In this document: piece after piece, positions 1-64,000 of the stretch
Layout: each line of letters opens with the position of its first letter
How positions within the stretch are numbered: position 1 is the stretch's first letter
Notes under the pieces: generated by a model
Told to the model about the DNA's origin: nothing
Database searches by the model: none
The model's input: only the letters and a program-made list of their open reading frames with translations
Source of the DNA: Sipunculus nudus
Taxonomy: Eukaryota; Annelida; Sipuncula; Golfingiida; Sipunculidae
Assembly (NCBI GenBank): GCA_026874595.1
Contig: CM049307.1
Coordinates: 63,208,370-63,272,369 of the forward strand
Reading direction: 5' to 3'
Length of the DNA: 64,000 nt
Position numbers and translations under genes: made by a program

Positions 1-416
1 TTACATGCACATTATGTCACTCGGTATCACCAATGTACAAGTAGTTCTTTCTCCACAGATTGTTGTTAAATGGGCACTTGTGTGGTATCAGCCAGACATT
101 GTTACCAATAAAGTTTTTAGGGGAATATGATAAATATGGACATCAACAGCTACTCTGTCTAATGGAGTGTTATTTTACAAACCTAAAATTTCTTTTAGAA
201 ATACCTAAATAGGAATGGCATTCATAAAGCACGTACCATTTCTAAGGCAAAAACAAACCCTTTATCTGCCCCTTTATCTTGATCTACACAAAGATATAAA
301 TAGGGTCTTAATCTGCCAATGCCCCATCCCTCCACAAATTTGGTAAAATTTGGCTCAGTGGTTTGTGTGTAAACCTGACAAATAGACATTGTTGAAACCT
401 CCTTGGGGAAGTAATT

Positions 417-707
417 GCCTCTGCCAGGAGGGAATGCATTTATCATTGCTTGTGCGGTGTTTGTTCAAAACATAACTCATGCAGTCATGAATGGAATCTC
501 ATGAAATTTTCAGAGCATTTTGGAAATGGGCCGGTTAAGAATTGATTAGATTTGGTTTAGATCTGGCACATGATCAGGATCGGGCATCAAGGAGTACTCA
601 CAAATGTAAAGTCACTGATGCATGAATGAAACTGGGAAAATGGGCTGAATAAGTGAATACAAACATGATTTTGGCAGCATACCACAACAGGGACCCCCCC
701 CCCCCAC
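417..707 (-). repeat. Dispersed repeat family D, copy 1
   Basis: Read on the minus strand, this segment aligns by eye with 28808-29100 and 44194-44510. Shared blocks include a GTTTGTATTCACTTATTCAG-like stretch, a CATTTGTGA block and a terminal part ending near CCCTCCTGGC. This copy and the one at 44194 both carry a homopolymer run of G (C on the + strand) at the same place. No coding capacity is seen, and the element type is unknown. Confidence 0.7.
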
Positions 708-1518
708 ATGGCGAAAGCTTGCATGTTTAGAATGCTGATTGCTAATTACTTTCTTGAATCTTTCAAAAAGCTCCTAGAATTATATCAGCAAAGGTATCAT
801 CTGGTTCCGGAATGATTTATTTATTTGTAATGATGACACCACTGACATTGTACAAGGTTTTGTGTCAAAGAACATCTGTTATTGATATCTGTCCCTGGTG
901 TTTGGAATAATCAGGGTCTTTTATTACTTCTACAAAGGAGGTTATGTTTTCACCCATGTCTGTGTAACTGAACTAGCCATTAATACATGACTCAGTAGGC
1001 ATTAATTAATATGGGTTGGTAAGCCTAACTTGAGTTGTGATACAAATCATATAGGGGAATGTACTGCAATGGTCATGCATCCTGTTGCACTGATAATTTG
1101 GTAAACAGCCAATTATCTTCACATTAGACTACGAATGATGAACTAACACAAAGCTAGCTCTCATGTGAACTCATGACCCAAACTGAAAATCTGTGTCTGT
1201 GGTAAGGAGAAATTTCCTGATCCATGTACAAGCTGGCTATCAACCAGTAACCTGTGTAAACCATGTATATGTTCATGCAGTTACCAGATATATTCAACAA
1301 GCAGAGGGATTTACCAATATGCTGAGTTGACACAATTTTTTCACACATGGTAGGTGTTTTTAGAAAGTATTCTGAAAAGAGCTAACAGTTGGTCTGGTTT
1401 ATATCAAGTTATAATGTGCTTGTTGGCTTTGAGATGTCAAAAATGAGGAAAATATTTGCATCCTCTTTGAGTGTTACGTGTGGTCCCTGTAAAAAATTTA
1501 AAGGCACTCTGATGCTAG

Positions 1519-1800
1519 CATGGTGGTCATAGACTCTTATATCAGTGGGCCAAAATAGGAGCTATTACTGAACCTACTGAGCTAACTTTCCAACAACTGT
1601 GAGGATTTGATCAGAAATGAGCAAGGGAAGACAGTATGAGATCCCATAAAATTTTGGTTTAATGTAGATCTAAATAAAAGGAAGGGGGGGGGGGGTCCAA
1701 CAGAATTGTTTTGCCTTGGCAGAGGTGCACACTCTGGAGCCACTATAATTAACTCTGTCACCTCTGTCACAGTAAAGGATTCTCTCCCATGACCACCATG
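1519..1800. repeat. Possible small inverted-repeat element
   Basis: CATGGTGGTCAT near 1519-1530 is matched in inverted orientation by ATGACCACCATG near 1789-1800. The roughly 280-bp span contains a 12-base G run at 1684-1695. The arms are short, so this may be chance rather than a miniature transposon. Confidence 0.3.
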
Positions 1801-3321
1801 ATATTAGAACATCTCGGCTGACTTTGATCAGTAACAGGCAGGTGATAAAAAAATCTCACATACATGCCAAATCATTCTTCATCCTCCGCAGTGTCGTTAT
1901 TATCCCTTACAACATGACAAACCAGGCAAAAAGATGAATGTCATGAAGTATACAAACGTTTTATCTCCACTCGCTCAAGCAGACTGAGATTACAGGCCTT
2001 TGTTCTTGTATAGTAGTTTTTACCATTATAATTGAAAAGATGTGTGTGGGCTCATCTGATTATATACATGCACACACCAAGAGACTAATGGGCCAAAGAG
2101 GAGCATCTTGAACACTGAAGGGATGATGAGATGCTTCAGTCCAAACAAACCCATGTTTTCCTTTAGAAAAATCACCCAACCTTTTTAGATTTCCTGTGGG
2201 TGTACGCCAGTGCACCGCTATAGAGAGTGAATATATAGACATACAAAGCCACTTACTGGTGCTCCTTAATATAGCACTAATAATAGCATCAGTGAGGCTT
2301 CTGGTCTGTCAGATAACAGACTGAATGGAGAGGTATACCTTTACAAACCCTGTAGGACTAAAATTCAGCTTATGTGTTGTCTGTTAATGAACATGTGGAT
2401 ATAAAAATGTAAACCTGAATGTCAAATAACACTTGATACCTGGCATTCTTCTGTCTCGGGAGACAGTGGTAGTGCCATAGCTGGTTAATTATACTCTGTG
2501 CAGTGTATGAGGTGACTGAATTGTTCCACCCTAGTATGGCACCTGATATTAGAAAAAAAAAACATTAGTCATGCCTTAAGACTCTTTTAAAAAATGTATT
2601 TTATCCTCATATGCAAAACCAAAAAATAGTCAACCAATGGGCCAAGTATCGGTGACTAATCACAAATCTAACACTTTGCCGAGTCAGCATATTGACTCAA
2701 GCAGAGTGATGCTGATAAAGTTAAAGCTTGAGAAAAAAATTATGGTTGTGTGAGATACATGATGGTTAAAATTGCAAATCAGGAACACATAGGTAAACAT
2801 GGGGAAAATTGGCACAAGTCAGGAGATTAAAACGACTTAATTGTATAATCTATAAGACACATTTAGCAGTATAGTAAACAAATCATGAGCTCCCTTAGTC
2901 TTATAATATGATTTTATATGGTAATTAATTTCTAGTGAATCAGTTTATTTTTTTCAAAAATACAGTCAAATGGTTCTTGGGGCAATCTGTCCAAGCATCA
3001 ACAGGTTACAGTGTGACAGCCTAATTTAATTCTTGTGCAGGTTTTAATATTTTGAATAACCACATATTAATGTACCAGGATTATCATAAATAATTGTATC
3101 ATAGAGGAACATCACCTTACAACCACCCCATGTCCACCCCATAATTAAGGTAATTTTTTTTTGTCTCAGATGCGCATATTTTCATAGTTGACCTGGTATT
3201 GTCTGTAGCAGAAAGATAACACTATTAGAAAGGTGACAGACCTCCATTCTTTTTGCTCTGAAAGGCCTTAAATGTCTATAATAGAGGAGTGTTTGTCATA
3301 AAGGGGTATCTGTGTATTTGT

Positions 3322-3342
3322 CATATATATATATATATATAT
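3322..3342. repeat. AT dinucleotide microsatellite
   Basis: Uninterrupted alternating A and T. Similar AT tracts occur near 10204, 35034 and 36184. Confidence 0.9.
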
Positions 3343-3938
3343 TTAGATATATACTAGGTTATGGACATTTGTTCATTAAGTTTTAATGCTATTCCTTACT
3401 TTGTGTCCTGCCCTTTCTTATCTCTGACTGACTCGGAGGTAGGATATTTTTTTTCTGATCAATATGACTACTTTCAGTGTACATACATAAGGCCAAAAAT
3501 CAGGCACTGTCCGTGTCAGTTTTAACCCCCTGCATCCAAAATTTTTATTTTGGTTTTCATCTTTCAAAAAATAAAATAATACAATTTTGATAAGATTCCC
3601 TTTGTTATATAGTGCTTTTATCTGTTTAGCAAAAAAAAACTGTTATTTTCATGCTTTTCCTTGTTCATATGACATTTTTATTAAAGCATACAAAATAAGG
3701 TAAAAAATAAAATATGGCCTGCCCGTACTGGTTTCTGAAAAAAGTGTCTGAGAACACTTTTTTTTTGTCTAATCGTTTGTGATCATATTTGCAAAATGCA
3801 ACCAATTTAATAGATTATGAAAGAAAATGACCAATCATCAATATGATTGATTACTTAGCATACCACTAATATGTACTGATTTGTATATGTGTATAGGTAA
3901 AAAGTAGTATGACTGATTGAGTGTCCTTATATTTACAG

Positions 3939-4087
3939 TATCGCATTGGGCAGCTGTATATGATAGCCAAGCACAGTGACGAGCAGAGTCAGAAAGGTGA
4001 GGGAGTGCATGTGGTCAAGAATGAACCCTGTGAACACCCAAAACACGGCAAGGGACAGTACACAGAGAAGAGGGTCTACCTGTCCAG
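3939..4087 (+). CDS. PITPNC1: PITPNC1-like coding exon a
   Basis: The acceptor is TTTACAG and the donor GTAAGT. The 149 nt start in phase 0 with TAT CGC ATT GGG (YRIG) and end two bases into a Ser codon. The exon encodes the first lipid-pocket strands, including EGVHVVKNEP and QYTEKRVYL. The human protein has the same exon start at the Y-x-IGQLY block. This is the first coding exon visible; about 16 residues precede it in relatives. Confidence 0.95.
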
Positions 4088-7000
4088 GTAAGTTATACCT
4101 CAACATTAACTTGTCTGATATTTACTGCCTTGTGGAGAGTATCGCATTGACACTTGTTTGTTATGAAAGGTTTGTCCAGTAGTTGTTAACAGACCTTTTC
4201 CATCATGCTTGCGCCACCGGCTGGTGGTGAATGACATTAAGTGTTTGGGTTTGTTTTATTGACAAAAATGATAATATTTTGTTAAATTTTAGATGAAAAA
4301 ATTAAAAAACTCCACCTTATCTTTAACAGGAAGATTGACTGTTTGAACCTGGCATGTATTAAATTTCATTTGACACGATACAGGGTACTGACTAATTATG
4401 ACACAGACCCAGCAGGCCGTGATTAAGCAGAGTGGGCATGCTCGTCTAAAAGGTCAAAAGTGAAATAAACCATAGAAATAATTATCACTCTACCATGTTC
4501 CATGCAATGTCATTTAAACAACTATAGCCCTACCTCATAGCGAAGTAAAAACCATACATCCATACACTCACCCACCTGTCCTTCTACAATTATTCATTAC
4601 CAGTGGTTTACCCATAATATCAACATGTAACCTGTGACAACTGGGTTGTAGTATATACGGTGAGCAAAATGGCAGCCCCCATTAGCAGTTTAAAGAATCT
4701 GGGAGAAATAAACCTCTCAAAGTTTGATAGGGGTGCAAGAATGCAACAGTGAATGAGAATCTGTCAACGGAAAGAGTTTGGTGGCAGGGGTCATGGATTA
4801 ACACTTTTTTCTGGACCACGCTCAAATCCTCGGATGATAATGGTATTCTTATTTATGGTGATGGCACTTACCCATTTTGCCAGTCTACTTCTCTGCCGGT
4901 ACCCATGTCTAGGACAATGTGAACACTGGGTCTTGAGGTGTTAGGAACAATGTAGTTAATGTACTTAGGAGGATCATTTTCCATATATTCCCATAAACCC
5001 TGAGGAATTTGACATTATTATCCAAAGGTCTATCAGGGCGGTCTATCAAAAACTATACAAGAACAGGAACAGGTATAATGCTAGGACTAACAGGGAAAGA
5101 GTTTCATATATGTTGATTGCATGGCAGAGATTTTTTTACCGTTCAGGTTTTGTCAATATTTCATATCAGCATTTATTGCTGTACCATCTGGATATCAGTA
5201 ACATTGCTCCTTAGTAGCTTGTAGATATGGCTGGCCACCTGCAGCATGCTGTTACACCTGCCACTTAATGGGACATTACCAGGGGAAATATTATGCCTAT
5301 TCTTTCACACTATCAGTTCAGTTTTGCTTTATACAGAGGTTTACCAGCAAAACTATCCCAGCACACACTCGAAGTACCTTGTATGCATACGGCTGTTAAG
5401 CACCTTGTTATGTCTCTTGAGTTTTGGAAAAACACAGTCAACGTGTGTCTGTTTACCATAACAAGGCCATGTGACTGGAGGTCCAATTGTGAGCCAAAAC
5501 ATGTGAAGTTTCAGCCAGCTGGAACATGTATTACATTTTCAGGCCAAGTCAGTCAGAGCATCTCCTGATTGACATGTGTTTGGCCTGAGCGGTGCATGCA
5601 CTGTATTTATTTATTGCCACCTGTGATCGCAACCAGTCCACTGTTTTTAACACTTATTGAAGCAAACAGTAAGCAAATGGTTTCAGGGCAATATTTTTGC
5701 AGGTACAAAATTATTTTAAATGAAAGAAACTATTTTTTGTGTTAATTCAACATGCTTTATAGGTGATTTGAGCTCTATAAGAGTGCAAAACTTGTCTTGT
5801 ACCATCATAAAATTACCACAATCCAAATGGCAGAATATCAGTAGAAAACCAGAACAAGAGGATTTTAGGAACCCCTGAAGGAAAACTAAGCAAGATCTGA
5901 AAGTCAATAAAGCGTCATTATAGTAATGGATAATATTGATACTGAAATCATATCTCTTATGAAGATCGTGCTCCAGGGGATACAATAATTCAGTTGACTT
6001 CACAAATTCTGCTAGAATAACCATAGCTTTTGTGTGAATTGACCTAACAACCACAGCCCTTGAATAATGCTCCACCCCTTTGACCTGATTATGCCTTTGA
6101 GCCCCAAAAATGCTCCTACACAGAAGGCTCACCATACCTATGGTTGTGAGAGCTGTTTATAAGACAATAGTGACATCACAATGATGTCACAGAGATTGGT
6201 TGCGTATGATATGGTCAGCTGGAATTGCTTTAGTTCTGGTCCCCAGTGATGAATATTTATTGTGAAGTGTTTTGTCATATTAAGGATTATTTGTCCCGTA
6301 GGAATTCAGAGCAAGGTAAAACTTTATTATTCACTCAGCAGTTGGTGGAATAGCTTGTGCAACCTTTGCCTAAAACTGTTTATAATGTCTCCTTTGTATA
6401 AAAAAAATCCTGGAAAAACATGCAGACACAAGCACTGGTATAGACTACATGTCTTCGGTTTGGGAGAGTCACTTAAATTTTGTAAATTTTGCTCTTGTCA
6501 GGTGATTGACTTGATTGGTTGCTTACAATAGCCCATCTCATGATTATTCATTGAATGAATATTTAATTAAGATCATTTATTTAGCCAGACTTAACCTAGT
6601 CCTGGTCCAGACTGTAGCAATATGAACTGTTTCTGCTTTTAAATACCATCAGGCCCAGTTATTGATGAATGACAAGTATGCTTGAATATGGTTTGCTTAG
6701 AATGTAATTTTTTCCAAGCCATTACATCCATATTATTGATTTCACAACTTCAGTCATAAATGGTTAAAAACCTGTATCAAAGCCATCCATAATCCTATTT
6801 TATATGTATGATATATTGCGAGTAAACTTTGTTTTGGGAATTGAAACTCCATTAAACCAAATCTGATTGTTGATTCCCTGTGATTACAGAGATACAGTTT
6901 TGTCAGGATGGTATGAGGATGATTAACCCATTGATGATTGGTCAGAGGAGAGACTGGATCTGGCTTGCATACATATGCTATATTTAGATTTTAGATGTAA

Positions 7001-10000
7001 AAAGTACATGAGCAGGAAACATTCACTGGTGACATCAGAAGTCATAAAAAACAGATTTCTCATAATGTAATTTTCCTATTGGATATTTCAGTGTATGTAA
7101 CATTTAGGACAAAAGAATTAAAACACACCATTCAGTATATATGTGTGTGTGTGTGTGTGTGACACCAGTCTTATCTAGAACAGCTTACACAGTTGGTTTA
7201 AGATCAGCAATATTGTTCTCAATTGCACAGTGTTACTTAAACGCCTGAAATGACGTCAGCAAAATCTGCTGCCAAAAGATAAATTGGGTCATTGTGGTGC
7301 CATTTGTCAAAGTTGCATGTTTAAATAAACCACTTTTCCCTTTGATTGGTGCAGTAAATTTTTGTTTCTGTAATGAGGCTCATTACTTTGAGGGTCATTT
7401 ACTCAGTCACTGAGTAATTTTTCTCAGAAACTGCTATGTCCAACATATAAACCAGCATCAACACTTGAAATGTTTAATATGCACTGGATGTAAGATCTCA
7501 TAAGAAATAATGTCTCTTTAATTTTTTTTTTTCAAATTTATGTGAACTTGGTAATGAAGAAATCAGTGATATACCTGATATTTATTTAAACTTTTTGAGA
7601 CTGATGTTGCTGGTGATATCTATGAGGATATGTTTGTACATAACCCATGGCAGCATTATTTTGAAAATTTATAATATAGCTATATTTTAAATTAGCTCAT
7701 TCACCCTCAGATGAATACTAAGATGGGTCAGAGATCAAGGCCACAGGATCCACTTCTTGAAAAAAAGCTTGTGGGTGTATATAAAGCAAAAATTTTCATC
7801 TCAAAGCTGCCATATTTCACATATGGCTCACCTAACAAGAGTGGAAGAAATCTGTCGATTTTGAGGTATCAAGGTCAGAGGTCAGGGTCACAGAACTGTT
7901 TGGTAAACTACATTTTTCACGTAGTTTATTATATAAACTTGTGCGCCGGGTGCTATTAAAGTGGTGCACTGGTTTTATCTTAAATCCAGGGGCAAAGATC
8001 AGGTGGAACTCGTTGGACCAATTTTGATCAAATTCTCAACCCCTGGACCTTTTCTCCATTAAGTGTAACCAACCTTTGATACCCCCAAAGTTATAGCAGT
8101 ACCCCACCCAACCCTTAAAAAAACTTTAGGTCTACTGGTCCATTACTTGGTTGAAGGGATATCAGTATAGCAATGCATCTCTAGTTTGGCTGTAGATTGT
8201 ATTGGCAGGAGGCAGAAAGCAAAAAGGTTATGAGGCCATTACTCACGGCATTATAGCAGCACATGATGTGTAGATCCCCATCAGCCATGGTGATTGTGAG
8301 ATACCAGCACCTGATGGCTTAGTCATTAAGTTGTTTAATTTATAAGTGTCAGGACCTTGAAAAGTTGCTGGCTGATACAGCAGGAAGGACGGTGCTGATG
8401 GAATGTTTATGGATTATGGCGTCTAGAGGGGTGAGGATAAAAATCACCTCCGAGGGAGAGGGCTGTAAAAACCTTATCATAACCATGATCAGTCTTGTTA
8501 ATGTGTCTAGCTCCTGGGCATGGCGGATCAAGAAATTCCGTTATTGCCTCATGAACATTTTACTGATGAAGAACAGGCAACATATATTTCTCAGAGACTT
8601 TCTCTTTCTGCCTGTGTGTTGATTAAAATGTGTTTTTGATAACCGAGCCTAAATCTGTGAAAAGTGTTTCCCATATATAGAACAAAAATTTCAGGGATTT
8701 GGGAAAAGATTATTTAATGTCTTTGTTTTTGTTTGTTTTCTTCTTTTAACCATCTTAAATTCACAAAAGAAATGTTATAAATTTATGTTATCAGGGTAAC
8801 AGGAATAATAGTCACAGATACATCTCTTTAACCCTACCTGTACACCCCTACATGGTGTTTTCACAGGTATTTAGAAGTGTGTGTTCAGGCCTTGTCCAGA
8901 ACTAGTTGAAATTTTCTCCTGACCACTAAGAACTAGGTTAGACATATATGTTCATAGATAAAACTTTGGTGGAGCAGGGAACTTGTTTACATATTAAACT
9001 ATGCTGCCTCTTCAACTTTTGCATCAATTGTAGTCCTCACATGGCTCACCAAAACTCATGTGGCTTACCAAAATTTGTGTGGCTCACCAAAACTCATGTG
9101 GCTTACCAAAACTTGTGTGGCTTACCAAAATTTCTGTGACTCACCCAAACTCATGTGGCTTACCAAAACTTGTGTGGCTCACCAAAATTTCTATGACTCG
9201 CCAAACCTCATGTGGCTTACCAAAACTTGTGTGGCTCACCAAAACTCATGTGGCTTACCAAAACTTGTGTGGCTCACCAAATCTTGTGTGGCTCACCAAA
9301 ATTCATGAGGCTTACAAAAACTTGTGTGGTATAAATATTGCAGGGCAACTCTTTACATTAATGAAACCATCTAGCCAGTGTTGCATTACTTGTACTGCAT
9401 GTTTAAAAAAGAGTTGTTGCCAAGCCTTGATGAAAGAAAATTTATGATTATCGCTCTAATTTGTGGTTCCATTTACAGGGAAAGCTGACTTTGATGGAAT
9501 AAGTACATATTACAAGTCGCACCCTGACTGTGCCAGAAACTTCTGGTTTCTAGAATTTGTTTTCCTGGTACATGACATGACTTTTGTTAGCAATTTTACA
9601 GTACGCTACATAAGGAATTTGTTGTAATCAGTGACAGGAGAGAGCTGTGTGTGGACATACCAAATATTGTGTGTGTGTGTGTGTGTGGGAGGGCCGGTAA
9701 GAGCAAAGGATCTGTATAATGGTCTGTACAGGTGTTCTTCCCTCAGCCCTTATATTCACACTCCTCTGACCCTGGACCTGTGACCTTTCAGGTGACCTGA
9801 ACCAGTGGTGCCTCCATCTGGCTGTGGGTGTCACATTCAATCAGACATACTTAAATGTAGTGAAAGAGACAGCTCAGAGCTCACCACAAGTTGTGACTTG
9901 TCTGGCTTAGCTCTCTCACAGGAATCACTTTACCTCAGAGGTGTCAGGTGCTACTCTCACATGGCTGCGTGGGTGCCTCAGTTTTCATGACATTTACATG

Positions 10001-13000
10001 GATTAGTTCCAAGCAGAGAAACTAAGCTACTTTAATAGGGATTTAATTAGAATTCCCTCAGGTTAAGCACATTGGAATAGAGTGGGCAAGGTTACCTTTA
10101 TTGAGACTTCTTTAAGTTCATATCACCTCAAATTACAAATGTACTTGCAATTATGCATGTGGACTCAAAGAATGAGAACACTTTACAATGTACAAAGCAT
10201 TGTATATATATATATAATGAGAACTTTATACAAAGTGCAAAATGTCATATAAATATGACACTTTATGAAGTGCATAATGGTACAAAACAAGAACCATGTA
10301 AATTTAAACATGAATTTGCTGGCAACATACCATAGATATATCAGATGTTCCAAAAATAATTTGCCATGTTTTACATAACAGGCAACAATTAAGATTTTTG
10401 ATTCGTAAAAATATGACAAACCATTAAATATAACCAAATCAGTTGACCCAGATAACAAAAGTAATTGTGTTAGTTCACCAAGTCATGATTTGATATTACT
10501 CAGAGGCGTTTACCACTGACAGATTAAATATTGTGGTTAATGTTATACAAATACAAAAAACAAGGATGTTCTATATATAGTCAAATATTTTCTTTGCCTG
10601 CGTACAGTTCTATATTTTCTTTTAATTTGAACCTACCCAAATTAAATTACTTTGTCTGTCCAGATGATTAACTGTTGCTATTTGTATCTAGCATCTGATT
10701 TTTGACATGACATGTAGACATGCTCTTAGCGCCAAGTAGAGCTATTGTTAGGACCAACCAGCCATATTTAATAAGCACAGATGTTCTAATTTGATTTTAT
10801 ATGTTACTCCTACTCTAGTTCAGGCTCTTATAACAATGTTCAGGGAATCATGGTAATCACTATTTCAGTTTCTGAAAGTGCAGGTACATTGAATATTACC
10901 TGGTCACTCTTTTCAGTAGACATTATTTGACTAAGCCAGCTGATGCCATATTGAAAGCAACTGGAGACAGTGGGTTAAGAAACCATAGGAGACCCAAATA
11001 TTATAACATCTGATCATGAGAAACATCTCTTTCTCTTCTTTATTTGCTCATCGAAAGTGAGGCTACCCAGGATTCCTTGCAAGTGAACACATAACGAGGC
11101 TAATCAGAATTCATTATTAGGGCTCTGCCTGAATAAGTGGGTGCCCTGTAGATATCACCTTGTCTGTCCATCCATCCACAAAGTCATTTACGGATGTTAA
11201 CTCTAGTTTGGATTGACATATGGATTTCAAACTTGACTTATATATGGCCAACCACTAAGGCAAAAACCCTTTTGATTTTGGGGTCTTGAGGTCAAAGGCC
11301 ATGGCCACATCTATAAAAAATTGTGGATCCAGTTAAAGCCGAACTTTTCATCTCAGACCTTCCTTCTTGCAAATATATCTTACCTGCCTATAGGGAAAGA
11401 TCCCGATTGATTTTGGGGTCACCAGTTTAAAGGTCAAGGTCACATCAGCCAGTTAATGCCACCAATTTGCCATGAAAAATCAAGGGTGATTACACCACTG
11501 ATCTTTAATCAGTACAAATGAAATTAAAACAAGATGTGTGTGTAGTCGTAGGACGCCCTTGCACCCAGCAAGAACCCCCCAATCAGACATCTAGGGATTC
11601 CTGAATTCCTACACAATGTTTTGTTACAGCAGTACCTGTTTAGTTGCTTTGCAAATGCTTGCCCTGATAGCTATGAATGGGGCGGTCTGCCTGTGGACAA
11701 AGGGATCACAGTGTATACCAATATAATCCTTTGAATTAAAATTATGTTTTGGTGATTAAGATTATCTTCAAAATTTAATGTTTTATCCTTGGTGTTACCC
11801 TAACCCTCCACAAAATTTCATCAAAATTCATTCAAAACTTTCTGCAAAACGTTATGAACAAACAAACTAACCGATGAACCATCGGGAACTTAATACTTTC
11901 CTGGTGAAGGTATGACTAGATGTGTCATAGCCTATGTCAAGGCCCAGATCGCGATCAGGACGGATCTTAGATCTGTCCAGCCCAAATTGCGATCGCAGTT
12001 CAGGCCAGTCCAAACTGCTATCGCAATCCAGGCTGGCCAGATCTTAGATCCGTCCAGCCTAGATTGCGATCGCAGTTTAGTCCGGCCCAGACTGCGATCC
12101 TGTCTTTCTTGCTTCAGGATTGCAATCTGGTCTGGACAGATCTAAGATCAGTCCAGCCGAGATTGCGATCCTAAACTTGACCAGCCCATATTGCGATCCA
12201 TGCTTTTATGATCACAGGAGTGAAACATTGGTTGTTTTACCAACTCATTTGGTATTGCATTGTACCATTTTCCCATAATAAATACTATTATAATACAGAA
12301 AGGCAATTTTCACTCCTTCATATCACAGGAGTGAAAAATGGGATGTTTCACCAACTCATTTAGTATTGCATGGTTGTTGAAAAAAGGTAACAAGGAACCC
12401 ATGGCTTTTATATGCTCACAAAATATGATTTGGAAGAGGAGGAAGGCAAGTGCAGGTTTTGTGTGGTAATATAAGCTGCATTATGAGCTGATGGTGTTTA
12501 ACTCAAGTTATGTAAGATTATGATAATATCCTTGGAGACAGGGAAGAGGATTGATGTCATTTATATTATATACAGTTGGAAATGGTGTGCTGTTTTCACA
12601 TAGGTTTTGACTTGGCCATACAACTTTATCTACATTGCAGTAGAATTATTTGAAAAAAAACCTGTCCATTATCAGTCATGGTAATTCTGATTTTTACAAA
12701 TGAGAACTTTTATTTAATAATTACTGGTTATTCCTACCCAAGAATAAAACTTAAATAATATAACTATTTATTATAAAGTAATAACAAATATTGTGTCAAA
12801 TATAATTTAAATTAAAAATAATAACAGCATCATATGAAAAGATCTTTTAATAATATAACCAAAATAAATGATTATTAAAATAATATTATAGAATATATTC
12901 ATGAATACATTCATGATTACATTTTGAAAGTATTTGCATTTGTATTCAAATATTTTCATTTATACCTGTATTCCTATTTTTATGCATGAAATTATGGAAT

Positions 13001-16000
13001 ACATATATTCATATTCGCATTCAAATATATTTGCAAAGTATTCTTATCATGTCTGGTATTTATTCAGTTTCAGCAAAACAAAGTTCTTGAGAATCCAGAA
13101 TTTACAAATTTCACAAACTGATCATAAGTATGATCATAATGATCATAAGTACCTGGTTTTATGGCTTTAATTTATATTTAAACATAAAACTGTTATATTC
13201 ACTTTGGACTACTTTCACATCAATAGACAACACTAGACATAGCAAAGGTCTTATGACAATTATCAACATTACAGAAATCATAACGAGAACTTGTCTAAGA
13301 TCTGATTTTTCATCATATTTAAATATTTTTTTTTTTTAATGTTAAAAAAAATTAAAAGCAAATCTCAGCTATGAAACCATTATAAGAATAAAAAATAACT
13401 CAAGCATAAGAACACCCTATAAATTGTACAAGGAGAAAACTAGAGATGGGCAAGTTTAATTTTATTAACATAAATTGAGGAACCAGCAATTCAGATTTTG
13501 ATTATTTACACAGTCTTGTGACAGCTGATACAGCCACAAGTCTTAATATTATTAGTGAAACATATTGACATACTTAATCAGTACTTGTCTGAGTAAAATT
13601 TAAAATTTTGACATATTTTATTTTTTTTTAATTTTAAAATAACTATAAATAATAAGGTGAAACACTTGGATCGCATGGATTACAATATGGGTCGCAATAC
13701 TTAGATCTTAGATCTATCCAGCCCAGATTGCGATCCTGAAGCAAGAAAGACAAGATCGCAATCTGGGCCGGACTAAACTGCGATCGTAATATAGGCTGGA
13801 CGGATCTAAGATCTGGCCAGCCTGGATTGCGATCGCAGTTTGGGCCGGCCTGAACTGCGATCGCAATTTGGGCTGGATAGATCTAAGATCCATTCAGATT
13901 GCAATCTGGGCCTTGACAGCCTACATACCCCTACAGGATCCTCCCGTGTTCTTCTTCAGAGTTTCATGTTTGACCAGCAACAATTCACTTGAGAAAAAAA
14001 GGCAGCAATCAATACTGGTGAATAGCTCCATTATAAAAACAAATAGCCATATGTCACTGTGGGATGGAATTAAATTGAATATTAAATGGATATCCTAGCC
14101 CACCACAAAATTTTCATCAAAATCTGCCTAGGACTTTTTGCATAATATTGCACACAGACAAACCAAATAACCAAAGATAAAACATAATATCTCTTGACAC
14201 CAGGCAGAGGTATAAAAATGTAAACTTTTTTTTGTGGGGGTGGGGGTGGGGGTGGCTGAGGCTCTTTTAGGTTATCACACTGACTGCAGCCCCCTGAGCC
14301 CTGATGAAAATCCTGTACTACTCTCTAACATCGCACTGTACTTAACTAAAGACTTTCTGATCCTGATAAATTATGATAATCAGTGTACATTCACTTGAAT
14401 ATTAGAAAAAATGGAAATGAAATACAAGAGATTATGATCAGGTGGCACACCTGAAGTTACCACCAGTGGATTGCGGTTCTTGATTAGTAATGCGCATACA
14501 GGTGTACATAGTTTGGTAGGTACAGATCAGGTGCACAGCCAATAGCTCACATCACATGCTGAATATTGGTTACAGAGACCATGCCTGCCAGCCCGGGTCA
14601 CACCTGACCAGCTCAGGTCATAACAGTGCTGTGCAACTGTAACCCCAGCATAATACTGCTACCCCAGGTGGGCACTGGAATTACTGACTAGTATCAGTGC
14701 TTCCTGTCAGGTACATTCACTAACTGGTCTCTCAATAGAGCACACACCTCTGACAAAGCAAAACAACCTTACTGGATCTCCCCCTCTGTGTAGATCCACA
14801 CATTACAAAATTTAAAGGTACATAAATATTGCAATTATACCTGTGCTGTGTCATGCTATTAGTTATATATAAATATTATTGTCCCCCACTTCTGAAACAT
14901 ATTAAGAAAGCAAGCATGAAGATCACAGGAAGCTTATATAATAAGAGGTGGAAGCGGAGGATATAAATTCCACGAATTTACTTGTTTATTTATGTTTATT
15001 GTACAACTAGTTATAATAACTAATACAAACACTCTCCTTGGCTCAGATGGTCGTGTCAGGTAGTCTGTAGTTCATTCTGGTTGAATGCAAAAGTTTCAGC
15101 GAAAACCATCCTGGCACTTGGGCTTTCTATCCATAATTCATATGTTTTATACATTGATATGGGTCTGTGTATGAGTAAATACAGTATACGTGTCTGTTTA
15201 CCATAACATGACTGCATCATTAGAGATCCCATCTTGCTTATGGGCAACAGCTCCCATCACAATACAAGGAGAAGAAACATTAAAGAAGAAACACAGAAGA
15301 AACAGGAGTTGGAAGCTTTGTTTATGTTTAGCTCTACTGATTGCGCCCATTCCAAGCTTATTACCACATGTGTTTAGGTGTAAGGAAGGGGTTTTAGAAA
15401 GACATATTGGCTGATACCATAATATTTTAAGAAGAAAACATTATATTTCATGTAAATTGAACATACATGGTTTGTGAACAGGTCTCTTTAATCACTTCTT
15501 CTTTTGCCAGTGTCCCACCCTTCCCCATTCTTGTATGGAAAACCAACTAACAAACCATTAAACAAAAGAAAAAAACAACAGACTAGGCAAAAACATAACC
15601 TCCTTAAAGGAAGTGAGATGTTAGATGCTTCCTTCTTATACTGCCAAAGTCACTTCTCCTTCCTTCAAGGTTGGGAGGTCTTATATTTGATATTTTTCTC
15701 ATTTCAGTCGCTTGCCAAACTGGGTGAAGCCTTTCATCCCAAATATATTCTACGTCACAGAGAAGGCCTGGAACTTCTACCCCTTCACTATCACAGGTCA
15801 GTACGCTAGTCCTGTATCAACTGACTTATGGTGATTTCTGTGGCCTTTAGTATTTATGAAATTTGATCCATCAGTCCTTGGCCAATGAGAAGAAAAAACT
15901 CTGTTGCTTCAGAACCCAGGGAATCGGAGGTCATCCTGGTTTCCACTCGGGTCAATAACTGTTATCGATGTATGTCAGGGCGGGCATGATAGAGCCAGGC

Positions 16001-19000
16001 CTGCAGGCTCTACCTTATTAGATTTGACAGCGCTGGGTTGATGTGGGCAGTGTGGTCAGCATGGGCTGATCCAGCTCATTGCTGTCAATCAATAAGAAAC
16101 CATCAGCCTAAAACAGGCTGTGTTGCTGGTTTCACAAGTTATAACACTTCTGTAGTTATGTATCCTGATAATATGATCATAGCTTATATTGTTCAGTTTT
16201 CAGCCTTATAGGTTCACCTAGAATTGTCTTTCAAGACTTGTTATTATGAACAATGCCACTTTTGTCTCAGCACTCTTTCAGCTTCTTGATCTTATTTTAA
16301 GCTGCCACCCTGTAACTGGCCAGCTGTAACTGGCCACTTGTTGTAACATAAATCTAATTTATGCTCAGATGCCCTCTTCAGTAACCTTGGCTTCCATGCT
16401 TAGAATTATGCGCTCAGGCATAGAATTAGATTCCATCATATACAAGCAAGTCATTCTGGCATGGAATTAGGTTTTATCACTTGAGAATATGTTATATGTT
16501 CCACAAATTATAGTACAGAGAAACCTGTTTTATAAGACCAACCATGGGACTGGCCAAAAGTGGTCTTACTAAATAGGTGATCGTATTAGACAGGTCATTT
16601 ATAACCTATGTGAATGCTTTCTCAGTTCACTCAAGGGTGGTCTTCATTAACAGGTGGTCTTATTAGATAGGTTGTCATCAGACAGGTTCCACTGTATATT
16701 TGGAAGTCTTAATAAGGCATTTGACTTCATATCTGAATATCCCTGCCAGTTCCTCAAAGATATAATGTTGAAATTTCAGTAGAACCTCCTAACTAGCTCT
16801 TATTTCTTAATGAAAGTTAGGACTTTCAGAGACCTGTGCATATAAAACCTGAAATCCACAAGTTTAAATAATTTCATATCATTCTTGTCATGTGGTAATT
16901 AACCTTCATCCTCCTTCATTTGTGGAGATTGCACCACTACACCATGAACCTGTCTTAAGAAAATAGAAAAAAAATCAAATAAATATCTGAACTCTTGTGT
17001 TGTTCACTATAATGTCACAATATAGGCCTCGACAGTCAAGAGGTAAAATGCTCGGCACTCTCCCTTGGCTACCCTGGTTTGATCCCCGGTGTGGCTATAA
17101 GAGTGGTTTGAAGATGCCCGTCCAAGGTCCATGGTTTTCTCTAGGTTGTCTGGTTTCCTCCACCCCCAAAGGCTACCAAAAGCCACCAACCATGCCATTG
17201 AGAGTGCCTCGTATTAGTTATTATGACTAGTTGTACAATCCATGTAAAATAAATAAAGTTTATATAATATCACAATATAAATGCCATGTAAAAACACTCT
17301 ATGTAGTAACTGGGTCAATTAAGATGGCCTTTTTCAGAACAAGAAAGGTTAATTATAGTTCCTGTCATGTGAATGTGATATGGATTCATGCATAACCTGT
17401 TTTCATCAATACTGAATATGCAGAACCTTTCACTGATGGATGAATTAATTTCTTTACAGCGGATATTCTGCTTTCTGACATTTATTAGCTGAAAATAATC
17501 CCTTGATCCTTTTATAAAAAAACGCCAGAAATCACGAATCCTACTGCACCCAAGCTGCTTGTTTTGTTCATATCCATGTGTTTATATCACACCTGTCAAA
17601 TTGACCCAAACACATTCACCAAGAAAATCAGGGGGCAACTCAGATGTAAAAGTTTTGCAAAGGACATATTTCCATTATCAACCTTTAAACTTCTGCTCAT
17701 ATGCAGTCAACTGCCATAGGTTGTATGGTTTTTCTGTTTGTCAACTTTTATGCATATACCATATTTACTAACAGTATGTAGATAAACAAGTTCCTACGTC
17801 CATCAGGGAGGTGTTATATAAGGACTTTCTCAATGGGAATAACTTACAGTTCATTCATATGTACGAAAAGTAATCCAAAAATCACAGAAATTTTACAAAA
17901 AAAGTTATGTAAACAAGTGGCTTAAAGGTAACAATAATTTCCCCACACTAATAAATAAATAAATAAACAAGTAATGTTTTACCGTAAATTTACACTCTCT
18001 AAGTCAGTCAGTGTGATAGTACTGAAGTCAGTTGGCTCTTCCAGATGTGTGCCCAAATGTATTTTACTGGCTCTGTATTAATAAATTATTGGACGGAAAT
18101 GAAATTGTATTCATCTTCATGAATTTATCATATAAAAGGAACACCTGTATACTGTTACATTAGGCACTGTAAGCAGGCAAAAAGCATTTGGTGATGAGGA
18201 CCAAATAATGGTCCATGTCTTTACATTTATATAGTAGAAACTGCTATAAGGGACATGTCATGTTCAGAAGCAGTCTTATAATGATATACTCACCATGTGC
18301 AAGGTTATACTAATAGGATTTTTTTTTACCGCCAGGACAGAATATAAAACAACAGGAATGAAAACATTTGTAAAAAGATAACATTAATGCTTATTTTTCA
18401 TAGAAACTGTAATTTGTAAACTCAATACCCAAAAATGTATGAAAAAAAAGTTGTTCTTGTGGACTTTCAATACAGATACCTTTTGAATACTTTAGTCATA
18501 AAATACACACTTTGTTGTAAAACAATGGACATTCAGAGCAGGGTCGTACAGAACTTACATTTATATCTTGAGAGATTCTTCAAGTAATAAAGATTTCAGA
18601 ATGAAAACATCACAGTGGCACCACAGCAGGTGTGATCAGCGCATCTTTGTTCACACGTAGACAGCTCTTTGATCAAAGCTGCCTAGATTAATTATATTAG
18701 TCCAGTGATTACATGTTTAATAATGTTTACTATTGAAGTGGGCCCCTTTGTACTATTCCCTTTGAAGATAATGACACAAAAATTCTCACTCATCCAGATT
18801 CATCAAGTGTTTGTTGACTTTCTCTTGATTGAGGTCCTTGCCACTTCATCAGAGATGTCTTTACAAAAGGCTTAATTTCCATCTTTATTCACTTGTAACA
18901 CTGATTTTATGATATAAGATATAGAAATTAATTAAATTTTCTATTAAATTATTTGCATGTAAATTTATAATACATTTTTAGCTCAGCTGACTATAAGTCA

Positions 19001-22000
19001 TCTGAGCTATAGTCATGGTCCATTGTCTGTCGTCTGTCTGTCTGTGGCACGTTTTGAAACCGAAAGACCTAGGAATCCAAAATTCAGCATAATGTTAGAT
19101 GTCCCCAAGATCTCCTACCAAGCCGAAAACTGTGTCTTTTTGACTTTGTTCCTTTGAGAAATTAAGGAAAAACCTCAATTTTTTATTAGCTCAGCTGACT
19201 ATAAGTCATCTGAGCTGTAGTCGTGGTCCATTGTCCGTCGTCCGTCTGTCGTGCCGTCTGTCCGTCCGTAAGACTGGCACGTTTCGACACCATTGGACCT
19301 ACGAATCTGAAATTCGGCATACAGTTAGATGTCCCCAAAATCTCCTACCATGCCGAAAATTGGGTCAATAGGATATATTACTCTATATTGTTCCTATTTA
19401 CATACCAGAAATTAAGTCAGTATTATTGTATCCGCCAAAACAGAGTTTTGCGGATACTATGTTTTCAGCTGGTCGCCGCCGCCGCCACCGCCGCCGCGTA
19501 GGTGTCCGGAGAACTCCTCCATAACCGCTGGGCGGAATTTTCCGAAACCCGGGATTATGTTCGGGTCACATGTGAACTGCTGCACCCCGATTTTGTTTTG
19601 ACCTCTGACCTTTCCTCTGCGCTCTGCGTCCGTTTGTGCGTCTGTTTCCACACATAAACCCACATATCTCGAGAACCGTTTGACCGATCAGGAAAATTTT
19701 TTTGCACAAATGTAGCCCTCGGAGAGCTTTATAACATACACCAACAATGGTGGCGCCACCTGCAACCATGTTTGCACAGTGTCCATCTGTTCGTCTGCCT
19801 TGGGTTAAAATCACTCATATCTCTGCAGTGACTTGACTAATTCACCTGAAATTCGGCATGCGCAAACATCCTGGATAGCTTTTCTGATTTTATGACAGGT
19901 GGCGCCACCTACATTTACGTTGACGCTGCAGACATCCAAGCTCATATCTCGGGAACTGTTTGACCGATCAGGAAAATTCTTTTGCACAAGTGTAGCCCTT
20001 GGAGAGCTTTATAACATACACCAAAAATGGTGGCGCCACCTGCAACCATGTTTGCACAGTGTCCATCTGTTCGTCTGCCTTGGGTTAAAATCACTCATAT
20101 CTCTGCAGTGACTTGACTAATTCACCTGAAATTTGGCATGCGTATACATCCTGGATAGCTTATCTGATTTTATGACAGGTGGCGCCACCTACATTCACGT
20201 TTACGCTGCAGACATCCAAGCTCATATCTCGGGAACCGTTTGACCGATCAGGAAAATTCTTTTGCACAAATGTAGCCCTTGGAGAGCTTTATAACATACA
20301 CCAAAAATGGTGCCGCTACCTGCAACCATGTTTGTACAGTGTCCATCTGTTTGTCTGCCTCGGGTTAAAATCACTCATATCTCTGCAGTGACTTGACTAA
20401 TTCACCTGAAATTTGGCATGCGTATACATCCTGGATAGCTTTTCTGATTTTATGACAGGTGGCGCCATCTACATTCATGTTTACGCTGCAGACATCCAAG
20501 CTCATATCTCAGGAACCGTTTGATTGATCAGGAAAATTTTTTTGCACAAATGTAGCCCTTGGAGAGCTTTATAACATACACAAAAAATGGTGGCGCCACC
20601 TGCAACCATGTTTGCACAGTGTCCAGCTGTTCGTCTGCCTTGGGTTAAAATCACTCATATCTCTGCAGTGGTTTGACTAATTCACCTGAAATTCTGCATG
20701 CTTATACATCCTGGATAGCTTTTCTGATTTTATGACAGGTGGCGCCACCTACAATCAAGTTTACGCTGCAGACATCCAAGCTCATATCTAGGGAACCGTT
20801 TGACCAATTGGGCCAAAAAAGATCTAACATAGCTCTTTATCATACGCTAAACTGGTGGCGCCACCGGCAACCATTTTTGCACAGCGTCTGTCTGTCTGCC
20901 GTGCAATAATGTCACTCATATCTCGGCAGTGGTTTGACATATCTGCCTAAAATTTTTTTATAGAGCTATGTATACAACTTGGACGGCTTTCTGGATTTTT
21001 TGGTAGGTAGCGCAACCTACATACACAATTTGGCTGCAGACATCCATGCTGATATGCAACACTTCACCCGTTCCACTCTGATTTAGGCGGATACAAGTAG
21101 TCGCTTCTCGACTACCCGTATTCTAGTTTAATTTAAAAAAGTTATGGGCCCAAACATAATGGACTTAGTAAAAAAATCAGGAAAGATATTTGGTCACTTA
21201 AGACCAAAAGTGTTAAAGGTAGGGACTTTTTTCAGTAATACAACTTTAATTAATCAAAATTTGATTGTATATCAAAAATTAGATCAAAATCTGTTCAATT
21301 TTTTTATATATTGGCAAAAATATAAAATTGGTACCTTAAATTTTGCCCAACTTTGGCCATGGCACTTTTTTTCCTGTATGTACTGTGGATTTAATTTTCA
21401 CAGCATGTACACATAAAGATTTAATCTGTTAAAATCTGAAATTCGAAAATAAAAGCTGCAAAATTAGGCGAGTTATTGAATTTTTTTTTAGGCTCTTGTT
21501 GTATTATTCCCTAATATTGTCAAGCAGTCCACTTTGATGACTGTAGGTCATTCAGTGCACATCTCTATGCTCCCCAGGCTGTTGACATAATTTTAGATGT
21601 CCCCAAAATCTGCTACCATACCAAAAATTGGGTCATTAGGACTTTGTTCCTTCGAGATATTAAGGAAAAAAAACTCTGTTTTCCATAAAAAAAAGCCATT
21701 GTTACACTTCAAGGCTGCCTAATATCAAAACCACTGATCTGTTTTTGATAGTATTTAGTATTCACATTCTTTTATACAGTTTCTATGAACATACCAAAAA
21801 TTAGGTCAGTATTGGGTATTATTTTGAAGTTATGGGCCAAAACATAATGCAATTTTTTTAAAAATCAGGAAATATATTTACTCACATGAGAATTGCTGAA
21901 CCTAGGGACTTTTTCAGGAATATAACTTTATTTAATCAAGATTCAGTTGTTTACCCAAAATTAGATCTGAATTTTGCAAATTTTTCAAGTTATTAGCATA

Positions 22001-25000
22001 AATAAAAAATTAATACCTTAAATTTTGTCCAACTTTGGCACTGTTGATTTAATTTTCCCAGCATACATGCATAAGGATTTAATCTTTTAAAATCTGAACT
22101 TTCAAAAGAAATTGATTGGAATGAATAGCTTTTATTCATGTTTTCATACACCATGTCAAGTGTTGTTTACATCTAGCCCACCTAGTAGTACAGCCTTCAC
22201 TTGCATTATGTAACCCACCCCAGGCAGCTTACCTTGGCCCAGCTTGGCCACTACTAGCAGGCTTCCCCTTTGCCCTGCACTCATCCCCCCCAGCTGGTGC
22301 ATAAACTAGATGAATGTTATAATTTTTCTGTATTTTATTTTATTCTTGGACATGCTACATTTTAGATTTTGTATTGAACCACCAGGGTTACAATGATTAG
22401 AGTGTACATTTAATTGTGTCCACAAAGCGGTGTATTGCTGTGAAAGTGTGGATGTTCATCAGATAAGTAATTCCTTACTTCAGAAGAGTAAAAACTTCAC
22501 CAGGTGTGAAATTGACTATTAATTAAAACTGGGATAGCAATTAGCACAATGATATTGTTTGTCCCTCATTCAATCAACAGTGTGTATACTTTATTTGAAA
22601 AGATGTTTTATTTTATCAAATTTACTTTTATTTTATTTTGGTGAATAAAATTAAGCATGTCCTGAAAACTCCAATGTGCAAAACTTTTTAATAGTGATTC
22701 AAGGAATATTCTTGTAGATGCCATGTTGTGGCATTATTTTCTTTTATAGAGCTCCTATTTCGGGAACCGTTTGACCGATCAGGCCAAAATTTTGCATGTA
22801 TATAGATCTAACATAGCTCTTTATCATACGCTAAACTGGTGGCGCCACCGGCAACCATTTTTGCACAGCGTCTGTCTGTCTGCCGTGCAATAATGTCACT
22901 CATATCTCGGCAGTGGTTTGACATATCTGCCTAAAATTTTGCAGTTTTATACATCCTGGATAGCTTTCTTGATTTTATGACAGGTGGCACCACCTACATT
23001 CACGTTCACGCTGATGACATCCAAGCTCCTATCTCGGGAACTGTTTGACCGATCAGGCCAAAATTTTCATGTGTATAGATCTAACATAGCTCTTTATCAT
23101 ACACAAAACTGGTGGCACCACCTGCAACCATTTTTGCACAGCGTCTGTCTGTTTGTCTGCCGTGCAATAAAGTCACTCACATCTTGGCAGTTGTTTGACA
23201 TATCTGCCTAAAATTTTGCAGTTTTATACATCCTGGATAGCTTTCTTGATTTTATGACAGGTGGCGCCACCTTTATTCTAGTTTATGCTGCAGACATCCA
23301 AGCTCATATCTCGGGAACCGTTTGAACGATTTGGCCAAAATTTTGCATGTTTATAGATCTCACATAGGTCTTTATCATACACAAAACTGGAGGGGCCACC
23401 TGCAACCATTTTTGCACATTTTGCACAGCATCTGTCTGTTGGTCTGCCGTGGCCTAAAATCACTCATTTCTCTGTAGTGGTTTAACATAACTGCCTAAAA
23501 TTTTGCAGGTTTATACATCCTGGATAGCTTTCTTGATTTTATGACAGGTGGCGCCACCTACATTCTAGTTAACGCTGCACACATCCAAGCTAATATCTCA
23601 GGAACCATTTGACCGATTGGGCCAAAATTGTGCTTGTGTTTAGATCTCACATAGGTCTTTATCATACACAAAACTGCATTTTTGCACAGCGTCTGTCTGT
23701 TTGTCTGCCGTGGGCAAAAATCACTCATATCCATGTAGTGGTTTGACTTTTCTGCCTAAAATTTTGCATATGTATACAACTTGGACAGCTTTCTGGATTT
23801 GTGGTAGGTTGCACAACCTACATACACATTTAGGCTGCAGACATCCATGCTAATATGCAACATACCTCACTCTGTTTCCCCTTGCCACTCAATCCATGCC
23901 TCATTTCACTCTGATTTTGGAAGATACACGTAGTCACTTGTCGGCTACCCAAATTCTAGTTTTTAAAGTTTACACATTTTTTCTCTATTTTTCAGATATA
24001 TAAATACAGACTAAATCTTGGCCTGTTGGTTAATCTGTTTGATGCTTCAGTTGAATGGGTATCTACCATTCTGATGATAAAATTTCCTTTTGTGAATCTC
24101 TTCCCAGTCAGCTGAGCGTCATGACCCATGGGTCACTTGTTTTACTCTGTATATATAATGATTGCAACTTTTGCAACAATTCTAATATTTTAACTTATAT
24201 TTTCAGTTTTTTTATTAAAAATTTATGAAACCTGTCAGAGTATTAGTTTGCAATCATATATTTAGATCTTTACTATAACCAAGTAGGAGGGCCCCTTTCC
24301 TCATAGCTTTTCATATTCTTATATAAATTAAAAACATTACAATAGAATATTTCTACATCCACCTTCAAGCTGCCCTCACTTTTACCTTCTCCGAACCCCA
24401 TCCCAAAGTCAGCCTCAGTAAGCAAGAACAAGATGAATCAGATATATTCATACTTGAATATTTTGTATAACTATTCGTCCATAGGTACCTATGTACATGC
24501 CAGAAATTATGTCAATATTGTGTAATATGTAGATATAGTGGGCATCACAATAATGTACCTTGTCAAGACTAAAGAGATATTGTGTCATACAGTCACATAT
24601 TCATAAATCACTTCATCAGCATAGTTAATCATAACATCATATCTGTCAAATTGAACGCTTGCAGACTACCATACACTTTAGATCCTTCAACAAATAGCCT
24701 TATCATCATTCTACTACTGCTTATTACTGCTGTCATTGCATTCATATTTGCTCAAATATATCACAATTTTCAACCCCTCCTAAATAAATAAAAAATAAAC
24801 CACTATATTTTACTCTATTAATCCATCAGTCAGGTAATTTCATTTATCATTTACTCACATATTACATTACATTCCTTTATAATAGCCCAACATGTCCATG
24901 ATATTCATAAGCTTTATTGACTCGATATAGTATCACAGTGGAGAAACATTTATAGTCCAATCATGATCAGCTGAGCGCCGTGACCCATGGGTCCCTTGTT

Positions 25001-28000
25001 AAAAACCTATTTTCACACTTCAGGACTGCCTATTATCAAAACCATCATCTGTTTTTCCTCATATTTACCATAAATAATCTTCTATATAGTTCCTATGTAC
25101 ATGCCAGAAATTAGGTCTGTATTATATAATTTAAAAAAGTTATGGGCTTAAACATAATGCATTTTGTAAATAATCAGGAAAGAAATTTGATCACTAAACA
25201 CAAAACTTGTTAAAGAAAAGCACTTTTTTTCCAGTAATATTAATTTTATTAATCAAAATTAAATTGTATACCCAACATTAGATCAAAATCTTTTAAATTT
25301 TTTAAAATATTAGCAAAAATAAAAAATTGGTACCTTAAATTTTGCCCAACTTTGACCATGGCACGTTTTTTTCCTGTAACTGCTGTGGATTTAATTTTCA
25401 AAGCATGTTTTTATTAGCATTTCAACTGTTAAAACCAAAAATTTTAAAACCAGTTGATCAAAAACTGTAGATTTTATTCAAGTTTTCAAGCACCATGTCA
25501 CATATTGTTTACATCAAGCTAGTGTTATGCAGTTTGCTAGAGCTCAGCTCCCGAGCTTCAGCTCTGAGTTCCTTAAATTTGGCATACAGTTAGATGTCTC
25601 CAAAATCCCCCATCATGCCAAGAATTTGGTCACTAGGACTTAATTCCTTCAAGATATTAATGAAAAACTTCATTTTTTTCCATTAAAAACCCATTGTTAC
25701 ACTTTAAGACTGCCTTATATCAAAACCACTGATCTGACTTTGATCATATATAATATACATATTTTTCTATACATTTGCTATGCACATGCCAGAAATGATG
25801 TCAGTATTGCGTTTTTTTTTAAAGTTATGGGCCCAAACATAATGCACTTTTTAAAAAATCAAGAAATATATTAACTCACCTAAGATGAGAATTGCTGAAG
25901 CTGGAGACTTTTTTTCAGGAATATAACTTTATTTAATCAAGATTCAATTGTTACCCAAAATTAGAGCTGAATTTTGCAAATATTTCAAGTTATTAGCATA
26001 AATAAAAAATCAATACCTTAAATTTTGTCCAACTTTGGCAATGGCACATTTTTTCCCTGTAAGCACTGTTGATTTAATTTTCAGAGCTTATATCATAAGG
26101 ATTTAATCTTTTAAAATCTGAAATTTCAAAGGAATTGATTGAAAAGAGTTGCTTTTATTCAAGTTTTCATACACCATGTCAAGTGTTGTTTACATCTAGC
26201 CCACCTAGTAGTACAGCCTTCACTTGCATTATGTAACCCACCCCAGGCAGCTTGCCTTGGCTCAGCTTGGCCACTACTAGCAGGTCTCCCCTCTGCCCCC
26301 CCCCCCCAAGATGGTGCATTAACTAGATGAATGTTATAATTTTCTGTATTTCATTTTTTTTTCTTGGCTATGCAGTGCTCCATTTTAGATTTTGTATTTA
26401 CCACCAGGGTTACAATGATTAAAGTGCACATTTAATTGTGTCCACAAAGTGGTGTAATGCTATGAAAGTGTGGATGTTCATCAGATAAGTAATTCCTTAC
26501 TTGAGAAGAACAAAAACTTCACCAGGTGTGAAATTGACTATTAATTCCAGTAATAAATTATAGCTTGGATTGTAATTAGCATAATGATATTGTTTGTCCC
26601 TCATTCAACCAACAGTGTGTATACTTTATTTGAAAAGATGTTTTTTATTTTACTAAATTTACTGAATCTTTTATTTCATTTTGGTGAATAAGATTAAGCA
26701 TGTACTGAAAACTCCAATGTGCAAAACTTTTTAATAGTGATTCAAGGAATAATCTTGTAGATGGCATGGTGTGGCATTATTTTCTTTTAAATTCAGTTTA
26801 AACATATGTGATTTAAAAATAATAAAAATATATGTGTATGCATAATATGACCAAATATGAGCTACACTCTGGATATATGATTGCAACTTAGAATTCTAAT
26901 ATTTTAACTTATATTTTCAGTGTTTTTTAATATAAATTAATAAAACTTGTAAATAAAAAAAATTAATCAGATACTATTTTAATGGAAAAAGTGGATATGC
27001 TTAAATAATAGGCTTATATATAAACTTAAATGCATTATTCCCTTGAAAGTGAAATAAAGGTATTGGTCCATTCTGTCCACTGGCCTGTCCATCTGTAAAT
27101 TTTTCATATGCATCACAGTATCTCAAAACTTTTACTGTTTTTCTTCATGACAGTCTTGTCAGAGTATTAGTTTGCAATCATATTTTTAGAACTTAACTAT
27201 AACCAAGTAGGAGGACCTCTTTCCTCTCAGCTTCTCATATGCTTATATAAATGAAAAACATTAAAATAGAATATTTTGCATTGGATCGAGTTCGGCTCTC
27301 GAATGGCATGGCTGGGTCTCCGCTGCTGGGATCAGTGGAGGGAATGCGGGTTGCTTCTGGCTTTGTGGCTGTGGATGCTGTAGCTTTCTAACAAGCACAA
27401 CAACCCAGGAGAGACAATGGCGCCCTCTAGGGCTCCCTGCTTGGCTTGGTGTGGCACTGCGCCTGTTCGCTCAGAGAACATGCTTAAGGAGCGCACAGGG
27501 CTGAGGTCTTGACCGCAGCTACCTGTAGCTGCTCGATGAGCGTATACTTCTTTTGGATTGGCTTGGCATTTGCAAAATTTCAAACTTAAGCTGAGTGCCG
27601 TGACCCATGGGTCCCTTGTTTTCCCTTTAGTGTTGAGGCTATTACACACCCAGGGCCCATAAGTGCAGTAGTCACCAGGCCTGGTTAACACCAGGATATA
27701 AAATGAGAGGAAGCGTGTAATAATGCCCTGTCATGAAGTCCAAAACCAGAATGGAATTCTGCAGATTTACATATACTTAAACTGGCAATTCAAAATGGAA
27801 GTGGTTACCTTCAACCAAAAAAATATAAAAAAAAATAGATACTTGATTAGTATGGCAGTCCTTGATTGTAATGAAGCTGTTGATTTTTGTGTGTCCATCA
27901 GCATTCATGACAATACTCAATGCCATTTTATAACCCTATCATAAACAGTCTTCATATTTTTAGTGTAATTAAAATAAAATTATCATAAATGATAATTATG

Positions 28001-31000
28001 TGTCATTGTTTTCTTTCTTATGAGAGTTGTGGGAAAATGTCTGGTACGTGGGCAGTAACTTGTGGGCAGATGTCTGCACAGGCTTTTCCTGATTGGGTGT
28101 AAGTGGTTTAAAGTTTAACCATAAGCTAGCATCACAAGGTGTGAATTCCTTTGATTTTCCTTCATTTTCCAAGATATTTACTGTTGTAGAAAACAAACCA
28201 GGAATCTATAGGAATATTTGCAAATTGTAGATTTTAGATGATTTTCTAAAACTGTTCATGTTTCATGGCATATTGTAGAGGATCATACAGACAACAGTAT
28301 TAAAACACAGCATACTTTTATCATTTTTGCAACCTTACAGTAATAATATACACTATGTATATCCATTTTTACATGAACTAATTTGCATTTAATAATTTAT
28401 GTTTGGAAATGATTGGTAAATGTTGGTAATTAATATGGAAGATCTGATATAATTTATCACAGAAATCTTTGATTTTTGGGTAACATACAAAATATATAAT
28501 GAATTATAATATCAATCTAATTCATTTCAATTCGTCTTCAATCGGAGGCTTCTAAACCATGAAGGTTTCATTTTCACATTTATTTTCCACATGAATATCG
28601 CATATTTGAAACCATTGCAAACAAAAAGGTAGCCATAGTTGTCACCATGTTGATTGGTACCATAGGTTTGAGACAGTGACATGCAATTGTACCTATTGTC
28701 ATAAAGTCAGTGGGGAAACAGTGGCAAGGATCTGTATTGTGTGAAGGGTCACCCATTCTTGCAGTTCTATAATATTGTGGCTACAGATTATAGAAAATCA
28801 CAGAAACTCTAGAAATCTGCATTCTAAGGAATGCTAATTAAGCCTCTGCCATGTTGGATGCTCCCAAGACGGTGTTTGTATTAACTTATTTTACGCATTT
28901 GCCCAGGTTCATTCATGCGTAAGTGACACTACATTTGTGAATATTATTTGATGACTTTCTTGAATCTGGATTGTGCTGAATCCACACCAAAATATAACTG
29001 ATTTTTCCTTGGACCAATTTTGAAATGTTCAGAAAATGTCATGAGATTCTCTTCATGATTGCATGAGTTATGTTGTGAACAAACACACACACTCACACAA
29101 ACAGGAACTTGGATGAAGCATCACATGTGTGGCTTTCTGTACTAAGGCAACAGAAGCCAAGCACCACAGTGTTTGGAAGACACTCCTTGTTGGAGGGGTT
29201 GTTAAGTGCTGGGTGGACAGGCTTGTATCTTGACAGCACTTGGAGGACTTACTAGTTGGAGAGCTTGTTAAGCGTTGGTAGACGGGTGCTTCATATCCAG
29301 CTCAAGAGCAGTGGTAGGGCTGACACCTGTCAATACAGGACCAATCACATCCCGCTGTAGTCTCCATCCTCCATCTGTCCCAGCCCAGACATTCAATCAT
29401 ACAGGAGATGGATCACACTGCCCGATTCTGTTAGTTTTTAATATCTCTATCTCTGTGTTTGGATATGTGATGGGACTTGTATCATTGTTGTTCATATGTC
29501 ATTGTCAGCTATGTCAATTATATCATGAACAAGGTTGATGTTCAAAATTCAGGAATGTGCAAGTCAACAAGGGAAATTCTTGCAAGCCATATTGATATTG
29601 GTGCTCTTAAAAGAAAAGTTCCCCTTCCTCATGGTGACAATTTGAACAATTTTAACCCAATTAGTTTGCATGAAGTATGAGACACTTCTAACATTTCAAA
29701 GTCAAACCTTGTGTAAGTAATTACCACAGTTTCAATAAGTCAAAAACAACAGGGAAATTATTTAATTTTCAAAGTAATTTACCTGTTCAGAGTGCGTTTT
29801 TCTATAAGTTGAATCTGCATTCTGGACATGTAAAATTGTATTTACTTGTGAAATATTAAGTTACAGCCGGTAAGACCTGCCTGATTGCGCCCAGTTGAGT
29901 GATAGCTAGATTTGTCCATGAGAAAAATTTTTGTTTGGTTTCTTTTATAATACATGTATTTCTATTTGATATATGTATGTAAATTGAAAAAAGTAGAGAT
30001 AATGTAAGATTCTTATTCTAGATACCAGTATCATACATTTCAAATTAGATACCAGTAGCATACATTTCAAATTTTGACCATGATGGACAATTATAACTGG
30101 TGTATTAATTATGCAGTTTATCATTTTAGCTCTTGGTCTATAGTGCTTGGTCAGAGTCCCTCATCTGTTCGTCTGTTAGATTGGCATATTTGTACACTGT
30201 GTAACCTACAATCCAGTAAGATGTTTCAAAGTTCTCTTACCAGACCCCAAATTAGGTCAGCCCAACTCTGCAGTTCTTGGGTCAGTTCAGTGGATTATCT
30301 TCATCCATTCTTAATACCAAGATAATTAATGAATATTGTTTGAAGCTTTAACAAAATATGGATATACTGTAGTGATACAGAGTATTGGTATAATCTAGTG
30401 TAAAATCCAGCTGAATACTGTAAATCACAAAATATTAGGTCTTCTGTTCCTTTATCACCACCCTCAAACAACTGGTGCCTTTGCAGAAAATGTTAGCACC
30501 AATCATTCATTGTCATAATTTGATTTTTTTTAGTTAATTCTGTAGAGAAACCCCAGTTTAGATTAATAGGTTAAGGAGAGGTGCAGAGGATATGCTGCCA
30601 CATTATCAACTACAATTTGTTAAATTTATTGTCTAAGTTGCTGGAACTCTTTGTATATCATGATTAATTTTAAGAAAGAAAAGTCTTCTAAAGACTTCAC
30701 TTAATGAAAACATTGGAAATGAAAAGGCTAAATGCCTTATTTTCTGAAATGAAAGGAACAGAGAGAAAACTGTTTAATATAATCTCTGATTGAATGGAAC
30801 ATCAAAAGATGACACAAGATAAGTTTCATTACCCTCAGAGGTTGGCAGAGACTCTCATAAACACTCAAGCATCAAACAGGAAGACTTTCTGGATGAGGGC
30901 AGGTACCGTAGATCCGCGTTTTGCCGCCGCGGCCATAAAATAAGACTTACAGCCGAAAATCCTGACTTATATTTCTCGACAAGGAATGCGGCTATAAAAC

Positions 31001-34000
31001 GCAGGTTAGGCCGAATTCAAACATGTACAAGAGACTCGACGGCCCGCCAAAGGGCAATGGTCGATAATAGGCTGAGGAAGAAGTGAATAGTAGGAACGTA
31101 TATTTAATGATACTGCATTTTGTATATTAATTCTATTCATTATTTATTTTATAAAATGTAAAAAAGTAAACAGGCTTATATGTATTATAAAACTTTTCTG
31201 AGTCAGTCATAAACCACGGCAATTTTCACGCAATGATTGATAAAAGATCGATATTCACTCGCCAAATTATGCATTCTATCCAGACTAACGGTTGTACCTA
31301 TATTTGAGTATGGCTGCATTATCGGTAAAACATTATTTTAAGATATTACTTGAACATATCATTTCTTTTACAATAAACTGTAAAACAAAAGATAACCAAA
31401 GACCATACGTCCTTCGGCAATTAAACCTGCGTTCACGTTCAGATACCTTTTCGTTCATGAAATTGTCAATAGATGGCGCTCATAGGTCATAACCTCACCA
31501 GGCACGTTTTGCTAGCAGACGGTTCGGGCACCAGTGTACAAAAATATGATCAGCAGGACCCTGGGTGTACGCGTAAAGGCTCGACGCGGGATTGGCTTAT
31601 TCAAAGGTTTTGTCAAGGTTGTTAATTGACCGACGTTGTATAGAGTGTAAATAAAAGCCATCACAAAGAGTACCGTTGGCTTTGATGTCCCATTGAAATT
31701 TAATTAGACAGGGTAAAGGCGCAAGGCCAGCAAATTCCGTAATCATTTTACGTTGCATCTTTTGCCGGTTGACGGTTCGGACACCATTTTGCATATATTA
31801 TGATCAGCACAACCCGAGGTGTTCTGGAAATCACCGACGCGGGTGTCGTTTATTTAAATGTTTTGTTGTTAAATGACCGACGATGTATAATGTCTAAATA
31901 ATGTTTAAATTACAGTCGTCCCATACAATGCTTTGATGTCCCATTGAACTTTAATTAGTCAAGTTAAAGGCGCAAGATTCTCCGGCATTCAGTGACGTGT
32001 CAAATTAATTTCGTGGCCCTACTAGGATTCGTCTTGGATGAGTCGTCATAAACCGAACTAATTGTCATCTATTCTAATCAGGTAGATCAGGCGGTTTAAC
32101 AAATTAATTAAATTAATTAATTAGCAAAGCCAAGCAACATACACAGTTGCAAATGTCCCAAAACTGTTATGCCTGACCGTATATCAGCATACCGCAGCAT
32201 TCCTAGCTGCAGCCTAGCGTTTAAGAAAAGAACCTTTTTTCGTTGTGTTCCCATATCCCACCCGGCAATGGAACGTGGTGAGAATGTGTTGCGGCCATTA
32301 AGTAAGGTTTTGGGGATTTTTTACTCCAGTGAAGGAGCCTTCCAGATATTTTACGAACATGGGGTGCGGCCATTAGACGACATGCGGCGGCAAAACGCGG
32401 ATCTACGGTATTTTCTTTGATATTAAATGAACAACAGCTTCATGTAGCCCTTGAAAACAGTAGAAGGATATCAGTTTCAATTCCATAACAGAGGTAGGAT
32501 TAATATACTTGCTCCTACACAGCTTGTAAACAACATTATTTGTGTGTGAAGGGGAAAGTATTCAGCTGATAATTTTTTTTCAGTGATTTCATAATTTCTG
32601 AGATTTCTGAAATGTCATGGATTAAAAAACATTTTACACTTCCAAGTTTTGAAAGGACGTAATGAACTCCTGGTGCATTGGGAATTTAAACTTCACTGCT
32701 AATTGTTTCTCTTTGAATAGCTTTATGATTTTGTATTTTTATTTCAGAAAATTATTTACAATTTTGTAAATTTGGCTTTAGCACAGCTTCTCCAGAATAT
32801 AACTGCAGTTTCAGTTGCCATCAGCAGCGACTCAGTGTTAATGGACTTTAATAGATAGCAGTTAATGTAATACTGATGTAATATTATTTAGAGTATATAA
32901 ATCTTTGTTATCTATTGTTGGTGTGAAAAGCCCAGCCTCCCACACAACACCTGTACAAAAATTATCTCTTCATTTTGTTATTTCAGGATTTGTAGGTTTT
33001 GCCAATACAAGGAATAACTTTTTTCAGAACTGTGGTGTAATAGGATATAGGGTGTTTAATATTAAATGCAGTGAGGTTGTTTCAATAGAGAGTTGCAGCT
33101 ATTATGGACATCACTTAAATTGTGTTATGCACACTATCACTCTCATGATGCTTATATTTTAATGTTATACTTAGTCTCACTTTGTATCATTAAGGTTAAT
33201 TAGATTTTTTAGTCCTGCAGATGAGTCACATAAATATCTATCACATTTAGACTGGCACCATATAAGTATTAACCTACTGTGGCTGGTTTCATATTCACAA
33301 GGTAGACAAGGTTTAATCTTCACAATTTCTCTTATTCAGTACTTTGTAAGGTGTCATTTCAGCAATTTCACTGTACAGTAACCAACATTTATTATATTTA
33401 GATCTTTATACACCAAATTATTTGAATACCCAAGGGAACATGTAACAAGTTGAAAATCTGTCTTTATTAGTAGATATGAAAAGGTCTTATATATAATATA
33501 TGTCTTTGATATAGAGGCAAAATAAAAATTTGTCATTATGGTTTTTAGTATCAATCTTTGACGCTGCAGGAGGGGGCAACTTACATGAAATATCAGTTGA
33601 TGAGATGGTACAATGTTAATGTTAATCTGTGTAGGTTGTGTTTCATTCACATAGGTTTTTTTCACGATAATGACCCTATCACAAACAACGCAATATTTGA
33701 AACCCTGGCAGACAAAAATGCAACCACAGTACATCTTAATTTACATTTTAACAACATTAAATGTTTTATCAGCATCAGAACATGTAAGATATTGTGTAAG
33801 CTTTCTCAATGTAAAACCAACATATTCTACCTCTTGTCTAGGAATATTGTGATCTCTTATCCATAAATTCTTAGATTTTTAAATAATTATTCTGTGTAAA
33901 ATGAATATATATTCTGTCAGACATTTCCCAGTAGTTGACTGCTTTAAGCCATTTGATTAAAATATGAAATTACGTGTACAAGAGATTTCTTTAAAGACCT

Positions 34001-37000
34001 CAGGGTTATCACTTGAATTTATTTATGAATTTAAATAAGTCTTGATATTTATTAATTCAGTTTGATTTCTCAGTTCTGGTTTCATGTGTAATGCCACACA
34101 TGATATTTAGATCAGTTTACATCCACCTAGTGAAGTGCTCAAGTTTATTTTAGTTTATTGCTCAGTTGTTTCCGTATGATTCTAAACAAAAGAACCCAAT
34201 ATGCCTCATAAAATATGTATTTCTGTTTGCTTGCTGGCATCAGGTGGAAAGAGTATCGGCTTAATTAGATAGTGGTCAGAAGCTCTTCGCATGCCCGATC
34301 TACGCAAGCTAAATGATTGATCGTGCCTTAAACGGAAGAGTAAAAGTATCAGGCATAGTGGAAGAGCTGTAATCACTGTACACACTGGCGGAGGCTTAAT
34401 CATGGTGGAGAAAAAATCAATGTCTTTAAGCTCATGTTCCTTCAGATTGGCTGATCATAGAACAGGGGGACTAATTGTCATCACATTCTGGACCTTCAAA
34501 GACCTCGCTACTGTTAGGATCGTCACAAAGCCTCATTATGTATGCTGGCCAGATATGCCTCCTTTTGCTGTTAGAGTTTGCATCAGTTTTGGATCATGTT
34601 TCACATTACATTTTGTAAAAGAGATAAAGTGTACTTGTTGCACATGATTTCATATTTTTGTTATCTGTATGTTACACAGCTCAAAGAGAATTTAAGAATA
34701 AAATATTCCTCAAAAGGTCATACTAGGCTGTTTACCAAATATACAGGATAGAAAAACGGGCCTGTGTATTTATTATTAAAGTCCATTCCACCATCCAATT
34801 CCCCTTGTTTATTCAGAATAAATTTTTTTGCACAATATCCAACTTGGACTGTCTCAGTTATTCACCTGACGCGCCGTGTGACTGTGTTATGGCCAGGGAA
34901 GAACTCCCCTAATTCCCCGTTGTAACAGTATTCTATTTGAGCTCACCCTTCACTGTTATGTCACAATACTTCATATCCGGATCCAAGGAGGATAAACAAT
35001 GGTCACTTGTTATGGACACCATGAGGCACTGATATATATATATATGAGACTTGTCAACCAGGCTGTAAATTGAAAAATATCTATACCATAAGTAGGTATG
35101 GTACCAAAATTACTGAGCCTCTTTCAGCAATTGGTGCAAAATTTGTTTGGCAAGTTTTCATACATGGGGATAATCGAGAAAAATCATGGTGGACAGGGGT
35201 GGTGGAATGGACAATGGTCGTAATTATTCCTGCCCTCCTCCCATCTAGGTTTGTCTGATTGTTTGTTTGATTGTTTGAAAGATTTTATTGATTCAGAGAA
35301 TGCAATAAAAGTACAGTGATCAGGATGCAAGTATTTTTGCAGTGTTTTGAAAGGATTTGGGTGTAAGTCTGAGGAGTAAGATTTGAGGACATAAGGTGCC
35401 TGAGTATTATGTCGACAAAAATTTTTTAGACACCGTAGTTAACTTAGAACTGAGAGGTTAAAAGTAAGGAAAATGTTACAGATGCCATACAGAAAATATG
35501 TCTAAAGACAGTGGTACTTCCATTATGGTTGCATAAACTAATATACAAACAAAAATCTAACCCCTTGTTCATATGCTATACTTGTATACAAAAATACTCA
35601 TAGACAGCTTCAACTGAGCGTTGTGACCCTTTGGTCCCTTGTTAACTTTAGTAGACCTATCATTCTCGTATCTTGGTGGTTTTACCTTATTAGGGTTTGT
35701 CTATTGGATTGAAAGATGACTTCAACTTAAATCTACTTGGCTATCATTTTGTTACTCAGAAGTGTACATTTTGTGTCTTTGCATGTACTTTTTATTAAAC
35801 TGAATTTTTTTATCATGAACCTATGTGTTATTTGAGGAGGGTTTGCTTAATGCCTAAATTAATAGCACTGGAAAAAATCCTGATTCAAAATCAACCAAAA
35901 AGTTATTTAAAATTAATATGAGACCATTAAATTAAAATTTGTACTGAAGGTATACATATTTTATAAAATTTTCATTGATTTTCAAATGATATTGTAACAT
36001 TTAAATTTTTTTAATATTTTCAGTAGTAGGCTGTTTTAAGCACCCAATAAAACTAAATGACAATATCTCAAAAATGCATTTTCTTCTTTCCTTTGTCATC
36101 TGTCTTTCTTGATTAAAAAATTAAATTTGAATTTTTTTATTGAATCAAAATGTTAAATATCATATGAAATGAACGAAAATTAAATATATATATATATATA
36201 TTATCAGAAAGAACACTGTACCAGGTTTGAAATAATGTATACTTTATGTGTCTAATATGAATTTATAAGAACATTTGGACTGAGTTTAGATAGTTGGGAT
36301 TTCCCAATGATGCTACCTTTAATGTAGTCTTGTACATTGAGAGAATATACAAAAACGGTCAAAATAGTCACTGATGATATTTTGACATATCATATATCTG
36401 ATGTATTACTATAAACATTTCTTGTTTTTTTTCATGTGCTGCCTTCTGTGTCCAAACAGAATACTCAGTAAGTACCACCAATTTCACTGTGCTTTAACAG
36501 AGTAGGGCATTCCTTAAAATAATTGATCCTGTAATTGTAATCTTTCCATGAATTATGAAACCTTTTCTTTGAATCTTGGTATATCACTCTGCATTATAAC
36601 AATCTTTTCATATTACACAGACCATTTCTTGTGACAGTAAACACGTGCACACAGAAAGAATTACGTAATGTCCATTTTAAGATTTAATGGCTTTATGGAA
36701 ATTACCTAAATGATTGTTTGAGTTGCAGATGTCAGTTCAGTCCTTTGATATATCTTAAATGGAAGTCTCTACCCTGTAACATTAGGTCATCAGAAATCAT
36801 TTATAACCCTGAGTTAATGCTACGCCTTTTTAAAACTTGTGAGATGTTTATAACCCTGTAGAATTGTATATTACACCCAAGGCCATAAGTGCTTAATTAC
36901 AGTTGCCCTGTTCTTTGTTCATTGAACCCAAATTGCTAAAGTTACCAGAGTGACCCTTGTCCCTCCTGCATATTGTTATATATACAGCCTGTGTCCCCAT

Positions 37001-40000
37001 TTTGGGTTAGGTTAGACTGGTGCATGAACTTAATAAACTTTCTATCCATATTTGCCATAGTTGCACCAAATATCTCCTTGGCTTGGAATCCTGGCCTTTG
37101 TCAAAAATAGAGATTTCCTACATTTGTATGCACTTAGGACCTTCTCCAACATGAAAGGTGCATTCACATGGCTAAGTACTGTTGTGAAAACATGTTAGTT
37201 TACTGTATTTGTAGACCTCATTCACTGCATTACTTAGGTCAAGAATATAATGAAATCATGAAAAGGCCTGGGTCATTTAACAGTTCACTGCTAGAGAGCC
37301 TTTGCACTTTGTTTGGTGTCCTTTGGAATGAAATGCGTAGAGTTGAAAAGTTCAAGATACAAAGATACGGTACTCAGATTGATTGATTACTGTTGTCAGA
37401 CATTAACCTTAGTCATGTCACTGGAGGACAGCTGTGCATAATTTTGTATATTTTACAGTAATTGGTAGAAAGTGCTTATGTTTAGAAAAATTAATATTCT
37501 AATATTACATTCACTGAGTGACCCAATCTCAGGAAGTGGACATTTTTCATGATATGCCCATTTAAGAGCCTTGTTATTATCCACTGTTACTGGTATCCCT
37601 ACTTTAATACATTTATTTGCTAGTCATGTGATTTATCTTGAAATACTCTAAGCTAAATACATAGTAGATATTTTTATGCTGTATGTTAGATATATTGTTC
37701 ATCCTAAATATAATGCTATATGAAATTATGCTTATTAACTGTGTGAACATATTATTGTCCAGACTAACCAACTTTTACTCCCTGAAACCACACATTGTAA
37801 AAATGATTTGTTCTTGTGTAACAATGCGGAAGATAATTTCTTTTGCAATATGAATTCTTTTTGTTATTATTTTCCACTATGTATAGCTCCTGTAAAGAAA
37901 TCTCCAATTAAGAACTGGCATATTGTTTTTATACAGAATTATTTTGATTATGTTAAATCCAACAGTCACTGCTGTATGCAGTGCTACACATTACATATAG
38001 AGTCACCTGAGTCAGTTATATCACAAATTAAATAATGCAGTTTAACTTCAAATGCCATGATTTATATATCCACATTCTCAGGTTTGCCCCTTACTCGAGG
38101 ATCCATATTTATGAGATGAAAATTGTAATTCTTATTCATATTTGTCACTGTTATAAATTTGTATTTAAGTTCAGTGATTTCAGTCTAGAATATCAATGTA
38201 AACATTTTGTATAAATCTACTAATAAAAAAATTAGTGGTATAGTTATATAGCAGAAACATCAAAGTCCTAGGTTGTCTTTGAAATATGACACAATTCATG
38301 CAAAATAATGAGGTGAAAGTTTATATAAGATTAACCTTTCTCTCTGTTTCAGTGTTCTTTTATACCCAAGTTTTCCATCTACATAGAGACCAGATACGAA
38401 GACAACAATGGGTCTACAGAGAATGTAAGTCAGGTATCATCAGCAAAGCATGTCTGCCAATAAAAACTTGTATCATCAGCAAAACATGTCAGCCAAGAAA
38501 AACATGTTTTATCAACAAAACATGTCAGCCAAGAAAACCATGTATCATCAACAAAACATGTCAGCCAGTAAAAAAATCTATCATCAGCAAAACATGTCAG
38601 CCAATAAAAACATGTATCATCAGCAAAACATGTCAGCCAATAACAAGTGACCCATGGGTCATGACGCTCAGCTGACTGGGAAGAGATTCGCAAAAGAAAA
38701 TTTTATCATCTGAATGGTAGTATATACCCATTCAACTGAAGCATCAAACAGATTAACCAACAGGCCAGGATTGTGTCTGCATTTATATATATTTCAAAAA
38801 TAGAGAAAAAATGCGTAAACTTAAAAAAAAATACAGGTGGCTCCACCAGTCTGCAGAAACTAATTAAAACACTAAATGGTCAATATACATGGAAAGAATC
38901 ATGGTGATCTCTGCTTTAGTTGTTCAGATACTTCAGCTTTTGTATCAAATGTTCCATTATTCTGAGGGATACTTCGGAGTCCTATAGCTTGAAGGATATG
39001 GGAAACAGAGACCTAATTTCAGGTTCCACAGACACTTTTCATGGGCCTCCTTGCATAACAAGAATGAAGATTCTAGGTCCAGTTGTTACTATTTGTACCC
39101 TGTTGACAGATAACCACATCTTAAAAGGTCTCAAAAATAGAGAAAAAAATTCATTAAAAAATTGAAAAAAAATAGAGGTAGCACACCCAGTCTGCAGAAA
39201 CTGATGGAACACCTCATGATCAATATGTATGCGAAAAATCATGACCATCAGTGTTGTAGTTATTGAGATACTGCAGTTTTTGTATCAAATTTTTCATTAT
39301 TCTCGGGGGTATTTTGGAGCCATACAGCTTAAAGGATATGGGTAACAGAGACCTAATTTCAGGTTTCCATGGAGAATTTTCCTGGGTCTCCCTGTGTGTC
39401 AAGAATGAAGATTCTAGGTCCAGTTGTTATGATTTGTGCCCTGTTAACAGATGTTCATATCTTTAAAGGTCTCAAAAATAGAGAAAAAAATTCGTAAAAA
39501 AACCTGAACAAATACAAGTGGTGCCACCAGTCTGCAGAAACTGATGAAACACTCCATGATCAATATCCATGCAAACAATTATGGTGATCTCTGCATTAGT
39601 TGTTCAGATACTTCAGCTTTTGTATCAATTTTTTTCCATTATTCTGAGCTGTACTTTGGAGTGCCATAGCTCAAAGGATATGGGTAACAGAGACCTAATT
39701 TCAGGTTTCCATGGAGACTTTTCATAGGTCTCTCACTGTGTCAAGAATGAAGATTCTAGGTCCAGTCTTTACGATTTGTGCCCTGTTAACAGATGTTCAC
39801 ATTTTTAAAGGTCTCAAAAATAGAGAAAACAATTCATAAAGAATCAAAAAATACAGGTGGCGCCACCAGTCTGCAGAAACTGATGAAACATCTCATGATC
39901 AATATGTATGCCAAAAATCATGACCATCAGTGATGTAGTTAATGAGATATTGAAATTTCTGACTTTTCTGCGGGGTACTTTGGGGCCCCATAGCTCGAAG

Positions 40001-43000
40001 GATATGGGTAACAGAGACCTCATTTCTGGTTTCCAAGGAGATTTTTCATGGACCTCTCAGAATGTCAAGTTACAAATTTCTAGGTCCAGCGGTTACGATT
40101 TGTGCCAGGTTAACGAACGGACGGACAGACAGACAGACGGACAGACAGACGGACGACGGACAAAGGGTGATCGCTATAGTTCAGATGACTTAAAGTCAGC
40201 TGAGCTAAAAATTTAGAGCCATTTTCCCCCTCTGATATCACCAGAGTACCTAGCGTCGAGGACTGCACTGTAATTCTTGATGAGATGCTAGTATTTTGTC
40301 ATTTATGACAAGCCTCGTGGCCTTGGTTTTAACTCAACATATTAGTAAATTTCTCTGCATGTTTGTTGAATTACTGACCACATCATACAAGCATGGCTCT
40401 CACATGTTTCCGGATGAAAACCAACTTGTACTCAATACAGGAAATGACTCATTACCACAGAGACAGAGTTTCAGTTTAGTTTGTGAGTTCACAATATAAT
40501 CTTTTGTGTTAGATCATCACTCAAAGCCTAATATTAAGATTATCAGCTGTTTACCATGATATCAGTGCAACAGGATGGCAGTACATACCCCTGAATGGCT
40601 TGTATCATAACTCAAGTACGACCTATCAGTCCAGTATATAGGTCTCCTGAGTCATGTAATCACAGCTACTTACAGGTAACATCTTCTTATGTTGTGTTGG
40701 TGACAGGTGATGGAGCTGGAGGAGGACGAGCTGGGTAACAGAGAGGTTGTGTTCTTGGATATCGCTACAGACGACTGTCCTGAGAAATACTACAAAGAGG
40801 AGGAGGTAACAAATCAAATAAAAATTTATTAACAAACAAATTTATAACTGATATATATTAAACACAAAAATCCAAATCCAATTTGAAATATATAAAATAC
40901 AACCTCAGAGTTAATTTGTTTAGATAAAATCTCTGAAATTTTTAAAACTTACTCTTACTCAGTTTTCACTTGGTGTAAACCTCATCCATATATGTAACAT
41001 TAAAAAAAACAATAGATAGGAAATTTTGTAAATCAGGCTCTCTTCAGTTGAATGTAATTCTTGTTACAGGATCCAAAAAAGTTCACATCCAAAAAGACTG
41101 GCAGGGGACCATTACAAGAGGGATGGAGGGTAAGTTTGTAATTGATCTGTTTTACAACACTTGTGCCCTCCATGGATGCTAAAGCAAACAGTCTCATATC
41201 AAAATGAAGATTTTCCAGTCAGTGTACCGTATTTTTGTTTAACTGACTTATCTTTTTTGTTTTGCCTAGAAAACCCTTGATGAAGTGCCAGTGGTTGTTA
41301 CATTTCATCAATAAATCAATACTGGTCTATGTTGACACAGATAGCTGTCAGCTGCTTGTGGAACCCCTTCAAGCATGACTGTATTGCCAACTTATTTATT
41401 TACCATAGGCTTGGGGCAACTTATTTATTGTATCCCCAGACAAAGTCAGGATACTATGAATTCATGGCGGTCCCACTGCCGCCGCCGAAAAAACTTGTGA
41501 GTGGGATAACTCAAAAAATATTTCACTGATCTTTTTCAAACTTTACATTTGTATAGATATAGGTAAGGGGACGAAGCCTATTTAAAATGGGGTCATGACC
41601 TATGCTGGGAGAGTGACCTTGACCTTGAATAGGTCCATTTTTGCTGAAAATAACACAAATTCTTAAATATCTCAAGTAAGCTTGCACAGACTGGTCGCAA
41701 AAATCAAGGTGACCGAAGATCTTTGATAGCCTTGTGATATAGCGGAAACAGGTGGCGCCACCTATTATCCTTTTCTTGTTTTTACGCCTTTTAATACCCC
41801 TATAATTGCCACATTACAGTACTGTAAGCATTATAAGTCAGAAACTAATGGACAGACTTCTTTCATATGCACATGTAGAGAGATGGGTTATGGGATGAGG
41901 TCTATTTACATTTGGGTCATGACCTTTACCATGAGAGTGGCCTTGACCTTTAATGTGTCCATATTTGGTGAAAATCACACACCTCTTATGATATTTCCAG
42001 TGTTGATAGCCATATGGATTTCAAACGTGACTTATGTATGGCCCACCACTAAAGTAAGAACCCTATAGGTTTTAGGGTCATGAGGTCAAAGGTCAAGGTC
42101 ACAGGACTCGCATCTTAAAAGATACTGTGGATGCATTTTAAGCCAAACTTTCATCCCAGGTCTCCATCTTGAATATATAGCTCACTTGCCAATAGTGGAT
42201 GATCCATATCAATTTTTGGGTCACAAGGTCAAGGCCAAAGGAGCTATCTGTCAATAAATTAGTTTCTGGATGATAATTCCTGCTTTTATTGATGTATTGA
42301 TTTCAAACTTGACTTATATATGTCTTATTGAAAAAGCAAGACTCCAATTGATTTTGGGGTCATGAGGTCAAAGGTCAAGGTCACAGGACACATCTTTAAA
42401 AAGATTGTGGATGCATTTTCAGCCAAACAATTCATCTCAGATCTTTCATCTTGCACATATAGTTCACCTGCCAAGAGTGGAAGACCCCTATCAATTTTGA
42501 GGTCACAACATCAAAGGTGAAGGTCACAGGAGCCATCTGTCCAAAAATTAGTTTCTGGATGATAATTCCTGTTTTTATTGATGTATGGATTTCAAACTTG
42601 ACTTGTATTTGTCCCATTGGAAAAGCAAGACCTGAATTGATTTTGGGGTCATGAGGTCAAAGGTCAAGGTCACAGGACACATATTTAAAAAGATGTGGAT
42701 GCATTTTCTGCCAAACATTTCATCTCGGATCTTTCATCTTGCACATAGAGTTCACCTGCCCAGAGAAAAGAACCCTATCAATTTTGAGGTCACAAGGTCA
42801 AAGGTGAAGGTCACAGGAGCCATCTGTCCAAAAATTAGTTTCTGGATGATAATTCCTGCTTTTATTGATGTATAGATTTCAGACTTGACTTGTATATGTC
42901 GTATTGGAAAAGCAAGACCCGAATTGATTTTGGGGTCATGAGGTCAAAGGTCAAGGTCACAGGACACATCTTTAAAAAGATCAAGGTCACAGGACCAACA

Positions 43001-46000
43001 TCTTCAAAAAGATTGTGATTGATAGATGGAAGAAACAATAATTGCTTGCCAAGTTTCAGTATATGCTGCAAAAAATGGGGGCCTATTCTTAAAGGAGGGG
43101 GCCCTACTATGTCTGGGGATACTGTGGCACCTGCGGTGCCAAGAAATGTCGAGTTTACCATAGGCTTGGGGCAACTTATTTATTTACCAAAGGCTGGGGG
43201 ATATAATTAGGACTGTAAGGAACATTCAGACTCTGGATATCCAAGCACAAATATTGGCCTTCTGCAGTATCACTGGTTGGGGATTCTGTTGTGAAATCGT
43301 ATTTCAGCAAACAGACATAGAATTTGCAAAGAATAAACATAAAATCTCTTACTAGACTGAACCTTATCTTATATTTGGTGTCTATTAATTTGCTGTGTCT
43401 TCATTGGTGCTGTGTAAGAGCCATATACTTGATACTGAATCAGTTTTAATGCAAAATATTATGTATATTGACATTAACAAGCAGTAGCGTTATTTGGTTA
43501 TCTCTTGATATGAATTTTATAAGGCAAAATAGTTCGCAAACTGATTTGTGTATTTGTTGTATTATGAATTGGTTCCTTTAATGAATTGCCTTGTGATACA
43601 CTGCCACAGTTAGGAATTATTCCCATCATATTTGTGTCTATTAGCTGTCATTGCTGAATCCAACACTATAAATATACACACACAAATACACAGAGAAGTA
43701 AAACCAAATGAGTTTTTGCCCAGGCACAACTTTGTTATTTTAAAACAGTTGAAGGTATGCAAGTTATAGAAATAGATATAGGTGCATTTCAAATTTTTTG
43801 TTTCCAGGACACAAGCAAGCCCATTATGTGTTCATACAAGGTGGTTAAAGTGCGTTGTGACTTGTGGGGAGTTCAGGGCAGGGTGGAGCAGTTTTCTCAT
43901 AGGGTAAGTCCTTGTCCTCATGACACTTAGTATAAAGCTGGTAGCTTGTTCGTCCTGTTCCAGACTGTGTCAGATATATGCTCACATCCTAAAATATAAC
44001 ATAAAGACTTGACTCATAATCTCAGTAATATTTATACCCATTCTCTTACTGTAATATTTACTGCCACTTATATATTCATAATTGAAACCTTTTCTATATA
44101 ATTATGTGATTTCTGCGTATTCTGTATACATATTAATGAGCTCTACCTGCAGATTATAAATTACTTGTAAGCTTTGTGCATTATTTTAAGACTAGAAATC
44201 TGCATTCTAAGGAATGCAATCCTCTGCCATGGGGGGGGGGGGGGGGGGGTCCTTATTTTGAGATGCTCCCAAAACAGTGTTTGCATTCACTTATTCAGCC
44301 CATATTCCCAGGTTCATTTATACAAAAGTGATTGTACATTTGTGAATATATGTCAGATCCACACCAAACTCTAATGGATTCTTCATTGGCCCATTCCCAA
44401 AATGCCCTATAATTTTCATGAGGTTCGATTCATTTTTGCATGAGATGGTGTGAACAACGTAAAAAACAACATGAACAGGGCTGAATGCATACCCTCCTGG
44501 CAATTATGGCAATGATGTATGACAGTCAGACACTGCAACTGTTTATGCTAACGTAGGGTAAGGCCCCACTGAGCAAATTAAAAATAGCCAGTTTACTGCA
44601 AGATAGGGTGTCACAGCTTGTTGAAATATATGCATATTAAAATAAATGTGAGCTGAATGGATTAATATGTTAACTTGTGGCACCAGCGTTATAACCTCTC
44701 CTGTTCAGTGATTACATGATAGATATTTAATATAAACATTTTTAGCTCAGCTGACTGAAAGTCATCTGAGCTATAGCAATCACTCTTTGTCCGTCGTCCG
44801 TCTGTCTGTCTGTCTGTCCGTCTGTCTGTCCGTTAACCAGGCACAAATCCTAACCGCTAGAACTGGAATCTTCTTACTTGACATCCTGGGAGGTCCATGA
44901 AAAATCTCCTTGGAAACCAGAAATTAGGTCTCTGTTACCCATATCCTTCGAGCTATTGGGCCCCAAAGTACCCCCAAGAAAAGTCCAAAATTTCATACAA
45001 AAACTTCAATATCTCATTAACTACTTGACTGATGGTCATGATTTTTGGCATACATATTGATCATGAGAGGTTCCATCAGTTCCTGCAGACTGGTGGCGCA
45101 ACCTGTATTTTTCGATTTTTTACGAATTTTTTTCTCTATTTTTGAGACCTTTAAAAATGTGAACATCTGTTAACAAGGCACAAATCGTAATGACTGGACT
45201 TAGAATCTTCATTCTCAACACTGAGAGACCTATGAAAAGTCTCCATGGAAACCAGAAATTAGGTCTCTGTTACCCATATCCTTCCAGCTATGGGGCCCCA
45301 AACTACCCCCCAGAAAAATAAAAAATTTCAAACAAAAACTTCAATTTCTCATTAAATACTTGACTAATGGTCATGATTTTTGTCATACATATTGATCATG
45401 AGATGTTCCATCACTTCCTGCAGACTGGTGGCGCCACCTGTATCGTTCAATTTTTTACGAATTTTTTTCTCTATTTTTGAGACCTTTCAAAATGTAAACA
45501 TCTGTTAACAAGGCACAAATCGTAAAGACTGGACCTAGAATCTTCATTCTTGACACACTGAGAGACCTATGAAAAGTCTCCATGGAAACCAGAAATTAGG
45601 TCTCTGTTACCCATATTCTTCGAGCTATGGAGCCCCAAAGTACCCCCAAGAAAAGTAAAAAATTTCATACAAAAACTTCAATATCTCATTAACTACTTGA
45701 CTGATGGTCATGATTTGTGGCATAACTATTGATCATGAGATGTGTCATCACTTCCTGCAGACTGGTGGTGCCACCTTTATTGTTCGTTTTTTACGATTTT
45801 TTCCTCTATTTTTAAGACCTTTAAGGATGCTGTCATCTGTTAGCATGGCACAAATCGTAACGACTGGACCTAGAATCTTCATTCTTGACACACTGAGAGG
45901 TCCATGAAAAATATCCTTTGAAAGCAGATCTGTTAACCATATCCTTCGAGCTATGGGGCCCCAAAGTACCCCCCCCCCCCAGAGTAGTCAAAAATTTCAT

Positions 46001-49000
46001 ACAAAAACTTCAATATCTCAATAACTACATCACTGATGGTCATGATTTTTGGCATACATATTGATTATGAAATGTTCCATCAGTTCCTGCAGACTTGTGG
46101 CGCCACCTGTATTGTTTGATTTTTTACGATTTTTTCCTCTATTTTTGAGACCTTAAAGGATGCTGTCATCTGTTAACATGGCACAAATCATAACGACTGG
46201 ACCTAGAATCTTCATTCTCGACACACTAGAAGACCTATGAAAAGTCTCCATGGAAACCAGAAATTAGGTCTCTGTTACCCATATCCTTCGAGCAATGAGG
46301 CCCCAAAGTACCCCCCCAGAGTAGTCAAAAATTTCATACAAAAACTTCAATATCTCAATAACTACATCACTGATGGTCATGATTTTTGGCATACATATTG
46401 ATTATGAGATGTTCCATCAGTTCCTGCAGACTGGTGGCGCCACCTATGTTATCTATCAAGAGGGTACAAATTGCAACAACTGGACCTAGAAACTTCATTC
46501 TTGTCATGCAAGGAGGCCCATGAAGAGTGCCTGTGGAAACTTGAAATTAGGTCTCTGTTAACCATATCCTTCTAGCTATAGGACTCTGAAGTATCCCTCA
46601 GAATAATGGACAATTTGATACAAAAGCTGAAGTATCTGAACAACTAATACGGAGATCATCATGATTCTTTGCATGGATATTGACCATTAAGTGTTTTTAG
46701 CTCAGCTGATTGTAAGTCATCTAAAGTATCCCTCAGAATAATGGACAATTTGATACAAAAGCTCAAGTATCTAAACAACTATTGTAGTGATCACCATGAT
46801 TCTTTGCATGGATATTGATCATGCAATGTGTCATCAGTTTCTGCAGTATGGTGGCGCCACCTGTATTTTTTTTATTTTTATGAATTTTTTTCTCTTTTTG
46901 AGACCTCATAAGATGCGGTCATCTGTTAACATGGCACAAATCGTAACAACTGGACCTAGAATCTGCTCTCTTGACATGCTGAGAGGCCCATGAAAAGTTT
47001 CCTTAAAAACTTGAAATTAGGTCTCTGTTACCCATAACCTCTGAGCTATGGGGATCCGAAGTACCCCCCAGAATAATGGAAAATTTGATACAAAAGCTCA
47101 AGTATCTGAACAATTATTTTATTGATCACCATGATTCTTTGCATGGATATTGATCATGAAATGTTTCATCAGTTTCTGCATTCTGGTGGCGCCACCTGTA
47201 TTTTTTCAATTTTTTCGCTCAGCTGACTGAAAGTCATCTGAGCTGTAGGGATCATCTTTTGTCCGTCGTCCGTCCGGCCATCCAGGCGTCTGTCTGTTAA
47301 CAGGGCACAAATCGTAACCGCTAGACCGGGAATCTTCTTACTTGAAATCCTGGGAGGTCTATGGAAATTCTCCTTGTGAACCTGAAATTAGGTCACTGTG
47401 ACCTATATTCTTCGAGCTATGGGGTTCTGAAGTACCCCCCAGAATAATGCAAAATTTAATACAAAAGCTCAAGTATCTGAACAACTAATGCATTAATCAC
47501 CATGATTCTTTGCATGGATATTGATCATTGAGTGTTTCATCAATTTCTGGAGATTGGTGGCGCCACCTATTTTTTTTTATTTTTTACGATTTTTTTTCTC
47601 TACTTTTGTGATCTTTAAACATTTGGTCATCTGTAAACAGGGCACAAATCATAATGACTGGACCTAGAATCTTCTGTCCTCACCTCCAGGGAAGCCCATA
47701 AAAGGTCTACATGGAAACCCGAAATAAGGTCCCTGTTACCCATATTCTGTGAGCTATGGGGCTCTGAAGTACCCCCCCCCCCCCCCGAATAAAGATTTGG
47801 TCATATATTAACAGGGCACAAATCATAATGACAGGACCTAGAATCTTCTGTCCTCACCTCCAGGGAAGCCCATAAAAGGTCTACATGGAAACCCGAAATA
47901 AGGTCCCTGTTACCCATATCCTTCATGCTCTGGGGCTCCGAAGTACTCCCCAGAATAAAGATTTGGTCATCTGTTAACAGAGCACAAATTATAATGACTT
48001 GACCTAGAATCTCCTTTCTTGATATGCTGGGAGGCCCCGGAAAAGTCTCCTTGTGCACCTGAAATTACATCTCTGTTACCCATATCCTTCATCCTATGCG
48101 GCTTTGAAATACCCCCCAGAATAAACATTTGGATTTGTTAACAGGGCACAAATCATAATAACTGGACCTAGAATTTTATTTTTTTACATGCTGGGAGACC
48201 CCTGAAAAGTCCTTGTAAACCTTGAAAATAGGTGTCTGTTACCCATATCCTTCATGCTACAGAGCTCCATTGTACCCCAATGAATATTGGATGATTTTAT
48301 ACAAAAGGTCAAGTTTGGAAAAAGTATTTCAATCAAATTTGACATTCAGATGATAAAATTACTTTTGTCAATGTCTTCCTGGTCAGCTGAGCGTCATGAC
48401 CCCTGGGTCACTTGTTAAGAAATAGTTTAATTTTCATCAGCCATTTTAAGACAAAATCTCTATCAGTAATATTTTCAGCTTTTTTTAAAGTTCTCTAAAC
48501 TAATAATCAAGCTGATTTGTTTGTATTTTGTGCGATTCATACTTCTGAACATACTTTTATCTTTAGTCTCTCTTTCTGTATTTTCCAGGCGGTGAGAGAC
48601 ATTTTATTGCTGGGGCACAGGCAAGCATTTACCTGGATGGATGAATGGCATGGTAAGTACATGGGCACAGTCAAACATTTCCATAGGTCGTACATGTATG
48701 TACTGTCAGTCTTTCAGGCAGTATTATAGGCAGCTATTCAGATTTATAAGTGAGGTTATTGGAAACACAAAGATGGACATTTTCTTTATACTGGTTGCCT
48801 TATACAGCGATGCTGGCATGTAAGTGCAACCTTCTGATTCAGTATCTATTACATCCTGGGGTGATCTCAAGTCCACAAAGAGATAAATAAAATGTTATAT
48901 TGGCTGACTATAAAAGGTCATTACAGCACAATAGGATGATACATCTACCATGAGATGTGAGGCATTATCTCTTCCTGACAAGGAGGGATTGATCACTATT

Positions 49001-50711
49001 GATTATGGGAGGCTGCTGGACCTGGAGACAGAGATAGTCCTGTATAATGATGACATTCTCTTCATGTCAGTTATGATTTATCACACCGGCTCAGCATTCC
49101 AGGAAATCTACATCCTGTGGTCTGTTGCAATTAGGTGACCTAAGTCATGACTTAGTCTTGGCTTAAGTCAAAGAGGCCAGTGCAGATTACTGTGGAAACA
49201 AATAAGACATCCCAAATGTAACTATGGTGTTTGTCTGTATCTTGTCTTAAGCTTAAAATAATGTTATTTTACTGAATTCAGTGGATTCATAATTAGTATC
49301 TTAGTATCTTCTGAATACCTTTGATTAATTCCATTCTGTTAGAATAAGATCAGTTCAGATATTAATAGATTTGTAATAGGTATTTTTTTAAACTTTGACT
49401 TAGCCTATGAGTAGATCTGTATTGATATTAATGGATTTATAATTGGTATGTTATAAATAACTTTGATAAATTTTAATATGTAAGAATTAGATCTGAGTAT
49501 ATGTATCCGCTTAAACGAAGTTTTGCGGATACTATGTTTTTGACCGGGTTTCGCCGCTGCGTTCGTTTCCGGAGAACTCCTCTCAGACTACTGGACGGAT
49601 TTTTTCGAAACTTACACAAATTATCGGGTCACATGTGCACTGGTGCCTAACCGAGTGACCTTGACCTCTGACCTTTCCTCTCTGCCCAGCGTCCGTTTGT
49701 GCGTCTGTTTCCACACATAAACCCACATATTTCGGGAACCGTTTGACTGATCAGGAAAAATTTTTTTTACGAAAATGTAGCCCTGGGATAGCTTTATAAC
49801 ATACTCAAAAAAAGTTGGCGCCACCTGCAACCATGTTTGCACAGCATCCATCTGTTTGTCTGCCTTAGGTTAAAATCACTCGTATCTCTGCAGTGGTTTG
49901 ACCAAATTACCTGAAATTCGGCATGCGTATACATCCCGCATAGCTTTCTTGATTTTATGACAGGTGGTTCCACCTACATTCACGTTCACGCAGTAGACAT
50001 CCCTGCTTATATCTCTGGACTCGTTCAACCAATCAGGAAAAAAATTTTACACAAATGTAGCCCTTGGATAGCTTTATAACATACACAAAAATGGTGGCGC
50101 CACCTGCAGCAATTTTTGCACAGCGTCCATCTGTTTGTCTGCTGTGGGATAAAATCACTCATATCTCTGCAGTGGTTTGACTTTTCCACATGAAATTTTG
50201 CATGTGTATACATCTTGGATAGTTTCTCGTTCAAATAACAGGTGGCGCCACCTACAATCATGTTTATGTGGCAGAGATCCATTCTAATATGTAACACATG
50301 TAACTCTATTTCCCCTTGCCACTCAATCCATGCCTCACTTCACCCGTCCTTCTCTGTTTTTTGCGGATACACATAGTCGCTTGTCGACTACCCGTATTCT
50401 AGTTATAAATGGATTTGTAATCAATGTATTCTAAAGCCTTTGATTAATTTTAATCTGTAATATATAGAATATTGTAATGATTTATTGTAAGCTGTTTAGA
50501 GACTTGTTGATTTAATTTTGCACAAAAGACCAAAATAAAACCTGTGGTGAACTGTTTTGTAGATATGTCCTATGACGATATACGACAGTATGAGAGGGAG
50601 AGGTTTGCCGAGACCAATAAAAAAGTAGGAGCCGACATTCCAGACACACCAGAGTCCTCCGTCATAGCCGGAGCCACACCACCAAACACACCGGTGGAAG
50701 ATCGGAAATGA
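3939..50711 (+). CDS. PITPNC1: PITPNC1-like phosphatidylinositol transfer protein (RdgB-beta class), spliced, 5' end outside window
   Basis: This is a soluble class IIB lipid-transfer protein. The family carries phosphatidylinositol and phosphatidic acid between membranes in a START-like hydrophobic pocket. Nine coding segments join in frame to 786 nt, giving 261 residues and a TGA stop. They are 3939-4087, 15708-15796, 36460-36467, 38353-38424, 40707-40805, 41070-41129, 43808-43903, 48589-48652 and 50563-50711. Diagnostic blocks are YRIGQLYMIAKHS, GQYTEKRVYL, IFYVTEKAWNFYPF, KTGRGPLQEGW, CDLWGVQGRVEQF and VRDILLLGHRQAF. The Thr and Lys of QYTEK and the Asn of AWNFYP match lipid-headgroup contacts known in PITP-alpha. 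At the Trp-Trp membrane motif of PITP-alpha only the second Trp is kept (DLWG). The protein stops soon after the PITP domain, unlike the large PITPNM proteins. The first exon and promoter lie outside the window. The RdgB-beta assignment is secure; the vertebrate symbol is by similarity. Confidence 0.93.
4088..7689 (+). other. Intron, first part, no gene
   Basis: No exon-like conserved coding sequence was seen. The 139-codon open frame on the minus strand at 5716-6135 has no recognisable protein features. A perfect 21-bp palindrome lies at 6170-6190 and a TG microsatellite at 7142-7161. TGACGTCA, the perfect CRE core, occurs at 7251-7258. Confidence 0.6.
7142..7161. repeat. TG dinucleotide microsatellite
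   Basis: About ten TG units in a row. A similar GT tract lies at 9669-9687. Confidence 0.9.
7690..7910 (+). repeat. Fragment of AGGTCA-type repeat family C
   Basis: This diverged fragment resembles one monomer of the array at 41550-43020. Shared blocks are a GGTCAGAGATCAAGGCCACAGGA-like start, TTTCATCTCA, TCACCTAACAAGAGTGGAAGA and a final GGTCAGGGTCACAG block. The 82-codon open frame at 7711-7959 is a by-product of the repeat. Confidence 0.65.
9042..9330 (+). repeat. 19-bp minisatellite, about 15 units
   Basis: Units of 19 bp alternate between two variants, TGGCTCACCAAAACTCATG and TGGCTTACCAAAACTTGTG, which implies a 38-bp higher-order unit. Because 19 is not a multiple of three, the reading frame rotates through three units and gives a 19-residue peptide repeat. 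At least two frames of the + strand stay open for much of the array. There is no sign that it is translated, and it lies inside a large intron. Confidence 0.93.
9331..11149 (+). other. Intron stretch, nothing recognised
   Basis: Apart from a GT microsatellite (9669-9687) and an AT tract (10204-10216), I see no exon, RNA gene or bounded repeat here. Confidence 0.5.
11150..11480 (+). repeat. AGGTCA-type repeat family C, diverged copy
   Basis: The sequence follows the monomer order of 41550-43020: CATATGGATTTCAAACTTGACTT-like block, then TTTTGGGGTC, then GAGGTCAAAGGCC, a TGGATCCAGTTAAAGCC segment and CATCTCAGACC. The AGGTCA repeats are decayed compared with the main array. Confidence 0.7.
11795..11915 (+). 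repeat. 3' end of dispersed repeat family E, copy 1
   Basis: The sequence contains CCACAAAATTTCATCAAAATTC, a run of AACAAACAAACTAACC and a terminal CTGGTGAAGGT block. It matches 14097-14215. The two copies flank the foldback element at 11935-13918. The parent element is unknown. Confidence 0.6.
11935..13918. mobile_element. Foldback-type element with long inverted arms, non-autonomous
   Basis: The ends are TGTCAAGGCCCAGAT and its inverse. The left arm (11935 to about 12228) is repeated inverted at about 13657-13918, with the same order of palindromic blocks (AGATCTAAGATC, GCGATCGC, GCGATCCTG) and a shared CTTTCTTGCTTCAGG segment. The central 1.4 kb is very AT-rich and holds a direct repeat with TCACAGGAGTGAAA at about 12213 and 12324. 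Both flanks carry GCCTA, extendable to AGCCTA plus one mismatch, which is a candidate target-site duplication. No transposase frame is present, so mobilisation would need a partner in trans. The superfamily is not recognised. Confidence 0.8.
14097..14215 (+). repeat. 3' end of dispersed repeat family E, copy 2
   Basis: This shares the CCACAAAATTTTCATCAAAATC start and the ACAGACAAACCAAATAACC block with 11795-11915 and ends in ACCAGGCAGAGGT. It is about 180 bp beyond the right end of the foldback element. Confidence 0.6.
14216..15707 (+). other. Intron stretch
   Basis: This contains a GGGGGTGG-type simple tract near 14236-14256 and the 3' tail of a SINE at 14983-15037. No exon was found before the acceptor at 15707. 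Confidence 0.5.
14983..15037 (-). repeat. 5'-truncated SINE tail
   Basis: On the minus strand this matches the final part of the SINE at 17025-17269. Both contain GAGAGTG, a GTATTAGTTATTAT block, ACTAGTTGTACAAT and a TAAATAAA-like tail. The tRNA-like head is absent, as expected for 5' truncation during reverse transcription. Confidence 0.75.
15708..15796 (+). CDS. PITPNC1: PITPNC1-like coding exon b
   Basis: The acceptor is ATTTCAG and the donor GTCAGT. The first base completes a Ser codon with exon a, and the rest reads RLPNWVKPFIPNIFYVTEKA then WNFYPFTIT. The last G begins the Glu codon finished by the microexon at 36460. The Asn of WNFYP corresponds to a phosphoinositide-contacting residue in PITP-alpha. 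Confidence 0.95.
15797..17014 (+). other. Intron start, with an old dispersed repeat
   Basis: Between about 16521 and 16696 the phrase GGTCTTATTAGA(C/T)AGGT recurs in several variants, ending in CAGGTTCCACTGTA. I take this as a decayed dispersed repeat of a type common in invertebrate genomes. No exon was seen. Confidence 0.5.
17025..17269 (+). mobile_element. tRNA-derived SINE with target duplications
   Basis: The 245-bp element is flanked by a perfect 10-bp direct repeat, TCACAATATA, at 17015-17024 and 17270-17279. The head is tRNA-like: GGCCTCGACAGTCAAGAGG in the A-box position and GGTTTGATCCCC as B box near 17077. A central block with GGTTTTCTCTAGGTTGTCTG and TTTCCTCCACC resembles a conserved SINE core. 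The tail is TAAATAAAGTTT. Molluscan V-SINE/RUDI elements have a similar layout, but that family name is a guess. The open frames inside it are shadows. Confidence 0.85.
17280..18979 (+). other. Intron stretch, nothing recognised
   Basis: AT-rich sequence with a short TAAA/ATAA tract near 17950. I see no exon, RNA gene or bounded repeat. Confidence 0.5.
18980..19430 (+). mobile_element. Family B element head, two successive copies
   Basis: The terminal hairpin sequence AGCTCAGCTGACTATAAGTC followed by ATCTGAGCT starts at 18980 and again at 19188. Each copy is followed by TTGTC(C/T)GTCGTC repeats and a TAGATGTCCCCAA(G/A)ATCTCC segment. The interior continues after the Helitron-like insertion, at 21127. 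The heads have no coding content. Confidence 0.8.
19431..21126 (+). mobile_element. Helitron-like non-autonomous element, copy 1, with 280-bp tandem array
   Basis: The element starts TCCGCC after an A and ends CTAG before a T, the classic Helitron insertion pattern. A 3' hairpin TAGTCG-CTTC-TCGACTA lies 8 bases before CTAG. A 5' inverted pair, TCCGC and GCGGA, sits at the start. Between the ends are a GCC-rich tract (19474-19499) and four to five monomers of about 280 bp (for example starting near 19899, 20179 and 20459). Each monomer is two related halves of about 150 and 130 bp, both containing GGTGGCGCCACC. No Rep/helicase frame is present. A paralogous unoccupied site exists at about 25107-25140. 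Confidence 0.85.
21127..22745 (+). repeat. Duplicated repeat interior, copy 1
   Basis: This aligns by eye with 25126-26800. Shared landmarks in order are TTTAAAAAAGTTATGGGC, GGTACCTTAAATTTTGCCCA, TTAGATGT(C)CCAAAATC, a second GTTATGGGCC(C)AAAACATAATGC unit, CATGTCAAGTGTTGTTTACATC, CCACCCCAGGCAGCTT and GGCATTATTTTCTTTTA. The last 600 bp are the most alike. It is probably the body of a family B type element or an associated retro-sequence; no protein domain was recognised. Confidence 0.75.
22748..23959 (+). mobile_element. Helitron-like element, 5'-truncated copy
   Basis: This begins inside a monomer (CTATTTCGGGAACCGTTTGA) with no TCCGC start. It carries several 280-bp-type monomers and ends with the hairpin region GTAGTCACTTGTCGGCTAC and then CTAG at 23956-23959. 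The hairpin bases have drifted compared with the intact copies. The matching place in the second duplicate (near 26790) lacks this array, so it arrived after the duplication or was lost from the other copy. Confidence 0.8.
23962..24141 (+). mobile_element. Family B element tail
   Basis: The final 180 bp match, in inverse, the left end of the element at 38642-40206. This includes the GTTGAATGGGTA and TCTTCCCAGTCAGCTGAGCG blocks and the terminal GTCATGACCCATGGGTCACTTGTT-type segment. It closes the nested complex that begins at 18980. Confidence 0.8.
24142..25125 (+). repeat. Repeat remnants, with a solo family B tail
   Basis: 24145-24355 is matched by 26872-27282, both with ATTCTAATATTTTAACTTAT and TAACCAAGTAGGAGG. 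A solo terminal segment, CAGCTGAGCGCCGTGACCCA and then TGGGTCCCTTGTT, ends at about 25000. The piece 24356-24960 holds nothing that I recognise. Confidence 0.65.
25126..26800 (+). repeat. Duplicated repeat interior, copy 2
   Basis: This is the counterpart of 21127-22745 with the same order of landmarks. Its left edge preserves the site that is split by the Helitron-like element at 19430/21127. A C run lies at 26296-26307. The 63-codon frame at 26139-26330 has no counterpart value. Confidence 0.75.
27285..27590. other. GC-rich island inside a repeat, origin unknown
   Basis: About 300 bp are clearly richer in GC and CpG than the surroundings and have sharp edges. They lie between a duplicated AT-rich block ending near 27282 and a family B tail (27590-27620). 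A 119-codon frame is open on the minus strand (27332-27691), but I recognise no domain in any frame. It could be a captured gene fragment or the body of another element. Confidence 0.4.
27590..27620 (+). repeat. Solo family B tail
   Basis: AGCTGAGTGCCGTGACCCAT followed by GGGTCCCTTGTT. It corresponds to the 3' terminal segment of the elements ending at 24141 and 48415. Another decayed tail lies at about 35611-35642. Confidence 0.75.
27621..30905 (+). other. Intron stretch
   Basis: Apart from the family D copy at 28808-29100, I recognise no exon, RNA gene or bounded element. Confidence 0.5.
28808..29100 (+). repeat. Dispersed repeat family D, copy 2
   Basis: This begins with TAGAAATCTGCATTCTAAGG as does 44194, then CTCTGCCATG, GATGCTCCCAAGAC, CATTTGTGAATAT and the ATGAGATTCTCTTCATGATT region. 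It lacks the G run found in the other two copies. Confidence 0.75.
30906..32408. mobile_element. CpG-rich terminal-inverted-repeat transposon, non-autonomous
   Basis: Perfect inverted ends CCGTAGATCCGCGTTTTGCC extend to about 24 bp and are flanked on both sides by TA, the expected duplication for Tc1/mariner-like and several other DDE transposons. The 1503-bp body is much richer in CpG than the intron around it. Inside, about 250 bp are repeated in tandem: GACGGTTCGG at about 31519 and 31771, and CTTTGATGTCCCATTGAA at about 31680 and 31930. No transposase frame is present. High CpG content and intact ends suggest recent arrival. The superfamily is not assigned. Confidence 0.85.
32411..36459 (+). 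other. Intron stretch
   Basis: No exon was found. The open frames at 32905-33162, 33354-33734 and 33558-33866 have no conserved features. A decayed family B tail (CAACTGAGCGTTGTGACCCT then TTGGTCCCTTGTT) lies at 35611-35642, and AT microsatellites lie at about 35034 and 36184. Confidence 0.5.
36460..36467 (+). CDS. PITPNC1: PITPNC1-like 8-nt microexon
   Basis: The eight bases AATACTCA lie between CCAAACAG and GTAAGT. With the G from exon b they encode Glu-Tyr-Ser, so the joined protein reads FTIT-EYS-CSFIPK. Relatives have TITEYTCSFLPK at this place, which makes the call strong despite the size. Without it the downstream frame is lost, because exon b ends in phase 1 and the next exon begins in phase 0. 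Confidence 0.92.
36468..38352 (+). other. Intron, nothing recognised
   Basis: 1.9 kb of AT-rich sequence without a recognisable exon, RNA gene or bounded repeat. Confidence 0.5.
38353..38424 (+). CDS. PITPNC1: PITPNC1-like coding exon d
   Basis: The acceptor is CTGTTTCAG and the donor GTAAGT. The 24 codons in phase 0 read CSFIPKFSIYIETRYEDNNG then STEN, matching the family's CSFLPKFSI-IETKYEDN block. A 36-bp tandem array begins only 10 bases after the donor. Confidence 0.95.
38435..38644 (+). repeat. 36-bp tandem array, about 5.8 units
   Basis: Monomers of exactly 36 bp start at about 38435, 38471, 38507, 38543, 38579 and 38615 and carry TATCATCAGCAAAACATGTC and CAGCCAATAAAAACATG. The last unit runs directly into the end of the family B element at 38642. 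The unit is a multiple of three, so some frames stay open as 12-residue peptide repeats. The frame continuing from exon d stops within the first unit. Confidence 0.93.
38642..40206 (-). mobile_element. Family B element with tandem array, interior type 2
   Basis: The element is complete in reverse orientation. Its tail (AACAAGTGACCCATGGGTCA then TGACGCTCAGCTGAC) is on the left and its head (CAGATGACTTAAAGTCAGCT then GAGCT) on the right. GCTCAGCTGAC occurs close to the head end but about 24 bases inside the tail end, an asymmetric inverted arrangement. The interior is three to four monomers of about 340 bp with TCTGCAGAAACTGATG, GGATATGGGTAACAGAGACC and GATTCTAGGTCCAG blocks. A GACAGACGG-type tract lies near the head. 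There is no coding capacity. A Helentron-like origin is an inference. Confidence 0.75.
40207..40706 (+). other. End of intron, nothing recognised
   Basis: About 500 bp between the family B element and the next exon; no structure was noted. Confidence 0.5.
40707..40805 (+). CDS. PITPNC1: PITPNC1-like coding exon e
   Basis: The acceptor is GGTGACAG and the donor GTAACA. The 33 codons in phase 0 read VMELEEDELGNREVVFLDIA then TDDCPEKYYKEEE. The VVFLDIATDD-PEKYYKEE block matches the family's VCFIDIACDEIPERYYKES. The acidic first third is the variable loop. Confidence 0.94.
41070..41129 (+). CDS. PITPNC1: PITPNC1-like coding exon f
   Basis: The acceptor is TTGTTACAG and the donor GTAAGT. The 20 codons in phase 0 read DPKKFTSKKTGRGPLQEGWR. 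The KTGRGPL-EGW block is shared by all class II PITPs. The intron before it is the shortest of the gene at 264 nt. Confidence 0.95.
41399..43205 (+). repeat. AGGTCA-type tandem array, family C
   Basis: Four monomers of about 282-289 bp carry AGGTCAAAGGTCAAGGTCAC at 42083, 42365, 42654 and 42941. Other monomer blocks are GATGCATTTTCAGCCAAAC, TTTCATCTTGCACATA, GAGTGGAAGACCC and AGTTTCTGGATGATAATTCC. An exact 31-bp direct repeat containing CCATAGGCTTGGGGCAACTT brackets the array at 41399-41429 and 43154-43184. Just inside the left copy, TATCCCC pairs with GGGGATA near the right end, and TATCC-GGATACTATG resembles the start of the Helitron-like elements. GGTGGCGCCACC occurs once, at 41751. Confidence 0.8.
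43206..43807 (+). other. End of intron, nothing recognised
   Basis: About 600 bp without identifiable features before the acceptor at 43807. Confidence 0.5.
43808..43903 (+). CDS. PITPNC1: PITPNC1-like coding exon g
   Basis: The acceptor is TTTCCAG and the donor GTAAGT. The 32 codons in phase 0 read DTSKPIMCSYKVVKVRCDLW then GVQGRVEQFSHR. The DLWG Trp is the second of the two membrane-inserting Trp positions of PITP-alpha; the first is Leu here, as expected for the RdgB-beta type. Confidence 0.95.
44194..44510 (+). repeat. Dispersed repeat family D, copy 3, with 19-base G run
   Basis: This begins TAGAAATCTGCATTCTAAGG and has 19 consecutive G at 44231-44249, then GATGCTCCCAAAACAGTG, CATTTGTGAATATATG and a terminal CCCTCCTGGC. 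It is on the same strand as 28808-29100. Confidence 0.75.
44744..48415 (+). mobile_element. Family B element(s) with long tandem array, nested heads
   Basis: This starts with AGCTCAGCTGACTGAAAGTC then ATCTGAGCT and ends with GGTCAGCTGAGCGTCATGAC then CCCTGGGTCACTTGTT. About ten monomers of roughly 335 bp are the inverse of those at 38642-40206 and carry GGTGGCGCCACC at several positions. A fragmentary extra head lies at about 46698 and a full one at about 47218 with TTGTCCGTCGTCCGTCC. The block is therefore at least two elements joined or nested. C runs interrupt it at 45969 and 47772. There is no coding capacity. Confidence 0.75.
48589..48652 (+). CDS. PITPNC1: PITPNC1-like coding exon h
   Basis: The acceptor is ATTTTCCAG and the donor GTAAGT. 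The segment reads AVRDILLLGHRQAFTWMDEW then H, with the last G starting the Asp codon of the final exon. It matches the family's VVRDILLIGHRQAFAWVDEW almost throughout and is the C-terminal helix of the transfer domain. Confidence 0.95.
48653..49505 (+). other. Intron stretch, nothing recognised
   Basis: Short diverged tandem similarity around 49370-49500 (GATATTAATGGATTTATAATTGGTA-like phrases) is the only structure seen. Confidence 0.45.
49506..50402 (+). mobile_element. Helitron-like non-autonomous element, copy 2
   Basis: The 897-bp element starts TCCGC after an A and ends CTAG before a T. The 5' pair TCCGC/GCGGA is present, and a perfect 3' hairpin TAGTCG-CTTG-TCGACTA lies 8 bases before CTAG. 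Its ends match the element at 19431-21126, but it contains only about two of the 280-bp monomers. Exact GGTGGCGCCACC occurs at 50093 and 50241. It contains no coding frame. It lies 160 bp before the last PITPNC1 exon. Confidence 0.88.
50563..50711 (+). CDS. PITPNC1: PITPNC1-like last coding exon
   Basis: The acceptor is GTTTTGTAG. The joined Asp codon is followed by MSYDDIRQYERERFAETNKK and then VGADIPDTPESSVIAGATPP and NTPVEDRK before the stop TGA at 50709-50711. The helix MSYDDIRQYE matches DMTMDEVREFE of relatives. The tail after NKKVG is about 30 residues and rich in Pro and Thr, much shorter than the roughly 80-residue tail of the long human isoform. Confidence 0.93.
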
Positions 50712-52193
50712 TGCACTCTGCCCTCCGTCCACCAGTCACCATCACCTGAACCAGCTGATGTGTACATATAGTATAGTCAAATCTACTGCCAGGATTTTAA
50801 TCACACAAACAATGCAGACATGTGCAATAGATAAGCGAATCTCTCAGATTTTTTTTAATGAATGAAACGTGCAAATGTATGTGGAATATACTTTTAATGT
50901 ATTGACATTTATTTTTTTTTTTTTTTATTTAAAATAATGGACTTCTGTAAATCTTTTTTTATCACCAATGTAAATTGCCAAGAAATAATTTCTGGGCTCA
51001 GGTAAAGAAATGTTATGTAGTGATTTTATTAACAAAGAATGACTACACTAGTTAGTTACAAAGTCTTGTTGTAATGGTGCTTTTCCAGCACATGAGCAAC
51101 ATCTGTTTACAGCAGCTGACAAGTATAAGGATTGGTAAAATGGACAAAGAAAGATTATGTTCATTATATCTGACATGAAAAAAATAAGATGCTTCTCTTC
51201 TCCTTAAAGGTGAGGTTTTTGACTTTTTAAAAAATCTGCAGTGCTTGTACCCACACACAAGCATTGACTGTTATGCACAGTGCACATGCTTATAGAAAAG
51301 GTTGCTTTTCGTACTGTCTTAAAAATTTAGTTCAGAGTGATGACAGTAGATGGCAGTAGAGGTGTGAAATATCCATCAGTGACTTTAGCACCTGTACTTA
51401 GATTTTTCTTTGTATTTGCACTATGTGTATATAAAATATAAGCCAGTATTTAGTGTTAACATGTGATACATTATCATGATTTGAGATAATCAAGAGGAGA
51501 AAGGGGTTATTTATATTCTGTTTGTTGTATTCATTTTATACATACTAAATTGCATACTAGGCTCTTTTGAGAACAGTGTATTAATGAGCCGAGATACCCG
51601 TAATCAAATGTATCAGGTCATATATATTAACATTACTGCTACAAAAACAATATTTCATCTCAAAATATATTGCACATTCTTATTTGTAAATCTCAAATGT
51701 AACAGTGATCCAGATATATTGGCATGACCAGTTATATAGTCTAACCCTATGCCTGGGGATGGCATTGTATGCTGAATCACTGAGAATTGACCTCACCATG
51801 AACTTTATGTGACCTTAACTGCATATTCATTTATTGAATAATCATGAGCATAACTGTTCCATGCAGCCAGTAAGGTCGTCAATATTACTGTAAGCCGTGA
51901 GTCACCTGACCATAATATAATTTGCGTAATATGTGAGACATCTCCAAAACAGAACATGTGTAGTCTGTACCAGTATCCATGTCGGCATGTTTGCCAGGAT
52001 ATTTTTTTTTATACGAAGGAGACAGTATAAAAAGTTCCAGGTGAAAGGTTGCAGGAGCCATTCCTCCGACTTCCGCCTGATTAATAATGTCTTAACTGCA
52101 TGGCACGTAATTTGTATGAGACAAATAATCCAAAATATTGCAAGATGGTTCATAATGACTGCAATATATTCATCATTGCACGATTCAAGATGA

Positions 52194-52325
52194 TGACGTC
52201 AGTCAGTGGGATGTCTACGTCATTGACCTTTATGATGTCATTGGTTAAAAGGCTGTCACTAGGAAGACCTTCTGTGTAGGAGCGTTTTGGTGGCTCATTA
52301 TAATAATTAGGTCAAAAGGGCGGGG
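52194..52325. promoter_or_regulatory. Cluster of CRE, CCAAT and GC-box like motifs
   Basis: TGACGTCA (full CRE) lies at about 52195. It is followed by TACGTCATTG, TGATGTCATTGG (which includes an inverted CCAAT-like ATTGG) and GGGCGGGG near 52319. Such a mix within 130 bp is typical of promoters, but no transcript start or downstream first exon can be seen. It may be chance within a 3' UTR. Confidence 0.2.
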
Positions 52326-52738
52326 CATATGGGCTCTGGTGGTTAGGTCAATTGTTTGAATTCTCATTTCAGTGTTCTTCAAAGACTTTCCATTCCATCA
52401 AATTAACTATTAACTTTATGTAAAATATTTTGTTTAAAATGCCAATTGAGTAAAAATGTATATAAACTTTGCTGAGGCATTTATTGATTAAACTAGTCTA
52501 ATAATTAACAAAAAACAGACATTATATCCTAAAGTGTGGCTTTTTATCATACATTTTCTAAATAATCTTTAAAAATTTGCCCTGGTGTCAATGGAATATA
52601 ATTTGTTTACAAGAGAATGCATATTCCATGACATTTTATGTTTGCTACTTTTATGCACAAATTACAGAAATTCTCACAACACATGACAATTATCTTTGTT
52701 TCAGATAGGAATATATGCATAATCTGGCACATTTCATT

Positions 52739-52744
52739 AAATAA
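52739..52744 (+). terminator. Candidate poly(A) signal of PITPNC1-like gene
   Basis: This is the first AATAAA after the stop codon, about 2.0 kb downstream. A second lies at about 53409. The choice cannot be settled from sequence. Confidence 0.3.
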
Positions 52745-55700
52745 AGAATTACTGCACTAATACTCCAGGAGACCAAACTGTCCAAAAATGCTTGCTTCCA
52801 GGTTCCAGTGAAGGGAAAAGTGGTTATGTTTGGCAAGATGTTCACTTGCACTTTAATTATCAAGGATGTTATTATTAATGGCGATCTCAGTGCTAAATAA
52901 TAAGTAAATATTCCAAGGATCATCCATTATATATTAGTAACTTAGAGGAGCCTAGTTAAGAGAAATGCAAAAAATGGATTTCACTTGCCTAATAATGTCC
53001 CAACTCTAGATGATACTGGCTGAAAGGCTCAACTGATAATTTGAATCTGGTCATAATTTGTTGAGTCACTTGCATAAAACATTGACACATTTGCCAGTAA
53101 GCGTCAGTCATGTTTGAAGTCATTACATACCTCATTTTACCTGCTGTGGCCTTTTGTACTGTATTTAAAAATGAGTTCTTCATTTTCACTTTTGGATGAT
53201 ACAGTTGTACAAAGTCCACTTTGAGATCATGCACATATAATAACTGGAGACACGTGCAATATTAATGTTTGGAGCAACAGGTTTTAAAAGATTTAAAAAA
53301 GGTGTGGATGGTTGATTTTATCTGGGAAAACTAAGTCATGTTCATGTTGATCTGGTGTCATTTTGTATATATAGCCTTAGGAAGAAACTTAAATGTATGA
53401 TAGGACAAAATAAATTAAACTAGTGTCACTTTATACCAGTCAGTGTGACATAAATCACGTGCTTCTGCATATAGATAATGCACATGTAGATTTTATGCCT
53501 GCAGATAGTGATTCATTACCATGTATGGATGATAAAACATAATAACTATGTTTACTATTTCACGGGTGAAAATCACAGATGTATGCATATTAAATGCAGG
53601 TTTCCAGTTAGCATAATCGTTCAACTAAAATCACAAAGGGAATCTTACATAGGGTCTGCAATCCTTCAAGAAAAGAGCAAAACACTGCTCATGTTTGTGA
53701 AGAAAACACAAACAAAAAATTCATAATTCATGTTGTTTCACACAAGCCTTGACAGACCCACCTTTGTAGATTATTTAGCGACATTTTAAGCTTTTTCTGT
53801 CTGGGCATTTATGTATATACATTAACATGGGCTTTAAGGCTTTAGCACAGTTTAATGGTTGATTTAATCTGTGTTCATTTATTTTTTTAGTTTGATCATC
53901 ATGCTCAGTCTACATGAAAAAAAAAATATTCCAAAATATGCCAAAATATTCAAAATTTCTGAGTTTGGATTCTCACCAAATGTTGATCTTTTTTAACAAT
54001 TGTTAAAAATTTGTACTCACTTATTGCAGTCCTTAAATTGCATGATGCATGAAGCTGAAGACTTACAAATGCATATTATGAAGATGGCCTGAGTGATACT
54101 CAGGTTTACACAGATGAGCTGTCAGAGTTAACCGTTCCAGCCAGTTTATCCACAATGACTAAGTATGCGGTCTATACATGTTTTACTATCATCATACACA
54201 GGCAGCAGAATGAAATCACAGAGGACTCAGGAAACAATTTTACAACAGTTTCTGTATTATTTCTGTCTGACTTCTTCTCTAAGACTTATAAGTCTGAAAG
54301 AAGCAGTACAATTGTTCAGATGCATGGATGACAAGGCTAAGATAAGCATAAACCTTAACAGATTATCATGTATTCATGCATTTTAATGAAACGTTTATGT
54401 GAATGAATAATCTTTTACAATGCCCAGGGTCTTTTCTACTATTCAGTGATCTGATGTAGATTTAATATTTTAATAAATACTATAATCAGATGAAAACTAC
54501 TACTGACAAATATGTGTATTGGTATATTTATATAACATGTCAAAAAGAATTGTTGGTTTTCAGTCACTTGGTGATTATGTACCAGAATTAAACCTGTGAT
54601 GTGGTTGATAGGTTGATCAGTTATTGCATGTTATTTAAACCTTTCATTTATGTGTTCTTTATACAGTAAACGGTTAATTTCATGATCACCTTATTTCCTA
54701 GTGAAAGGAAAGAAATCTTAGTGCATCAGAGATTTTTTTTTGTGACCAGTGAAATCAAAGAATACTTTTATGCCATATGCTTAAAAGCTACCACTGGTGA
54801 ATGGGTGATCTCTATTTTAGGTTTGGATGATCATCTTTGTTTTACCCTGGTATAACTACAATCAGAACACTGTATACCATAGTCAGTAGTACATTTAACC
54901 TTAATGAATATAGTGCCATTTGTAATGTATTAATTTACATTATAATACTGAAAACTATTGTGGTATATTTTATGTTTTATCTTTAACAATTTATTTTAGG
55001 ATTTGACTTGTACATAATTTGTAGATATCTGGTTAATGAAAAAAGTATACTTGGTTCTTCCTGTTTGTATATATGGTCCAGTTATGTACTGGTTTTGTAT
55101 ATATTTGTTTAAAGTGTAGCTGATGTATATTGTGATATTTATTGGCAGGCGGTTAATGACAGGCGGTTGATCTAAAAACCAGCAAACAGAGCACCAAGAT
55201 AACAAGTGTTACTTTATGCACGGATGATGTTACTATGGTAACTCAGAATGAAGAAATCAGAGGCAGCAAAGAACATGTAATAACCCAGCTCAGGCCTGCC
55301 ATAGGTAAACAAAAAAAAATAAATAAATAAAAGAGTAAGTGCTGTGGAAAAAAGAAGAGTCTTCTTTGAAATACTGAAAAAAAGAGTAAAATTAGCACCA
55401 ATGCCCCATTTTTATTACAGATGTGCTTCACATACATAGTGTGTGTATATAACTGGATGCAAAAGTCGGAAATATGCATTATGCACATCCCCCTGCATAA
55501 AGATACGGGCATTTTGCACACATTGTTACACATGCTGGACATTTTGCACACACTAAAATTGCAGAGTGTCCCATTCTCGTTCTAACTGGACTGTCATAGC
55601 AGGAGAGAAATAGTACATCTTGGAATTCTTTGACTGAAATAAAAGAAGAAAAAAATGAGTGCTGCTAATAAAAAGTTAAAAGAGTGATTAGCATCATTTT

Positions 55701-58700
55701 CATTGAATCCTGAATAAAGTGACTCTCTTAAAATAGAATGATTTGGCAGGCCTGCAGCTTTCAGATCTCATGACCACTGAGGTATCATGTTTCTTTTAAT
55801 TAAATTTTAGTTTAATTATAGTTGTGTACAATCCTTCACCTTCCATAATTACCATACTCAGTGTATCCCTTTGTAGAACTTGACAGGATCAGTTGTACTT
55901 CTATGAAGCAGCTGATTTTCATGTGTAACTCTTTGTTTGAATGTTTGTATGTTTACAGGATTTTGCAAAGGTTAAGAACTGAAAGACTCCATTGATTTGT
56001 GGTGCAGATTCAGTTAAAGGGATGGGGCAAATAACTTGTGAACAAAGTATCCAATGTAGGGATACACACACTATCTGCTGTAAAAATAGTCCATAAGAAT
56101 ATAAACCTATATATTGCTCATGGTACCCTTTTTTTAATGAAAATGTGTCTTAATATAGTGCTGAAAGTGGACTTTCTGCCACCTTCTCTAAATGGCACAT
56201 CTTTGACGTCATTTTTCTCAGTGATGTCACATCAGGTAACCGCATTTCATAGATGGGTATATGATCACATGGTATAACCCCTTTTGGTAAAATACATGGT
56301 GTCAAACCCCATAAAATGCTCATCCTGGAGCCATTTATGCTGGGATTTGCACCAAAATTTATTCACTCTGAGATTTTCACGATACCAACCTATATGTCAA
56401 AATTCAATCAGATCCAGAAAACGGTTCTTCAGATATCTTGTGTATACACAAACACACACATACATACACAGAATCAACTGAAAACAATGACCCTTGCTTC
56501 ATGCAGGGTCAATAAGGTTATTTTCCTAGCTGAAGGTATACACTGTTGAGTGCTATTCAAGTTACAGAGGACTTTCTTCACCATTCTGAAGGTTAACACA
56601 ACAATATTACTAATTACAACACTGTGACTAAAAATCTTTTTCGCCAACATACAACAAGAAGCTAGGAATCCTCGAGTGTCAGTATTTTTGACTATCACTG
56701 GTTATCAAGTCCAAATGGATGCATCTGCACTTACTGTTTCACCAGGAAACCCCAAACTGGGTTTTCTTTTCACAGAGGAGGAGGATTCCTAAAGTTTCAG
56801 TTGTTGGAAACCAGCAATTTCAGCTCAGGTGTATCACAAATGAAGAGAGTAATTATCATTGATCCCGTCCTTGTCAGTTCTACGTACGGATGATCATTAG
56901 AAGGAACTACAGCTACCATTGCCATACAATCCATTTTGGCTTCCATGAGCATTGATCCTAATTTGATGCAAGTTTCACACAGTTAAGAAAGAAAATTCCT
57001 CATCACCTGTATTTATCAAACCTGCAGTTTACTTTTCCATACTCGTTTAACCTGCATGTGAATAGTTTCATAATTTTATTAACAAAACAACCAGTGTAGC
57101 ATTTTACCACATATTTGATACTGCTTTTCTCTAACAAACACTGTAAAGAACTTTACTGTGTGCGTTTCACCAGTGCAGGAATTCATATTGTATGCATTTT
57201 ATTTTGGGTTCTTTTGAACCAATTTACTGAAGATCATATTACATTTATAAATTTTGTATGAAATATTAGCAGAACCCATATTCTGTGGAATATAATTTTC
57301 TGTTATTGTAAGTGGGTATGTTTTTGGTTTTAGACTACCTTGTAGGTATGTTTTTCCATGAACCATAAATGTCAGATCTTTTTGTTTTTTCCTCATCACT
57401 GCAAGTGGTGGGGAACCACTGAGAGGGGCCCATGCTAGATTTATGGTTACACAATATGGTCGGTTTTGATTTGAATGCTCAGTGTTTAGTGCACACACAG
57501 TGCTTGGTTTCAGTTCTATCTTAATATACAAATGTGTTAAATTGTTGGATATGTGTATCTGCACTTATATATACATGTTGATACCATTAAAAGTTTTGAT
57601 CCCAAGTATGACTTTTATTTTTTTCTGGACATGTTCAAATGGTCAGTTCAAATCACAGTGCAATCCTTGTTAATTTAGTTTTTTTTAGCAAATTTACTAC
57701 AGAGCATTGTGTTTTGTGAATTTGACATCATCATAACCCATACTCAAATTTATGAGACAAGAACCCGAGCTTTGAAAAAAAAATGGTTTATTTGAAAGAG
57801 TATTTTTCTGCCTATGTTTTTACAAAAAAGACAGAGATAATAACATGCATCTTGAAGTACCAGCTCCAGTATGTTTCAGACCTTTAAGTACCCAGAGCTC
57901 CCCTTCAAAATTGTTCAGAATATAACAAAAATATTTGTCAAAATATTCAGGGGCACCACAAGGTCATTTTTTGGTCATGAAAAAGTCTTACTTATCTATG
58001 CAAGATTCAAACAAATAATTTCAAAACATTTTGGCCAATATGAAAAAATTTTAACAGTTCATTATTCACACCAGTAAGACTAAACTGAACTTGCAGTCTT
58101 AAAAAATACATGTGTACACACTGTATAACAACTAATGCTGTTAAAGAAACATGCAGACTGCAATGTCTGTTACCCAATGTCTTTCTCATTGACAACTTGG
58201 TTTTTGTACCTGTGCCAAAATGGTTTGAAATTTTTCGACTTGAAACCACCTCCTGAACATGATTGAAAACATTTTGGTATGACTGCATAGAAACAATTTC
58301 AGTTTGTGCTCAATTTTTGTTGGAAATGGTTTCAAATGGTTTTCCATGCCAACAGCAGATTTAGTAGCAATGTTGACATATTTGCAAACTCTTCTGGCTG
58401 TACAGGCCTCCCATCCCTAAATTTAAGCGAAAAATTGAGGACAAATTTGAGAGAAAATATTTTATACATTATTGGGTTATCAAAATATATCTATTTTTGA
58501 TTATTAGACCATCAAGGTCACCAGTGCTCACTCATCTGAGATTGTTAGAAATGATTCAAATCTAAAGAAAAAATATTGAGTGGTTCAAAAGTTATTATGT
58601 TCACAAGAAATGACGCAGACGGCTACTGACGACCACAGACTAAACACTGTCTCCCCATGGGAGGGGAGACTTAATTTCACTGTGCATGAAAATAATAACA

Positions 58701-59576
58701 AATTTTATATCCTGTAGAAATAAATCAGTACAAACTTTCTTCCTTAATCCCAGTTGATGAAAATTTCTGTGCTGGATCATTCTGACTGTTCTGGGTACAC
58801 AGTTAATTCTGTTGTGCGGTATATGAAGGGAAGCTCAAATGTAAACATAATACTTGGCACATTGTCTATTTATGTAATCTTTTTTAATCATAACAATATA
58901 TGTTACTCTAAACTATTAACATTCTTACTGTATTAGTTTCTATTAAGCAAAGACTATACTTGATCGAGATATATATACAACTCAAAAATTATAGTTTTTT
59001 TCATTATCATTATGAAATTTAAAACTGGTTGTTAACATTTTAGGTACCACGCATTTAATACTACGCCACACTTTAATACTACTAAATATAGCATTCAATA
59101 TATCTTTCTGTGCAATATTTCAATGAAATAATATGCTCAAAACATATTCCACCACATTTGCAAATATACCTTTAATAGCACAAATTTTGATTTTCTGACA
59201 ACAGTAAATAGTAGAAAACCATGTAAACATTATTTAATACTTAAGAAAAACTCATACAAAAGGTTGTGAAAAAAAATAAAACATAGCAGATCCTGCAATG
59301 ATTGAGCAACTTCTGAGGAAGCACCAAAAATTGCATAAGGAATGATTACTTGGATATTGCATCAGCCTTTACATTTACATAGCAAAGTGGAATGGCCTTA
59401 CAATGTGGTCACCATTTGAGTATATTGTCCAAAGTGAATCAGGAATGACATAGTGCAGGGGAACTCGAAATATATACATATATATTTATATATAACAATA
59501 GCTTCCCCCTTGATACATGCTCATGGGCCAACAGTCAGCTTGAACACAATAGCTACGATCATGCAGGTGCTGCCTT

Positions 59577-59672
59577 CTATGCCATGGTGCCAAACACGGG
59601 GTTGTGACGGCAGATGGAAGGGCCATGCTCATCGTAGTCAGCCTTAGTGTGGCACACCTGGTAAAACTCAGG
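59577..59672 (-). CDS. ACTR3: Arp3 distal last exon
   Basis: On the minus strand the acceptor is GCTGTTTCAG and the exon begins in phase 0. The 31 residues are [20 protein letters not shown] then [11 protein letters not shown], followed by TAG. This version is closer to the animal consensus ([17 protein letters not shown]) than the proximal one. It differs from that exon at 7 of 31 residues and, by my count, 32 of 96 bases, many of them silent. Confidence 0.93.
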
Positions 59673-62600
59673 CTGAAACAGCACAACAAACAAACTAAAA
59701 AACATGCAAAATAAAAACATTAAAAAACACACTCAGCCAAGGTGTCAACTGTGTGGGATTGAAGTTAGTTGGGGAAGAGGATAAAACTATTAGAAACAGA
59801 ATAAGATGAACTGTAAAGGATGATTCTGCTTTGTATCTTGAATGCAAGTAAGCATTGAGTGGAGCTTGTTAAGGTCAGACTTGTGCCTGACTTGTGCTGA
59901 AGTCAAAGCTCTTTGTCACTTCAAAATATAGTTAAATTTATACTCAGAACCAGCTTCTGATGGCAAGCCTTGGGCATGTCAAATTCTTTCAGTCTGTCCC
60001 CTAGATTAGAGGGGCGGGGGGGGGGGGGGTGTTACAGTATTGGTCCACATATCACATGTTCTGGGTCCCATAAATTGTGACAGGCTATGATTTCAGTAGA
60101 ATATCCACCAATTGGGACGAATACAAGGGCAAGTTGCATTAGTTAAAACGACAAGGTATGACACTATTTCCAAAACTGTAAAACATCATTAACAAACAGA
60201 CATCAGTATAAAAATTAATATATAATTGGACAACATCAACTACCATTGATTCTAAAAGAAGCCATGCACATCTTAATAAGACATTGGACACTGACTATGA
60301 GATTATGAGACATATTTGTCTGCTCCATCATTTAGTTATAAATATGTATATATCTGAAGTTTATATTTGTGCATATTTGGAGCTACATCATTACACAGAC
60401 ACTGAACCAGGAGCATGACCACCAGAAGCATAAACATTCCTCATTCTGAAATTTCCCCTACCCGAGTATCACATGCCTTACTTTTATCAAATTCATAGTT
60501 ATAATATCTCATATCAGAATTATAATAAGTGAAATATAAATATTATAAATATACCATTAATTTCAAACATTTCAAAAGTATCATGTGACAAATTCAAAAT
60601 GTTTCATTAGGTATAAAGATATGCAAGTCGTGGTCATGTTGCAGGTTGGACCTTTTACATATACATGTAAAAACCACAAAATGTTTTAGAGTTAATCCCA
60701 CAAAACTTTCTGGTTAAGAGTTAAGTGAATAAATCTGCTGAACATACAAGCTTGAATTGAAGAAATTGGCCTTATAAGATAATTGTTCTGGTATTCAAGC
60801 CCAGACTGCTGTTGCTGAGAGAACACCAGTTCTATAATAATCATCACTTGAATTCAGAAAGGGAGATACCTGTAAGCAGTGATTCTGAAACTGCAAAATT
60901 TTCAGGATGTTTTATTTCTTTTATTCAAGGACTGTTTAATCATCCAGCTTAGTTAAACTGAAATTCCAGTATTGACCTGTATTTTAATACTTTTTGTGAT
61001 GCTGTTTGATGGTATGATGCTATTATTTATAATCAATTTGCTGGTTATTTATGTATCCACACAGGCACAAGTGTAAATATTGCCTGAAACACCCTAATTA
61101 CCAATAAAAACCTCCCTTACAATTTCAGGAACAGAGAAGAATAAAGTTACGTTACTGGTTAAGTTGCATAATTCACAAGTTAGTATTTACAAAGTTTGAG
61201 CAATATAACAAACAAGGATTTTGTGCCAAAGGCTAATTAGTTCATTCCGTCTTATTTGAATGTGCTCAGAAAAAAACAAAATAATGCTGAATAAAAGCAA
61301 AACAATGACTTCTTCACAGTAATCAACTCAGGACAAAATGAATGGTCCACTGTTGGCCAATAAATAAAAGACAACACATCTAAAGCTTAAAACAGGACAG
61401 AAATCATGACATCAACCCAAACAGAGGGTTGTGTCTGACTATACTGGGTCCATATTCATCATAATCAGCTCGTGTGTGGCACACTTTGTAGAATTCCGGC
61501 TGAAAGATACAAAACAATTATACACCGTACCCTATTAATAAATTTAGAGAGCAAAAATTAAGATACTGAAGTTCTATTTTTTTTATACAGAATACAGAGT
61601 TGGTATATGGTTCAGCCTTTCAGGCATCAGGTAAATTTCATTTAGGAGTTGTATAATTAATTAAGCAGGGTTTTATATATTTTAATATTCTCTTCAAATG
61701 ATTATTAAATTCTATCATTTCCATACATTCAAAGTATGATGCACCATGTTTGTGAAAGGTGCATTAATGATCGATAAAAGGATATGCACTGGTAATAAGA
61801 CATTTTCCCAATGAATCAAATATCATATAAATTTGGTAAAAGTCATTTGGGATTATTTACCCTGTTGAAACTTTTGCATAAATGAGATGAAAGTCAATGT
61901 TTAATGAATGCAAGGTGAACCATCCAAAGCTTTACAACCCCTTGTATAATTTGTTAATCAGGCAAAGAAATATGGTTCCTGGAAAACGAGAAATTTCTAT
62001 GTGATACCTTATATCAAGTACTACAAAAATCACACCGGGTTGTCCATAAGTACATTTGTTCACCATGAAACATTCTTATCGCAATGACAGCAGGATTATG
62101 CTGAAAGAGGAAAAATAAGAAGTACAGAGATACCTTTTACCAACTGGTCTGTCTGTTTCCCTGTCTTTTTCTTTTGTCTGTTTCTCTATGCATTTCTGTC
62201 TCTGACTTTTCCTCTGCCTCTTTCCATCACTGTCTCTGTGTCTGTCCCCTTATCTGTCTCTGTTACTCTGTCTCTCTTTTACTCCTATATACACACTTTC
62301 ACAAACTCACATGAAAACATTCTGTATGAAATTGAACCAGGAGTCTATTTTAAACTTACCGTCGAAGCGAGCATACTCCCACCGAACCAGACTGCGTAGC
62401 GCTGCATGTGGTGTGAAATCACCTGGACATCAATGGGTTTAGGCTGAAACACAAGACAAGGTCTTCTGTTAGGTATAATACACAACAGGATTCAATATTT
62501 AACCTAAAATCACAAATTTAGATTCTGTTATTATTCTGTAATATAAAATCTGAATTTGCAAGAATTGATAACATATGTATGTTACAGTCAATGGGTAAAA

Positions 62601-63986
62601 TAAGTCAATTTGTAAATCTCCTGAAATTTTCAGTCAATTTACAAATTGCCTGGTTCACTCAGGGATTTTTTGAATGACTGAAATGTTCAGGTATTTTACA
62701 AATTGACTGAAGTTTCAGTCAGTTTATTTGACAGATTGACTGAAAGGAAAAAAGAATGAAATACTATTGTTATATAATAACAAAGATTTAAATGGTATTT
62801 TATTTATTTCATATATCTTACTCTTACAAATATTTATATATTTTTACAACGTATCATTTCACAGTTCAATGTTTTATATAATTAAAAGCATCAATTTTGC
62901 TTACTTCTGGTTACTGCAGAAATAATGATGTAATCATATGAAATGTAAATATTATACTGTCTCAGGGATGCAATTTCCTTTCGCACTTTGGGTGGGGTAT
63001 CTCACTCCCTAAATGTGGGAAAATTATTAAATTTTTCCTTCAAAGTTTCAGCGATTTTGAAGTAATTTTGGTAAAAAATAATGGGGAATATTCTTGCTTC
63101 GGAAAACAGCAACATGTAAAAGTGTTTGACTTAAAATAATGTCCCCTGAGAACCCTTAACCCCGCCCCCCCCCCCCCATTCTTTGATCAACTGCCAGTTA
63201 TTTCGCAATAAAACTGCAAGTCCTAGTTCTTGTTTGAATTCTCAAAATCTGCGTGAATTCAATAATTTGTGCTTTAATACTTGGTTTCCATAATGTCATG
63301 GTAACAAGTGAATCATGTAATAATATCAGTCATCATTTTCGGTCTAGTTATATCTGAAAGATTACACTTTGTTAATATTTGAAAAAACTGTCATATATTT
63401 TTGTAAATATTTATGAACTGAAAATTGAGCCTAGTTTTGTAGCAAAATTACATCTTATTTAACAATATGGGGGTGGAGGGAAGGAGGTAATATGGTGTCA
63501 GTCATGGCTGATTAATTCCCTTGTTAAGCTCTGGTGAAACAAGGTACAGGCACACTGTGTGGTAAGCATAACAGTCGAGCCACTGATGTATTACCTGTGT
63601 ATATGTTCTCAACTTCATTGTGTATATATGTATTAACAAACCACAAATTTCATTCTCTTTCCACAAATTTAAATACCCCATGATGTACATTTTGCGCAAA
63701 AGCCACAAAATTTTAGGTCCACGATATTATCTGAATCTACAGTATATCAATTATCCAAGAAAAACCACACACACCTTTGATCCTAAATGACATTTTAATA
63801 ACCATAGGTTAAATCCCCAGCAATATTCACATTGTAGAACTCTGAGCTTTTGAATCTGACCTTGATTCGACCTCCACTGAGTTCTTCACTCAACTTGAGA
63901 CGGGCATCCACAGCCCTCTTGACATCTCTCTGTAAACGACGACCAAAGTCACGGAACATTGTGGACCCTCCTGACAACACGACGTT
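59577..63986 (-). CDS. ACTR3: Actin-related protein 3 (Arp3), C-terminal exons, two alternative ends
   Basis: Arp3 is a subunit of the Arp2/3 complex, which nucleates branched actin filaments in the cytoplasm; Arp2 and Arp3 mimic the first two actins of the daughter filament. The visible exons on the minus strand are 63861-63986 and 62360-62443, followed by either 61404-61499 or 59577-59672. Joined, they give the last 101 residues of a protein that is about 418 residues long in relatives. Blocks are [20 protein letters not shown] (actin-fold nucleotide-site region), [30 protein letters not shown] and GGSMLAST. Each last exon supplies a complete PEFY...RHNP-FG-M tail. The 5' exons and promoter lie beyond 64000. 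The gene converges with the PITPNC1-like gene. The identification is secure; the two-ended structure is directly visible, but use of both ends needs transcripts. Confidence 0.95.
59673..61403 (-). other. Interval between the two Arp3 last exons
   Basis: This is the presumed 3' UTR of the proximal isoform followed by intron. Two AATAAA motifs on the minus strand (60911-60916 and 60920-60925) lie about 480 nt past the proximal stop and are good poly(A) candidates. A 14-base G run lies at 60016-60029. Nothing else was recognised. Confidence 0.55.
60911..60925 (-). terminator. Candidate poly(A) signals of the proximal Arp3 isoform
   Basis: The minus strand reads GAATAAAAGAAATAAAAC, two overlapping-spaced AATAAA hexamers about 480 nt after the stop at 61404. 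Confidence 0.4.
61404..61499 (-). CDS. ACTR3: Arp3 proximal last exon
   Basis: On the minus strand the acceptor is GTATCTTTCAG and the exon starts in phase 0. The 31 residues are [20 protein letters not shown] then [11 protein letters not shown], followed by TGA. All core positions of the Arp3 tail are kept, with Lys for Gln, Arg for Lys, Val for Cys and Leu for Val compared with the distal exon. It has no frameshift or internal stop, so it does not look like a dead duplicate. Confidence 0.93.
61500..62359 (-). other. Arp3 intron with GACAGA-rich tract
   Basis: The intron is 860 nt long. From about 62140 to 62285 the transcript strand is purine-rich with repeated GACAGA/AGAGACAG phrases, starting about 75 nt after the donor at 62359. 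It may be a degenerate simple repeat or may influence splice choice. Confidence 0.55.
62360..62443 (-). CDS. ACTR3: Arp3 penultimate exon
   Basis: On the minus strand the acceptor is GTGTTTCAG and the donor GTAAGT. The 28 codons in phase 0 read [20 protein letters not shown] then [17 protein letters not shown] is the actin-family signature near the C-terminus. This exon donates to either last exon. Confidence 0.96.
62444..63860 (-). other. Arp3 intron
   Basis: A 14-bp inverted repeat, AGTCAATTTGTAAA at 62603-62616 and its inverse at 62695-62708, brackets further CAATTT/AAATTG pairs and could be a tiny palindromic repeat. A 13-base C run lies at 63165-63177. No other feature was seen. Confidence 0.55.
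63861..63986 (-). CDS. ACTR3: Arp3 exon, first visible
   Basis: On the minus strand the acceptor is TTGGTTTTCAG and the donor GTCAGA. The 42 codons in phase 0 read [20 protein letters not shown], then [20 protein letters not shown] and [10 protein letters not shown] is the actin-fold phosphate/adenosine-site loop. The open frame reads past the donor into intron, giving a false KVRFKSSEF extension. Confidence 0.96.
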
Positions 63987-64000
63987 CTGAAAACCAAGAA

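Follow-up and report, generated by a model that had tools for sequence, protein, structure and literature searches.

Our analysis of the window, a stretch of 64,000 nucleotides from Sipunculus nudus (assembly GCA_026874595.1, contig CM049307.1, positions 63,208,370 to 63,272,369), found an Arp3 gene that carries two intact homologous last exons in tandem, and a complete second Arp3 gene on another chromosome that carries the same pair in the same order. Arp3 is the core of the apparatus that assembles branched actin networks. It is probable, in our judgement, that the two exons are tandem alternative last exons through which the autoinhibitory tail of the Arp2/3 complex is exchanged; we infer from the DNA that both are spliced, that a regulator is involved and that the swap has a biochemical effect. 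Splicing of exon 10 to the proximal exon (A), with cleavage and polyadenylation before the distal exon (B), would yield Arp3 with tail A, and skipping of A with splicing of exon 10 to B would yield Arp3 with tail B. Because each exon has its own stop, the two tails would be mutually exclusive in the protein. The pair most likely predates an old duplication of the entire gene and has been retained in both copies. The conserved (U)GCAUG sites near exon B point to an RBFOX-type factor that may help to choose the exon.

The gene is read on the minus strand. Across window positions 59000-64000, exon 9 lies at 63861-63986 (42 residues, with AG/GT borders and a homologous exon in the second gene) and exon 10 at 62360-62443 (28 residues), with a GTAAGT donor that is common to both last exons. 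Exon 10 ends in ...GGSMLAST, and both exon A (61404-61499) and exon B (59577-59672) join onto it in phase 0; each has 31 codons plus a stop, and canonical AG acceptors with a pyrimidine tract stand before A and B (ttttgtatctttcag, gttgtgctgtttcag). Upstream of the last exons are nine exons with AG/GT borders (E2-E10), found partly in DNA beyond the window, and a first exon (MAGRMPAVVIDNGTG, followed by a GT donor) whose start is at C2:63282524, about 10 kb upstream of the window end, C2 being the contig that holds the window. The product is 418 residues long with either tail, the same as bovine Arp3. The spliced form with tail A aligns end to end with bovine Arp3 (PDB 1k8k_A, residues 1-418, E = 5e-258), the five PDB sequences that match it at E <= 1e-100 are all Arp3, and the best PDB match of the tail is again the tail of 1k8k_A. 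The full-length match to Arp3 and not to actin, the Arp3 length and the C-terminal extension identify the gene, just as two adjacent homologous exons that agree in phase, each equipped with its own acceptor and stop, identify a tandem exon duplication. A comparison of the two exons of the window gene shows 7 changed residues out of 31 and 30 changed coding bases out of 93 (32%), with silent differences in a further 14 codons. These counts bear out the preliminary description, which had reported two intact alternative last exons of equal length and phase that keep the Arp3 tail and differ at seven residues and about a third of their bases, many of them silently.

When tail B was used to search the genome (1.43 Gb in 153 contigs), four places on two chromosomes matched, namely the two window exons and two sites on contig C15 (six candidates scored), and a search with tail A led to the same four places (five candidates scored); with neither query was a further tail copy found in the genome. 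The C15 locus is a complete second Arp3 gene (C15:48582494-48616679, start at C15:48616679) that encodes 418 residues with either tail. As in the window gene, its A-type last exon is followed by the B-type (31 residues each), and an AG acceptor precedes exon A in both genes. The protein bodies of the two genes are identical at 342 of 372 residues (about 92%). A 403-residue Arp3 query lacking exon 1 produced 83 matches from 93 scored candidates, and outside the two loci their identity was 27-61%, in keeping with actins and other Arps. The ARPC2 and ARPC5 families matched one locus each in the genome, which gives no sign that the whole complex was duplicated. The two neighbourhoods (103 kb of C2, window included, and 100 kb of C15) were compared to see whether adjacent genes are paired as well, as in ohnologs from a whole-genome duplication. 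Of 2,651 ORFs with 25 or more residues, 356 had a match; with more-repeated ORFs filtered out, those with at most one match in C2 and at most two in C15 were the Arp3 exons (on both strands) and repeat-like pieces, many of them broken by stops.

Several other features were recorded along the way. Clusters of actin-like genes lie at C2:20.70-20.74 Mb, C9:4.60-4.65 Mb, C9:13.04-13.15 Mb and C6:66.66-66.70 Mb, with many unbroken frames of about 330 codons and some that contain stops. The sole match in a viral scan was a distant one, an actin-like C-terminus at positions 5001-5162 of a viral contig (IMGVR_UViG_3300031760_000488) that is 37% identical to Arp3 at about residues 360-412. The window itself also holds long-period tandem arrays with units of about 280-340 bases (19663-20805, 22750-23856, 38794-40114, 42070-42980 and 44832-46445), those at 19663 and 22750 having a related unit in common, and two minisatellites (9042-9329 and 38434-38643, with 19/57-base and 36-base units) with open frames of more than 110 codons. 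A Pfam scan of six of the nine window ORFs of at least 110 residues recognised no gene and returned one weak match below the cut-off.

The segment exchanged by the two exons corresponds to residues 388-418 in bovine numbering (exon residues 1-31) and includes the autoinhibitory tail. The Arp3 tail has been described as holding the Arp2/3 complex inactive, its tip being pinned in the barbed-end groove by L445 and F446 in yeast; the L445D/F446D change appears to release the tip, and in yeasts the activity of Arp2/3 is altered when the tail is lost or modified (PMC4947185). The mammalian pin pair is V413/F414, which is contacted by W195 of Arpin (PMC8810855), and the C-helices of Coro7 and N-WASP displace the tail (PMC12592476). 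A hydrophobic pair is present here in both genes, as Leu-Phe in tail A and Val-Phe in tail B. The yeast pair being L445/F446 and the mammalian pair V413/F414, exon A therefore has a yeast-type Leu at the pin position and exon B a mammalian-type Val. Five differences between the exon types are fixed in both genes: at 397 (Lys in B, Arg in A), 403 (His, Tyr), 408 (Cys, Val), 413 (Val, Leu) and 416 (Thr or Ala in B, Thr in the window gene; Leu in A). Exon A thus has Leu at both 413 and 416, and exon B combines V413 with a small or polar residue at 416. Tail B differs from bovine Arp3 at five and six of 31 residues and tail A at eight and nine; since tail B is the nearer of the two and canonical-like, tail A looks derived. 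Our guess, based on side-chain size and on Leu against Thr or Ala at 416, is that tail A, which has Leu at both of these positions (413 and 416), is the one held more tightly in the groove.

Fifty bases on each side of 11 exons (E2-E10, A and B) were compared between the two genes, with 110 mismatched pairs as a control. The upstream flank is clearly conserved at exon B only, with a score of 25 against 2-9 for the ten other exons and a maximum of 13 among the mismatched pairs (z = 6.6, or 4.4 without the last 14 bases). The downstream flank of B, with a score of 10, is the highest of the 11 exons (the others scored 1-6) and equals the maximum of the mismatched pairs (z = 3.8, or 2.3 without the first six bases); this weak conservation after the stop could be due to chance or to a 3' UTR element. 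Exon A has no flank conserved between the genes. The stretch that aligns between the two genes around exon B (59560-59709, minus strand; 79% over 151 columns, blastn E = 4e-31) comprises 37 intron bases, the exon and 17 bases after its stop. It contains an RBFOX-type UGCAUG upstream of B (59703-59708, minus strand), found at the same place in the C15 gene, and another just after the stop (59560-59565, minus strand), which reads AGCAUG in the C15 gene and whose GCAUG may be a 3' UTR element. A third GCAUG lies inside the exon on the Glu-His-Gly codons; the C15 gene shares it, and the need to encode these residues may be what has preserved it. The three sites (upstream of, inside and downstream of B) have identical spacing, 79 and 64 bases, in both genes.

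TGCATG occurs in 2 of 22 upstream flanks, both of exon B, and GCATG in three upstream flanks (B twice and E6 of the C15 gene once) and in 2 of 22 downstream flanks, both again of B. The window as a whole shows no excess of TGCATG (57 copies against 57.0 expected), and the other copies between exon 10 and B, one in the window gene and three in the C15 gene, are at unshared places, so that the evidence for the motif is its conserved position at B. The (U)GCAUG motif of RBFOX proteins is described as acting by position, in that an exon tends to be skipped when the site lies upstream of it or within it, and to be included when the site lies downstream (PMC10551640). The present sites resemble those of RBFOX-regulated exons in lying near an exon, but they surround a last exon and the downstream one would fall in the 3' UTR. 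An Rbfox-like RRM exon is encoded in the genome (78% over 41 residues, query residues 35-75). From exon 10 onward on the plus strand of the gene, the best non-exon blastn match pairs 20 bases of the B upstream flank, containing TTGCATG, with C15:48583651-48583670 (95%, E = 0.08), a piece that also has TTGCATG and sits in the A-B interval of the C15 gene; there the last G of the C2 TTGCATG stands opposite the same base.

Neither gene has a GT donor at the stop of exon A (tcatga/tttctg in the window, acatga/taccag in C15, the slash marking the end of the exon). AATAAA is found between A and B in both genes, in the window at 478 and 487 bases after the stop of A (60911-60925, minus strand; two candidate poly(A) signals for exon A by consensus match only) and in the C15 gene at 187, 557 and 732 bases. 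After exon B the stretch scanned contains no AATAAA in either gene, and only the variants ATTAAA and TATAAA. This pattern is weak evidence because the DNA is A+T-rich.

The alternative that survives best supposes that both last exons are used but that the 3' UTR and poly(A) site that accompany each are what matters, through mRNA stability, localisation or amount, the two tails being equivalent and kept alike by purifying selection. The 3' UTR necessarily changes with the choice of exon, a few bases beyond the stop of B can be aligned between the genes (weakly, by the mismatched-pair control), and most of the residue differences between A and B are conservative. However, four residues are A- or B-specific in both genes even though the silent sites of the gene body are saturated, and A keeps Leu at 413 and 416 where B has Val at 413 and a small or polar residue at 416, while equivalent tails would be expected to mix these residues. 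We therefore consider this explanation unlikely, if still worth weighing, and a swap of the autoinhibitory tail the better account.

Since dS was mostly not computable, dN/dS between the tails is unusable, and we compared counts with a neutral simulation in which the same numbers of transitions and transversions were placed at random (20,000 runs). dS could not be computed in four of seven comparisons (gene body, B-B, A-B within C2, and A of C15 against B of C2); the NG86 values for the others were 0.93 (A-A), 1.40 (A-B within C15) and 0.98 (A of C2 against B of C15). For A against B, none of the 20,000 simulations was as alike in protein and open, the neutral mean being 18.2 residue changes with a stop in 67% of runs, and chance likeness of the two exons is thereby excluded. 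Between the genes, exon A shows 16 base changes and 3 residue changes (neutral mean about 11) and exon B 22 base changes and 3 residue changes (neutral mean about 14); stops arose in 31-54% of runs, and 0 of 20,000 were as conserved and open in either direction. Judged by these counts, all four last exons are under purifying selection, and two paralogous genes have retained both types intact over the long term. The same data make it very improbable that one exon, presumably the derived-looking A, is a relic that is rarely or never spliced. Its lack of a conserved flank would fit such a relic, but A is open and in phase behind AG acceptors in both genes, and its 3 residue changes among 16 base changes were reached by no neutral simulation.

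The preliminary description had read the divergence of the two exons as an old duplication under protein-level selection, neither a fresh copy nor a pseudogene, and this reading is supported by the occurrence of the same A-then-B pair in a second Arp3 gene on another chromosome and by the purifying selection on all four last exons. The pseudogene and fresh-copy explanations are rejected. Between the genes A shares 28 of 31 residues with A, and B 28 of 31 with B; A and B share 24 of 31 in all four combinations. Over the three possible groupings of the four sequences, informative residues divide 4:0:0 and informative bases 9:1:2, the first figure in each case counting those that pair the exons by type (A-A and B-B); third codon positions alone give a weak 2:1:1. 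Because both residues and bases group by type between the genes, the exon duplication most likely predates the duplication of the whole gene. From the comparison of the gene bodies the latter is itself old, since they differ at 30 of 372 residues (dN 0.053), dS is not computable and identity at third positions is 49%. Over its 31 codons, exon A has diverged less at silent sites (NG86 dS 0.93) than the gene body or exon B in the comparison of the two genes.

This low silent divergence of A, for which the body and B give no computable value, and the weak third-position signal of such short exons are what could be said for a separate duplication of the last exon in each gene followed by convergence, or for gene conversion of the pair between the genes. 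We give that history even less weight than a relic exon: grouping by type is favoured by every one of the four informative residues and by 9 of 12 informative bases, the A-then-B order is the same in both genes, and the B intron flank is common to both B exons, while the 110 mismatched upstream pairs, A-B pairs included, come nowhere near it; at exon B, with 76% DNA identity between the genes, recent conversion is unlikely. Least probable of all is an artefact of this single assembly, either an assembly error or a C15 locus that is the other haplotype of the same gene, given that the 32% base difference between the two window exons is far above a collapse error. A haplotype is rejected because the two loci lie on contigs of 98 and 64 Mb, with different intron lengths and a gene body saturated at its silent sites.

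We file the exon pair as a further case of the known tandem duplicated last exons, with an unusually informative target. Tandem duplicated exon substitutions have been described in human and fly sets as rare and mostly ancient, with 236 human events of which 77 are C-terminal (Cerdan-Velez et al. 2022, PMC9741552). The Arp3 pair resembles them, the 3' exons of tropomyosin being the actin-linked case, in its homologous tandem exons and in proteins that are alike except for a short homologous segment. It differs in being kept in two paralogous genes and in that the swapped segment contains a known autoinhibitory switch; Arp3 or ACTR3 has no occurrence in the main text of that survey. Among the best matches in the open-licence literature, titles and abstract openings contain no report of alternative last exons of Arp3. 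The work on the Arp3 tail switch (PMC4947185, PMC8810855, PMC12592476) concerns the same segment, including the pin residues V413/F414 (L445/F446 in yeast), but in its relevant sections it deals with one tail per species, with artificial mutants and with bound regulators, whereas here there are two natural tails, with Val or Leu at the pin.

Mammalian Arp2/3 iso-complexes are formed with Arp3 or Arp3B, ARPC1A or B and ARPC5 or 5L, human Arp3 and Arp3B being 91% identical (PMC8193582). Diversity of the complex through alternative forms of its subunits, Arp3 included, is common to both systems. In mammals, however, the forms come from separate genes, and the difference studied in the relevant part of that work is Met293, whereas here each of two genes offers two tails. 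As the preliminary description proposed, two tails could give two kinds of Arp2/3 complex. More speculatively, and with rather less than even confidence, two Arp3 genes with two tails each might give four Arp3 proteins, with splicing setting Arp2/3 autoinhibition in an animal lineage through residues 413 and 416 by means of an ancient RBFOX-type switch at exon B.

Two old tails that selection has kept may give the cell two settings of its actin-branching machine. The Arp3 tail is a known brake on branched actin nucleation, and if two natural tails that differ at the pin residue have been kept through a gene duplication, cells may choose the strength of this brake by splicing. If true, this would add a layer of splicing to the iso-complex idea, which for Arp3 rests on separate genes.
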